From positions 9,569,501 through 9,633,500 of the forward strand of contig CP099848.1 of the NCBI GenBank assembly GCA_030062745.1: 64,000 bases of DNA. Reading direction: 5' to 3'. This DNA is from Capitulum mitella. Taxonomy: Eukaryota; Arthropoda; Thecostraca; Pollicipedomorpha; Pollicipedidae. A model generated the notes under the pieces. It had not been told where the DNA came from and did not search any database. It saw only the letters and a program-made list of their open reading frames with translations. Positions 1-64,000 of the stretch are shown in pieces; position 1 is the stretch's first letter, and the number at the start of each line of letters is the position of its first letter. Both the position numbers and the translations under genes were made by a program.

Positions 1-2536
1 TGACAGTCGGGATACTGTGTAATGCTCCAGTGGCTGCTCGAATGCTGTGATTTTGTATGGCTTCCAGTTTTTGTGCTAGGGACGGAGAGATGCTGTTGAA
101 AATAAAGCTGTTGTATTCCAGAATGGGTCGAATGATGGCCTTGTAGAGTCTGAGTAGTGTTTGTCTGTCTCCTCCCCAGTCTGTTCCTGAGAGGCAGCGG
201 AGGATGTTGGTGCGTTTTGCGCATCGTTTCGTGGTGTCTTTGATGTGTTGTTGGAATGTCAGTTTTTCGTCGAGGTGGATTCCGAGAAATTTGAAACTTT
301 TAACCTGCTCTATGGCTTCGCCATGGATATTCAGGTTGAGGGTGAGTGGTCCGGTGGCGCGAGCGTATGCAACTACAGCGGATTTTTCTGCGGACAGGGT
401 GAAGCCCCATTTGTTACACCACTTTGCAATGTGGTCCAGTCCGGCTTGAACGGTGTTTTCGGCTTTGAAGAAGCAGTGGTTAGTGGCCCAAATGGCCACG
501 TCGTCCGCAAAATGTGAATAGTGTAGTGTTGTGCAGTGTAAATCGTCAAACATGTCGTTAATCATGATGAGAAAGAGTGTTGGTGAAATGACGCTTCCTT
601 GTGGAAGGCCCTGGTCTTGCGCTCCATAGCTGGAGGTGGTGTTGCCGCATCTGACCTGTACTGTTCTATCCCGGAGGAAGTTCAGTAGAAAGTGTGCTAG
701 GTGTCCGCGTAGACCTAGCTTGTAGAGTTTGTGTGCAAGTGCGGACTTGTGGACTCGGTCGAATGCGGCCGTGATGTCTAAGTATGCTGCTACTGTGGTG
801 CGTTTGTAATTCATGCCGTGTTTGATGTCGTGTACTATGCGTATGAGATTGTCTGCGGCGGACTTGTGTTTTCTGAAACCGCATTGGTGTTCGTCGAGCA
901 GTTTTTTGTCTTCCAGAAAGTGTCGGAGGCGTGTGCTTACCATGCGCTCGACGAGTTTGCGGGCACAGCTGGTGAGAGATATTGGTCTGTATCCTTTTGG
1001 CTGAGTGTGGTCTTTTTGGGGCTTGGGCAAGGGAATGATTATACTTTGTCGCCAATTTGGCGGAAAGGAGTCGTTTAAGAAGAGATTGTTAATGGCCGTC
1101 AACAGGTACGTTAAAGATACTCAAGATAAGATAAAGATAAAGATACTCAAGTGTCTGAAGAATTGGTAGTGAATGTCGTCCGGCCCAACCGACGTGTTGC
1201 CGCACTTGCTGAGGGCAAGGCGTAATTCATACATGGTGAATGGAGTGTTGTATGTTTCAATGTTGGTCGTCTGAATGTTTGCCGCAAGTGTTTGAAGTAA
1301 GTTTATTAGTGCTGTGTCGTAAGTGTGGTTTGCGGAGACGTTGGTGTAATGAGTTTTGAAGTGTTCCACGACGCGGCCAGGTTCTGTGATGCGCTGATTG
1401 TTTATTGTCAGTTGTGGAAAAGGACCTGGCGGAGGGCGTTTGAGGTGGAAGCGTTTCATGAGTGTCCAGATGGTGCTTGTGGGTGTAAATCTATTAAATG
1501 TGGCTGCATGTTCCTGCCAAGCTGTTCTCCTCGCTCCACGTATGGTTGAGCGACAGAGTGCTTTTGCTCGGCGATACTCCAGGAGATGCGCTTCGCACAT
1601 CACCCTTTTGTACCGCTTCAAAGCTCTGCGTCGTTTTGCGATTTCTTGTTGGCATTCCGGGGTCCACCAAGGCGCTGATGCCTTATTTCGTTTTTTTTTT
1701 TATTTTGGGACGGTGGCCTGTGCTGCTGAGCTGATGGCCCCTAAGACCTCACTTATGGTGTGGTCCGTTGAATTTACTAATGCGAGGTCCACCATAGCCT
1801 CGTATTTTGGCCAGTCCGCCCTTTTCAAATTCCATGTGGGTGCGTGGAGTTTGGTATGGTGGATTGCAGCGGAGCTGAGCTTAATGTGTATTGGGTAGTG
1901 GTCGTTCAGTCCGGGGTCGTCCTCTACCGACCATTCAAAAAGGTGACTAATTCGCGGGGTGCAGCACGAAATGTCTATTGCGCTGTCTACGGCCCCTAAT
2001 CTGGGGTTGTGTCTGGTGGCGGCCCCGGTGTTTAGCAGTGTAAGATTTTGATTCTCGATAAATGTGTGTATCATGTGTCCTCTGTTGGTTGTTATGTGGC
2101 TCCCCCAGCTGGGGTGGTGCGCGTTTATGTCTCCCAGAATGAGCACTGGGTGTGGAAGTTGTGAAATGAGGCTGGTGAGGTCGTGTAGGGTGGGGTCTGG
2201 TTCTGAGGGTGGAAGGTATATTGAAATAATGGTGGTTTGTATGTGGTTGATTTTTAGGTTTATAGCTACGCAATTGATCTGGCTATTTACGTTAATTCGG
2301 CTGTGGGGGATGCTGTTGGCAATGAGAATGGCAGCTCCCCCTCTTCTGGTTGGCCCGTTGACATTGTCAACGTGCCATGTGAAGTTTGGAATGTGAGTCC
2401 AGTAGGAATCTGTGTCTCGCAGATGTGTCTCCTGGAGGGCGGCCAGGAGCAGGTTTTTGCGTTGTGTCAGTTCAGATTTGAATTCGGTGAAGCGAGATGG
2501 AATGCCGCCCACATTCCATTGGAGAATGTGTGTCAT
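1..2536 (-). pseudogene. LINE A ORF2: endonuclease and reverse transcriptase, frameshifted, incomplete
   Basis: Starts at the ATG at 2536. The first 278 codons (2536-1700) are an exo-endo-phosphatase type endonuclease: LQWNVGG at the N-terminus, LQETH (catalytic Glu), GDINAHHPSWG, and NDHYPI near the end. The frame breaks at about 1688-1705 in an A-rich run, resumes as the linker before RT (1680-1150), and breaks again at a 26-bp duplication (1113-1151). Below that the RT core is open to position 1 in one frame: PLPKPQ, YRPISLTS, AAYLDITAAFD, LPQGSVISPTLF and the active-site box FADD at about 500-511. The enzyme nicks target DNA and copies LINE RNA by target-primed reverse transcription. This copy cannot make a full product without frameshift repair. 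Confidence 0.88.
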
Positions 2537-2539
2537 GAT

Positions 2540-4206
2540 TTAAGACTTGGGGACTGGAGTGGGACGGATGCGGCGTGTCGTGGGGGTGTCGGAGACCGAA
2601 TCCGCAAGGTTTAGGGGTCTGCGGAGACGGCGTCGGGTCGTGGCTGGCGGTGTGACACGCTGGACCAGAGAGGTGGTGCTGGTTTTGGATCGGGTTATTG
2701 GTCCGGCTTGGGGCTCAGTCTGGCAGGCCACGTTTGCTGTGGATGGTCTGTCACACTGAGCCCCGGTGGATGTGGAGGCGGGAGCGGGGGTCTGAGAGGA
2801 TTTGGATTGGGGCTTTCTTGGGACTTGGTGGGGGAGGGGTTTGGGCCCGGGTGGGGGGGGGGGGAACTGGGTGGAGGAGAGGAGTTTGAGACCTGGTGTT
2901 GGGCGAGCGGGTTGGCGGGGTGTGGTCATCGGGAAAGGGTATGGCCACTCGGGGCGGCCGGTTGGGGGCTGGAGCGACCGTAGGTGGGGGGGGGATGGGG
3001 GAGCAGGCCTGGCTTCGCGCCGGGGGTGCGTCGCCAGGCCCAGGAGGGGCCGAGGGGAAGGTGTGGGGGATGAGGGAGCAGGCCTGGCTTTGCGCCTGGA
3101 GCGCGGCGCCAGGCCCAAGGGGGGCCAAGGGGAGGGAAGTGCTGAAGGGATCGGGGGTGGGGAGGGTGAGGGAGCAGGCCTGGCCTTGCGTCGGGAGCGC
3201 ATTGCCAAGCCTGGGGGAAGCCGGGAGGTGGGTGGAGGAGGGGACGACGTTGGAGGCAGTGGGGACGGTGAGGGTGGGGGAGGAGGCCTGGTCGCGCTCT
3301 CGCGGGGCCAGGGCCGGTGCGTAGGGTTGGGTAAGGGGGACGGGGCGGAAGAACCGGACGTCGGACGCCCGGGGCGGGAGGGGGGGGGGGGTACGGTGGT
3401 CCGGTGGCGGTGGCAGTCGGAGAGGGGTGAGGGAGGTTCAAGGACGAGCGTGCGGCGGCGGCATAGGAGCGCCCGGGAGTGAGTAGCCGCCGTGCTGCGG
3501 AGTAGGATATGTCCTTAATGGCCGCGAGCTCGTGGATGTCGTTTTCCCGCAGCCATACGGGACATTGTGGGTCGGAGGAAGGATGTGCGCCGCCACAGGC
3601 CGCACATTTGCGGACCGCGGAGGTGCACGTTGTGGTGGGATGTGGCTCCGCGCACCGAGCACAGCGTTCGCTGAGTGCAGCGCAAGCCTGGTCTCCATGG
3701 CCGTAGCGCTGGCAGCGGTGGCAGCGGACGGGACGGGTGATGTGAGGGAATACTTTGTGCTGGATGTGGTTGATAGTGATGTGCGATGGTCGAGTTTTTG
3801 TGGGGAAGGACAGTGTGAGGATAGTGGTCTGCCTCCAGCGCCTTGGAGCAGAGAACAAAGATGCTCCTGTTCCCTGGAGGGCTGCGGCGATGTCTTCGTG
3901 ACTGGAGGAATTGAACTCTGGCATGTTGATGATGCCTCGGCTGCTGTTGAGTGAGTTGTGGAGTGTGAAGCTGCACTTTTGTGAGTTAAATGTTGTGAGT
4001 GACAGCAGCTTCTTGGTGTCTTTTGAGGTTGTGGTGCGCACAATGATGTGTTTGTGGTGTCTGGTGACGGTGAGATTTTTGTGTTGTACGTGGTGTTCGA
4101 GGGTCTTCGTGAGTGTGAATGCCGACTCCTTGGCTATGTCGTGAGTGGAGTCCGTGTAGATGCCGACGACGAAAGAGCCGTCGTCGGCGGTGGCAGGATA
4201 GGCCAT
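2540..4206 (-). pseudogene. LINE A ORF1, gag-like zinc-knuckle protein, frameshifted
   Basis: Starts at the ATG at 4206 (MAYPATADDG). About 150 N-terminal residues have no motif I can name, followed by three CCHC-like knuckles (CHRCQRYGHGDQAC, CARCAEPHPTTTC and CAACGGAHPSSDPQC, roughly 3560-3730). A long proline-rich tail follows. The knuckle frame runs out at 2926, whereas the C-terminal end (ITRSKTSTTSLVQR, ending at the stop at 2540) is in another frame. A frameshift therefore lies within the repetitive proline-rich part. ORF1 proteins of this superfamily bind LINE RNA to form the transposition particle. The stop lies directly before the ORF2 start, as expected for such an element. Confidence 0.82.
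2996..3330 (-). repeat. Minisatellite inside LINE A ORF1
   Basis: Four imperfect tandem units of about 70-95 bp, each beginning near a gagcaggcctgg core (about 3000, 3078, 3171 and a degenerate one at 3278). On the minus strand they encode the repeated Pro/Arg/Ala-rich tail of ORF1 (variants of KARPAP or KPGLLPHP). Unit lengths are not all multiples of three, so expansion here probably caused the ORF1 frame change. Confidence 0.7.
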
Positions 4207-4780
4207 GTTTTTAGGGAGGTGGTTGTGTTTTGTTAGTGGCTGTGGGGCACTACTGGCCCCAGAAAGTGAAAGACCGGCTTCGTTGACCCCTTAGGCCCAG
4301 GCGTTAGCCCAGGGGCCTACCTGCCCTGGCCGCAATGGCCCCAAGCAGGGGGGTATACAGCATTAGGTTTCCACCGGTTTGTTAGTAGATAGAAAAGAGA
4401 GAGAAAAAGAGGAATAGGTTGGGGAGGATTTCCTGTGGTTTGCGACGGACGCCTGCTTCAGACCCCGCAGCAGCTCCGAGCCGGCTTACCGCGAGTAACA
4501 GGACGCCCTGGGAACGCGCCCCAGAGGTGCCTCTTCTCTTCTCTTCTTGTCTTCTCTCGCCTTCCGCCGCCGTGCTTCCTCTTCCGCTTCCGGTGAGCGT
4601 CTGGTCTCCCACTAACGTGCATTCTGATAATGGTCGGCGGCGTTGATCAGATGTCGGAAGAATCTGCGTCCGGCTGGGATGCATTTGACAGCGGGCACCA
4701 ACGTGCCGACGAGACTGAGGAGGTGCCGTCGCTGAGGAGGTGCCTTCGCCGACAGTGCTCGCGCTGCGCATTTCCATCAG
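4207..4780 (-). other. Probable 5' leader of LINE A
   Basis: This stretch lies upstream of the ORF1 ATG on the minus strand. It is GC-rich near 4250-4340 with short complementary blocks around aggcccaggcgttagccc. No conserved protein is visible in it. It most likely includes the 5' UTR and internal promoter of LINE A, but I cannot place the exact 5' end of the element. Confidence 0.4.
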
Positions 4781-5021
4781 GTGAACGATCAGCGCTTGGA
4801 ATGAAGGGACACGTTTAACATACCCACGAGTGCCATATGCTCCATACTAACAGCATCCCGTCGTCAGTTTTTCACCAAGTTATCATTTTTAAAGGTGATG
4901 TTCTTTGTTTGTTTCACCTTGTTCACGCGTGGTACGTGACGGTGACCCTGAATGATCACATCGGACAGAAGGTCATCACTTACAGCCGTATCTGTCACTT
5001 TGTTCCGATCACGACATTGAA

Positions 5022-5086
5022 AATGATATAAATATAAATAATTAAAAATATAAATAAATAAAAATATAAATAAAAAAAAAGAAAAT
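5022..5086. repeat. AT-rich simple repeat
   Basis: A run built from variants of aaatataaata followed by an A tract. It separates the LINE A leader side from a short GC3-rich open stretch. Confidence 0.8.
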
Positions 5087-5115
5087 TTTAAAGCACCTTG
5101 TACGTTGCTCACAAG

Positions 5116-5244
5116 ATGTCCGTGCAGACCAAGGCCGTCGGGTGCTACGTGGAAAGGTACCCGAGAAGCCTGGTCTTCGGCGACTTCTTGTTCCACGTGA
5201 AGGAGTTGATCATCTACGCGAAAATACATGCGCAGCAGTGAAGT
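5116..5244 (+). CDS. Possible terminal coding exon, unrecognised
   Basis: An open stretch of about 42 codons from ATG (MSVQTKAVGC) to TGA. Nearly all codons end in G or C, unlike the AT-rich flanks, which suggests real coding origin. It is preceded by a short pyrimidine-containing stretch ending in acaag, which could be a splice acceptor, so the ATG need not be the true start. I do not recognise the protein. The antisense frame is also open here, so the strand is uncertain. It may be a gene or retrocopy fragment. Confidence 0.25.
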
Positions 5245-8130
5245 AGTTTGTATTCTTATGCAGTACGCACAACCATTGGACTAACTGGCTGCTTTCATTC
5301 CCAAAGCGACAAACAGAAACTTGTAATCCACACGAAATAGTGCATTCAGTTTTCTAGTCTTTTCCGCCATCATGCTCGCCATCAGCATACTCGTCATGAG
5401 AAGTTATCTTGCCTTTGGAGTTGAATAGGGTGCTCTGTGTCCTGTCTCAGCTGAACTTCGAGGACGACGGCTTTGGCAACATCTATAGCTGGTTGCGGCT
5501 CAAGGGCGCGTCCGCGCTTCTGCTTCGCCGTTTTGTGGGCGCGTGCTCGCTCTTGCCGCACCGCTTCTTGGTCTCGACAAAGTTTGAGCTACCGGAACTG
5601 TAGCTGTAGGAACTGTAGCGCTTTGACTTTCGCACTACAAGCCGCCTCGGACGCATCGTGTACAGACGCAGCATGACTGTCCTTGGCCACCGACACGACT
5701 GAAGTCGCCGCGGGGCTAATGGGACAGGGCACATCAGTGCACCGCCTATGAGAACGTCACCGTGTAGTCTGTAAGCGGCCGGTGCAGTCACAAACTGTTG
5801 ATTCTGACACGTGCGCTTTCTGCGTGCGATTGTACCGTGAATATCATACAGCATGTGGGTTATCATTCGGGTTGTAGGTTACGTTGTTAGAATTGCTATC
5901 ACTTGTTAATGGACACGGGCGCGAGCTGATTTCAGACTTGAACTATTCTGATGGCGCCGACGATTACATGGCAAGGAGGATATCCACATTGTGGTAGATA
6001 CTCGGGACGATCATCGGCAGAACGCTAACCAAGCCTCGAATACATCTCGAATGTTTTGTGTTTTGTTACCTCTCGGTCCCGTCACTGCTCTTCAGGACGT
6101 CGCGGTCCGTGTTGGCGTTGTAATCGGTGACGGTCGTGCGCTTCCGTGCCTCGAACGTGGCTGGCGCACAAGGACGTAGTGTCTTGCGTCTTGCGCGTCT
6201 TGTCTTGTCGTCTTGTTGTCTAGTCGCGCAAGTCTTACGCGAGTGGTGAAACACGGCACTGTACGTGTCGCAAGCGGAGGAAGCAGTTTACATCAGTGAA
6301 AAGTGGACTTGGCAACTGGTAGTTTACTCCGCTGCATTCGTTCCGATTACACTTTCGTCCGGCATCCTGGACTTAAGGCCTTTAAGCATTCACCTACATT
6401 CCGAAACATACGGAAATGATTGCACAAGTTTCAAAGCTTACGATACACGTAATACGCATTAGGCGTTTGTTGGACATTGTTTAGAACTTAACATACTGGC
6501 GAAAAATAACACATACGCGTAAGGCACCTGGAAGTCCAAGATTCACCAGTTGACTGCTTACCAGAACACATACTTCGGCGTGTATGCGAGTGTCGTGTTG
6601 TGGAAGCTTTCCAGCCTTGCCATGTCTCCCAACAAGAAAACAGAATGCATATGTAGGTGCCAAACAACAGCCACATGCGTTTTGCGGATGGAATATGTTA
6701 TATTTTGCAGCTGAAAATAGGAAAGATTAAAATCCACAGCCAAGCGGACTACGGATGCCGAATTACACCAACGGTGGTCGTGTTTACTGAACGCCAGGCT
6801 TGTTTCAAAAGCTGCAGACGCATCCGTGGCCAGTACGTGGGATCGATTCCCACCCAAGGGGTATAGGGAGGGAGAAACTTGTGGTTCGTATGGCGTGAAA
6901 CATTAAGCGAATGCCATATGTGATTCGTGTAGCAGTGTCATGACACAGACATCACATTAAAGATCTTTCTTAGGCAGAAGATGTTAAACAACAAGAACAT
7001 ACAATACAATGAAATGTCGCCACGTTCCAAAAATTGGAGGGGAAATGCACGAGTACCATTAGCAGACAATATGCGTAATGGCGTTATTTACTTATAGTTC
7101 GTGCCGAACCACAAACCACCAGGATGACACCAGATGAGCCAGCCAACAGCCCCCCAGTCAGCGTATCAGCGAATGTAGCTGTAAACTGACCTGTACCTGA
7201 CAGGATGCTTCGAGTTGCGTCGTAGCGTCTCGCTGAATACCACCTCCTTCATTTCCCTGTGTGCAGCATTGCCGCACGCAAGGAGCGATGGCTGGTCCGC
7301 GGGCAGGCGTTTAGCACTGTCTGGTGTACGCCGCACACGTGATGCACACTCATTTCGAACGTTTTCTGTTTGGCACAAGGAGATTCAATGCAACTAGGAA
7401 GGGCACCTAATATACCGTGCAGTGCCCATTGACGTTCTGCTACCGACAGCGGTACATATCCACTCTTACAAAAGAAAACCAATGTGGCAAAATTGAACGC
7501 TGCCAGGATATGTTTGACGGTTTCTTGACGTTTTGGACTGCACCAACGGTTCAATTACATCTCCGGAAATTGTTTTTTTTTACCATTTCTAATCTGCTTC
7601 ATTATACGATAGTACACTACGATACATTACAAAACGCCATTAGGCGCAGTGTTGTGCAAATCACGCTGACTGCTGCATTCCATAGTGCAAGGAATGTTCT
7701 GTCCCATGTTTCCGGACAGCAAGTCCAGTCGGTCGAGAAACGTGAAACTCCTCCAAACCTGCAAAACGCCCGCAGACCTCTCGCATTGCTGAACGCACCA
7801 CCAGTAGTGACTCTTGGTGTGAGGCGCCCATGGCAGCAGGGCCTTCGTTGTCACCCCTCCAGCCGTGCTTCTGAGGTCTTTGGTCAGCGTCTTAAAAGCG
7901 TGCCTGATGTCGAATGAGTACTGGCAACCCTCCACGGTGTCTCGTGAAATAGTACGTGGTGCGTTACACACTCCGAAAGTAATGGCGTAGTTGTTAGCCC
8001 ACAGATGTTGTGAGTTGTGACCCCACTGATAGCCCAGTATATGTTAGTATGAAATGGCTGTTATGTATTTAACTGAGTATGATGGAAAGGTACTTGGTGG
8101 TAGGCGTGATATTGGGTGATAGGTGTGCCA
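5245..8130. other. No supported gene
   Basis: I see no conserved protein. A GC-rich island at 5440-5610 is open on both strands, with a pyrimidine-rich tract and CAG before it on plus and a KRRSRSADAP stretch on minus; neither reading is recognisable. A short cttgcgtcttgcgcg-type simple repeat lies at about 6178-6230. A sequence at 6845-6861 matches a pol III B box but no tRNA surrounds it. Confidence 0.5.
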
Positions 8131-8134
8131 ACTT

Positions 8135-8243
8135 GCAAATTTGTCAACTGGGAAGTTTTTTGTGGAGATTTACATGCATCCTCGTCCTGGAACCGCCTGC
8201 CGCCGGACATCACCGTCTCTCAAACCCGTGCAGAGCTTGTGCC
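8135..8243 (+). pseudogene. C-terminal scrap of a non-LTR reverse transcriptase, interrupted by Tc1
   Basis: One frame reads SSWNRLPPDITVSQTRAELVP. The WNxLPP signature is typical of the end of RT-encoding ORFs in CR1/L2/Jockey-like LINEs. The Tc1 element has inserted at the TA right after this stretch, and any continuation would lie beyond 9650. Too short to assign to a family. Confidence 0.4.
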
Positions 8244-8245
8244 TA

Positions 8246-9648
8246 CACCCTTGTGCAAATTAATTGAAACAAGCAATGAAAATAAGCTTAACAATAATTT
8301 TTTGTTATTCTAACCCTGTAGTTTATTATAGAACCGCACATACTGGCAGATTAGCAACGAATATGACCTCCTCTGTTTTCTAGCAGCATTTTGATACGGT
8401 TTGGCCTGGAGTCGACTAGTTTTGAACAGTCACTGATGATTTTCGGATCCCTGTACCATACTTGAATCAGCGCCTGAATGAGCTTTTCCATAGTTGTACA
8501 GTCCATAGCACGAAGTGGACTTTTGCATATGGCCCATAAATTCTCGATCGGATTTACATCCGGAGAGTTTCCGGGCCAATCAAGAATCTGTATTTGCCTC
8601 TCTGTCATGAAATTCTTCACTATCTTCGATGTGTGACACGGGGCAAGGTCCTGCTGAAAGATTCCGGTACCGTCAGGATACCTCCGTTCCAGCTCTGGAA
8701 CGACTCTCTTTCGAAGAACTTCTATGTATTGTGGAGAGCGCATCATTCCTTCGATTGACTGCAGGCTTCCGACACGGTAATAACTAAGCATCCCCAAAAC
8801 ATCTTCTGCGGGTGCTTGACACACTGATCGATGTGGGAATCACGAAACTTCTCTCCCAATGACCTGCGAACATGCTGGCTTCTCTGACCCTGTACCAAGA
8901 AATGGCTTTCGTCGCTGAAAAGGACTCTTCTCCACTGTTCTTTGGTCCATGTCTTGTACTTTTTTGCCCACTTATACCGTTTTTCTTTCATTGCTTTGGT
9001 TAAAAGTTGTTTTTTCACAGGTCTTCTGGCTTTTCGGCCAACTGCGATAAGGCGTCTGCGAACTGTAGAGGAACTAATTTGGATTCCTTTCTCCTTTAAA
9101 TCTGTATTCAATGCGTCGCTCGTCTTGCGAGGATCTTTTTTACTTTGTCGGAGTAAGTAAGCATCGTCTCTTGGAGTGGTTTTCTTCTTACGACCACACT
9201 TTCCTTTGCGTTTAGGAGAAACCGATCCAGTATCCTGTTTCAACTTGATGACACGACTGACGGTTGCAAGACTTACACCAACCACTGCAGCGATCTCTCT
9301 ATATGTCTTTGCCGTGTGTTCATGCAAAGTTACGATCTTTGTACGTTTTCTGGGCGTCACGTCCATCTTCGACAGTGGTCGACTAATGACTAATTTACTA
9401 TTGATTCATGAGACATGATTTATAAAATCTGATGCAATAGCGGCTGACGTAGTGATTGCATCAGCCAACTGTAATCAGCGCATGCGCAATGGTGAATTTT
9501 CCAAATGTGAATAAAAATCAGTCAAAACTGTTAGTTCATCAAAGATTGACGTCATAATGCATATATAAGTCATGATGAGCTGTTTTCGCTACGTAGTGAT
9601 AGGATTTCTGGAAAAAATGCTTTGTTTCAATTAATTTGCACAAGGGTG
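8246..9648 (-). mobile_element. Tc1-family DNA transposon, complete ends
   Basis: A 1.4-kb element with terminal inverted repeats of about 27-28 bp: the left end begins cacccttgtgcaaatt and the right end is its reverse complement (about 9621-9648). Both ends are flanked by TA (8244-8245 and 9649-9650), the target duplication expected of Tc1/mariner. The single transposase gene is on the minus strand and frameshifted, so this copy is non-autonomous, although the ends look intact enough to be mobilised in trans. Confidence 0.93.
8348..9366 (-). pseudogene. Tc1 transposase, single frameshift
   Basis: Begins at the ATG at 9366 (MDVTPRKRTK). The N-terminal half has the paired helix-turn-helix region (TYREIAAVVGVSLATVSRVI) and a basic GRKKKTTPRDD linker. 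The catalytic core follows: first Asp in FSDESHF, second Asp in QQDLAPCHTSK, and Glu in NSPDVNPIENLW, consistent with a DD34E Tc1 enzyme. The frame is lost at about 8790-8800, just after MFWGC, where one base appears missing; the rest continues in another frame to about 8351. Total length without the shift would be about 340 residues, the usual size. It would cut and paste DNA between TA sites. Confidence 0.92.
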
Positions 9649-9650
9649 TA

Positions 9651-11057
9651 AACTTGACCAACTTTCGCTTACAGCTTGACGTGTCTGACTGCCTTATTTT
9701 ATCTGTATGACTATTGCATATGTACTGTACTGTACTGACTTGAATCAAACAATAATCCACACGGTGGAAAGATTCGAAATAAACCGAACATCCATGCAAC
9801 ACAGAAGTACACTGTATCTATGCCACGGCGGCATATTTCGTCGCGCCATCAAAAAGCTCGAAATCATAACATACTTCTAAGGCCATTAGCCAGATATGTC
9901 TTAAAACATCCGCCATGGACATCGTAGATTCACACCACTTGACGATCAGTCTGCAAATCCAGTCTGCTTCGGTTATGCTGGCTGGCTGAGCAGTGCTGAC
10001 TTGAGCTGACAGAGCTGCCTCGTAGGAACCCGAACATATGCCGGCTCAAGCGCCGGAGCTCATTCATCCAAACATGTCCTGTGGCGGATTTAGAGACGGC
10101 AATTTGTGATACCCATGTCTTTAGGGTTTCTTAACCTTTCAAGCACATGTTAACGAACTGCAACGCCGCTTACATGAAGATGTCCTGAAATGACTCCGGC
10201 CCTCAACACAGGCTCCGCAGGCTTGAACAAAGCTTCACAGGTGTAGGAAATGTGTGTTGCTATTTACACGTTTCAAAGAACTCCGACCAACTTGAGTCAT
10301 TTCGGGTTGGTCGCACTGTGCCCAGCTACTGTTTTGGCGCATGTTGCTGCTGCGCTTGCGTCAGCCATTCAGCTACCGCACCGCCGATCCCTGCTGATCG
10401 TACCAGAAGATACGCTTGTGTGGCTCCACGCGAGGGAGTAGTTGCTGCCTGATGCACTCCAGCTTTCCCCTGTTGATGCCTCCGGGCGGTGTCCTCCTCT
10501 TGGGCTGCTCTGCTTGGCAAAAGAACTTTTTGTGAGGTCGAAGGCTCTCCAGGTAGCCGAGTTGTGGCTGACCTTGGTGAAGATCAGGTTGTGTCCTCGA
10601 CGGACCTTGGTCACTCGCAGCGGGGCAAGATATTCTGGAACTTCAAGCATTATGCAAAGGAGACAATTGAGTTCACTTTACCAAACATCTATATAACATA
10701 AGTTATCCGTGTCAGGGGCGGATCCGGGATTTTGATCAAGGAGGGGCGGCGTGCCGCAGGGGCGCCATTTGAACTGCGCGACGGGGGGCATGATGGTGGG
10801 CATGATGAACGCCGCCTCTCCCCAGGATTTGTTCCTGGTCTGTGTGAAGTTGGTAGCTTCTGACAGCATGACTAAATTGTCCCAAAAGACATGAAATCGA
10901 TCCGTATGGTCAGATGTAGCACAATTTTATGTTTATTGAGAGTAAACGTGGGATCATTTCAGTGAATTACTAGGATTTTCAAAAATCACGTTACCGAAGC
11001 AAACCTTTACCATGCAAAATATTTCCACTCATTTACACAGAGCCAATTTACACAGTG
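9651..11057. other. No supported gene; possible hAT-like terminus
   Basis: I find no conserved protein. At about 10712 the string caggggcggatccgggattt resembles the terminal inverted repeat of hAT-type non-autonomous elements, but I found no matching opposite end. The open frames at 10250-10700 have no recognisable motif. Confidence 0.4.
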
Positions 11058-12193
11058 TAGCTCAGTTCCCCGACCACCCGACATATGAGGCGGTGTTTTC
11101 TCCCAGCGCAATAGCCCTATTTCCGACCGGACGATCTCTGAAAGCCACTCCTTTCTGTGTGAGAGTCCATGACCTGCTAATTGAGAGCGGTGTGCGACTG
11201 AGGTCCGTGGCACGTTCTTATGATCTAGACATACCTCCCTGGGAACTGGTGTCCGCTGTGGTCGACGTATCTTTGGCTGAGAACCGGAATCGCGCCGTGG
11301 CCCCGGAGGAGTTACGATCCAGAGCACTGGAGCACATGGCATCCTACGATGGCCATATGACTGCTTTCACCGATGGATCGAGGACGGAGGCTGGTGTGGG
11401 CTGTGCTTGCGTGTGTGGCCCTGACACTCGGTCATTTACTTTGCCACTCCATGCATCGGTTTATACGTCGGAACTCGTGGCTACTGGCAAGGCGCTGTGT
11501 TTTATTGAGGCAAGCGGCGATGGTTTTTACGTACTTTTTACAGACTCGCTGAGCAGCCTTTTAGCGCTGAAATGTTTCTATCCGCGTCATCCCCTTATAC
11601 AGGATATTTTAAGACGACTGACAGCGTTAGATCGACGTGGAAAGAGAGTGACATTCTGCTGGATCCCAAGCTACGTGGGGATATCTTGCAACGAACGAGC
11701 CGACGCAGCCGCGAAGCGTGCGTCACGCATGTGTGTCACGCGACGAATGTCATTGCCTGTCAAGGACTTTTATCGTGTGTTTTCGTCGTATATGTATGAC
11801 TTGTGGCAGCGTGAGTGGGATGCGCTCGGTCCGAATAAGCTTAAAAGTATTAAACCCCGCCTAGGAACTGGGGCCTCAAGTTCACGCGAAAACCGGCGAG
11901 AGGAGGTTATTCTCTGCCGTTTGCGCCTGGGCCACACACATGTAACGCATCACCATCTGTTGAAGGGCGAAGAGAGAGGGACGTGCCCCCGCTGCAGTGA
12001 GCCCCTCACTGTGCACCATGTGCTGATCACATGCAATGGTTTGATTTCAGAGCCTTTGCGGCACTTTGGGCACAGTGCGACACCTCGCACTTTGCTGGAT
12101 TTGCTGGGCGATGAGTCTCGTTTTGTAGAGACGGGACAGTTCTTCCGGTTTTTATGGGATGTCGGTTTTTCTGTGGTGTTTTTACCCTACTAG
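11058..12193 (+). pseudogene. LINE B ORF2 C-terminal fragment (RNase H and CCHC)
   Basis: The frame is open from the truncation point to the stop. It contains RNase H motifs AFTDGSRTEAG, TSELVATGKA, FTDSLSSLL and NERADAAAK, then the C-terminal zinc knuckle CPRCSEPLTVHHVLITC. The residue that is His in the young copies (IPSHVG) is Tyr here (IPSYVG), a change at a position normally conserved in the RNase H active site. Endonuclease and RT are missing, so the fragment is non-functional. The open frame continues upstream of 11058 into unrelated flanking DNA by chance. Confidence 0.88.
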
Positions 12194-12376
12194 TCACATG
12201 TGTTTTATTTTGTGTGTGCTGTTGTAGGCAACTTTTTTGTCTTGACATAATTGCGCTATATTACGCCGTCGGATTATGTTAATCGTCGTGACTCTTGCCA
12301 ATGGAGCTACTTAAAGAAGTTATGGGCGCCGAATGACCCCGCAATCGGTGCACCCCTAAGCCCCAATAACCAACCA
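11058..12376 (+). mobile_element. LINE family B, diverged 5'-truncated copy
   Basis: Matches the last third of the family B LINEs at 23.8-50.5 kb. It begins at tagctcagttccccgacc within ORF2 and ends with the family 3' stem-loop and the tail caataaccaaccaatc. It differs from the young copies by scattered substitutions, so it is an older insertion. The next elements listed give the full structure of this family. Confidence 0.92.
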
Positions 12377-14530
12377 ATCATAAAGTTTTGCCCAAGTTAT
12401 TTTCAATGTTGGGATATTTTTTCATTGTAATTTAAACCAAACCTTGGTCATGCATCTAGTTTGATCTTCTAAGCTCTGCCTTGCTTTGTTCCATTTTGCT
12501 TTTTTTTGTTTGTTTGCTTGTTTTGTTCTTTGTTCCTTTTTGCCACTTTTGAACTGGTCCACTATGACGACGATAATTTGGGCTTCAGGGCGTACTGCTG
12601 GCTGTTGGGTCATATGGTTCCCAACTCGTCCACTTACTGCACACACGTACATGTAGAAAAATATACAGTGTAGGTATCAGAAGTTTTCAACACTTCTCCA
12701 TCCACCACCAACAAAATTTAAAATGCAGTGCGATACATCAAGATCAGTGAGGCGAAGGCACTAGTTACTTTGCCCGCGAATGACAACAGCCATGGATAAA
12801 AAAAGGAAGGTATCGCAGAATATCCAATATTGCATGGACATTACATACTGCCGCCAATACCATGTACTTAACATTTACTCAAAATGTCTAGCCACACAAG
12901 CATCGCATCCAGCCCGTACCATTGCAAAGCATCAACTGTGACCGTACACGCCTACACTCTCCTCCGCGTCGGACAACTCAAACGACCCGCAAAAGACATA
13001 CGGGACGCAGCACAAACCGAAATGGGCGCCGCCATGGTGATTCGGCCGAGTTACCTCGGCGCCGGCAAGTTACCTCGACTCCGGCCGAAGTCGGCTTTCA
13101 AACTTACCGAGCTAAGAAGCGTGACGTTAACTTACCTCAGAAGCGACGACCACTTGCCTCAGGAACGACGGCTTAGCTCGGTACTGCTTGTTGGACCTCG
13201 TCGTTGGTCATGGTGGGACTAAAAGACTGGTAAACTGTTGCCGGCAATCCTTTGCTCCGAGTGCAGTGAACTGATAAGCTTTAAAACCTTACCAATTGAC
13301 GTTGCTATCTCAATTTGCTATCCTTGTGAAAACCTAGTGGTCATAGGCCAGGTTGGCAAAGGTTAACAAAGGTCGTCGAGAGTGATCGGTGATGCCATAA
13401 TCCGTGTTGCAGGCAGTGCCCTGGGTCTTTGGGACCAATCGCCACCACTAGACCTTCAGTAATGAACGCATCGTGTGTGAATTGATTGTGCGGATGTTAA
13501 TAACCTTGCGTCAGGTCAATATAACCTTCCAAAACGCCAAGAAGTGCCATGTTTACCCGCAGGCAGTTCCATGGTCCGAGCCAATGGGACGAATACTTTA
13601 CCAGAACCATGGGTGTAATTTGCGATTTTTGTAGGTACTGGGCATCCCAAATGTTGACTAGGTACCTAAAGATTTGCGATTTTATCGTGGGGCCCCACTG
13701 AGTGGACACTTCCAATGATTTGCATTCCCTAAGATAATGCTTGCACGGGCATCACCAGTGCATTGAGGAAGTTGCATTCCTGACCAGAATTTAACCAATC
13801 ATCGCGGAGTAGCTCGTATTTTTTAGGATTTGTGACCCTGAGCCAAGTCTGTGACCCTAATAATACGACGGGTCCATATCAAATCAAGACGTTTGTGGAT
13901 TTCGAGGGCTGCCGGTCTATCCCATGTCACTTTGCCCAAGAAAACATTGTGAACTAATGACGTGTTGATTAAAGCAGGTTTAATGTCATGAATATGAACA
14001 AGTTTGAAGCTTGCCATCACCTTGTGCTTTCAGCAGTCGTTTAGTTCCATGGCTTACTGAGCTATTCATCGTGACGTCATTTTCCATTGAAAGTCGGTCG
14101 CAGTGCGTAAACCTTGTAGAAACGACAGCTGAGCTACATTAAACTTACCCTTAAAAACGATGGTAAGGTAACTTGGCCAATTACCTCGTGGCCGCAAAAG
14201 TGCTTCTGAACAGGGCTCTGGGTGTATACGGCGGCTTTGAGACGGCGGTGGGGTCATTCGTCAATTACGCAACGGGCCAGGGAATAGGAGGCTGTGACTG
14301 GCAGAGCGCCAACAGATAAGAGCAGAGGTAAACCTGAAAATACGTCAGCTGAGCTTAGAAAAGGTACAAGGGTGACATTATTCCGTTGCAGAAATCATGA
14401 AGTGACGAGCCGTAAAGCAACGTAACCAACCAATGAGGGTCTGTGACTTTTTATATATTGGTAAAAACGCAAGATAAGGCCAACGTTTCCGCTTTGTTTC
14501 CGCTTTCTGTCTGAAATGTCAGGGTGTTTA
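12377..14530. other. No supported gene; decayed repeats
   Basis: No conserved protein is visible. Between about 13040 and 13190 the word ttacctcgg and relatives recur, and similar words return at 14160-14190, suggesting decayed MITE-like or minisatellite DNA. No clear terminal inverted repeats were found. Confidence 0.4.
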
Positions 14531-15085
14531 CTAAATGTTAACATCTAATTCTGTACAATATTTATGAAATGTGCGCAACATTTCATAAACATCCTCAATT
14601 TTAGCGTCTTTGGCTTCTTCAACAATCGCCACTCGCGACGTGCTCGTATAGCAAACGCTGAATTTCGCGTCCGCGGCGATCGTTCCACTTCTCGTCTGCA
14701 TGGCGCACAGCGGGCTGCGGCATGAGGCCATTGGTCCAGTCCACTGCAGCCATCCACATGGGGTTGATGGGTTCCCCACAGTCCTCTACCAGGTTGTGGA
14801 GGACAGCTGCTGCCACTACCAACTTGGTTACTGTTCTGGCGTAATGTTCCGAACGTTTCAGAATCCGCCGCCAACGACATTTTAAGCGCCCAAATGTCTG
14901 TTCCACCACTACTCGAGCCCTGTTTAGTTTAATGTTGATTGCCTTCTGGGCGGGCGTCACCTGGCCACGGAAGCCCTTCACTAGCCAGGGTCGCAGGGGG
15001 TAAGCGGCATTCCCATCCACCAGGAGTGGGATGTCTTGGCCGCTAACCCTCACGTGGCCTTGTGAACACAAAGCAGCCTTAGCAG
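14531..15085 (-). pseudogene. PIF/Harbinger transposase C-terminal fragment
   Basis: The minus-strand frame at 15071-14619 shows the DDE nuclease half of a Harbinger transposase: LLVDGNAAYPLRPWL (an Asp in the usual GDxAYP position), then NRARVVVEQTFGRLKCRWRRI (the catalytic Glu region), then AAAVLHN. Upstream residues, including the first catalytic Asp and the HTH, are missing because an unrelated LINE fragment begins at about 15120. The C-terminus drifts into another frame. PIF/Harbinger elements normally also encode a MADF/Myb-like protein; a truncated MADF gene lies far away at 29.6 kb, with no evidence that the two belong together. Confidence 0.85.
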
Positions 15086-15119
15086 CATGGCAATGAAAAC
15101 GCGGTAGATTACACCACGA

Positions 15120-15893
15120 TCTTCATGAAAAGACGATTTTTATGCAGTATCAGTACTCAGACAGTCATGTTTTACTGGATCCTGAGTCACCTGGGCGCGG
15201 GTGGTAATGAGCAGGCCGACGCAGCTGCAAAACGACTCACGCGGATTCCTCACACACGATCATTTCCGATTTCCGCCAGTGATTTTTATGACGTCTTGTC
15301 GGCTTTTCTGCACAGCCATTGGCCTTGCAGTTGGAACGTAACTGAGGCAAACACGCTGAAGGCACTGAAGCTCGTTTTGAGCTGTCGGCGCCATGTTCTG
15401 AAGTCGAGGAGAGGGGAGGTGGCTGAGTTGTTTACATGCTGGGCATACTTACCTCGCTCACCATTGCTTGCTCTGCGGGGAGGAGAAACCCGCTGCCCTC
15501 GGTGCAGTAGCTCTCTGGACTGTGCGTCACGTGAATGTCCTCTGTCGTGAATTCGACGAGGAACGAAAGCGTCGCTTTGGCCGTCATCCTGAGACTCTCC
15601 ACTCGATCAACTTGCTTGGCGATGATTCACTCTGTATCACACGTCTTCCAGTTTCTTGCGAACATCGGCTTCTCTGTCATCTATTCGCCGATCTAGCTGC
15701 GGCCGAAAATCCCCGCGTTCACTAACTTGCTGTATCCATTTCTCGTTTCCTTTTTGCTCCCTGCGTGTTCTGTTGTCATGAACGCAGATGGTAGAAAACG
15801 TGTTTCTTGATTCTGCTCAGGAAAACATTGTTTGTTGGTGCGATATGACCATGCAGTCGATGCGCTCAAAAGCCCAAATCACCACCGCACCAC
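15120..15893 (+). mobile_element. LINE family C, 5'-truncated 3' fragment
   Basis: A third I-type LINE. The frame at 15125-15550 contains the end of an RNase H domain (WILSHLGAGGNEQADAAAK) followed by a decayed cysteine-rich tail (CPRCSSSLDCA), with frameshifts after it. The 3' UTR runs from ttgctgtatccatttctcg to the stem-forming end gcgcgatatgacc...gcagtcgatgcgc and finishes near aagcccaaatcac. The same 3' UTR recurs at 18.5-18.7 kb, and its last part at 16.4 kb, so this is a multi-copy family. Confidence 0.82.
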
Positions 15894-16099
15894 GTCCGGC
15901 CTGAACCCTGGCCGGCGCCGGGCGGCCACCCACGTTGGAGCGAGCTGGGTCCGCCTGAGTGGACGCCCCTGCTCGGGGCCTGGACGGGCGGGCAGCCGGA
16001 GGTCAGCCGGCTGGATCCCGCCCTCGGGCGGGTGACGGCCATCGGGCCACTGGGCCAGAAGTCCCGTTACGGGACGATTGGCTGGGGGGTTTAAGAGTT

Positions 16100-16750
16100 T
16101 CCACTGTCTTTTAGAGGATGTAGTTCTGAAAGTCGATCCGTTTGTGTGCTGATCGTGCATGTCTTGTCTTGAGCTACCTCAGCATATGTTTTGTTTGCTG
16201 GTGAGGTGAGGATGACATCAGGTTCTTTTCTGGACTTCCGGGAACGATACACTAGTTGTTGCTCTGATCTCCCGGATGGCCTTTTCCCGCGTCCAGATTG
16301 GGCACCGACTGGGACTGATTTTGTGGGCATTGCTCCCACAACTCGGGCACTTCTGTGGTGAAGCGCACATGGCTCCGTCGTCCTGAGCTCCACACTTGGG
16401 GTGCCTTGCTTTTCGTTATGGGTGCGATTTGACCATGCAGTCCATGCGCCCTAAAGCCCAGATCACTACCATCACGGGGTGCCTTGCTTCTTGCCGGCAT
16501 TTTCTCGAGCGATGACCGAACCTCTGGCTTTTGAAACATCTCACCGGCTTGGGAGTGAAGACTCGCACGTTTTAGCGGAGATGGCCGGCAACAAGAGCGA
16601 TGGGAAACGTCTTTGTATTATATTTGTAACCAAGAGGTTCTTGTCCCCTCGTTCGCCTTTTTTGAAGGTGGTTAGTCGTCGGTAGCCGACGTGGACGGCT
16701 CCTGCTGTTCGTAACTCTTGCTGGATTTCTGTTTCCAACATGAACCTCAA
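16100..16750 (-). pseudogene. LINE ORF1 relic with zinc knuckles
   Basis: Several minus-strand frames together give the hallmark end of an I-type ORF1: VGYRRL before the knuckle, KPVRCFKSQRFGHRSRKC (about 16490-16545), then CPSCGSNAHKISPSRC (about 16310-16360) and YAEVAQDKTCTISTQTD (about 16150-16200). It is interrupted by a 64-bp LINE C scrap (16412-16475), by frameshifts, and by about 100 extra bases at 16560-16670. It abuts the CRESS Rep fragment at about 16750, so the virus and LINE junction is here. Confidence 0.75.
16398..16489 (+). mobile_element. 64-bp LINE C 3' scrap with 14-bp target-site duplication
   Basis: The direct repeat ggggtgccttgctt occurs at 16398-16411 and 16476-16489. 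Between the two copies (16412-16475) lies only the extreme 3' end of LINE C (gtgcgatttgacc...gcagtccatgcgcc...agcccagatcac). This is what a very short target-primed reverse transcription product looks like. Confidence 0.88.
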
Positions 16751-16751
16751 C

Positions 16752-16973
16752 TCAAGAGTGAGCTGTTGGTAGGAATTGCCGCACCCGGTTGAGCCGACAC
16801 GAAGTTCGAAACTCGATATATTCTTGTAAGCAGCACGTACCTCCTCTTCCAACTTCCTCCCCGACCACAAATCGTTGAACGTCCTCATTGCTCGAAAGTA
16901 CTTCAGAGTAGTCAATATCCAAGTCCGGGTTGTTCAGCGTAAAACACCAACGTTGGGCCCGCGCCGCAGTCAC
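16752..16973 (-). pseudogene. rep: CRESS-DNA virus Rep N-terminal fragment (endogenous viral element)
   Basis: A 74-codon open stretch with the start of a circovirus-like replication initiator. RCR motif I is visible as FTLNNP near residues 11-16. Motif II is present in degenerate form as CLQEYIEF, with Cys where the first metal-binding His is expected. The catalytic Tyr motif III and the SF3 helicase are absent because the insertion ends at a LINE ORF1 relic. The first codon is GTG preceded by a stop, so no ATG remains. In a live virus this HUH endonuclease nicks the origin stem-loop; here that stem-loop lies 15 bases upstream (16988-17037). Not functional. Confidence 0.82.
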
Positions 16974-16987
16974 TCAAAAACTGTAAG

Positions 16988-17037
16988 GTGGACCGGGCCA
17001 GTCGGGCGGGTAATACTGAGCCCCCAGCCTGGTCCAC
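16988..17037 (-). other. Rolling-circle origin stem-loop of the CRESS-DNA insertion
   Basis: An 11-bp stem (16988-16998 with 17027-17037, one G-T pair) encloses a loop that, read on the minus strand, carries the nonanucleotide cagtattac (17010-17018). This fits the NANTATTAC nick site of circovirus-like genomes, on the same strand as Rep and just upstream of it, the expected place. Origin and Rep together make the viral assignment stronger than either alone. Confidence 0.78.
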
Positions 17038-17362
17038 GCGCTGATTGGTTGTGACGTCACGTGCCGTATGAATCTTATCGCTATCTTAGGCGTCGCGGAC
17101 TCGGAGCCGCATTGGCAAACATAACAGCTCCAGTTCAAATTCAAACATAGGTTATGACTCAGTGGCCGATAACGAAATGACCTAACGTAACCTAAGTTGT
17201 TGGCTACCCGCGGTGGAGATGGGGTCGCTACTCCTCGGCGCTTTCGGAACCGTTTAACCTACTGTCCGTCGTTAGCAACAGGTCTTCCGCCTACCCGCAG
17301 TGGGGATTGGAGACGCGCGGCCTTCGGCCGCACACAAAAAGGTAAATTCGCTGTCCAGTTTA

Positions 17363-17812
17363 TTATTTCAAAGGCACCATGGTTACATAATAAATAAAAC
17401 GCAACTGAACACCCTGCGGCGCGATAGTGTGGTTATCCAGCGCTCCAGCACCATTGAAAATAGAACCAAGGTGAATATTAGTATCGTCCGTAGAAAACAA
17501 TCCAGACCTCGAAGGCATCATGTCAACAGACTGAGCCAAGGTAAGGACCGTCTTAATCCTACGATAACTGGTATACATCCTACGACCATCAAACATCTTC
17601 GAATGACAGTGCGCAGCTACTGACACGGATAACTTTTGCTTCTCCGTCCAATCGGACGTCCAGTACATGTACAAAGGCCGAAAGCCGACGTAATTCGGCA
17701 TGACGTCCATTGACACATCAGGCAGTTGCTCACGGTTATACATCACCCCAGTAACATTAATGCTAGGATGTACCTGCACACGCACACCAGTAACCCTATA
17801 ATAGCGAAAGTT
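17363..17812 (-). pseudogene. Probable CRESS-DNA virus capsid fragment
   Basis: About 149 open codons on the minus strand without an ATG (a stop at 17813-17815 bounds it upstream). The N-terminal end reads FRYYRVTGVRVQVHPS, the pattern of an early jelly-roll strand in circovirus-like capsids, and the C-terminus ends in a beta-like strand (QLRFIYYVTMVPLK). The basic N-terminal arm is missing. It lies beyond the origin from Rep and in the same orientation, so this virus would have had a one-direction gene order. No diagnostic motif exists for such capsids; the call rests on position plus pattern. Confidence 0.45.
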
Positions 17813-17878
17813 CTACCGCTATAGGCTTCGCCGCTATATTTTAATCACCGCTATAGGCTTCGCCACGAACTTTCGTAG
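17807..17878. repeat. Direct repeats nested in an inverted repeat at the CRESS insertion edge
   Basis: Two copies of accgctataggcttcgcc (about 17813 and 17847) lie between gcgaaagtt and its complement aactttcg. The unit sits at the upstream end of the capsid-like frame and may mark the insertion boundary or a viral intergenic element. Confidence 0.6.
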
Positions 17879-17929
17879 TTTCCCATGAGCTTGTTGTGAT
17901 CATCATACGTCTGTTCATATCCTCGGCAC

Positions 17930-18470
17930 GCCAAAGTTACAAGCCACCACATGTATCTCTTGGCAAGATGGATCTGTGTAGGCCTGTTGGCTACATTGAT
18001 GAGATGAGCCAGGAACCTCGCTTGTTAATCTGCCCCTGCTTGCACAATGACCCACACGTCCACAGGAGTTGGAGGCCACCTTCTTTAGTATGGCGAACTG
18101 ATTTCTTTGGTTTGTGACCTGTGCGACAGCAGTTGCTGCATTTTCCAGGAGATTCCACTTTTTGCTGCTTCAGAGTCCCCTTAGGCTGACACCTTAGCAA
18201 AGACAGGACTGACCAAAGTATTGCCAGTCGCTCTGCTAGTAGATTTTTTCAAAGATATTTCCTGTGCCTGTGAGATACTAAATACTTCCTCCACTGTCAA
18301 CTCGCCATCGTTGACCCCGAACCTTTCTGGGCACGTGGTCCGTAAGCAGGCGGAAAACGGACCTGAGTCTATTACAGATAAGGCTCTACAACAAATACAA
18401 CAAATTTGGCCATGCTGCCGCGACCGCCTCACACGCAATTCCCGGCCACGGGCAGTTGGCCGACTGCCAC
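17930..18470 (-). pseudogene. Possible Gypsy-type gag relic
   Basis: Two minus-strand frames separated by a stop. The first (18438-18181) reads like the end of a Ty3/Gypsy gag (ELTVEEVFSISQAQEISLKK). The next (18200-17991) has a partial zinc knuckle CSNCCRTGHKPKK lacking its last Cys. No protease or RT follows. The assignment rests on pattern only. Confidence 0.4.
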
Positions 18471-18519
18471 GAGACGCAACACGGAATGCATGGGGGCGGC
18501 ATGAGATCTAGCTGTGGCC

Positions 18520-18708
18520 GACAGTTTGTGTTCTCTAGTTTCCTGTAGCCAATCTCTCGTTTCCTTTTTGCTCCCGGCATGTTCTGCTGTCATGAACACA
18601 GACGCGAGAAGATGCGAGTTTCTTGAATCTGCTCAGTAAAACATTCGTGATGGGCGCGACATGACTATGCAGTCGATGCGCCCTGAAGCCCAAATCACCC
18701 CTGCTCAG
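18520..18708 (+). mobile_element. LINE family C 3' UTR fragment
   Basis: Closely similar to 15726-15893: shared blocks include ctctcgtttcctttttgctc, ttgaatctgctcag and the terminal stem gggcgcgacatgac...gcagtcgatgcgccc, ending at aagcccaaatcacc. Heavily 5'-truncated. Confidence 0.82.
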
Positions 18709-18759
18709 ATCTCACCGCCTAGCGAACCAACTCTCGACTGCTGGCGTTTGACAGGCGGC

Positions 18760-19730
18760 GGTTGATGTCCCTCGGGCGATCCGTAACATTGTGCATTGTG
18801 CGGTCATCCTCCCCGCCGCTGAACGACGACGGGAATCCCCTCTTCGACGAGAATCCCCGCTTCAACCACGTAGAATGGCAGTGCATTATGCAGTGTTTCA
18901 CATATGTAAAATGCGATACCGAGTTGAACGGCATGAACCGTCTGGTGGACGCCGTGCCGCTCTGTGAGGTACGTGCCCAGACGTCTGGACTGGGCCAGCC
19001 GAGTCATTATGCCGAGCGACGCGGACTGGAAAACTGAGACTAATGCGTTGTTGGCCTTGGCGACACACAGCAAAAAGGCGCCTATGACTATGTCATCTGG
19101 CCACACATACCTTTCGCCGTTAAGCATTCGTCCGCTTGATGAGTATGTTGTTGATTTCGGAAACCCTCACTAGCTGGTTGCCAATCTTCAGTGACTTCCG
19201 GGGTTCGCCCACAAGTTTTGGACAGTCCGAGAGGTGCTCTTGCGTCTTGCACTCTGATGGATTTCTCTGGCTCCTTGGGGTGTGGATGGATGCAGTAGAT
19301 CACAAAGAACAGCCCTTCTTAGATATGTGATCCGTGGTTTCTTTTTTCTGTGTTTCAACTGCTCATACACATCGTCCATTGCACTTGTCATCTTCCTTTT
19401 ATGTCTCTGGCTTTGCTGTGGGATGAGTGACTCCCTTTGTCGCGCCGAGCCGTCTTGCAACAGAAGCTCGACGAACTCGCCGGGCTGCAGTCGCCTGCTC
19501 TTCTGCATGAGCAGGTTCTTGATGGTCTTGAACCGGGATTCCACGCACGCATCTGATGCTGGCCTAGTCGTGATGAGCTGCGACCACAGAGGGACGAGAG
19601 GCCTTGCAGGTGACAGCAGGTAGTCCAGCAGCGGTGGACAGCAGCTGCTGGTCGGTTTTCCGTCTTGGTTTCCACTGTCTTTTCTTGCGTCTTGCTTGTG
19701 ATGTCTTGCGGCAGACATCATCACTTCTCC
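18760..19730 (-). pseudogene. Probable transposon-derived protein with Ulp1-like part, broken
   Basis: The upper frame (19724-19188) contains ASDACVESRFKTIKNLLMQK followed by RLQPGEFVELLLQ, a pattern I associate with the C-terminal part of transposase-like proteins that are highly repeated in invertebrate genomes. After two stops a second frame (19127-18804) begins with RYVWPDDIVIGAFLLCVA, resembling the first helices of a C48/Ulp1-type cysteine protease domain. The catalytic His, Asp and Cys are not visible because the fragment ends. The family is uncertain. Confidence 0.35.
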
Positions 19731-20099
19731 GAAATGCTGGCCGAAGTTGTTGGAGCGCCGGTAGGAAGGCCACTTGTCCTTGACCGATTGCCTTTCAGAG
19801 TTGGCTTCGGTTTGTCCTGGGTGTCATCCGCTTCGCTGTCGCGCGGCGGCACATTGAGAACAAGCGCGCACGAGAACAGGCGCGCACGGCGACAGGAGCA
19901 GCCGGCACGCCCACCGGAACAGTCAGAGCTAGCTCCGCCAGCTCTGACGCCTGCTGCATGCGTCGGTGTCGGGTGGCTGGGGACCCGATCGGTCCTCCGG
20001 ACAACGGGACCGCCGCCTTCCGATGCGGCGGACGCAAGAATCAAGGTGATGAAATCTGCACCTGTCATTTTTTCAGATCACTCATCGCGTGGTCTGAGG

Positions 20100-20515
20100 A
20101 CGGATTTCTCGCCTGGCGGTCGAAGGTTGGGCAGCAGTGTCATGATATGACTGGGTTCTGTGGGTCTCGTGACATTGTCGCCTCTCACCCATAGGGATAT
20201 ACGCTGTTTGTGCTTTAAGGCGAGAATTTCTTTTTCCGCGAAGAAGATGAGGCACCGGCGTGAAGGCGTGCCGTGGTCTGCATTGCAGTTCGCACATTTT
20301 AAGTGGTTGATGTGTATTTTCGGATCTGATGATCACCGTCTGCACGTCTGGTACATCTCTGGCGCTTCTACCACTTATCGATGAAGTGTTCCAAGATGTG
20401 ACATTTAAAACATCGCGACGGGTCCGGTACGTGACATTTCACGGTAACATGGCGTCCATTTCGCACGCCGGGGAGGTAAAACAGAGCTGCTGAATATGTT
20501 CAATGACTTGAAAGT
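20100..20515 (-). pseudogene. LINE ORF1 relic adjoining the parvovirus insertion
   Basis: Minus-strand frames give the ORF1 knuckle region of an I-type LINE with stops: PDPSRCFKC, then remnants corresponding to the later knuckles, then a stretch ending near the Glu-Ile-Leu-Ala-Leu-Lys segment (about 20210-20235). It meets the presumed viral leader exon at about 20515, so a LINE has replaced the remainder of that viral gene. Confidence 0.55.
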
Positions 20516-20833
20516 TTCCTAAAATCTGAGATAGCATATTTGTTGCATCTACCAAGATCTTTCTTCCAGCTGCTCCGGTGGTGGAACGGGCAGTAATGTC
20601 GCCAGCGCCGAAATTATACTGCTCCCAGCTCTCGTCGAGAAGCAGATCACGTATGTCCGTTGGTGTAGAACTACGGACTGGCGCCCATCCTTCTTGAAGT
20701 ATATCGGCTCCGGCAGCTCCACTGGATACTTGGTCAGCACGCTGATCCTGAAACACAAATCACAGTACTGCACTTCACACTCTCATCTCTCAAAAAAAAA
20801 CTCCTAAACCACCGTTCACTCACTCACCTGCAT
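20439..20833 (-). pseudogene. Viral leader: mini-exon, 80-nt intron and start of a second exon (truncated)
   Basis: In viral sense, just inside palindrome H1, lies an ATG plus one codon (20833-20828) followed at once by a consensus donor (gtgagtgag from 20827). A pyrimidine-rich acceptor ending in CAG lies at 20750-20748. The frame after the acceptor is open for about 75 codons (to about 20520) before LINE ORF1 sequence takes over. The protein is not recognisable; by position it should be the N-terminus of a non-structural protein of a second viral copy. An arthropod-type initiator (tcagtc, 20864-20859) precedes the ATG by about 30 bases. Confidence 0.45.
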
Positions 20834-20883
20834 GTTCACGCTACGACTCCTCGAACAAGACTGACCAAAAAAACGCCTGGTAA

Positions 20884-21024
20884 TCCGTCCTCAGCTGCTA
20901 GTTATCTGGGCCGGGGGGGGCCTTATCTTATCGCGGGATCTGCGTACGCAGATCGTGGCACGTACGTGCCACCCGCGATAAGATAAGGCCCCCCCGGCCC
21001 AGATAACTAGCAGCTGAGGACGGA
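20884..21024. repeat. T-shaped viral terminal palindrome H1
   Basis: 141 nt. The outer stem of about 53 bp (20884-20936 with 20973-21024) is perfect apart from one extra G in a G/C tract. At its tip are two perfect 18-nt palindromes, gatctgcgtacgcagatc (20937-20954) and gtggcacgtacgtgccac (20955-20972). This is the A-BB'-CC'-A' layout of a parvovirus T-shaped telomere, which serves as replication primer and carries the terminal resolution site in a live virus. Confidence 0.93.
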
Positions 21025-21034
21025 CGTTTTTTTT

Positions 21035-21102
21035 CATTCTAACGGCCGGCGGGCACGTACGTGACCGCGGCCCGGCGTACGCCGGGCCCGGCCGTTAGAA
21101 TG
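21035..21102. repeat. T-shaped viral terminal palindrome H2
   Basis: 68 nt. The stem is 14 bp (21035-21048 with 21089-21102); the tip arms are gcgggcacgtacgtgaccgc (21049-21068, one mismatch) and ggcccggcgtacgccgggcc (21069-21088, perfect). The arm cores (cacgtacgtg and gcgtacgc) are the same as in H1 but in swapped order, as expected if H2 is the inverted counterpart of H1. It lies on the VP side and is separated from H1 by a short T-rich spacer. Confidence 0.9.
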
Positions 21103-21331
21103 ATGTGAAGCTGAATATGCTATTTTTTAACTGAGACCGGATAAGCAGGCGTCTTTTTTGAACTGATGAGATGAACAGTACTTTTACCTTTTTTCTAGCA
21201 GATGTGACATCTGAGGCACCTCTCCTCTCTCCAAAAAAAACAAATTAAACCACTCCACTCTTCATCACCACAACTCCGTCCTGAACACACCTCACGTAGT
21301 CACATCTCCCAAAAACTACTTCTTTTTACCG

Positions 21332-21337
21332 TTTATT
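21332..21337 (-). terminator. Poly(A) signal of the viral VP unit
   Basis: AATAAA on the minus strand, a few bases after the VP stop codon. A compact arrangement typical of small DNA viruses. Confidence 0.65.
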
Positions 21338-21342
21338 CATCT

Positions 21343-22347
21343 TCACTCATACGCCGAGAACATATGCACATTTTTCACCAGCGTCTTAGTACCATCCGTA
21401 TACTTCTCCACATCCTTCATCTTACACAGACTATCATCATAATTACGCCTACACGCCCGCGAATGAAACAAACGGGTCACCATCTCCATTTTCGTCGTCA
21501 GCATACACCTCACATGCGTCTTCAAACTCGGATCTAACTGTTTAACACGCAAATACACAGCCGTTGGATCAAAATCACGTCTCATTTGCGGCGGATCCAC
21601 ACCATCCGACGGTCCATCTGGCATATAGCCCTTCTGATAGAAAGGAAAAAGAACATGCTCTGACATATTCCAACTATACCAACGATCCGCAAGAGGATGT
21701 ATAGTCCAGCCTTTATGATCAGGCCCCTGAATAACTCCTCTATTATTGAAACACTGAGCAGTACTAGCATCCGTCTTCAACATTACATCTCCATTTGCAT
21801 TTTTCATCGAATTAGTCAAATCTACAGTAGCCAAACCACCATCTTTTTCTAAATACTTCCATTCTTCATCTTCATCATAAGAAGTAGACTCAAAACAACC
21901 ACCTGTATCTGTAGCCCACTCCAATTCCGCTACCGGATTAGCATGCTTCGTTGTTACAGTCGTATTTCCACCGCTCATTTCCGTCACATCAAATCCACGT
22001 ACTTCTCCAATACTCTTTGTAGCAGACAAAATCTTACATCCCTGATGCTCTGTCAAGTTCTTATACATCTGTTCCATTCCTCCAAAGATTGCATTCTTCC
22101 CATCAAGTTTATAAGCCTCCACCACATATTCACGCGCGTTCACCAAAGGGAGAATATAGTATTTTCCGACATCCAGCGGCTTCAGCAACAAGTCATGTAT
22201 AGTAGTCACAGTAAACTTCACAACGCGCTCCGGTCCTTGATGCGTTGACACTACATCATACGCGCCGATCGCCCCGACTTCGCGATTGTTGTCCTGCTGT
22301 TCACTCCTCGCCGTCACCTTCTGTCTCTTCATCGGAGGCTCCGCCAT
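21343..22347 (-). CDS. Endogenous parvovirus capsid protein (VP)
   Basis: An uninterrupted frame of 334 residues from the ATG at 22347 (MAEPPMKRQK, with an early basic stretch) to the stop at 21343. The product would be a single-jelly-roll capsid protein. I see no phospholipase A2 motif and no glycine-rich N-terminal run within this ATG-initiated frame. The absence of PLA2 and the short length fit Hamaparvovirinae better than Parvovirinae. The open frame extends upstream of the ATG to a consensus splice acceptor (CAG at 22398-22396), so a slightly longer spliced form is possible. Identification rests on position after NS1, length and the viral termini; no capsid motif is decisive alone. Confidence 0.72.
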   Translation of the reverse strand: MAEPPMKRQKVTARSEQQDNNREVGAIGAYDVVSTHQGPERVVKFTVTTIHDLLLKPLDVGKYYILPLVNAREYVVEAYKLDGKNAIFGGMEQMYKNLTEHQGCKILSATKSIGEVRGFDVTEMSGGNTTVTTKHANPVAELEWATDTGGCFESTSYDEDEEWKYLEKDGGLATVDLTNSMKNANGDVMLKTDASTAQCFNNRGVIQGPDHKGWTIHPLADRWYSWNMSEHVLFPFYQKGYMPDGPSDGVDPPQMRRDFDPTAVYLRVKQLDPSLKTHVRCMLTTKMEMVTRLFHSRACRRNYDDSLCKMKDVEKYTDGTKTLVKNVHMFSAYE

Positions 22348-22395
22348 CTCCGGTACCGTTGGAACCCACGATCCACGTGGACGACTCCCTCCTGC

Positions 22396-22612
22396 CTGTG
22401 AGAAGAAGAACAGAGCAGTCTAAAATATTTCTTTTCTGTAGATGTGACACCTGACGCCCCACCTCACACCAGCACCAACTGTTGATGATGAGTAGAATCG
22501 TCTAATTCCGTTTTTTCTAGCAGATGTGACAACTGAGACACTCTCTGACCTTCTTCCTAATTGGAAAATCAAAAACACCACCTTTCCCAGCCATACCAAA
22601 CAACCAACTAAC
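22396..22612 (-). promoter_or_regulatory. Candidate NS-VP intron of the endogenous parvovirus
   Basis: In viral sense, a donor-like cag/gttagt occurs at 22615-22607, overlapping the NS1 stop codon (22610-22608). A long pyrimidine tract ending in CAG lies at 22396, 48 bases before the VP ATG. Splicing between them would remove the NS1 stop and about 217 nt. Two copies of a repeated 27-bp motif lie inside. Splicing is inferred from consensus only. Confidence 0.4.
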
Positions 22613-23790
22613 CTGTGATCCGTCGAACCTCCGTATTTATGGCATGCCTGTGCCGTTTATAGAGACCCCACCAGTCCTCTGGTGAGATCATGCCAGGCGG
22701 CTCAGCAATGGTCCAACTCCCACCTCGGTCGCCACGGCTACGGACCTCGAGATTAAACTCGAACGTCTTCGTCCGCGACTGAAGGGCATCCCGGTCAGCA
22801 TCCTGCAAGAATCCTCCCAGACGGTTGTTGGTCGATGCAAAGATAGGCACTCTACCGAGCACCTCCGGCGTGTTTTGATACTTCACAGCGACATGCATCA
22901 CTTCTCCTCCCAACAACTTTTTAAAGTCGTCCTTATTACATTCAGAGACCGTAATCTCCTCCATGACACCCAGATGCGAGTTCAAAAGCTGAGCCAAGTA
23001 GAAGGGCGAGTTCGCATTCATCGCTGACAAACGCGTCGGCTCTCGCAGCTTCAGCAAACTGTCGATGATCAACGTCTTTCCAGACGTCGTCTTCCCAAAC
23101 AGCAGCAGCGTGTTCACCTTCGTCAGCATCCCATCTGCAATCACTTCAACCCAAGCCAAAAACTTAGGCACATTGATCTTGTTCTTCGTCAACAACAGAC
23201 TCAACCAAGCCTCATTGTCAGTCATAGGATGAGTCTCATCGTCCAAAAACTCATTGTAGAACGTCTCCCAGAACCTCTCTCCTTTCAGTTTCATGATTTT
23301 CTGAGTTGCACGATACTCAATGATCGTCCTGACACGTTCCTTGAAACTACTTGTCAATCCGTAGAGAGTCTTGAACTCATCCAAGTTGATAACTTTCATA
23401 AAAGCACCAACTGAGCTCACCTTGTAACGGTCACACAAACCGTTTATATAGTCCACTTCGTTTCCAGGCGGAGCGGCTCTCTTCTTCCTCCGGTTGCGAG
23501 CTCCTTCAGCACGGGTATGATTTCTATCACCCATGTTTGGGACACACTCCTGTGGCAAACTTCCGTCAACCTCATCACCACCACAGTTCACGAGCCACTG
23601 CAACACCTTCTTCACAAACTTTACTGCGGCGTGCGATGGATTATGTACACTGATCTGAGCCACTCCGTACCTGGCGAGATACACCAGCCAGCGGGTAATT
23701 GACCTGACAACCTGGAACGTAAGTCCGAGTCTGTCGAGCTCGTCCTTGCTGAGGCCGAGGCGCTGGCCGATCCATCGGAGACAGACTGCC
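22608..23790 (-). pseudogene. NS1: Endogenous parvovirus NS1, helicase half, 5'-truncated by a LINE
   Basis: Open from the LINE junction (about 23778) to the stop at 22608. The SF3 helicase is clear: Walker A GKTTSGKT (about residue 250 of the open frame), Walker B with the EE pair (VMEEIT), the B' segment (LLGGEVMHVAVKYQ) and sensor IFASTNN. A basic RNRRKK stretch earlier could be a nuclear signal. The apparent Met and the next dozen residues come from antisense LINE sequence, so the real N-terminus with the HUH endonuclease is lost. NS1 normally nicks and unwinds the hairpin termini. No stops or frameshifts occur in what remains, which suggests recent integration. Confidence 0.85.
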
Positions 23791-25723
23791 TCGCTCTGTA
23801 GGAAGGTCACTGTTCGTCGACGATCTGGCAGTATGGTGTAAGGCGTCCAGTGCTATCTCGATGGAGAGGCAGTTGCAGCTGGCCGTCGGCCGCTTGGAGA
23901 AGTGGAGCCTGGCAAATGGCTTCCGTTTCTCGACGTCAAAAACAGTTGCGTGCCACTTTTGCCGCTCTCGCCGTGGCTGTCCCGCTTTATCTGTGCAACT
24001 GTACGGGAAACTGATTCCGTCGGAGCCAGTAGTGCGGTTTCTTGGACTGCAATTTGACAAACGATTGACGTACAGGGACCATTTTAAATCGCTGCGTGAG
24101 AAGTGTTTTAAATCACTGAACGTTTTAAAGTGTGTCGCAGGTACATCGTACGGTGCGGACAGAGTGACGTTGCTCCGTCTATACAGATCCCTGATTCGCT
24201 CTAAGTTGGACTATGCTTGTTTTGTGTATGACTCTGCATGCGATTCCAGCAAGCGTACGTTGGACACAGTGCACAACTCTGCCTTGCGCATTGCTACGGG
24301 TGCCTTCAGAACGTCTCCCACCGCTAGTATCTTGGTGGAAGCTAATGAGCCACCCCTGGCTTTGCGACGGAAGGTGCTCGGGCTGCGGTATGCATGCAAG
24401 TTAGCTCAGTTCCCCGACCACCCGACATATGAGGCGGTGTTTTCTTCCAGCACAATAGCCCTTTTTCGCACCGGACGATCTCTGAAAGCCACTCCTTTCT
24501 GTGTGAGAGTCCATGACCTGTTAATTGAGAGCGGTGTGCGACTGAGGTCCGTGGCACGTTCTTACGATCTAGACATACCTCCCTGGGAACTGGTGTCCCC
24601 TGTGGTCGACGTGTCTTTGGCTGAGAACCGGAAGCGCGACGTGGCCCCGGAGGAGTTACGGTGCAGAGCACTGGAGCACATGGCATCCTACGATGGCCAT
24701 ATGACTGCTTTCACCGATGGATCGAGGACGGAGGCTGGTGTGGGCTGTGCTTTCGTGTGTGGCCCTGACACTCGGTCATTTACTTTGCCACCTCATGCAT
24801 CGGTTTATACGTCGGAACTCGTGGCTATCGACAAGGCGCTGTGTTTCATTGAGGCAAGCGACGATGGTTTTTACGTACTTTTTACAGACTCGCTGAGTAG
24901 CCTTTTAGCGCTGAAGTGTTTCCATCCGCGTCATCCCCTTATACAGGATATTTTAAGACGATTGACAGCGTTAGACCGACATGGAAAGAGAGTGACGTTC
25001 TGTTGGATCCCCAGCCACGTGGGGATATCTGGCAACGAACGAGCCGATGCAGCCGCGAAGCGTGCGTCACGCATGTGTGTGACGCGACGAATGTCATTGC
25101 CTGCCAAGGACTTTTATCGTGTGTTTTCGTCATATATGTATGACTTGTGGCAACGTGAGTGGGATGCGCTCGGTCCAAATAAGCTCAAAAGTATTAAACC
25201 CCGCCTAGGAACTTGGGCCTCAAGTTCACGCGAAAACCGGCGAGAGGAGGTTATTCTCTGCCGTTTGCGCCTAGGCCACACATACGTAACGCATCACCAT
25301 CTGTTAAAGGGCGAAGAGAGAGGGATGTGCCCCCGCTGCAGTGAGCCCCTCACTGTGCACCATGTGCTGATCACATGCAATGGTTTGACTTCAGAGCGTT
25401 TGCGGCACTTTGGCCACAGTACGACTCCTCGCACTTTGCAGGATTTGCTGAGTGACGAGTCTCGTTTTATAGAGACGGGACAGTTGTTCCGGTTTTTGTT
25501 GGATGTCGGTTTTTCTGCGGTGTTTTCACGCTACTAGTCACATGTGTTTTATTTTGTGTATGCTGTTGTAGGCAACTTTTTTGTCTTGACATAATTGCGC
25601 TATATTACGCCGTCGGATTTTATTAATCGTCGTGACTCTTTTTAATGGAGCTACTTGAAGAAGTTATGGGCGCCGAATGACCCTGCAGTCGGTGCGCCCC
25701 TAAGCCCCAATAACCAACCAACC
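23779..25723 (+). mobile_element. LINE family B copy 1 (5'-truncated, upstream half of dimer 1)
   Basis: Begins inside the RT domain (acagactgcctcgctctg) directly at the viral NS1 boundary and ends with the family stem-loop and ccaaccaacc tail. Its ORF2 remnant (to the stop at 25537) is open through the RT end, RNase H and CCHC. It is followed without spacer DNA by copy 2. Confidence 0.93.
23861..25537 (+). pseudogene. LINE B copy 1 ORF2 fragment (RT end, RNase H, CCHC)
   Basis: An open frame of 558 residues from an internal Met just after the RT catalytic box. It carries the RT thumb region, RNase H (AFTDGSRTEAG, TSELVAIDKA, FTDSLSSLL, NERADAAAK with the IPSHVG His) and CPRCSEPLTVHHVLITC. 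It lacks the endonuclease and most of RT, so it cannot mobilise itself. Confidence 0.9.
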
Positions 25724-28700
25724 CGTTTCCCGCTTTTACCTTTTACCCGACCTTATGGTATGTTCGTGGACTGTGGGTGCGCCAGACTGGGCTCTTCGAG
25801 CGTTGCCATTTGCTGTGCCTCAGACAAAACTTTTTTAGTCTCAAAGGTTACAGCATATTTCGTCGCGACGAGCCAGTCGACACCGTTGCGCACGGTGGGG
25901 TCCTACTAGCCGTTCACCATGGTGTTCCCACCCAGCGGCTCGACGTGCGCGCTGATGTGCAGGCTGTGGCAGTGAGGTCGCACTTGGGACGCCGTCAAGT
26001 AACACTGTGCTCAGTGTATTTGGCGCCTGGTTGTGTTTTTCCCACGTTGGAGCTCCGGCGTCTGGTTGCACAGCTGCCTGCACCTTTCCTGCTTTTAGGT
26101 GATTTTAATGCTCACCATACTAATTGGGGTTGCGACAACACCGACACACGTGGTCGACTTTTAGAAAGCTTGTTGAACGACGAATCACTATGTCTTTTAA
26201 ATACTGGAGCCAAAACACATTTTACTTTGCCTTCCGGACAAACATCGGCTCTAGACCTGAGCATTTGTAGCCCACAGATGATGCAGTACTTGACGTGGTC
26301 GGTGGATGACGACCCATGCGGAAGCGATCACTTGCCAGTATGGCTGCACTATAAGGACGGTGCCGTGCTCGGCTCAAGGCCACCACGGTGGTTGCTTCGG
26401 TGTGCTGACTGGGGCCAATTTGAGGAAGAGGTTGAATTGGCCGTGCGTTGGCGTCAGCCGGAGGAGCGTCCGATGTCGGTGGACGAATTTACCGAGATGA
26501 TCGTGCAGTCAGCCGGACAAAGCATCCCCAAAACATCTGGTGCTCCCCGCCGCCCACCAGTGCCATGGTGGACGAAAGCGTGTAGAGACGCCATTCGTAC
26601 ACGCAGGCGAGCTTACAGGGCATTCGATCGTTGCAGTACACTTGATAATTTGATCGCTTTTCGACAAGCGAGGGCCTCGGCACGCCGTGTTATCTTGGAG
26701 GCGAAACGGCGGTCATGGCGAGAGTATGTGGGCGGCCTGAACCGCTCCACCCGCACTTCGGAGGTCTGGGACCGCATCAAGAGGATAGGGGGCCGACATT
26801 GCTCTGCGCCGCTGCCCGTGCTGCGCGTGCACGGCCATGACGTGTTTCACCCTGCTGACGTTGCCAACGAGATCGGCCGCGCCCTCGCAGAGCGCTGCCG
26901 GGGTGGCGGCGCCGATCCTGAGTTTGTGCGTCACAAAACTCGCTGTGAGCGGTCGCCAGTGAACTTTTATACCTCTGAGCAGCACTCGTATAACGAAGTG
27001 TTCACAATGGCTGAACTCAGGTCAGCAATATCGTCCTTGCGCAGTGTGTCGGAGGGCCCAGACGAAGTGCATAACGATATGCTTCGACACCTTCCACATT
27101 GCGCGGTTGAGACACTGTTGACTATGTTCAATGCGATTTGGACCCGTGGCGAGTTCCCGTTGGCCTGGCGAGAGGCCATCGTCATCCCACTGTGCAAGCC
27201 CGGCAAGAGTGGTTTAAACCCTCTTGATTATCGTCCCATATCTCTGACATCTTCCTTGTGTAAACTTTTGGAGAAGATGGTTAACCTCCGCCTGACCTGG
27301 TTTTTAGAGAAGAATAACGTGTTTGACAATGCTCAGTGCGGTCTCCGGAAAAACCGTAGTACTGTGGACCACCTTTTAGCCCTAGACACAGCAGTGCGTG
27401 TTGCTTTTCGGGAACGACGTCATGTGGGAGGTGTGTTTTTTGACATCGAGGGTGCATACGACACGACGTGGCGACACGGCATTCTCTTGAAGGCCTTTGG
27501 GCAAGGTATTCGTGGTCGTATGGGCGTCTTTTTACAGAACTACTTGGATGACCGTTTTTTCCGTGTTCGTGTAGGAAAGCACTTTTCTGACCGGTTTCTG
27601 CAGGTGAACGGCGTGCCTCAGGGTGGTGTGTTAAGTGTGACACTCTTTGCCATTATGATTAACGATGTGGTAGACAGACTGCCTCGCTCTGTAGGAAGGT
27701 CACTGTTCGTCGACGATCTGGCAATATGGTGTAAGGCGTCCAGTGCTATCTCGATGGAGAGGCAGTTGCAGCTGGCCGTCGGCCGCTTGGAGAAGTGGAG
27801 CCTGGCAAATGGCTTCCGTTTCTCGACGTCAAAAACAGTTGCGTGCCACTTTTGCCGCTCTCGCCGTGGCTGTCCCGCTTTATCTGTGCAACTGTACGGG
27901 AAACTGATTCCGTCGGAGCCAGTAGTGCGGTTTCTTGGACTGCAATTTGACAAACGATTGACGTACAGGGACCATTTTAAATCGCTGCGTGAGAAGTGTT
28001 TTAAATCACTGAACGTTTTAAAGTGTGTCGCAGGTACATCGTACGGTGCGGACAGAGTGACGTTGCTCCGTCTATACAGATCCCTGATTCGCTCTAAGTT
28101 GGACTATGCTTGTTTTGTGTATGACTCTGCATGCGATTCCAGCAAGCGTACGTTGGACACAGTGCACAACTCTGCCTTGCGCATTGCTACGGGTGCCTTC
28201 AGAACGTCTCCCACCGCTAGTATCTTGGTGGAAGCTAATGAGCCACCCCTGGCTTTGCGACGGAAGGTGCTCGGGCTGCGGTATGCATGCAAGTTAGCTC
28301 AGTTCCCCGACCACCCGACATATGAGGCGGTGTTTTCTTCCAGCACAATAGCCCTTTTTCGCACCGGACGATCTCTGAAAGCCACTCCTTTCTGTGTGAG
28401 AGTCCATGACCTGTTAATTGAGAGCGGTATGCGACTGAGGTCCGTGGCACGTTCTTACGATCTAGACATACCTCCCTGGGAACTGGTGTCCCCTGTGGTG
28501 GACGTGTCTTTGGCTGAGAACCGGAAGCGCGACGTGGCCCCGGAGGAGTTACGGTGCAGAGCACTGGAGCACATGGCATCCTACGATGGCCATATGACTG
28601 CTTTCACCGATGGATCGAGGACGGAGGCTGGTGTGGGCTGTGCTTTCGTGTGTGGCCCTGACACTCGGTCATTTACTTTGCCACCTCATGCATCGGTTTA

Positions 28701-29620
28701 TACGTCGGAACTCGTGGCTATCGACAAGGCGCTGTGTTTCATTGAGGCAAGCGACGATGGTTTTTACGTACTTTTTACAGACTCGCTGAGTAGCCTTTTA
28801 GCGCTGAAGTGTTTCCATCCGCGTCATCCCCTTATACAGGATATTTTAAGACGATTGACAGCGTTAGACCGACATGGAAAGAGAGTGACGTTCTGTTGGA
28901 TCCCCAGCCACGTGGGGATATCTGGCAACGAACGAGCCGATGCAGCCGCGAAGCGTGCGTCACGCATGTGTGTGACGCGACGAATGTCATTGCCTGCCAA
29001 GGACTTTTATCGTGTGTTTTCGTCATATATGTATGACTTGTGGCAACGTGAGTGGGATGCGCTCGGTCCAAATAAGCTCAAAAGTATTAAACCCCGCCTA
29101 GGAACTTGGGCCTCAAGTTCACGCGAAAACCGGCGAGAGGAGGTTATTCTCTGCCGTTTGCGCCTAGGCCACACATACGTAACGCATCACCATCTGTTAA
29201 AGGGCGAAGAGAGAGGGATGTGCCCCCGCTGCAGTGAGCCCCTCACTGTGCACCATGTGCTGATCACATGCAATGGTTTGACTTCAGAGCGTTTGCGGCA
29301 CTTTGGCCACAGTACGACTCCTCGCACTTTGCAGGATTTGCTGAGTGACGAGTCTCGTTTTATAGAGACGGGACAGTTGTTCCGGTTTTTATTGGATGTC
29401 GGTTTTTCTGCGGTTTTTTCACGCTACTAGTCACATGTGTTTTATTTTGTGTATGCTGTTGTAGGTAACTTTTTTGTCTTGACATAATTGCGTTATATTA
29501 CGCCGTCGGATTTTATTAATCGTCGTGACTCTTTTTAATGGAGCTACTTGAAGAAGTTATGGGCGCCGAATGACCCTGCAGTCGGTGCGCCCCTAAGCCC
29601 CAATAACCAACCAACCAACC
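25724..29620 (+). mobile_element. LINE family B copy 2 (downstream half of dimer 1)
   Basis: Starts right after copy 1's tail. The first 130 bases look like a thinned version of the copy 4 start with many small gaps; from about 25850 on the copy is nearly identical to copies 4 and 5. It ends with the stem-loop and an extended ccaaccaaccaacc tail at 29620, where the MADF gene begins. Confidence 0.92.
25777..29430 (+). CDS. LINE B copy 2 ORF2, endonuclease N-terminus corrupted
   Basis: 1217 open residues. From FSLKGYSIFRRDEP onward the sequence matches the intact copy 4: endonuclease GDFNAHHTNWG and SDHLPV, RT YRPISLTS, FDIEGAYD, PQGGVLS and FVDD, then RNase H and CCHC. The first about 25 residues do not match; the family start (LQWNCRGV and the catalytic Glu in LQETK) is absent, so the endonuclease should be inactive if this sequence is correct. 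The defect may be an assembly error because the body is otherwise pristine. Confidence 0.88.
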   Translation: MRQTGLFERCHLLCLRQNFFSLKGYSIFRRDEPVDTVAHGGVLLAVHHGVPTQRLDVRADVQAVAVRSHLGRRQVTLCSVYLAPGCVFPTLELRRLVAQLPAPFLLLGDFNAHHTNWGCDNTDTRGRLLESLLNDESLCLLNTGAKTHFTLPSGQTSALDLSICSPQMMQYLTWSVDDDPCGSDHLPVWLHYKDGAVLGSRPPRWLLRCADWGQFEEEVELAVRWRQPEERPMSVDEFTEMIVQSAGQSIPKTSGAPRRPPVPWWTKACRDAIRTRRRAYRAFDRCSTLDNLIAFRQARASARRVILEAKRRSWREYVGGLNRSTRTSEVWDRIKRIGGRHCSAPLPVLRVHGHDVFHPADVANEIGRALAERCRGGGADPEFVRHKTRCERSPVNFYTSEQHSYNEVFTMAELRSAISSLRSVSEGPDEVHNDMLRHLPHCAVETLLTMFNAIWTRGEFPLAWREAIVIPLCKPGKSGLNPLDYRPISLTSSLCKLLEKMVNLRLTWFLEKNNVFDNAQCGLRKNRSTVDHLLALDTAVRVAFRERRHVGGVFFDIEGAYDTTWRHGILLKAFGQGIRGRMGVFLQNYLDDRFFRVRVGKHFSDRFLQVNGVPQGGVLSVTLFAIMINDVVDRLPRSVGRSLFVDDLAIWCKASSAISMERQLQLAVGRLEKWSLANGFRFSTSKTVACHFCRSRRGCPALSVQLYGKLIPSEPVVRFLGLQFDKRLTYRDHFKSLREKCFKSLNVLKCVAGTSYGADRVTLLRLYRSLIRSKLDYACFVYDSACDSSKRTLDTVHNSALRIATGAFRTSPTASILVEANEPPLALRRKVLGLRYACKLAQFPDHPTYEAVFSSSTIALFRTGRSLKATPFCVRVHDLLIESGMRLRSVARSYDLDIPPWELVSPVVDVSLAENRKRDVAPEELRCRALEHMASYDGHMTAFTDGSRTEAGVGCAFVCGPDTRSFTLPPHASVYTSELVAIDKALCFIEASDDGFYVLFTDSLSSLLALKCFHPRHPLIQDILRRLTALDRHGKRVTFCWIPSHVGISGNERADAAAKRASRMCVTRRMSLPAKDFYRVFSSYMYDLWQREWDALGPNKLKSIKPRLGTWASSSRENRREEVILCRLRLGHTYVTHHHLLKGEERGMCPRCSEPLTVHHVLITCNGLTSERLRHFGHSTTPRTLQDLLSDESRFIETGQLFRFLLDVGFSAVFSRY

Positions 29621-30441
29621 TGGCAAAAGCTGCGCCTCACCGGATCACCTTCCTGTGAGCGCTGGAAAAAATCCTTGGTGAGAAGGAACAGTTGATTCTG
29701 CTGGTCCCCAGCCTGACGGAGCTGGTCAGCTAACTGCTCCTGCCGAGACGCCTTCTTTTTGTCATTTGTGGAAGGATCAGGCGTAGTTTCTGTGGCGGAC
29801 TGAGGGGCCACGGGAGTGCTGTTCGTAGGCTGGAAGTTGTACTGGTTGGGTGTGTCTGACTCCTCGCTCGGACCTCCCAGGGTGGATGAGGTTGACGTAC
29901 CGATCTTCTCTTTAATGGAGACGAGGGGCCTTGAACTGCGTCTGCTTGTGATGAAAGGCTGTAGGAAGTTGAGCTGAGCCATTATCCACTTATCGCGATC
30001 ACTGTGCTCGTTGGCGCCCGACCCAGATTTCTTCATGTCCTTGAGGAGCTTTCCGTATCTAGTGCGGATTGAGTCATACCAGACCTCCAGGTCCTCTTTG
30101 GTACGGCTCAGCTTCGCTGCTTGTTTCGTCCAGGCGCTGTCTCTTAGATGACGATCGTGATAAAGTTTCCGCTTTTTGTCGTACAAGAACGCATTCTCAC
30201 GCAAGAACTCGATCATCTCGTCTTCCTCTTGCTCGGAAAGCTGAGGGCGCGTGCGTGCTTTCTTCGCGAGTGGCGGGCCAGCCCCCATGGTGGCTGTTCT
30301 CTCGTCTGCCATAGCCTCCTCCATGTCCGCTTGCCCAGATGAGCCGTCACCGCCACCGGAGTCAGATGGAGGAGGTGGTGGTGGTGAGTTACAGGAGGAG
30401 GTTTTGGTCGCTCTCGTCTTGCTTCTCTTCACCTTTGACAT
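29621..30441 (-). pseudogene. MADF-domain protein gene, 3'-truncated by LINE
   Basis: Begins at the ATG at 30441 (MSKVKRSKTR). A proline/glycine-rich N-terminus is followed by a MADF (Adf-1/Myb-SANT-like) DNA-binding domain at about residues 75-165, with FLRENAFLYDKK, a conserved Trp in SAWTK, and YDSIRTRYGKLLKD. A Ser/Thr/Pro-rich linker and a Gln-rich helical segment come next, then the frame runs into the 3' end of LINE copy 2 (last eight codons antisense LINE). MADF proteins are either host transcription factors or the accessory DNA-binding protein of PIF/Harbinger transposons; the repeat-rich upstream region favours the second. Confidence 0.78.
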
Positions 30442-30459
30442 TCTGATTGCTGGAAAGAA

Positions 30460-30727
30460 ATGCGACAGCGAATTTGACCGATGCTCTCCCTCGGACTGTG
30501 GGAGGCAGACTGAACGGTAGGACAGTTTTTATGGGAACGTTCTGGAAGCGGTAATGGAATGGTTTGGACGGTATTGGAACGGCCGGGACCTTGTAAGATC
30601 GTTGTTGGAAAGGTAACGGAACGTTACGAGAGTGTAAGCAAAGACGGGAACGGCTCAGGATCGTTGGGGCATCGGTATGGGAGCGGGAGGGCACGGTATG
30701 AGAGCACTATTGCAACGGAACGCATTT
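30460..30727. repeat. GGAACGG-type oligomer cluster, left arm
   Basis: A region upstream of the MADF gene in which variants of ggaacgg, gggaacg and aacggta occur many times, all in the same orientation. After the LINE dimer the cluster resumes with the complementary word (36546-36800). Possibly subterminal binding sites of a DNA transposon. Confidence 0.6.
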
Positions 30728-30739
30728 TATGGCCGTTCT

Positions 30740-32380
30740 GAGAAGTGGAGCCTGGCAAATGGCTTCCGTTTCTCGACGTCAAAAACAGTTGCGTGCCACT
30801 TTTGCCGCTCTCGCCGTGGCTGTCCCGCTTTATCTGTGCAACTGTACGGGAAACTGGTTCCGTCGGAGCCAGTAGTGCGGTTTCTTGGACTGCAATTTGA
30901 CAAACGATTGACGTACAGGGACCATTTTAAATCGCTGCGTGAGAAGTGTTTTAAATCACTGAACGTTTTAAAGTGTGTCGCAGGTACATCGTACGGTGCG
31001 GACAGAGTGACGTTGCTCCGTCTATACAGATCCCTGATTCGCTCTAAGTTGGACTATGCTTGTTTTGTGTATGACTCTGCATGCGATTCCAGCAAGCGTA
31101 CGTTGGACACAGTGCACAACTCTGCCTTGCGCATTGCTACGGGTGCCTTCAGAACGTCTCCCACCGCTAGTATCTTGGTGGAAGCTAATGAGCCACCCCT
31201 GGCTTTGCGACGGAAGGTGCTCGGGCTGCGGTATGCATGCAAGTTAGCTCAGTTCCCCGACCACCCGACATATGAGGCGGTGTTTTCTTCCAGCACAATA
31301 GCCCTTTTTCGCACCGGACGATCTCTGAAAGCCACTCCTTTCTGTGTGAGAGTCCATGACCTGTTAATTGAGAGCGGTGTGCGACTGAGGTCCGTGGCAC
31401 GTTCTTACGATCTAGACATACCTCCCTGGGAACTGGTGTCCCCTGTGGTCGACGTGTCTTTGGCTGAGAACCGGAAGCGCGACGTGGCCCCGGAGGAGTT
31501 ACGGTGCAGAGCACTGGAGCACATGGCATCCTACGATGGCCATATGACTGCTTTCACCGATGGATCGAGGACGGAGGCTGGTGTGGGCTGTGCTTTCGTG
31601 TGTGGCCCTGACACTCGGTCATTTACTTTGCCACCTCATGCATCGGTTTATACGTCGGAACTCGTGGCTATCGACAAGGCGCTGTGTTTCATTGAGGCAA
31701 GCGACGATGGTTTTTACGTACTTTTTACAGACTCGCTGAGTAGCCTTTTAGCGCTGAAGTGTTTCCATCCGCGTCATCCCCTTATACAGGATATTTTAAG
31801 ACGATTGACAGCGTTAGACCGACATGGAAAGAGAGTGACGTTCTGTTGGATCCCCAGCCACGTGGGGATATCTGGCAACGAACGAGCCGATGCAGCCGCG
31901 AAGCGTGCGTCACGCATGTGTGTGACGCGACGAATGTCATTGCCTGCCAAGGACTTTTATCGTGTGTTTTCGTCATATATGTATGACTTGTGGCAACGTG
32001 AGTGGGATGCGCTCGGTCCAAATAAGCTCAAAAGTATTAAACCCCGCCTAGGAACTTGGGCCTCAAGTTCACGCGAAAACCGGCGAGAGGAGGTTATTCT
32101 CTGCCGTTTGCGCCTAGGCCACACATACGTAACGCATCACCATCTGTTAAAGGGCGAAGAGAGAGGGACGTGCCCCCGCTGCAGTGAGCCCCTCACTGTG
32201 CACCATGTGCTGATCACATGCAATGGTTTGACTTCAGAGCGTTTGCGGCACTTTGGCCACAGTACGACTCCTCGCACTTTGCAGGATTTGCTGAGTGACG
32301 AGTCTCGTTTTATAGAGACGGGACAGTTGTTCCGGTTTTTATTGGATGTCGGTTTTTCTGCGGTTTTTTCACGCTACTAG
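30740..32380 (+). pseudogene. LINE B copy 3 ORF2 fragment (RT end, RNase H, CCHC)
   Basis: Open to the stop at 32380. LINE sequence starts at gagaagtggagcctgg, after the RT active site. RNase H and the C-terminal CCHC are intact and nearly identical to copies 1 and 5, including Val in ESGVRLRS, where copies 2 and 4 have Met. The open frame also continues upstream into flanking DNA by chance. Confidence 0.9.
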
Positions 32381-32631
32381 TCACATGTGTTTTATTTTGT
32401 GTATGCTGTTGTAGGTAACTTTTTTGTCTTGGCATAATTGCGTTATATTACGCCGTCGGATTTTATTAATCGTCGTGACTCTTTTTAATGGAGCTACTTG
32501 AAGAAGTTATGGGCGCCGAATGACCCTGCAGTCGGTGCGCCCCTAAGCCCCAATAACCAACCAACCGACGCTTCTTTTATATCCCGGGACGCTGTGTTTT
32601 AAGACCCTTTTAACCCGACCTTATACAGGTC

Positions 32632-35600
32632 ATGTTACAGTGGAACTGTAGAGGTGTTAGGTCGAGCGCCAGTGATCTGCAGGCTCTTCTGAGACGGCGT
32701 TGCCCATTTGCTGTTGGCCTCCAGGAGACAAAACTGGCATCAAACACTTGTTTTAGTCTCAAAGGTTACAGCATATTTCGTCGCGACGAGCCAGTCGACA
32801 CCGTTGCGCACGGTGGGGTCCTACTAGCCGTTCACCATGGTGTTCCCACCCAGCGGCTCGACGTGCGCGCTGATGTGCAGGCTGTGGCAGTGAGGTCGCA
32901 CTTGGGACGCCGTCAAGTAACACTGTGCTCAGTGTATTTGGCGCCTGGTTGTGTTTTTCCCACGTTGGAGCTCCGGCGTCTGGTTGCACAGCTGCCTGCA
33001 CCTTTCCTGCTTTTAGGTGATTTTAATGCTCACCATACTAATTGGGGTTGCGACAACACCGACACACGTGGTCGACTTTTAGAAAGCTTGTTGAACGACG
33101 AATCACTGTGTCTTTTAAATACTGGAGCCAAAACACATTTTACTTTGCCTTCCGGACAAACATCGGCTCTAGACCTGAGCATTTGTAGCCCACAGATGAT
33201 GCAGTACTTGACGTGGTCGGTGGATGACGACCCATGCGGAAGCGATCACTTGCCAGTATGGCTGCACTATAAGGACGGTGCCGTGCTCGGCTCAAGGCCA
33301 CCACGGTGGTTGCTTCGGTGTGCTGACTGGGGCCAATTTGAGGAAGAGGTTGAATTGGCCGTGCGTTGGCGTCAGCCGGAGGAGCGTCCGATGTCGGTGG
33401 ACGAATTTACCGAGATGATCGTGCAGTCAGCCGGACAAAGCATCCCCAAAACATCTGGTGCTCCCCGCCGCCCACCAGTGCCATGGTGGACGAAAGCGTG
33501 TAGAGACGCCATTCGTACACGCAGGCGAGCTTACAGGGCATTCGACCGTTGCAGTACACTTGATAATTTGATCGCTTTTCGACAAGCGAGGGCCTCGGCA
33601 CGCCGTGTTATCTTGGAGGCGAAACGGCGGTCATGGCGAGAGTATGTGGGCGGCCTGAACCGCTCCACCCGCACTTCGGAGGTCTGGGACCGCATCAAGA
33701 GGATAGGGGGCCGACATTGCTCTGCGCCGCTGCCCGTGCTGCGCGTGCACGGCCATGACGTGTTTCACCCTGCTGACGTTGCCAACGAGATCGGCCGCGC
33801 CCTCGCAGAGCGGTGCCGGGGTGGCGGCGCCGATCCTGAGTTTGTGCGTCACAAAACTCGCTGTGAGCGGTCGCCAGTGAACTTTTATACCTCTGAGCAG
33901 CACTCGTATAACGAAGTGTTCACAATGGCTGAACTCAGGTCAGCAATATCGTCCTTGCGCAGTGTGTCGGAGGGCCCAGACGAAGTGCATAACGATATGC
34001 TTCGACACCTTCCACATTGCGCGGTTGAGACACTGTTGACTATGTTCAATGCGATTTGGACCCGTGGCGAGTTCCCGTTGGCCTGGCGAGAGGCCATCGT
34101 CATCCCACTGTGCAAGCCCGGCAAGAGTGGTTTAAACCCTCTTGATTATCGTCCCATATCTCTGACATCTTCCTTGTGTAAACTTTTGGAGAAGATGGTT
34201 AACCTCCGCCTGACCTGGTTTTTAGAGAAGAATAACGTGTTTGACAATGCTCAGTGCGGTCTCCGGAAAAACGGTAGTACTGTGGACCACCTTTTAGCCC
34301 TAGACACAGCAGTGCGTGTTGCTTTTCGGGAACGACGTCATGTGGGAGGTGTGTTTTTTGACATCGAGGGTGCATACGACACGACGTGGCGACACGGCAT
34401 TCTCTTGAAGGCCTTTGGGCAAGGTATTCGTGGTCGTATGGGCGTCTTTTTACAGAACTACTTGGATGACCGTTTTTTCCGTGTTCGTGTAGGAAAGCAC
34501 TTTTCTGACCGGTTTCTGCAGGTGAACGGCGTGCCTCAGGGTGGTGTGTTAAGTGTGACACTCTTTGCCATTATGATTAACGATGTGGTAGACAGACTGC
34601 CTCGCTCTGTAGGAAGGTCACTGTTCGTCGACGATCTGGCAATATGGTGTAAGGCGTCCAGTGCTATCTCGATGGAGAGGCAGTTGCAGCTGGCCGTCGG
34701 CCGCTTGGAGAAGTGGAGCCTGGCAAATGGCTTCCGTTTCTCGACGTCAAAAACAGTTGCGTGCCACTTTTGCCGCTCTCGCCGTGGCTGTCCCGCTTTA
34801 TCTGTGCAACTGTACGGGAAACTGGTTCCGTCGGAGCCAGTAGTGCGGTTTCTTGGACTGCAATTTGACAAACGATTGACGTACAGGGACCATTTTAAAT
34901 CGCTGCGTGAGAAGTGTTTTAAATCACTGAACGTTTTAAAGTGTGTCGCAGGTACATCGTACGGTGCGGACAGAGTGACGTTGCTCCGTCTATACAGATC
35001 CCTGATTCGCTCTAAGTTGGACTATGCTTGTTTTGTGTATGACTCTGCATGCGATTCCAGCAAGCGTACGTTGGACACAGTGCACAACTCTGCCTTGCGC
35101 ATTGCTACGGGTGCCTTCAGAACGTCTCCCACCGCTAGTATCTTGGTGGAAGCTAATGAGCCACCCCTGGCTTTGCGACGGAAGGTGCTCGGGCTGCGGT
35201 ATGCATGCAAGTTAGCTCAGTTCCCCGACCACCCGACATATGAGGCGGTGTTTTCTTCCAGCACAATAGCCCTTTTTCGCACCGGACGATCTCTGAAAGC
35301 CACTCCTTTCTGTGTGAGAGTCCATGACCTGTTAATTGAGAGCGGTATGCGACTGAGGTCCGTGGCACGTTCTTACGATCTAGACATACCTCCCTGGGAA
35401 CTGGTGTCCCCTGTGGTGGACGTGTCTTTGGCTGAGAACCGGAAGCGCGACGTGGCCCCGGAGGAGTTACGGTGCAGAGCACTGGAGCACATGGCATCCT
35501 ACGATGGCCATATGACTGCTTTCACCGATGGATCGAGGACGGAGGCTGGTGTGGGCTGTGCTTTCGTGTGTGGCCCTGACACTCGGTCATTTACTTTGCC

Positions 35601-36348
35601 ACCTCATGCATCGGTTTATACGTCGGAACTCGTGGCTATCGACAAGGCGCTGTGTTTCATTGAGGCAAGCGACGATGGTTTTTACGTACTTTTTACAGAC
35701 TCGCTGAGTAGCCTTTTAGCGCTGAAGTGTTTCCATCCGCGTCATCCCCTTATACAGGATATTTTAAGACGATTGACAGCGTTAGACCGACATGGAAAGA
35801 GAGTGACGTTCTGTTGGATCCCAAGCCACGTGGGGATATCTGGCAACGAACGAGCCGATGCAGCCGCGAAGCGTGCGTCACGCATGTGTGTGACGCGACG
35901 AATGTCATTGCCTGCCAAGGACTTTTATCGTGTGTTTTCGTCATATATGTATGACTTGTGGCAACGTGAGTGGGATGCGCTCGGTCCAAATAAGCTCAAA
36001 AGTATTAAACCCCGCCTAGGAACTTGGGCCTCAAGTTCACGCGAAAACCGGCGAGAGGAGGTTATTCTCTGCCGTTTGCGCCTAGGCCACACATACGTAA
36101 CGCATCACCATCTGTTAAAGGGCGAAGAGAGAGGGATGTGCCCCCGCTGCAGTGAGCCCCTCACTGTGCACCATGTGCTGATCACATGCAATGGTTTGAC
36201 TTCAGAGCGTTTGCGGCACTTTGGCCACAGTACGACTCCTCGCACTTTGCAGGATTTGCTGAGTGACGAGTCTCGTTTTATAGAGACGGGACAGTTGTTC
36301 CGGTTTTTATTGGATGTCGGTTTTTCTGCGGTTTTTTCACGCTACTAG
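32632..36348 (+). CDS. LINE B copy 4 ORF2: intact endonuclease-RT-RNase H polyprotein
   Basis: 1238 residues with no break. Endonuclease: LQWNCRGV at the start, catalytic Glu in LQETK (about 32), GDFNAHHTNWG (129-139), SDHLPV (204-209). RT: YRPISLTS, FDIEGAYD (about 575), PQGGVLS (about 633), active site FVDD (about 665). RNase H: AFTDGS (about 962), TSELVAI (about 995), FTDSL (about 1020), SHVG and NERAD (about 1070). C-terminal zinc knuckle CPRCSEPLTVHHVLITC (about 1168). An RNase H after RT is the hallmark of the I clade. ATG 32632 is preceded by the family's ORF1-end sequence. A private change, Asn-Gly for Asn-Arg in LRKNGSTVDHL, lies in the RT fingers. ORF1 is missing, so help in trans would be needed. 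Confidence 0.95.
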   Translation: MLQWNCRGVRSSASDLQALLRRRCPFAVGLQETKLASNTCFSLKGYSIFRRDEPVDTVAHGGVLLAVHHGVPTQRLDVRADVQAVAVRSHLGRRQVTLCSVYLAPGCVFPTLELRRLVAQLPAPFLLLGDFNAHHTNWGCDNTDTRGRLLESLLNDESLCLLNTGAKTHFTLPSGQTSALDLSICSPQMMQYLTWSVDDDPCGSDHLPVWLHYKDGAVLGSRPPRWLLRCADWGQFEEEVELAVRWRQPEERPMSVDEFTEMIVQSAGQSIPKTSGAPRRPPVPWWTKACRDAIRTRRRAYRAFDRCSTLDNLIAFRQARASARRVILEAKRRSWREYVGGLNRSTRTSEVWDRIKRIGGRHCSAPLPVLRVHGHDVFHPADVANEIGRALAERCRGGGADPEFVRHKTRCERSPVNFYTSEQHSYNEVFTMAELRSAISSLRSVSEGPDEVHNDMLRHLPHCAVETLLTMFNAIWTRGEFPLAWREAIVIPLCKPGKSGLNPLDYRPISLTSSLCKLLEKMVNLRLTWFLEKNNVFDNAQCGLRKNGSTVDHLLALDTAVRVAFRERRHVGGVFFDIEGAYDTTWRHGILLKAFGQGIRGRMGVFLQNYLDDRFFRVRVGKHFSDRFLQVNGVPQGGVLSVTLFAIMINDVVDRLPRSVGRSLFVDDLAIWCKASSAISMERQLQLAVGRLEKWSLANGFRFSTSKTVACHFCRSRRGCPALSVQLYGKLVPSEPVVRFLGLQFDKRLTYRDHFKSLREKCFKSLNVLKCVAGTSYGADRVTLLRLYRSLIRSKLDYACFVYDSACDSSKRTLDTVHNSALRIATGAFRTSPTASILVEANEPPLALRRKVLGLRYACKLAQFPDHPTYEAVFSSSTIALFRTGRSLKATPFCVRVHDLLIESGMRLRSVARSYDLDIPPWELVSPVVDVSLAENRKRDVAPEELRCRALEHMASYDGHMTAFTDGSRTEAGVGCAFVCGPDTRSFTLPPHASVYTSELVAIDKALCFIEASDDGFYVLFTDSLSSLLALKCFHPRHPLIQDILRRLTALDRHGKRVTFCWIPSHVGISGNERADAAAKRASRMCVTRRMSLPAKDFYRVFSSYMYDLWQREWDALGPNKLKSIKPRLGTWASSSRENRREEVILCRLRLGHTYVTHHHLLKGEERGMCPRCSEPLTVHHVLITCNGLTSERLRHFGHSTTPRTLQDLLSDESRFIETGQLFRFLLDVGFSAVFSRY

Positions 36349-36478
36349 TCACATGTGTTTTATTTTGTGTATGCTGTTGTAGGTAACTTTTTTGTCTTGA
36401 CATAATTGCGTTATATTACGCCGTCGGATTTTATTAATCGTCGTGACTCTTTTTAATGGAGCTACTTGAAGAAGTTAT

Positions 36479-36510
36479 GGGCGCCGAATGACCCTGCAGT
36501 CGGTGCGCCC
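36479..36510 (+). other. LINE B 3' UTR stem-loop
   Basis: The stem gggcgc/gcgccc (36479-36484 with 36505-36510) encloses cgaatgaccctgcagtcggt; the element ends shortly after with aagccccaataacc and a (ccaa)n tail. The same hairpin ends every family B copy here, and a related one ends LINE C and the 53.2-kb copy. It is the likely recognition structure for the RT. Confidence 0.7.
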
Positions 36511-36545
36511 CTAAGCCCCAATAACCAACCAACTATGGCCGTTCT

Positions 36546-36800
36546 CTTCCGACCCATTAGCGTTGCGTTACCGTTCTGTACGTCCCGATAACGATCCATC
36601 CGTTCCAGCACCGATGCGTTAAGGTTCCGTTACCGTTCATTTAGAACGGGAAGAGAACGGACAAAATTTTGAACATGTTTCAAAAACTCAGCCGTCCCAA
36701 CCGTTCCTACCGTTCGAATGCGTTCCGATAACGTTCATTTGCGTTCCATTACGTTCTCTTCCGATCTCCTCCGTTCCTGGACCGTTCCCTCATCGGTACG
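36546..36800. repeat. CCGTTCC-type oligomer cluster, right arm
   Basis: Variants of accgttcc, cgttcc and aacgttc recur about a dozen times. This is the reverse complement of the word that fills 30460-30727, so before the LINE dimer inserted the two clusters faced each other across a strand switch. Confidence 0.6.
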
Positions 36801-37655
36801 GGATCGGTAGATAGAACGGTTGTGTGGAATGGGGGTATTAGGTACAGACCCGGCTCCCCGGCCGGACGACCCCCCACCAAGCCGTGCCCCTGTTGAGACG
36901 CCGCTGGCCGGAATGGCCGATTCGTTGGGAACACATACCTCTTCAACATTCTTTAGTCCCAAGAAATGTGACTGGTTAGATGGTACCCATGTGTACTGAG
37001 TTCTTCTATGCCACACCATACATTTACGTTGGATATAGTATTTATCAGTACTGAGAGAGTCAGAAAGCAAAGCACAAGTATGGAAATATATTACGTTTAG
37101 GACTGAAAGGATCCCAAACCTCAGGAATGCAGGGTTCCTCTGGAAATTGGTTCTCAAGACATTGGCTACGGCTCCTTTCTTCCTCTCCTGGTTCCTTAAT
37201 CCTCGCAGCAGCCCTTGTGTTATCTCCTTCCAAAAACGTCTCCGAGATGTGAAGTTGTGTGAGCCTCGTGCAGCCTAGATAATCTTGAAAATTAAGGAGT
37301 GTAACATTGTGCTTTGAGGAGGGGCAGATTAACCACATTTGATGTTATTTTGTTCCATGCCTGGCAACAAAGTTGTTGAGACCAGCCACGTATCAGATGT
37401 ACCGAGTTTCGGCCAATTTGAAATTACGACATGTTCAAACTGCACCATATTTTTCCAGTCCATCTGTCGGGCTACAGACCAAAATGTGACAGACAGATCG
37501 CAGTGCCTGCAAATGCGCGGGAAAGAAATTAACACTCGATGATTGTCTTTACTTTTGTAGGCGGTTTTAATCACTACAGATGTTTTTGACTCCTTGTCGC
37601 AGTGTAAATATAGCACTAATGCGAATGGTTCAGTCCACTGTTAGTGAGTGCTGAC
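36801..37655. other. No supported gene
   Basis: A GC-rich segment at about 36845-36930 with the near-palindrome ggccggaatggcc, then AT-rich DNA. No recognisable protein on either strand. Confidence 0.5.
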
Positions 37656-37659
37656 ATCC

Positions 37660-38200
37660 CGCGAGCGGGGTGTTACTTCTTGCAAAAATAACTGACTCGA
37701 GTGTTAACACTTTGTTATAAACCGCGTGCGAAGGGTTTCACGTGACAGAAAATATTCGATAAAGTTTTAACACTGTCATGTCACTCATACTAAGGGTTGG
37801 TCGTTACCCAGGCGCTTGACTGGAGTTCGAACGGAGAGTTCGTTGTTACAAGAACACTTGGGTAAAGAACACTTGGCTTCAGTATCAGCACTTAATCGTA
37901 ACACACATAGGAAGGGTTAATCCTTCCAGAAACTCTTGACACAAATGTTAACGACTTGGCGTAACCTGCATGTGACAGGTTTATTGCTCGAAGAAACTCT
38001 TCGCTAAAGTGTGAAACTCAAATGTAACCCGCATGCGATGGGATTTCACCCCATAGTAGCATACCCCGATGGTCATCACGTGTTTGCCAAGGGTTGCCTC
38101 CTTGCAAAAACCCTTGATTTGATGGTTAACACCGAGTCATAATCCATGTATGACAGATTTAATTGTGTTAAAAACACGCCGATGGAGAGAAAACGTAGTA
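37660..38200. repeat. Degenerate satellite, about 50-60-bp unit
   Basis: Related blocks recur at about 37701, 37898, 37948, 38008 and 38131. Each has a tgttaacac-like word, then gtaacccgcatgygannggttt-like sequence, then caaaaactcttgac-like sequence. Similarity between units is only moderate, so the array is old. Confidence 0.5.
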
Positions 38201-39110
38201 TTATTACCTACATGTGAAGGGCGACTTGTCAGAGCCACTCTGTTCGAAGGTTACCGCGTTAGGAGTCGTCAGCGGACATCGACCGTGGCGCCAACTATCG
38301 GTCACTTATGGAACTACCAATAATCGCAGATATTCTACAAGGATATTTGCTGTTTCGAGAGTTTGGGGACGCAACAAAAGGCATGTTGATTTGAATAAAT
38401 TACATTGGACACTGGGCTATGCAAAACAATACTGGAAAACTTTATACTGCTCGGTTCGTATATAGCTATGAGACCGTACACTGAGAGTCGCACAACCAGC
38501 ACACCATGTGTCATTAAAAACAGCGCGCCATGATTGCTGAAAAGTGTCATTCGTGCCAAAAATAGTTTAACTTTGGAACGCAAAATGCACTTTAACATAT
38601 GTAATACTCCTAGCGTTTTGGGTGCAATCCATTCATAGCACTATGAAGTTTATTGTTTAAGGTGAACAATTTGCGCCGCACCTGTCATTCGTTATTATCA
38701 TACCTGCGTCAAATTATGGTCGCGCCCCTGGTCAGCAAACGCAAGACGCTGAAAATCTGGAAGTTGGCAAACCAGCTGCTTACCTTGTCTAAGCTGGTAT
38801 CTCACCAAATGTCGCGAGAACAAATGAACACTGCACAGGCTTGAAATAGAAACTAACCCGATATGCATTCTGGCTGTTGGCCTCCGGCAAACACAGTGCC
38901 CAGATTCTGGGAGAAAACTTCCCAAGTATGTACGTCCCAGCGCTCCTATTGCAGCGCTCTTAAATTATAGGCGTGCACACCGTTCATCAAACGCCTGATC
39001 ACAGTGAATACTAGTATATCTCCATTGCTTATCTCACAGTTTCCATAGGGTGGATATGCCGTTCTTTATTTGCAGGGGACCTTCCCACACGTTACGGCAT
39101 CACAGCAACA
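38201..39110. other. No supported gene
   Basis: No conserved protein or clear repeat is visible on either strand. Confidence 0.4.
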
Positions 39111-39116
39111 GTCATA

Positions 39117-40695
39117 TCATCCGCACGCAGAACTTCGGATGCATACGAACCACGTAGCATACGAACAATTACACAACAGTCGCAGCACTTCGAGCAGTAT
39201 TCGCGTCTGTTTCAGCCGAAACAGGATAAGGCGACGACCGTGCTGCTGCATAATTTGTCTGATGCCATCTTTAAAGTTCGTCGTGCTAAAAAACGCTGAG
39301 GTTGCCACGTGATTTAGCTTTTCCACCTGCTGTTGTGTAAAAGCATTCAAACAACCGACGCAACGCACGAGCTCGTGGCAATGGCTTGAAAGCGTGTGCA
39401 GATATGGGGTGCCCATGCAGCTCTGAAAATTTTTGAGACATGCCCGTAAAAATAGCACATTCGCTCTCGACTACGCCATCATCATCACATGAACGTAGGG
39501 TTTGGGTGACCTTGAGGTACTTCACGAGTAAGAGCCGAACACGTGTCCCCCTGTCGCTTCTCAGACAGTTAACAAGGCAAGCTGACGACGCAAAGGAATT
39601 CAGGATATTTTTGCGGTCATTTGAATCCAGGTTTCGAAAGTCAGCTTTGCCGTCTGAGAACGTATTTTTCTTGCGACATGTTTTGTGCCTGCGCCATTCG
39701 TCCACAAACTCTTGCAGCCGCGCTTCCGGTATCTCGGGCCTGATCAGCATCAAAAGCTTATCAAACGTCCTCAAAAACAGATGTAAGACATCGATGACAA
39801 TTCGATCGATGGGAATTGAGAGCAAAAGACAATCCCGAAAAACTCACACATCTCCCTGTGGAAGCCCCGTACGCTGCTTCTGGTCTATGGTACGAACATT
39901 CCCAGACTCACAGAACATACAGGCAAACCGGCTGTTGGCCTCTTTGAGGCCGCACGCCAGAAACAGAAATTTGTAGTCCGCGCAGAGATAAAACTGAACT
40001 TCACCACATGACCATCAATTTCGATCCTCTCTTATGGTACGACGTTTATTTCTGAATTTACATCGCGCAGCACGTCTCTCAGCGTGGCGCACTCTTCTTT
40101 TTGATAAGAAGTCCAAAAAAGTTGGGGGCTTCGAGAAGTAGGTTAAAGCTCGTCAACAGCGCTGACAGGTTGAGAAAATTCATAACTTCCCCACTGGAAC
40201 ACCATCTCGTGAAAGAAATAAATATGGATATGACCTGTTTCTGAGGCAAATAAATTACAGCAGGGAAGTCTGTTTTGTTCTGAAACTTGGGCCTCCAACA
40301 GTCCTCAGTCCCGAACAGCATTAAAGTAAATGACCAAAAATGTATTTGTCATGGCATATCCTTCTGTAAAGTGCACGAATCTAAATTCTTGCAAGGAGAC
40401 TTTCACAAAATGTATACCATGAAGCGGGACGGTACATCACTACCAAACTGTGGTAACATATTCAGATTTCATTATCAGCTGACGAAGAAATATACCCATT
40501 CTCACTAACAAAGAGACATACCTGAGTCGCATAGTCGTTTGGTCCCTTTTTAACTGATGGACATAGTTTTTCCACTATGTCTGCAATCTTGCGCCTGAAG
40601 CATCCCTTTTCCTTTTCCTCCATGTTACATTGGGCATTCATTCTGAAAAATGGCATGTAGTAAGCCACGCCAGCCATGTCACCACATTGAAACAT
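39117..40695 (-). pseudogene. Decayed transposase-like multi-copy family gene
   Basis: Collinear minus-strand pieces: an N-terminal piece (40695-40530) ending at a good splice donor (cag/gtatgt); a middle piece (about 40010-39860) with YLCADYKFLFLACGLKEA and CMFCESG in shifted frames; then IPIDRIVIDVLHLFLRTFDKLL (about 39815-39750); and, after another frameshift near 39425, FTQQQVEKLNHVATSAFFS (about 39340-39285). The order Asp-containing strand, CxxC, then IDxLHxFLR matches an uncharacterised protein family I recall as highly multiplied in cnidarian and arthropod genomes and probably transposase-derived. Several frameshifts make it non-functional. Family name uncertain. Confidence 0.5.
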
Positions 40696-40699
40696 TTCG

Positions 40700-41405
40700 T
40701 GTGGTCCCCGGCTCCTGCGTCATGTGCTGAAAGTGTCAAAACTACTGTGATAATCCTGTGGCAAGAACGTCTAGAACCAGGTCTAGGTCTTAAGCAGCCA
40801 TGGTCTACATCCCCGACAATATTATATCAACACACATAAAGTGAAACAACATACACTGCCTTTGTATGTTAACTGCATGCTACGGACGCACTCGATTTTG
40901 CACTTGATCAAACACTAAAAAGCGTTTAGGTCCGTACCTTCTGCGCTGTTGGAAGATTTTATATCTACTGGATAGAGATGGCGTCAGCCTTGCCAGCTTA
41001 TGATATTTTGACAGAGATGTTACTGTCGTCGAGAACTTTCAGCACTCGAGTGGGTGATGGACCTGGTGGTGTCGTGGGTGAGTTTAGTCCATATTCAGGA
41101 ACTATGGCTTCCATTCGCTTTCGTTTTCGACGTTTGTGGCGGTCCGTATACATCCTTTCAGATTCAGGTTGCATAGGGCACCCCGCAGCAACACCTGATT
41201 CCTGTCCCATGAGGCATGAGCGGCTGATGGCAGCTGGTCCAAGTTGGCGAGAAGAGGAGTACAATTAAAGCACAGTAAAGTCGTTCTCGTGTTGACGGTT
41301 TATTTTCAGTGTTTTATGAGTAGATTCATAGTATTGAGCGAGGACCACGGACCCAGTGACCACGCCTCCCAACTCACCATATTTCTGGCTGGAAACGAGT
41401 CACGT
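40700..41405. other. No supported gene
   Basis: Open frames at 40978-41268 exist on both strands but show no recognisable motif. Confidence 0.4.
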
Positions 41406-42590
41406 CTGGCTTTGCGACGGAAGGTGCTCGGACTGCGGTATGCATGCGAGTTAGTTCAGTTTCCCGACCACCCGACGTATGAAGCGATGTTTTCTTCCAG
41501 CACAATAGCCCTATTTCGCACCGGACGATCTCTGAAAGCCACTCCCTTCTGTGTGAGGGTTCATGACCTCTTAGCTGAGAGCGGTGTGCGATTGAGGTCC
41601 GTGGCACGTCCTTACCATGTAGACATACTTCCTTGGGAGCTCGTGTGTCCTGCGGTCGACGTATCTTTGGCTGAGAACCGGAAGCGTGATGTGGCCCCGG
41701 AGGAGTTACGGTGCAGAGCACTGGAACATTTGGCATGCTACGATGGCCAAATCACTACTTACACCGATGGATCGGAAACAGAGACTGGTGTGGGCTGTGC
41801 TTTCGTGTGTGGCCCTGACACTCGGTCATTTACTGTGCCATCCCATGCATTGGTTTACACGTCGGAACTTGTGGCTATTTGCAAGGCGCGCTGTTTTCTT
41901 CAGGCTAGCGACGATGGTTTTTACGTACTTTTTGCAGACTCGCTGAGCGGCCTTTAAGCGCCGAAGTGTTAATATCGGTTTCATCCCCTTATACGGGATA
42001 TTTTAACACGACTGACAGTGTAAGAGTGACTTGGAAAGAGAGTGACGTTCTGCTGGATCCCAAGCCACGTGGGGATGTCTAGCAACGAACGGGCCGATGC
42101 AGCCGCGAAGTGTGCGTCACGCATGTGTGTAACACGTCGAACGCCATTGCCTGCCAAGGACTTTTACGTTGTGTTTTCGTCGTATATATATATATGACTT
42201 TTTGCAGCGTGAGTGGGATGCGTTTGGTCCGAGTAAGCTTAAAGCTATGAAACCCCGTCAAGGAACCTGGGCCTCGGGTTCATGTCAAAGGCGAGAAGGG
42301 GTCATTCTCTCCGGTTTGCGCCTAGGCCACAGACACGTAACGCATCAGCATCTTTTGAAGGGCGAAGAGAGAGATGTACCCCCGCTGCAGCGAGACCCTC
42401 ACTGTGCACCATGTGCTGATCACATGCAATGGTTTGACTTTAGAGCGTTGGCGGCACTTTGGGCACAGTGCGACACCTCGCACTTTGTTGGATTCAGTGG
42501 GAGAAGACTCCCGTGTCATAGAGACGGGATAATTGTTCCGATTTTTATCGGATATCGGTTTCTCTGCGGTGTTAACACCTTGGTAATCGC
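41406..42590 (+). pseudogene. LINE B ORF2 C-terminal fragment, multiply broken
   Basis: RNase H is recognisable as YTDGSETETG, TSELVAICKA and FADSLSGL, then the frame stops. Later pieces (SHVGMSSNERADAAAK, then the zinc-knuckle region) are in other frames. Endonuclease and RT are absent. Confidence 0.85.
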
Positions 42591-42777
42591 GTGTGTTTTG
42601 TTTTATGTATGCTGTTGTAGGCAACTTTTTTGCCTTGGCATAATTGCGTTATGTGACGCCGATAGAATATGTTAGTCTTTGTGACTCTTGTAAATGGGGC
42701 TACTAAAACAGGTTATTGGCGCCAAATGACCTTGAAGTCGGTGCGCCCGAAAGCCCCAGCAACCAATCAACCGACCA
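41406..42777 (+). mobile_element. LINE family B, decayed 5'-truncated copy
   Basis: Begins at ctggctttgcgacggaagg and follows the family through RNase H, CCHC and 3' UTR to the tail aaccaatcaaccgacc. It has many substitutions, a stop after FADSLSGL at 41957 and several frameshifts. It is clearly older than copies 1-5 and comparable to the copy at 11.1 kb. Confidence 0.9.
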
Positions 42778-42869
42778 GGTGTCTGACAGTGGGGCAGGGT
42801 GGAAGGAGCATGATTCCAAAACTTATCTGTCGATACGGCCATTCGCTGATAGAATGTAGACCTATTACC

Positions 42870-44091
42870 TTAACTAAAGCTGTAGCGGTCAGGGGCCAGC
42901 TTTTCACGATTGGACCGTCTTGGTGCTACTGGAGGCGCCAGCTGCGAGCCGAGACCGTCGACGGGCAGCCCAGGCGATTCCTGGGTATTCTCAGGGCTCA
43001 CCGCGGACTCACCGACGGGGACATTATCCCCACAAGTCGAATCAGATGACTCAGATGCCCCACGCCCCGGACTCGTGGTCTCCACGACCCGGCGAGGCAG
43101 CGGCACCGGCCTGAACGTCAACAGACATCCCTCTCTCTCCTCCACGGGCGACGGCACCGCCATCGCGTCCGAAGCGGCCCGTAGAGGGGCGGTCCGCTCA
43201 AGAGCTGGTGTCCCACTCACGGAACCGTGTGGAACTTCGTTCATTGAGTTTTCAAACTCTGGATCTCTGATGAGCTGACGGATCTGAGGACCGTCAAATA
43301 TGCCAGCTTTCAACTTTTCCATGGTCAATCCTGGAAAAGCCTGGCACAAGTAAGTGAAGCAGTCACCATCCTGAGCCAGGGGTATAGAGGCAAACTGGTT
43401 GCCGTTGTGTAGCAGAACACATTTCAGTGATCGCTTGCTGCTGTCAATGAACAGTCTCCAATCTTTGGGTTCGTACTGTGGCACTCCAAGCTTGAGCAGA
43501 AGCTGCGCAATATCTGCACAGTACACCAAGTCCTTCTCTTCAGAGAAAAAACGGAGGTACTCTTGATGTCTGTTGCGGAAGAAGCTGATGCGAGCACTGT
43601 CACAGAGGAGGTTTTTTTCCTTCAATCTGGATGCCAACAGTTCGGCAGAGTCCTTTGACAAGCTGAGGTCGCGAACTAGATCATTCAACTCCTTTTGGGA
43701 AGACGGATGTGGAGCATCATCTTCAAGAACCACTTCTTCTTCTTCTTCTTCTTCATGTCCTTCAACACTGGAGGCATCTTCGTCACTAATGTCAGGAAGT
43801 TCTCCGAAGATAGGCACTGGAATTTCATCACAATGAGCTACAGGACGACGTGCTGATTGAAGATCAGGATAGTTGAGGCTGCCCCGGTTCTTTCTGTTGA
43901 TCCCAGTCACATCAACAGCGCAGAAGTAGCAGTCAGTGACATGGTTTGTCGGCTCCCTCCAAACCATGGGAATTCCAAAGTTCAGACTCCTCTTGCCATT
44001 GGTCCACCCACGTAGAGTCTCGGTGCATGCCTTGCACACCATGTGTGGCGCACAAGCTTTATCCTGGTCACCAAGTTTAACATAAAAATAA
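42870..44091 (-). pseudogene. Chimeric TE-derived ORF, 5'-truncated by LINE copy 5
   Basis: An open minus-strand frame of about 400 codons after removing antisense LINE residues. The N-terminal part (YVKLGDQDKA, CKACTETLRGW, NFGIPMVWREPTNHVTDCYFC, then NDLVRDLSLSKDSAELLASR and WRLFIDSSKRSLKCVLLHNG) belongs to an uncharacterised protein family that I recall as highly repeated in hydra, aphid and arachnid genomes. Between FASIPLAQ and DGDCFTYLCQAFPGL about 100 residues of the usual family sequence seem to be missing, in frame. After EFENSMNEV the family similarity ends and a Pro/Ser-rich tail finishing RRSNREKLAPDRYSF follows, resembling the C-terminus of an LTR-retrotransposon Pol. So two elements are fused. 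Confidence 0.6.
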
Positions 44092-44932
44092 CCCCCCCGA
44101 TGGGGCACCACCTTTCCGTGGTGGGGGGGATTGTGTGCTCCAGTGATCCAGCGGGCGGTCGGGGTTGCTCGTGGAGCTCCCCTTCCGGCCAAAGGGGAGG
44201 AGCCAGACGAAGAGTGCCTCACCGAAGGGCACTGGCTCCGGTCAGTGTAGGGGAGCAGCGCCCCCTCGGTCCCCAGCTTCTCCCGCAGGAACACCACTTG
44301 GTGTGGGGTATGGCGACCCCCCGGGTCCCAGCCAAGGAATTCCTCTGATCCGTATCGATCCTAGCATCCCCTGCCCACGCCGACCCTGATTGTCCCATAT
44401 CCGGGCCTTTTGTTCACCTCACCTCTGGTAGCAAGCAGCTCAGCTTCCCCTGACTGCTCAGGTCTAGCAACCCTGCCAGTCCGCCAGCTCTCGGTTTTAT
44501 CGGAGTAGCCGCGCTCCCTCGGCCCGTCCCCCGGGGTTGACGGAGTCCTGGAGGTTGAGGCCTCTCGCCGCACGGTGCTAGTTGTGGCGGGGGGCCAACA
44601 CGCCTCTTTGGTCCTGATATCCGGGGGGGGCGGGCGGGTCCGTATGGCCCCATGCGGACCAAGTGGCTGGTCGCCTCGGGCCGTCGAGCCCGGCTTTGTT
44701 CGGGTTCGTTCGGCCCGGCCGGCCGGGGTCAAGGGGTGGGCAGCGCTGGAACCCGGTCAGGACGGGGAGGGGTCTCGCCGGTTGCACCTGGCCGGGCAGA
44801 AGGCGCCGCCTGTCCCGTATAGCACCGGGGTAGCCCTGGCGTCCCGCGTCCCTTTTTTGTAGGGCCGGGCGTCCCCCAGTTGGGCTCCGAGGTGGGTGGG
44901 GAGCCCTGGTGCCGAAATTACAAATCTCACTT
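44092..44932 (+). promoter_or_regulatory. LINE B 5' UTR with terminal hairpin
   Basis: The first bases fold: C-run 44092-44098 with G-run 44123-44129, and caccac (44106-44111) with gtggtg (44118-44123). A GC-rich leader follows. In this superfamily the 5' UTR carries an internal pol II promoter, and some LINEs begin with HDV-like self-cleaving ribozymes; whether this hairpin is one cannot be decided by eye. Long open frames on both strands here reflect base composition and are not genes. Confidence 0.6.
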
Positions 44933-46669
44933 ATGGCAAACTCTAACCAAACTCTACGCTCTGACATCTCCCACCCCTGCGAGGGGCGGACCAGTCGTCC
45001 CCCTGCCTCCTGCCGAGGAACGGAAATCCGTGGGGCTCGAGTATTGATTTTCCGAGGAAAAGATAAGGCCCTCGCTTCGTTGTCGCCTTTTCATCGCCGT
45101 AACGGCTGCGACCGTTTGGGACAAATTATCAGATGTGACAAACTGAGAGACGGCTCCCTAGAGGTCGAATTTGTGAAAAGTGAAGAAGCTGAAAAAGCCT
45201 TGGCAGCGACAACGTTCGCATACAGTGTGCGCAACGGTACGGAGACACGAGATGTGGTGGTAAATATGACTGTGGAGCCCCACAAAATGAAGAACTTGTC
45301 AAAAGGGATTATAAACTGTTACGATCTGAGAGACGTTGCCGACGAGGAGATTGTTGATGGACTGTCCGAGTTCGGTGTGACGGACGCCCGTCGCATGATG
45401 GTGAGACGGGAGGGACGTCTCTGTCCCACAAATAACATTGTACTGACGTTTAACCGGCCTGACCTACCTGCTGATGTAGCCGTTGGATACCTGAGGGTCA
45501 AGGTGCGACCGTTCATCGCAAACCCCATGCGCTGTTACCAGTGCCAGCGCTTCGGCCACACAAAACCGTATTGTAAAAACCCTCCTGTCTGTGGAGTTTG
45601 TGCGTCAACAGAGCACCTTGCTGATGCTTGCGAGGGTCATGCCCCGCGCTGTGCCAACTGTGGACCAACGCAGTCGCCACATGCGTCTTTCGACAGGACA
45701 TGTCCTGTTTATATAAGAGAAAAAGAAATCCTGACCATAAAATGCTCTCGCAAAGTCTCCTTCCGAGAGGCAAGAGAAATATACAGTGCGACACATCCAA
45801 AGTCGTCTTACGCTGCGAAGGTGAAGACTGCTGTGCCGGCGACGCAGTCTGAAGTGATGACGTTGCCTCAACTAGTAAACATTTTAAAGCATTACGGCCT
45901 TGCCGTCGTACCTGCGCCCTCTGCACCGGCCACGTCCTTGGGGTCGCCGACGCCTCCTGCGCCCGCCACCTCGGTGGTGTCCACGGCCCCGGACGTTCCG
46001 TCGGCCGGGGGCAGTGGGTGGACCGTGGTCCGGCGGGGTCGGGGACCCCGCTCTTCTCCGGCGCGGAGCGGCTCTCCACCGGGACCTGTTGCGTCCCCCG
46101 CGTCCGCGCCGCCCACGCCGCCTCGTGCCGCGGCCTCGAAACGTTCCCCGGTGACCGCTCCGTCGGGGACGCAGCTCTCGGGCGGGGCTTCCCGTCCTGG
46201 GGCGCCGCGGAGTACGGGTGTCACCGTGCGCCCGGGTGCTCCAGATCTGGGGGCTGCGGGTCGCGCGGCCCGGGGCGTGGGGTCGACGGTTGCGCCGGCC
46301 CGGGCCCATCCGTCGCCGTCTGGCGATGGCGCGGCCATGGGCCCCCCCCTGCTCCGGCGCGGGGTGGGTCGGCGTCGTCCTCCCCGGCCGCGGGCCGGAC
46401 AACAAAACGCCCGCCGCCTTGGCCTGTGTCCCCGACGGACGGGGGCAGGGCCAAGGTGCGCGGCAGTTCTGCAGAAGGTCGTCCAGTCACGGGAGGGTTA
46501 TGACCTTGCAAAAGGGCTGACCACTTCTTTTGAACACTTTAACCTTGCACTTGCAGTGACTGTTTTAGTGTTCCTGCAGGTGCTGATGCTTCTTTTATAT
46601 CCCGGGACGCTGTGTTTTAAGACCCTTTTAACCCGACCTTATACAGGTCATTTTACAGTGGAACTGTAG
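44933..46669 (+). CDS. LINE B ORF1, gag-like zinc-knuckle protein
   Basis: The ATG at 44933 (MANSNQTLRS) is chosen over the non-ATG extension upstream. 578 residues. The N-terminal half ends with the family-typical VGYLRVKVRPFIANP, then three knuckles: CYQCQRFGHTKPYC (about residue 200), CGVCASTEHLADAC, and CANCGPTQSPHASFDRTC. A long Pro/Ala/Gly-rich low-complexity tail follows, encoded by very GC-rich DNA. ORF1 binds LINE RNA in the transposition complex. The last about 60 residues leave the low-complexity region and overlap the ORF2 start by 19 bases, so ORF2 is probably expressed by frameshifting or reinitiation. Confidence 0.87.
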   Translation: MANSNQTLRSDISHPCEGRTSRPPASCRGTEIRGARVLIFRGKDKALASLSPFHRRNGCDRLGQIIRCDKLRDGSLEVEFVKSEEAEKALAATTFAYSVRNGTETRDVVVNMTVEPHKMKNLSKGIINCYDLRDVADEEIVDGLSEFGVTDARRMMVRREGRLCPTNNIVLTFNRPDLPADVAVGYLRVKVRPFIANPMRCYQCQRFGHTKPYCKNPPVCGVCASTEHLADACEGHAPRCANCGPTQSPHASFDRTCPVYIREKEILTIKCSRKVSFREAREIYSATHPKSSYAAKVKTAVPATQSEVMTLPQLVNILKHYGLAVVPAPSAPATSLGSPTPPAPATSVVSTAPDVPSAGGSGWTVVRRGRGPRSSPARSGSPPGPVASPASAPPTPPRAAASKRSPVTAPSGTQLSGGASRPGAPRSTGVTVRPGAPDLGAAGRAARGVGSTVAPARAHPSPSGDGAAMGPPLLRRGVGRRRPPRPRAGQQNARRLGLCPRRTGAGPRCAAVLQKVVQSREGYDLAKGLTTSFEHFNLALAVTVLVFLQVLMLLLYPGTLCFKTLLTRPYTGHFTVEL

Positions 46670-49600
46670 AGGTGTTAGGTCGAGCGCCAGTGATCTGCAG
46701 GCTCTTCTGAGACGGCGTTGCCCATTTGCTGTTGGCCTCCAGGAGACAAAACTGGCACCAAACACTTGTTTTAGTCTCAAAGGTTACAGCATATTTCGTC
46801 GCGACGAGCCAGTCGACACCGTTGCGCACGGTGGGGTCCTACTAGCCGTTCACCATGGTGTTCCCACCCAGCGGCTCGACGTGCGCGCTGATGTGCAGGC
46901 TGTGGCAGTGAGGTCGCACTTGGGACGCCGTCAAGTAACACTGTGCTCAGTGTATTTGGCGCCTGGTTGTGTTTTTCCCACGTTGGAGCTCCGGCGTCTG
47001 GTTGCAGAGCTGCCTGCACCTTTCCTGCTTTTAGGTGATTTTAATGCTCACCATACTAATTGGGGTTGCGACAACACCGACACACGTGGTCGACTTTTAG
47101 AAAGCTTGTTGAACGACGAATCACTATGTCTTTTAAATACTGGAGCCAAAACACATTTTACTTTGCCTTCCGGACAAACATCGGCTCTAGACCTGAGCAT
47201 TTGTAGCCCACAGATGATGCAGTACTTGACGTGGTCGGTGGATGACGACCCATGCGGAAGCGATCACTTCCCAGTATGGCTGCACTATAAGGACGGTGCC
47301 GTGCTCGGCTCAAGGCCACCACGGTGGTTGCTTCGGCGTGCTGACTGGGGCCAATTTGAGGAAGAGGTTGAATTGGCCGTGCGTTGGCGTCAGCCGGAGG
47401 AGCGTCCGATGTCGGTGGACGAATTTACCGAGATGATCGTGCAGTCAGCCGGACAAAGCATCCCCAAAACATCTGGTGCTCCCCGCCGCCCACCAGTGCC
47501 ATGGTGGACGAAAGCGTGTAGAGACGCCATTCGTACACGCAGGCGAGCTTACAGGGCATTCGATCGTTGCAGTACACTTGATAATTTGATCGCTTTTCGA
47601 CAAGCGAGGGCCTCGGCACGCCGTGTTATCTTGGAGGCGAAACGGCGGTCATGGCGAGAGTATGTGGGTGGCCTGAACCGCTCCACCCGCACTTCGGAGG
47701 TCTGGGACCGCATCAAGAGGATAGGGGGCCGACATTGCTCTAAGCCGCTGCCCGTGCTGCGCGTGCACGGCCATGACGTGTTTCACCCTGCTGACGTTGC
47801 CAACGAGATCGGCCGCGCCCTCGCAGAGCGGTGCCGGGGTGGCGGCGCCGATCCTGAGTTTGTGCGTCACAAAACTCGCTGTGAGCGGTCGCCTGTGAAC
47901 TTTTATACCTCTGAGCAGCACTCGTATAACGAAGTGTTCACAATGGCTGAACTCAGGTCAGCAATATCGTCCCTGCGCAGTGTGTCGGAGGGCCCAGACG
48001 AAGTGCATAACGATATGCTTCGACACCTTCCACATTGCGCGGTTGAGACACTGTTGACTATGTTCAATGCGATTTGGACCCGTGGCGAGTTCCCGTTGGC
48101 CTGGCGAGAGGCCATCGTCATCCCACTGTGCAAGCCCGGCAAGAGTGGTTTAAACCCTCTTGATTATCGTCCCATATCTCTGACATCTTCCTTGTGTAAA
48201 CTTTTGGAGAAGATGGTTAACCTCCGCCTGACCTGGTTTTTAGAGAAGAATAACGTGTTTGACAATGCTCAGTGCGGTCTCCGGAAAAACCGTAGTACTG
48301 TGGACCACCTTTTAGCCCTAGACACAGCAGTGCGTGTTGCTTTTCGGGAACGACGTCATGTGGGAGGTGTGTTTTTTGACATCGAGGGTGCATACGACAC
48401 GACGTGGCGACACGGCATTCTCTTGAAGGCCTTTGGGCAAGGTATTCGTGGTCGTATGGGCGTCTTTTTACAGAACTACTTGGATGACCGTTTTTTCCGT
48501 GTTCGTGTAGGAAAGCACTTTTCTGACCGGTTTCTGCAGGTGAACGGCGTGCCTCAGGGTGGTGTGTTAAGTGTGACACTCTTTGCCATTATGATTAACG
48601 ATGTGGTAGACAGACTGCCTCGCTCTGTAGGAAGGTCACTGTTCGTCGACGATCTGGCAATATGGTGTAAGGCGTCCAGTGCTATCTCGATGGAGAGGCA
48701 GTTGCAGCTGGCCGTCGGCCGCTTGGAGAAGTGGAGCCTGGCAAATGGCTTCCGTTTCTCGACGTCAAAAACAGTTGCGTGCCACTTTTGCCGCTCTCGC
48801 CGTGGCTGTCCCGCTTTATCTGTGCAACTGTACGGGAAACTGATTCCGTCGGAGCCAGTAGTGCGGTTTCTTGGACTGCAATTTGACAAACGATTGACGT
48901 ACAGGGACCATTTTAAATCGCTGCGTGAGAAGTGTTTTAAATCACTGAACGTTTTAAAGTGTGTCGCAGGTACATCGTACGGTGCGGACAGAGTGACGTT
49001 GCTCCGTCTATACAGATCCCTGATTCGCTCTAAGTTGGACTATGCTTGTTTTGTGTATGACTCTGCATGCGATTCCAGCAAGCGTACGTTGGACACAGTG
49101 CACAACTCTGCCTTGCGCATTGCTACGGGTGCCTTCAGAACGTCTCCCACCGCTAGTATCTTGGTGGAAGCTAATGAGCCACCCCTGGCTTTGCGACGGA
49201 AGGTGCTCGGGCTGCGGTATGCATGCAAGTTAGCTCAGTTCCCCGACCACCCGACATATGAGGCGGTGTTTTCTTCCAGCACAATAGCCCTTTTTCGCAC
49301 CGGACGATCTCTGAAAGCCACTCCTTTCTGTGTGAGAGTCCATGACCTGTTAATTGAGAGCGGTGTGCGACTGAGGTCCGTGGCACGTTCTTACGATCTA
49401 GACATACCTCCCTGGGAACTGGTGTCCCCTGTGGTCGACGTGTCTTTGGCTGAGAACCGGAAGCGCGACGTGGCCCCGGAGGAGTTACGGTGCAGAGCAC
49501 TGGAGCACATGGCATCCTACGATGGCCATATGACTGCTTTCACCGATGGATCGAGGACGGAGGCTGGTGTGGGCTGTGCTTTCGTGTGTGGCCCTGACAC

Positions 49601-50366
49601 TCGGTCATTTACTTTGCCACCTCATGCATCGGTTTATACGTCGGAACTCGTGGCTATCGACAAGGCGCTGTGTTTCATTGAGGCAAGCGACGATGGTTTT
49701 TACGTACTTTTTACAGACTCGCTGAGTAGCCTTTTAGCGCTGAAGTGTTTCCATCCGCGTCATCCCCTTATACAGGATATTTTAAGACGATTGACAGCGT
49801 TAGACCGACATGGAAAGAGAGTGACGTTCTGCTGGATCCCAAGCCACGTGGGGATATCTGGCAACGAACGAGCCGATGCAGCCGCGAAGCGTGCGTCACG
49901 CATGTGTGTGACGCGACGAATGTCATTGCCTGCCAAGGACTTTTATCGTGTGTTTTCGTCATATATGTATGACTTGTGGCAACGTGAGTGGGATGCGCTC
50001 GGTCCAAATAAGCTCAAAAGTATTAAACCCCGCCTAGGAACTTGGGCCTCAAGTTCACGCGAAAACCGGCGAGAGGAGGTTATTCTCTGCCGTTTGCGCC
50101 TAGGCCACACATACGTAACGCATCACCATCTGTTAAAGGGCGAAGAGAGAGGGACGTGCCCCCGCTGCAGTGAGCCCCTCACTGTGCACCATGTGCTGAT
50201 CACATGCAATGGTTTGACTTCAGAGCGTTTGCGGCACTTTGGCCACAGTGCGACTCCTCGCACTTTGCAGGATTTGCTGAGTGACGAGTCTCGTTTTATA
50301 GAGACGGGACAGTTGTTCCGGTTTTTATTGGATGTCGGTTTTTCTGCGGTTTTTTCACGCTACTAG
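46651..50366 (+). CDS. LINE B copy 5 ORF2: endonuclease-RT-RNase H
   Basis: An open frame from 46651 equivalent to copy 4 ORF2, but the first codon is ATT instead of ATG (copy 4 has ATG); the first in-frame ATG is at 46881, which would skip the catalytic Glu of the endonuclease. All other motifs are intact: GDFNAHHTNWG, SDHFPV, YRPISLTS, FDIEGAYD, PQGGVLS, FVDD, AFTDGS, TSELVAI, FTDSL, SHVG, NERAD, CPRCSEP. It has the family-typical LRKNRSTVDHL, unlike copy 4. If ORF2 is made by frameshifting from ORF1 then the lost ATG may not matter. Confidence 0.9.
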
Positions 50367-50550
50367 TCACATGTGTTTTATTTTGTGTATGCTGTTGTAG
50401 GTAACTTTTTTGTCTTGACATAATTGCGTTATAATACGCCGTCGGATTTTATTAATCGTCGTGACTCTTTTTAATGGAGCTACTTGAAGAAGTTATGGGC
50501 GCCGAATGACCCTGCAGTCGGTGCGCCCCTAAGCCCCAATAACCAACCAA

Positions 50551-52640
50551 TTATTCACATGCAAAACAGAAATATGGACAAATTAGTCATAAGTTGGCAC
50601 ATGTAGGTATTGTACATTCTCCAGAGTTCGTTATTTCAAGAAATACAACTTTTTTGTATCACATTATCACAAAATTACAACCAGCGGCTTCACGTTTAGT
50701 TGCCACTTCCACTGTACACAACCACCGCAGCCCACCGCGTTCCGTATTTGCCGCCACCAGCACGACAACGCAAATATTCCGCAACACACATGAAGCGAAA
50801 ACACCCGTACATGCGCGGGTGGAATTTCCTATACACTTCGTGGGGCGGCTGCCCCATTAACTTAGTTTTGATCCACCGACTTTATGCTTTGCCGCACGAA
50901 TTTTTGGAAGATTTCGAGGTTTTATGACTTCAAACTGATCCCTTTTCGACATAATCACCCAGAACTATCGGACCTGAATACTTCTTGTCATTAAAATAAT
51001 CATTTCCAATCAAAAAAATATTCGACATGGCATTTTACCCCCACCAACTTCTTCTAAAATGCTCCATACAGGCGTACACGTGAACAAAAACGTAAAAAAA
51101 CGACATGTGGCCATAGCTCAAAAACTTGACATGATTGAGCAAAACCAATCTGATTTTTGGATTCAGCGCATCAGATTCGTCCTAAATCAGCTGAAAAAAC
51201 TCAGACAAAACATTTGTTGTTGACCAGTGTAATTCAATAAATTTCATGGTCGGTTCGCACATGAAATTCGCGCAAAATAGCACGCAAACTGATGTGGCTT
51301 CTAGCTACGATTGAACATGTTATTGCTTCGCGATCAGACTCTAATACATCGATTATCCAAGACAGTGTGACACCAAGCCCAGATAACTTACCATTCAAGA
51401 TATCCGAACCTGCCACCTTGACGAACTCACCACCACACCTTCACAGATCCAGTTAGGCTGCGCCTGTAGCAAAGATCAGCGGCGTCGTCGGGGACCGATT
51501 TCCGCACGAGAAACCAGCGACTCGTTTCAGGCTGAGTCGTGTTTTAGGACTAGTCTGTCCGAGACTTTTCGTTGTTATCACGTGATGCTGATTTGTCGTG
51601 CATCAAAATAAGGTGTAATACGAAGCAATGCATTCGGTGTCTCGTGAAACCAACTGAATTAGAGCTTCAGTTTGAGGCCAGACTTGGGCACTTGGGCAGC
51701 ACTAGAAACCTTTTCCAAAAGGGTTTCAAATCGTTTTCTTGGTGCAGTTCATCGATCACGGTATTACCTCAGTCAGCCCGGCTGTTGAAAAACGGAAATA
51801 AGCGAAAAGATAAGCGTTCAGGTGGAGGCATGCTGTTGCTTTGTTCAGTTGAAACATTACAGCAAAACTTGACTGTTTAGGCGTTTTTTCCAATTTGCCT
51901 TCACGATAAATTTCCCAAACTTGCGTTCATTATAACCACAAATTAGGAGAAAAATTAGAGCCCCTGAAAACCGCAGATCTAACTTTGGCCTCGTGTATAA
52001 TGCAAACAAAAGTAACAGTTCATGTTACATGCGTATGTTCACTGAACCAAAGTTGCTTTATGCACATCTGAACGCAGGCAAACATGACATGGCGTCAAAG
52101 ATGAGCGGTGCTGAGCATTTTACGTGGACTGTCCCAGAAATCACGCTGTTCCTCACAGCTTGAACAGCATACACATTTCCTTTCTATCGGAAACACAAAA
52201 TAGGGCGTAGTTACATGAAGCCAATAAAAAGCAGAGCGTAAATACTTAAGCAACAATAACTACGATATCATTGCTACCTTCCATGGCACTGGATGCTGCA
52301 CTTGCACCGGCAACACGAAGTCGCACCGCCCAACACCTGTCTTTCATTCGGGTACGTCATCCTCAACGACGCACGTTTTCCACATTAATATGCAGGACAC
52401 GGTTTGCCCTTTGCATGACCTGCAGTGGCCCGTGGGTGAAGTTCGTGACCCTGTAATACATCGTCTTCACACTGTCATTCGCTTTTTCCACGTTCTGCTG
52501 GTTAAAACGACTGGACACCCATGCAGCTCTGCAAGTTTGTGGGCGTGGTGCACCATGATATGATGTACGGCGTGACCGCAATTTTTTGGTATAGGACGCA
52601 GAAAATCTTCATGAACACCTCAGTGTGAACCCGAGTCTCT
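50551..52640. other. No supported gene
   Basis: AT-rich DNA with only short open frames and no conserved motif. I looked here for the missing N-terminal part of the ORF that LINE copy 5 interrupts at 44.09 kb and did not find it. Confidence 0.5.
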
Positions 52641-52758
52641 GGCAGCGCTGCAGCAGCAGCGCTGGCACCATGTACACGAGCAGCGCTGGCACTATGTACA
52701 CGTTCTCTTCTGTGGCACCATGTGTCTCGAGCAGCGCTGGCACCATGTACACGTTCTC
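52641..52758. repeat. Short tandem repeat around agcagcgctggcac
   Basis: Three to four units built from agcagcgctggcaccatgta plus a variable tail, some shortened. It abuts the LINE fragment that follows. Confidence 0.75.
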
Positions 52759-52759
52759 G

Positions 52760-53276
52760 GCCAATCCCTGCCAGAAACTTTTATCCAGCAAGTAGGAGCT
52801 TCTTATACAAGTGGCAGCGCTCTTGGAATGAGGCAGATAACAGTAAACTTAGAACGCTAAAACCCCAGCTTGGTGTATGGTTATCATGCTCTCGCAAGGC
52901 GAGGCGAGAGGAAATAACACTGTGCAGACTGCGTATCGGCCACACTTATGCGACCCATGGCTATCTGCTGCGTGGGGCTGATAGGCCTCTCTGCCATCGT
53001 TGTGGTGCCTTCATGACTGCCACGCACGTGATCGTATCGTGTCCACACTTGACTGAAGAGCGTTCACTTCACTTGGACAGCATGCTTCGTCTCTGACGCT
53101 CTGCGATGTACTTGGAGACAACTCGCGTTTTCTTGAATCCAAACAGCTCTTTTGGTTTCTTAAAGACGCTGACTGAGGCTGTTAACACACCTCACTAGTT
53201 AGATAAAACAACCTCGTTAAGGGCGCGAAATGACCTCAGTAGTCGGGGCGCCCGAAAACACCAATAAGCAACAAAA
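52760..53276 (+). mobile_element. I-type LINE 3' fragment, distinct from family B
   Basis: The frame contains NFYPASRSFLYKWQRSWNEA, LGVWLSCSRKARREEITLC and the C-terminal knuckle CHRCGAFMTATHVIVSC, stopping at 53096; an RFLNPN-like tail continues in a shifted frame. The 3' UTR ends in the related stem gggcgcgaaatgacc...gtcggggcgcccg and the tail caccaataagcaac. 5'-truncated after RNase H. Confidence 0.82.
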
Positions 53277-56200
53277 GCCGAGCGCTCTATAAAACCCAGT
53301 CATCATCGGTTATTCGTAAAATAATGTTCTTCAAGTCTTTTCCGTTATTCGTTTTTATGACATTTTATTTTTTACGCATTTGTTTTCATGTCTTACTCCC
53401 ATTATTCTGTACTTCTATGCACGGTGGATTATTGTAGCACCATTGCATAGTGGGGCTTTATACGATTTAGCGCGCCAGAATCACCTGTTCATAATAGGTC
53501 GCTTGCAGTCCACCTGTTGTTTCACGCGGAACACCAATATCATTATTGGATGTTAAACGCACATACTTACCCTCGTGTTTTAGAAGTTCGGGGTCTCCAC
53601 ACTGACAGATCTTTCAGGTTTAGGAACTTTTTGCGAGGTGTATCGCGGCACCCGGCATGAGGAGCACCCGATAAGACAACGCACAGCTTACCTTACTAGT
53701 AGCCAATTTTGATGCTGTTTTCGTCGCACCCGTGCCTGGGTTTCCCACGTTTTCAACATCGGGAAGATGAATGAATGGCGCGTTACTCGAGTCTTTTTCA
53801 TTGCCGGCCCTCCTAGTACCGATAGTGTTATTATAAGTGAACACATTAGTAACAACTAAGAGCTGTTGTAAGTAAACACAAATTGTGTTTACTTACAACC
53901 AAACAAATTGTGTTTGGTATAAAATATTGCTATTTGATGCATGCATTTACATTTAATCGCAAATTTGATACTTATGATACATGCATACTGCACATACTTA
54001 CACTTGACAGGGCAGGTTGGAGGCGATCATCCGGTTTCTTGAAAAATGCTCATTCTTTTCCACAGGTGGCTAGGGCTGGCCGTCCGTTTGGTTCGCGTCC
54101 CTCGCTGTGGAAATCGAACCATCGTCTGATGCTCGTCCATCGGACACGGATCGCCAACTGCTGCCGCCGGTCGGACCGACGCGGAGTCCTGCACGCATAC
54201 CGTCGGCCCTGCCGGCGTGGACTCAGCGTGAAGCGACGCTACGGTGCCGGGCGGAACAGAACAACCTCGTCAGCAGAACAAGCGGAGGCAGCCGCCAGCG
54301 CGCAGCGCCACTCGGATGACTCCACCCGATAGCTGGAACAGCGCACCGGCACCGGCCCGGACTGGGCGGTGAGGTCGAAAGGTGCCGACTCTCTTCGCCG
54401 CTGGAGCTCGCCGACCATAGCGGGCCAACAGTCTCCGCAGCACGGCGCTGTCAGCCAGAACCATTGGGCATGGCTACAATGTCGCAGATGGTCACCGGAC
54501 GGCCGCACCTCACTGCCTCGCAGTGTTTGACCTCAGGCCGGTCCCTGATACGCTAGGCTGTGGTGACGGACTGTCAGCGAGTGACGACGGATGTGGTGTT
54601 GTGTCAGTGTGCCAGTGTTAGTGTTGCGCCGCCGTGGCCGCGCCAGTCTTGCAACAACGGAACCCTCTGGCTTGCGTCGCTAGTGGTGCTTGTTTTCCCG
54701 TTCTGTAATCTGTGTCAGTGTTTGCGGGTGTCCTTGATAGATCATTGGTCCACGCCCGGCCGGGCCTCAAAATGTCCCTCGCCCGGCTGAGTGTGTGGGG
54801 GGTCTGTATCTGACCCCAGGATCTCAGGTTCTGTGCATCGCACGAAAAAATGGAATACAAGCAAAGAGAACTCTATTGATGCGAGTCGAAGACCATGTTT
54901 TTTCTTACTTGGGTCAATATTGAGGTCATCAGAGGTCATAACAGGTTAAACTGAGCTAAAGTGAAAATGATATAAAAAGGACATTTGTGTCGTGGTTTTC
55001 ATTTGGGGGAATAATAAGATAACTATTAACAAGTCGAATACATCCATAGCGCGAATGACCCAATTAATGAAAGAGGTCAGGTGAAGCCACGACGTAATGT
55101 CATATGATGCATCGTAATGGTAATATGATGCATCGCGCTTCGTATTACCCGATGGTTTTGGTAACAGGCTGGATTGCAGATGATGCACGCAACATAGTAA
55201 AACACTTGATAAGCATTTGCCACTGCCCTGAAGGTCGACCTAGGTCAAATGGAGTCATCAGAGATAGTCGACTTATGATGACTTCCGGTGGCCTCATATA
55301 GGCATATTTTTGCGCTAAATTTGACTTCATTGCCTATTTATACCCTAGAAAACAGTAAAAACAGTAAAATATTGTTCCTGTGCAGACAGCTTGTGTTAAT
55401 GGAAATCGTATGTTGCGGGAAACAGATACCCATATCGGATATCACGACTTGAGCGAAGATCGCGCGTGTCCTGATAATGTGATGGCGGCATATGCCATTC
55501 GCCACGTCTCCGACAATTCGTGATCATGAAAACCCCGCGAAAATTCGCTGAATTGTAAGCAAAATCTAAAAAATGGCCTGACTTGAGGCCATTGACCGCC
55601 GATTTTCCGAGAAATCTAAAACATACAAGTTGTTGCATATATTATTCTGTTCCACCTGAAAGTTTTATACAAATCTGTCCATCCCCGCAAGCATTACTAG
55701 AGTTACCATTTTTGTGGAGCCTGAGCTCTGACCAGGACTGCTTGATGTTTCAAATTTTGACCTAGGGTGCAAAATGGATAAGAAAAAGATGCCGAAAATT
55801 TCGCGGCGCTGCGCGCCTCCTCTTTTTCGCCACACTCGGAAAGCATGGGAGCCAATTTCCGCTCCTCCCCCCCGGCCGCGCTGTGGCTTTCAAAGTGACA
55901 TGTCGATGTCCAACAGTTTTTGCTTCACTCACGCAGGTTCGTCGATGCCTGAACTGTCTGCGCTACGTGTGCATTGTATGGATGTGGCGTCATCGGGGAG
56001 GCCAGTGATTCATCGGAAGCATTTACATTGCTCGTGGTCTGTCGCGGCGTCGCGGATGACCATTGGGCGTTTATTATCGCCTGAGGTAAGTGCGTCAATT
56101 TACATGCGTTGCATTTTTGCACCAGTCTGGCAAAATGATGCTGCAAGTTCTAAATAGAGCAAAATAAATACACGATGGTGGTGATGATGTCCGTGATATG

Positions 56201-57100
56201 TACGAGCATGAATAAAAGTAGTTTCCCACGATTGGTTGCATTTGCAGTCCTTCGGATTGGCTCCATCCCCAGTCACGGCCTAAATGCGTGGGACGCCGCT
56301 TGGGAACAGCGGGCCTGGACTGGATACGGCCAGTCGCCACAAGGAAGCTTTGTTTTGCACATTTTAACATTTATATAATAAGAACTCGTTGGATACAACG
56401 CATGGCCACGGCGTGCCAAATCCCAGGCCCCACGCCAGAGGTGGCAAGTCAATCGATGCACAGCGCGCTGTCGATTGTCACCAAAGATGCAGTTCTATCG
56501 CTGGGAAGATTTGAGCAGTTTTGCGAACAACGACATATTGCCGCAGTTTACTCAGGCTCTGTTCGATTTTTTTTTTTTGATATTTCGATTCTTGAAAACG
56601 TGGATTTCTGTTGTAGGGTGGGATTCCGTCTGATCCATCCGGCCCCAGTTTTTCAGCGAAAACATGCTGGATCCGTGCCTTTTACGTAGGCTGCCCTGTG
56701 ATACCCACTCCTGTCCGGTCATTTCCCAGTTTACGAATTGGTCATGTTAAGCTTTGATTTGATCGATGGCGACTTGGTGCCAGTTTGTAGTGAGTAGTCC
56801 ACCGGCAGACAGTAATATTAAAGTGTTTCCCCCATGCTCGTTGTTTGTTTTCAAGCGATCACGCTCAATTGATCGGACATTTCATTACATGTGTCCTTGC
56901 CACACCACCCTTGTGTTATCGATATTGTATTCTTCGTGAATGTTACAGTTAATGCAAATGCTAAAAATTATGCTACTACCTCGTACGTAAAGCATTTGTG
57001 ATCATATGTTGTTTCCTTACCATGAGATCTGCAATGACTACCATTCTTTTAATGGGGATGACTTACCTCTTAAGACGTCCCATCTTAAGCCAATGGCCGT
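53277..57100. other. No supported gene; some short repeats
   Basis: Contains the paired palindromes listed separately. A GC-rich open stretch at 54063-54332 is preceded by a pyrimidine tract and CAG, so a spliced exon is conceivable, but the antisense frame is also open and I recognise neither. A direct repeat of tgatgcatcg lies at about 55106-55135. Confidence 0.4.
53866..53917. repeat. Two adjacent short palindromes
   Basis: A 16-bp perfect inverted repeat with a 1-nt centre (ttgtaagtaaacacaa, 53866-53898) is followed immediately by a 7-bp inverted repeat with a 5-nt loop (ccaaaca...tgtttgg, 53899-53917). Both centres contain aaattgtg-like sequence. Confidence 0.85.
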
Positions 57101-58980
57101 TTTAGGAATCGAAATTGATAAGCGCCCCAGGTTTCCAGCCTGAAATGAAGAGGTTCATGGCTGGGGGAGGCTGACCACCGGGCACCAGAGCCCGGGCAGG
57201 TGGCCGCAACGACGTCACTACCGCCGCACACTCGACCTGCCCTGACGACTCCGCAGCCTACTGCGGGACCTCGAACACTAAGACCGCCTCCATTGCACCG
57301 GCGCTAGCAGTCGTACCGCGTCTGCCCATCGTCGTTGTCGTCTGCTGCACCTTAGCCGCTGTTTGAGTTATCTCATGCACCCTGGGGCCGGAGAACACCT
57401 CAGAGATGCCGACCTCAGCTTCCAGCGCTTGCAGTCGTCCGATGACACCTACGTGCGCTGTCTCGCCGGCCGCTGTCTGGCTCCGGATGCCCCTAACTTT
57501 CGCGCCGGACCTTATCGCCGCACGAGCGGTCAAAGTCAGTGTCCTCCTCCACCTGCAACCATAAGAACATCGAAAACAGTCACACCTGACACTCTATTTC
57601 CCTGCTTGATAATAGTCCACGAGGCCCATCACACGTCCATGTCGTGTCCTGTCTAGCGGGCCTGCGAATCCGGCCCGTCCGGTGGCCTCTCCATCGAGAA
57701 CGGCCCTGGCAGCTTGGCTGGCTCGAGGAATGCCGCTCCATCCATTGGCGTCCCCGGGGACGGGTTCAATGGTACCGGCGGTGTCCACCTCTGTCTCCCA
57801 CGCTAAAGCCCCTGATTTGTCCGGGTCGCCCTCTTTCTTCTGACAGGCCCTGTAATAACACTGTAATAACACTTCATAACACTTCATCCCCTGTAATAAC
57901 ACTTCATCTGCCATCTCAGTTCCCGGCAACCGTGGCACCTCTGTGCCTGGATCCTTGAACGCAACGGCCAGTCTGCGATTGCTTCCTGCCCCCGCACCCG
58001 GGTCAAACACAAGGATCGAATCGTCCGGTCTGTCGAGGAGCAGTGGACACTGCTGCTGCCGTAGGCTGCGTCAAAAATCGACATAGCACCTCTCGGAAGT
58101 CCCCAGCGAGCGACCTGGCCCGGAGCTCTAGGAAGTACCTGACGGGAACCACCGGGACGGGTACACCCAGTTGGTGTCAGCACACCTGGTTTGAATCTCT
58201 CATCTGGTCACCAGGAGCAGCCGGGCTTAGGTTTTCTCAGTTTGTGTGGCAACAGAAGATGCACACAGCATCACCTCGCATCACAACGGAACCGCACACA
58301 CGTCTAAGCGCATTGGCATGCACGGTGTAGAGCTGCGCGAATATCCTTGGCACGACCTAAGTGTTCCGGTGGCTGCCCATTGTACGGAACTGGTGAGCTT
58401 TTCCAGTCCCATTCGCTGGCGTACATTACCATGCGTCGTCCCACGTAAAATCCAAAATGTTCCACGTCATCTTGGGTGTCATGTATACAGAAACGTATGC
58501 GTTGTCTGCCTGGGCGCCCCATAATCCACCGAAATTCCCCCGTCAAGTCGACTTCAGCATGGGCCCCAGGCTATGCAGGGCCACCAGCCTGCTGCCGGTC
58601 CCGCCGGATGCTGCCGTCATTCTGGCTCTCCCTGGGCATTTCGGCCCTGGAGGACTGGCTGAGCCCTGTCTCTGCAGCTACTCCCATAGCGTTCGCCGGT
58701 GCACGCGTTGTGCTGGCTTGACGTTGCATTTCTGACCTGGCCGGGCAGATTTCAGTGACAGAGGCGCTTGGAATATAGCTCTGTGGGTTGGTCGCCGTGA
58801 GAACACCATTGATAGGATTCTGCGATGGTTACACCGGTTCAGCTTGCAAGCGTTGCATTTCTTGCAGCTTTTTTCCGTCACTGTGGTGTTCCTATGTGTA
58901 AAAGGAATCTTTGTGACACGGCCACTGTTGTTTAGTTTCCGATGCTGACTCTTTCCGGATCTAGGAAGGCATAAAAAAGA
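57101..58980. other. GC-rich, no recognised gene
   Basis: Several overlapping open frames on the minus strand (57258-57533, 57594-58010, 58304-58546) have protein-like composition, but I recognise none. A short repeat of tgtaataacacttca lies at 57850-57910. Possibly decayed retroelement DNA. Confidence 0.35.
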
Positions 58981-58989
58981 TGAAAGTGC

Positions 58990-59190
58990 GAAAACGCAGT
59001 CGACTTGCTCGCAACTCGTCGCATGCCTGCACTGCTACCCGCCGGGCGGATATCATGCCTGCAGATAGTCATGGCACCTCCCGGTGGCGGGCTGAAACCG
59101 CCATAACTCCCACCGGCGGGGTGAGATTGGAATGGTAACTCCCGCCGGCGGGCTGGTGTTGTCATGACAACATCCAGTGGTGGACTCACG
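58990..59190. repeat. Degenerate tandem array with palindromic GC cores
   Basis: Cores of the form cccgccggcggg or variants recur at about 59038, 59081, 59112, 59142 and, degenerate, 59170, spaced roughly 30-40 bp. Each core can form a short hairpin. Confidence 0.65.
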
Positions 59191-60950
59191 ATTATGGATA
59201 GAGATTGTGGTAAGGCAGGTGCGGCCGCGGCAGCTCATCGTCCTTTGGTATAGGTGGCCAGTTTCAACGTTTTCCCACTGAAACATGTTCGTTTACCATT
59301 CCAACTTTTCTCTGCTTTCTTCACCGGTGCTCGTAATACCACTCTTCACCCACTAAAGCAGCTGTTACGACAGTCTCGTCGGGCTGAAGCTGTCGTCAAA
59401 ATTTGGCTTGACGCTGAAGGCGTCATCTGGCCTAGGGACCGAATATCCCGCCACGCCATCGCATCCAAATCTTGACGACGTCTGGCCTGACATTCGGGCA
59501 AACGCTGCACAGATGCAATGCGCTGTGCGGCATCCATAATTATACCAAAGCTGGATAAATGCGTGATTATGTTCGTAAACACGTGATTATCTTTTTGGAC
59601 ACAAATCCCCGACGAACTAACGTTTTCCCAAGTGTTTATCAAAACGTCACAACTTTTCAGTATGTGCCTCCCGTCCCGGTTGATCGGGGAAGTATTGAAA
59701 TTGGAAATACACTCTATGAATCGATGACAAGAAACTAAACTTATCTTGCCTGCTGGAACTGTCATTTTTGAGCCCGCAGGTCCATAAGATGTGGGCTCAA
59801 AAGGCCCGCTAGGCCTTCTGCGGGGTCTTCTGGTCAGGAAGTTTGCTCTGTGGGAGTTTTGTGGATTTTGAAACGTCACAAACCATCAAGATGCGTAAAA
59901 AATATGTTGGGTACTCGCAGTTTGATTTATAATGATGGCCTCAGCACTTCAGTCAAGCCCCATGAAATCGACTGAAAATCAATCCAAGTGCTGTAGTGGC
60001 GTCAAAAATGTATTTAAGCTTTTGGTCTGTGGGATTCTGTAAGCTTTTTCTTCGAAATCACTGCATACGAAGGTAGTGCTTTACCACAGAGCTGCCACGC
60101 TGTGGATCCCTCGCCTTAGGGGAGGAATGCGATAATTAGGGTGCGATAAATGCTCCAAAATGCATCCAGTGAATGTTTCAAGTGGTGTGGCGTGTGGCCT
60201 ATCATAAGCACTACAATGCACAAGCACGTATGGAGGATTTCGCCAAGGGAGAGGCAAAGTTTGTCAGAGGGGCCCATTTTTTGCTTCGAGGCCCCAAAAT
60301 TTGCCTTTCTCATCGGATTTAGTCAACATTGTTTTCAACAGCGGCCCGATTGCAGACCAGCCATGGCCTCTTGGCCGGTCCAGCGGCGCTAGACATTTCT
60401 GGAAACTTGGTAAAAAGGAGTATTCACGGAGTACAAATTAAGGTGCACTGCGGGCGCATTCCCACCAGGCCCCTTAGTCCTCGGGGGGGGGGGGGACTGG
60501 CACCTTCTTCGCCTACTCCCCTCCCCGGGTGGCCACGTCCTTGACACTGCACGCACCGCGAATAAACATCCTCGCCAGCAGGCTCGTGACACATCCAAGG
60601 GGAAGGAATGCGACAACGGGCAGGCCCCGCTTCCCGAAGTGCGATGAAGACGCCATGGAACCTAAGACGAAGCCATTTTTCGGCACTGCAGGGCGTCTGT
60701 GAAGCTTTTTTACCCAGGTACTGTACAGCTTAGATAATGTACAGGCAGATTTCTTCTTACCTCGCTATTCCCGACGCCTTCCTGGGCTCGGTGTTGTCAA
60801 TGCGGTGTAGGTCTGCTGTCGATCCTAGTGTGAGGATGAACCCAGCTAGGATTTACTCGGGCAATGCAAGATCTAGCCAGCACCATCTTGCGTTAGTTAC
60901 CTCTGCAACAACAAATGGATGCAAAAAAGACAAACTGGCCGATTTGATGT
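59191..60950. other. No supported gene
   Basis: No conserved protein. A long G run lies at about 60483-60495. Confidence 0.4.
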
Positions 60951-60954
60951 TTTG

Positions 60955-61460
60955 TCCCTCGATATTTAAGCATGACGATAGTTATTCTTTCGTCATTCTG
61001 CCATTCGATAGTCAGTCATTTCGATATTTCGGCATGTCAATATTTATCCTGTTGATGATTTGGCCTTTAGTAATTCGGAGTTTTGCGATTTAGGCAAATC
61101 GTTATTTATTCGTTTTGGTAATTTGTTGTCGATATTTAAACTTTTGATATTTTGCAGTTCGATATTAGGTCATTCTATATTTTGTCCGATAACCACAAAA
61201 TGCACCCACTATGCCGGCCGCCTGCCACTAAATGCGCCAAGATTTAGGCCCAACTGCGGCAAAAACTTTTAGCGAATGCACCAAAATTTCAGGATGAATG
61301 TGCCCAAATTCAAATTTTATTTTAGATATCCCAGATTTCAGGAACGATGTGCTCAAAACTGGCCCAGAACACACCAAATGTTTGGCACCCAAATGCGTGC
61401 GCCGTAGTTTGGTTCATGGGACGTCATGCGACGGGCATGAATGTGCAATAATGCGCCCAA
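60955..61460. repeat. Two neighbouring fields of degenerate word repeats
   Basis: At 60955-61170 the word cgatattt and near variants recur (60960, 61022, 61130, 61145, 61160) with gtcatt-like partners. At 61198-61460 it gives way to aatg(c/t)(g/a)cc words (61199, 61231, 61275, 61297, about 61452) often followed by aaaattt. Spacing is irregular. Confidence 0.5.
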
Positions 61461-63878
61461 ACAACATTGGAAGGTTTGTGGTAGGATTCTGACTAGACTT
61501 CATTGAAATATCTCTGCATAGCATTGCATCAGAGAGTAAACTGAACTTTGGCCACATTTGCATTGCTTCACGGGACAAATCTTGCCATAACACGCATTTC
61601 TATATTCTGACACTGAAAAGAGTGCCATGCTTCATTAAACAGCTGATGGAAATGTAAACATTGCATCACAGAGGAAGATGTGATAAAATGGAACAGTTCT
61701 AGAATGCGAGCACTTTCTAATTGTACGCTTTTTACGGAATGCGATCATTTTTGCCGTTGATTTGTCACTTCTGGAAAAACGTGGTCAATTTTCGACTCCC
61801 AGCCCTCCGCCAGTCACTTTTTCACGCAGAACCTTGAAAATGCTGCCAAGTTTGTCGAGTTTTCTCTCGTGCGCCATTTTGACGTCGCACAGAACGTTGA
61901 CTGGTGCAGCAATCCCGGTAAAATGGGGTCGTAAACGGCGGTCGCATATGATTATATCAGGCACTTGCCAATTCAGTAAGTAGTGGGTTGTAAAATGTGC
62001 AGTTTTGATATAAAAACACATGGAACAAAGGTGAAGGCAGGATCAATATTGCTTTCAATTTCATAAATGGTAAAGGCCTTATGTGCTCGATGGGGCACCC
62101 AGGGCATCTCAACCTATGCATTACATCCTCACGTCGACAAAAAAAATCTGAAAATGGAATGGTAGGGACGTTTTAGGCCGGATCTCAGATCTATTCGAGG
62201 GACGGTTACCGAATTATAGCCTCGGGTATTTTCGAGTGTTCACGCTGGAGGTCCGTGTTTGGCGGTCCACGACTTGTAGCGAGATGACCCGAGTCGATGG
62301 AACGTAATAATGATAGTGAACTCGCTATGATTCAAGGAAACTAGAAATTTCATTTTTTGTCAAATCCAGATTTTGCCATTTCTCTGTGGCTTCGTGATCC
62401 TGTGGCCTTTTCTTAATTGACCTCCCTTGACATGTGGCTTATTGAAAGTTATTTTAAATTTAGACTTAATTAAGTTTAATGATTTACCTGACAATAGCAA
62501 AATAAGAGTATGAATTGTCCGTGTAAAGCCTCTTTGATCTCCACAAAAACATGCGTAGATGGCGCTGGGAACGGTACCTCTGCATATCTCCGGACTGGGT
62601 GGAGATATCGAGATGCAGTTAACAACACTCGATCGGATTGGCCATTCCTGAGGAAGAAATGCTGACGATGTCAGTGATCTGAGGCCAATGCTCGGGCCGT
62701 AATTGGGGCCAAATATAAAAAATGCGTAAATTTCGTCGTTGCTGCTTTGCCTTATTATAGCGGGATTTGCGTGAGTCTCCCTGGGATATCGCAAGGAGTC
62801 AACCAACTGACCTCTAACTAACCTCATTCCAAACTGCTCACAGCCAACATTGGACTGTTAATGCCAGTAGAGATATCTCCGGGTTCCCACGCCAAGTGGG
62901 GGATGGGAAGGGGCCGATAACGCGGCGCTCGCCTTATGCGCGTTTCGCAAACAGATCACAAGAGGGCGTCGGTGGGGAACCTCAGACATAGGGAAAACAA
63001 CACAGTCGTGTGCGAGCTAAACGTGGTGCACAAGTGTGGTCAGTTGACTGCCAGGTCGTGAGGTGTGAGGACTGAGAATCGGAAAGCGTTTTCGCACTTT
63101 GCACGATGCCGTTTCGTTCACACATTTCCTGTGACCTGTGCAAGCGGAACACGAAAACAAACATTGCACAACTTGGAAAAAGCGTCCGATCAGATGATCA
63201 AACGTCTGAATGACCATCGCCTTGAGACCGGCTGGACCAAATTAACAACGGATCCGGGCAGTCTGCCAGTGGTGGGAAGTAGCTCAACTTCTAGCACAGT
63301 CCACGGAACTGATTCCAGCCAAGGTGTTGCCAAACCAGTTCAGTCAAGCGGATCGTCTTGGCTGGAAGCGGAAATCAGCAGGCAAAATAATGAGAAGTTG
63401 ATGCCTATTGTCGGCATGTCATCATTGCCCAGAAGACGTGTCATAACGCATCTCATGGACCAGTATTTTGTTTCAAAAAGAGATCATTGCAATGTATAAA
63501 CATAGTAGGATTTCTCCAACTAGATGAGTGATTTGTAGCCACAGTTTTACATATGCCTAAATGATGGATGGTAGTGGGTTACGTAACAGTCTGATGGATG
63601 ATGGTAGGTTACGTAACAGTCATCCAGATAATTTTGAACTTCATCAGGTACGCGAAGTCATGCACGTATGCCTTTTTAGTTGCGACTTTTCAGCATAATT
63701 TACCGGACGCAGCGAGAAGTCAGTTACATTATCCCGCGGATGGAGTGGTAGAACAACGTTCGTTATTTAATCGTGTTAAGCTAATTGATCACCAATAAGT
63801 AGGAATTAATTATGGGTTTGAATTACGTGCCATGAACAATATGTTTTAATATTCCCCATCAATTCACAGAAGGTCTGA
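61461..63878. other. No recognised gene; one unassigned ORF
   Basis: The plus-strand frame at 63065-63499 (144 codons) has balanced composition, but I recognise no domain, and a CDLCKRN stretch occurs in an overlapping frame. It could be a decayed zinc-finger or transposon fragment. The rest is AT-rich without features. Confidence 0.3.
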
Positions 63879-64000
63879 GCAAGTTAGCTCAGTTCCCCGA
63901 CCACCCGACGTATAAAGCGGTGTTTTCTTCCAGCACAATAGCCCTATTTCACACCGGACGATCTCTGGAAGCCACTCTTTTCTGTGTGAGGGTTCATGAC
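63879..64000 (+). mobile_element. LINE family B copy, 5'-truncated, runs off the window
   Basis: From gcaagttagctcagttcccc to the window end it matches ORF2 between RT and RNase H with a few substitutions. The truncation point is within a few bases of that of the copy at 11058. Confidence 0.88.

What the first reader, a model, noticed from the sequence alone, without database searches (positions are those of the whole stretch)
20884..21102. Two T-shaped parvovirus telomeres preserved back to back
H1 (20884-21024) has a stem of about 53 bp with two perfect 18-nt arm palindromes. H2 (21035-21102) has a 14-bp stem with two 20-nt arms. Arm cores (cacgtacgtg and gcgtacgc) are shared but in swapped order, as expected for inverted terminal repeats. 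Integrated parvoviruses usually lose their hairpins, so two intact ones joined by a 10-base spacer suggest integration of a concatemer or circularised replication form.
Basis: partly seen in the sequence, partly recalled or inferred. Interest (0 to 1): 0.92.

Follow-up and report, generated by a model that had tools for sequence, protein, structure and literature searches.

The report
Joined telomeres of endogenous parvoviruses
Two intact T-shaped parvovirus genome ends sit back to back inside an animal genome, marking a spot where the tail of one integrated virus meets the head of the next, and the same genome holds more such joints.

Summary
H1 and H2 fold into two T-shaped hairpins (z -20.7). 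The "10-base spacer" pairs with sequence inside H1 and is its outer stem, so the telomeres touch. On the minus strand the order is NS1 helicase, capsid gene, H2, H1, NS1 start: a right telomere joined head-to-tail to a left telomere, inside an endogenous parvovirus between LINE sequences.

The window's own genome has at least 75 NS1 and 45 VP matches, about 30 telomere places, partial ones included, and an independent second back-to-back pair on C8. Array neighbours are different viruses: in 12 of 12 consecutive NS1 pairs synonymous sites are saturated, while symmetric telomere stems are nearly unmutated (6 mismatches, 847 pairs). Long-diverged genomes thus seem to have been joined recently, telomere to telomere. 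That favours joining at resident telomeres over a plain concatemer; the window's own pair cannot be typed. Head-to-tail endogenous densoviruses with terminal repeats are known from tapeworms, so this is a new variant of a known kind. A tick host is unsupported; a barnacle is likelier.

The parts
20867..21033 (-). H1, left telomere (next to the NS1 start), outer poly(A/T) stem included; core T 20884-21024
21034..21103 (-). H2, right telomere, 240 bp behind the VP stop codon
21343..22347 (-). VP (capsid) gene, intact 334-aa frame; three homologues 63%, 52% and 59% identical, from unnamed sources; no Pfam family above cut-off
21332..21337 (-). polyadenylation signal AATAAA just behind VP
   Evidence: read by eye from the sequence printed
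22608..23779 (-). NS1, helicase half only (P0001 residues 172-568, about 76% identical; Parvo_NS1 33.3 bits, PPV_E1_C 44.4 bits, both above cut-off). The half with the HUH motif is not in the window; the C-terminal tail may lie in another frame than in P0001 (22-residue match, E 0.54)
20561..20833 (-). start of an NS1 gene: ATGCAG with splice donor GTGAGT at 20827 and acceptor at about 20748 (by eye), then a frame that in relative L010 runs on into NS1
21164..21220 (-). repeat block behind VP; further copies at 22429-22460 and 22486-22542 between NS1 and VP
23779..25722 (+). 5'-truncated LINE that begins where NS1 stops
20192..20451 (-). remnant of a LINE ORF1 (two stretches, E 6e-5) on the other side of the viral block

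Best explanation
An endogenous parvovirus joint: the right telomere (H2) of one viral genome abuts the left telomere (H1) of a genome that follows in the same orientation. Shown: two T hairpins; a VP end on one side and an NS1 start on the other; LINE sequence on both outer sides; a second, independent back-to-back pair and several single or hybrid T joints in the same genome; array neighbours that are anciently diverged viruses although the telomere palindromes are nearly unmutated. Inferred: the joints arise when the NS1 of an infecting virus recognises a resident viral telomere (GTAC arm tips throughout; a TATCCG or AATCCG motif at the palindrome base in most pieces looked at), nicks it, and the incoming genome is joined there end to end, as is known for AAV Rep and reported for protoparvovirus DNA. 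Anatomy about 0.93; this mechanism about 0.45.
For: Folds. NS1 and VP homology; VP piece of relative L049 matches Pfam IHHNV_capsid, E 2.3e-4 but below the cut-off. NS1-start frame shared with L010, 50 of 52 bases. Left and right ends share a direct repeat of 47 alignment columns, 0 of 300 shuffles. Genome survey. Of 30 hand-assembled telomere places, 20 lie behind a VP in VP orientation, 8 of these being VP-T-NS1 (3 of the 8 only half telomeres or stem pieces, 1 with NS1 1.3 kb away; 120). Saturated synonymous sites (pS 0.79 or more) in 12 of 12 consecutive helicase pieces within 8 kb, DNA identity 56-78%; 6 of the 12 with a telomere place between. 1 of 29 helicase pieces has a stop; 9 pairs with dS 0.05-1.5 have median dN/dS 0.049. 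6 mismatches in 847 stem pairs of 12 symmetric T's. Unequal, hybrid-looking stems at C16:16124909 and 16121453.
Against: The two sides of the window pair cannot be typed, since this copy lacks the NS1 part that would overlap. H1 and H2 stems differ, which one heterotelomeric virus would also show. No nick site was tested; the base motif is absent in 3 of 10 junction pieces, two of the 7 that have it are copies of each other, and no chance expectation was computed. Palindromes can be kept perfect by gene conversion, and the detector stops a stem where mismatches pile up, so the stem count is biased towards perfect stems. The 29 helicase pieces were chosen for an unbroken match, which hides broken copies. 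Other telomere contexts among the 30: no viral gene within 1.6 kb on one side 13, VP-T-VP 4, NS1-T-NS1 3, NS1-T-VP 1, opposed 1. 6 of the 12 neighbour pairs have no telomere place found between. Only fetched loci were scanned for T shapes.
Confidence: 0.6

Rival explanations
1. Circularised monomer or head-to-tail concatemer of one heterotelomeric virus integrated; H2 and H1 are the two ends of the same genome, later opened inside NS1 and trimmed.
For: VP-H2-H1-NS1 start, with NS1 cut at both ends of the block, fits a permuted single genome. A bocavirus episome carries both non-identical termini head-to-tail (PMC3125170, passages). Several tapeworm densovirus loci are head-to-tail concatemers, and ITRs are retained there (PMC6880638, section 16).
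Against: Consecutive units elsewhere in this genome are anciently diverged (12 of 12). Relatives L010 and L011 have the H2-type stem next to NS1, not the H1 type (by eye). L010 is 96% identical to the left-end piece (52 bases) but 85% to the NS1 of the other side, a weak hint of two viruses.
Confidence: 0.3
2. Clustering without telomere targeting: genomes pile up in EVE-tolerant regions such as piRNA clusters, selected for one orientation, and are joined end to end by ordinary repair.
For: Adjacent matches within 3 kb: 75 same orientation, 9 opposite (this counts matches, including NS1 and VP of one unit and pieces of one gene). 11 of 12 consecutive helicase pieces have the same orientation. 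One-orientation EVE accumulation in piRNA clusters is recalled, from no call.
Against: Where a telomere lies next to VP or NS1 it is mostly at the proper genome end and at similar distances (about 170-350 bp behind most VPs), and some stems look like hybrids of two ends; random insertion would break units anywhere.
Confidence: 0.2
3. Assembly error at palindromes.
For: Palindromes are hard to assemble; the C2 copy lies beside a 500-N gap and could be an unplaced allele.
Against: The pair is assembled twice with small differences, another pair exists on C8, and single-T VP-T-NS1 joints are found on C13, C14 and C16. Reads were not available.
Confidence: 0.04
4. Old tandem duplication of one endogenous copy followed by divergence under host selection.
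For: Long open frames and a low dN/dS (median 0.049 over 9 pairs).
Against: Synonymous saturation between neighbours together with nearly perfect palindromes, 15-111 stem pairs each.
Confidence: 0.06

Closest known systems
Endogenous densoviruses of Echinococcus multilocularis (EmuDNV; PMC6880638, section 16 read)
   Same: Many integrated copies, several as head-to-tail concatemers, retained inverted terminal repeats (stems 95-165 nt), NS1 with PPV_E1_C and Parvo_NS1 domains, VP of 321 aa
   Different: There the ITRs are described as a stem with a 37-nt loop and as versions of one sequence; here T-shaped ends of several types, back-to-back pairs, and neighbours from different lineages
Human bocavirus 3 circular episome (PMC3125170, passages)
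   Same: Both non-identical termini joined head-to-tail
   Different: Extrachromosomal, one virus; no integrated form found there
Rep- or NS1-directed integration of dependoparvoviruses and rodent protoparvovirus (seen as one passage of PMC5978394; Corsini 1997 itself not read)
   Same: Target shares binding and cutting sites with the viral hairpins
   Different: Here the inferred target is a telomere of a resident endogenous virus, and cutting is not shown
Bemisia tabaci ambidensovirus EVE with 5' ITR (PMC12297876, passages)
   Same: Endogenous copy that keeps a near-complete hairpin palindrome
   Different: One incomplete end, I-shaped virus telomere, no joint mentioned in the passages
IHHNV EVEs of Penaeus monodon (PMC11357303 and PMC8982415, passages)
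   Same: Crustacean genome, capsid family related by a weak Pfam match, rearranged parvoviral DNA
   Different: Described as lacking hairpins; jumbled fragments
Penaeus monodon metallodensovirus (PMC11357303, passages)
   Same: T-shaped hairpin of 161 nt, close to H1 in size
   Different: Its genes are said to lack similarity to other parvoviruses; relation to this virus not tested

Membership tests
Parvoviridae | NS1 with superfamily-3 helicase | tested here: met
   Parvo_NS1 33.3 bits against cut-off 20 (PPV_E1_C scores higher, 44.4 bits); the A1 profile matches chains named Rep40/Rep68, E1 and Non-structural protein 1
Parvoviridae | HUH nuclease domain in NS1 | tested here: inconclusive
   Not in this copy (that half is missing); H-x-H kept in 30 of 30 own-genome matches that span the site
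Parvoviridae | Hairpin telomeres | tested here: met
Parvoviridae | Jelly-roll capsid protein | tested here: inconclusive
   Window VP: no Pfam family above cut-off, no PDB match of the A2 profile, model of pLDDT 32; of 5 relatives scanned, 3 match IHHNV_capsid, best L049 at E 2.3e-4, 20.9 bits against cut-off 25
Parvoviridae | Linear ssDNA genome of 4-6 kb in a T=1 particle | not testable with these tools
   only integrated DNA is at hand
Hamaparvovirinae (Penstylhamaparvovirus) | Small VP of the IHHNV type | tested here: inconclusive
   334-aa VP; sub-threshold match only in relatives
Hamaparvovirinae (Penstylhamaparvovirus) | Direct terminal repeats instead of hairpins (as stated in a passage of PMC11357303) | tested here: not met
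   T-shaped hairpins; so not filed in this genus
Endogenous viral element | Viral sequence flanked by host DNA on both sides | tested here: met
   LINE from 23779, LINE ORF1 remnant at 20192-20451, window inside a 29.6-Mb contig; no reads were examined
Directed (telomere-targeted) integration | Nick site and NS1 binding site in the target | not tested
   Only a TATCCG/AATCCG motif in 7 of 10 junction pieces

The most novel reading that the evidence does not exclude
Telomeres of already endogenised parvoviruses act as landing sites: later, different parvoviruses insert at them end to end, building same-orientation arrays in which joints are single, hybrid or double T telomeres. The window pair is one such joint caught with both telomeres intact.
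Probability: 0.4. Interest if true: 0.86.

Novelty: new variant of a known kind. Interest (0 to 1): 0.72.

Why it matters
Complete parvovirus telomeres are hard to sequence and are rarely described from integrated copies. This genome holds about thirty telomere places of several types, partial ones included, so that telomere evolution can be read from host DNA. The joints are a natural record of how parvoviral genomes come to integrate next to each other, a question that also bears on AAV-type integration and on the origin of clusters of endogenous viruses.

Tried and rejected
Viral contig scans with the NS1 piece, the VP alignment and the NS1 alignment found no relative (the tool may leave out records near the window's own genome). 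A protein search with the left-end frame found nothing. Comparison of left-end frames with the P0001 N-terminus was not convincing (frames 0-2: 31, 96 and 237 of 300 shuffles as good; a wrongly framed version 17 of 500); the link came only from L010. The left end has no detectable repeat in the NS1-VP intergenic stretch. The VP structure model was useless. Foldback transposon or host satellite: rejected because of the flanking NS1 and VP. Missing NS1 half elsewhere in the window: not found with P0001. An own-genome search with window 20250-20640 to fix the host border was asked eight times and never answered; a search with the C14:20842564 telomere was asked once, not answered and not repeated. 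The first T-detector run gave wrong places for minus-strand loci, because I turned loci that had not been turned; corrected. The exact virus-host border between 20451 and 20561 is not known. Pairs of neighbours were first picked by hand (9 pairs) and then all counted (12 pairs); the report uses the latter.

Full report
Observation. Folding window 20860-21130 as DNA gives two T-shaped hairpins side by side, -126 kcal/mol against a shuffle mean of -45.6 (0 of 200 as good, z -20.7). H1 has 52 paired stem bases and two perfect 18-nt arms; H2 a stem of 15-16 bp, one perfect and one slightly imperfect arm. All four arm tips are CGTACG, and the arm order is swapped. The spacer belongs to H1: it pairs with 20867-20875 across an 8-nt bulge. 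So the two telomeres touch.

Surroundings. Read on the minus strand, the block holds the helicase half of NS1 (23779-22608), VP (22347-21343), a polyA signal, H2, H1 and an NS1 start. The NS1 piece passes the Parvo_NS1 and PPV_E1_C cut-offs; it is 76% identical to P0001 and 47% to a protein named NS-1 of Amphibalanus amphitrite. VP has three homologues at 52-63% identity and no Pfam family above cut-off; of five VP pieces from the same genome, three match IHHNV_capsid, the best (L049) at E 2.3e-4, all below the curated cut-off. A 5'-truncated LINE begins where NS1 stops, at 23779; on the other side LINE ORF1 remnants lie at 20192-20451 (E 6e-5). The part of NS1 with the HUH motif (in P0001 at residue 156) was not found in the window.

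The NS1 start. Behind H1 an ATGCAG is followed by a splice donor and, about 80 bases on, an acceptor (by eye). Its frame matches L010 over 52 bases with 2 differences, and in L010 that frame runs into the NS1 that P0001 resembles. A direct repeat of 47 alignment columns links the left-end intron to the region behind VP (score 39, shuffle maximum 31, 0 of 300). So both sides of the joint are viral, in head-to-tail order.

The genome. The window lies on C10 of a 477-Mb assembly of 16 contigs. The only named relative and the contig number suggest a thoracican barnacle; Capitulum mitella, for example, has 16 chromosomes and a 463-Mb assembly (passage of PMC8416341). This is an inference and was not tested. 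The tick guess found no support. The H1+H2 pair occurs again on C2 in a 5.9-kb copy, 99.5% identical, flank included, 1 base behind a 500-N gap: a segmental duplication or an unplaced allele, not a second integration.

More telomeres. P0001 finds 75 NS1 matches and VP 45 (lower bounds, and a broken gene counts more than once), mostly in clusters on C8, C13, C14 and C16. A detector for T shapes run on 45 fetched, partly overlapping loci (213 kb) found 16, four of them the window pair and its C2 copy; it found none in 60 kb of the window outside 20001-24000 and none in 20 simply shuffled loci. The arms listed all carry a GTAC tip. C8:16277302-16277584 is a second back-to-back pair, of another telomere type, between a VP end and an NS1 start (198 and 85 nt, z -32.8). 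Searches with telomere sequences added more places. Of 30 places that I assembled by hand, partial ones and the C2 copy included, 8 are VP-T-NS1 (three with only half telomeres or stem pieces, one with NS1 1.3 kb away), 8 VP-T-no viral gene within 1.6 kb, 5 no viral gene-T-NS1, 4 VP-T-VP, 3 NS1-T-NS1, 1 NS1-T-VP and 1 opposed. In that table the window pair counts as VP-T-no viral gene, because P0001 does not see the NS1 start, and the L011 joint as NS1-T-NS1, because its VP remnant is about 60 bases long.

What the arrays are. In a tree of 29 helicase pieces none of the seven two-row sister groups joins array neighbours, although three neighbours on C16 fall in one clade. All 12 consecutive pairs of these pieces within 8 kb of each other have saturated synonymous sites (pS 0.79 or more), 56-78% DNA identity and 57-94% protein identity; 11 of 12 have the same orientation, and a telomere place lies between in 6. 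The 9 pairs in the genome with dS between 0.05 and 1.5 have a median dN/dS of 0.049, and 1 of 29 pieces has a stop, though the pieces were chosen for an unbroken match. So they diverged as replicating viruses. The stems of 12 symmetric T's (C2 copy and two hybrids left out) carry 6 mismatches and 21 unpaired bases beside 847 pairs, which points to recent integration unless gene conversion repairs palindromes; the detector also stops a stem where mismatches pile up. Two T's on C16 have clearly unequal stem halves (4 mismatches each), and the L011 joint looks similar by eye, as if the right end of one virus had been joined to the left end of another inside the T.

Mechanism. Best fit: end-to-end joining at viral telomeres, probably by NS1 recognition of a resident telomere. 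A TATCCG or AATCCG motif is present in 7 of 10 junction pieces, by eye at the palindrome base; it is a candidate nick site that was not tested. Precedent for the chemistry: dependoparvovirus and rodent protoparvovirus DNA integrating at sites that share binding and cutting sites with viral hairpins (passage of PMC5978394). For the window pair alone, a circular or concatemeric form of one virus remains possible.

Comparison. Tapeworm densovirus copies already show head-to-tail concatemers and retained ITRs (PMC6880638, section 16); a whitefly EVE keeps one near-complete hairpin palindrome (PMC12297876, passages); a bocavirus episome joins both termini (PMC3125170, passages). In the listings I saw no title on endogenous parvoviruses of barnacles or on arrays of different parvoviruses joined at telomeres; those listings show part of the hits of a held open-access library only.

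Noticed in passing
G000 clusters C8:16.26-16.28 Mb, C13:13.09-13.15 and 21.67-21.68 Mb, C14:20.53-20.85 and 22.62-22.69 Mb, C16:16.12-16.13 Mb: Dense, mostly same-orientation arrays of parvoviral NS1 and VP genes; 15 of 45 VP matches lie in open frames of 470 aa or more without a stop in the match.
   Followed up: partly
L011 4060-5220 (C14:22680.6-22681.7 kb): Rearranged copy: inverted right end with a T of the opposite arm order, an NS1 piece fused to a VP end, a 137-nt tandem duplication, then a T and an NS1 start.
   Followed up: partly
window 21189-21220, 22429-22460, 22511-22542: A 32-nt block repeated behind NS1 and behind VP; perhaps a promoter or terminator element.
   Followed up: no
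window 23779-36533 and 46585-50554: Nearly identical copies of one LINE (mostly 98-99.6%) with AACC-rich 3' tails, some directly behind each other.
   Followed up: no
C13:13138341, 21670333, 21672681: Half telomeres or stem pieces 1-17 bp from an NS1 that starts near residues 352-407: a recurrent kind of deletion from the T into NS1.
   Followed up: no
C14:22624214-22624412 (L023): A left telomere of 199 nt with no viral gene match within 1.6 kb outside it; by eye it seems to end at its terminal base.
   Followed up: no
window 8351-9366 and 14619-15071: Frames that look like a Tc1-type and a PIF/Harbinger-type transposase (by eye only).
   Followed up: no
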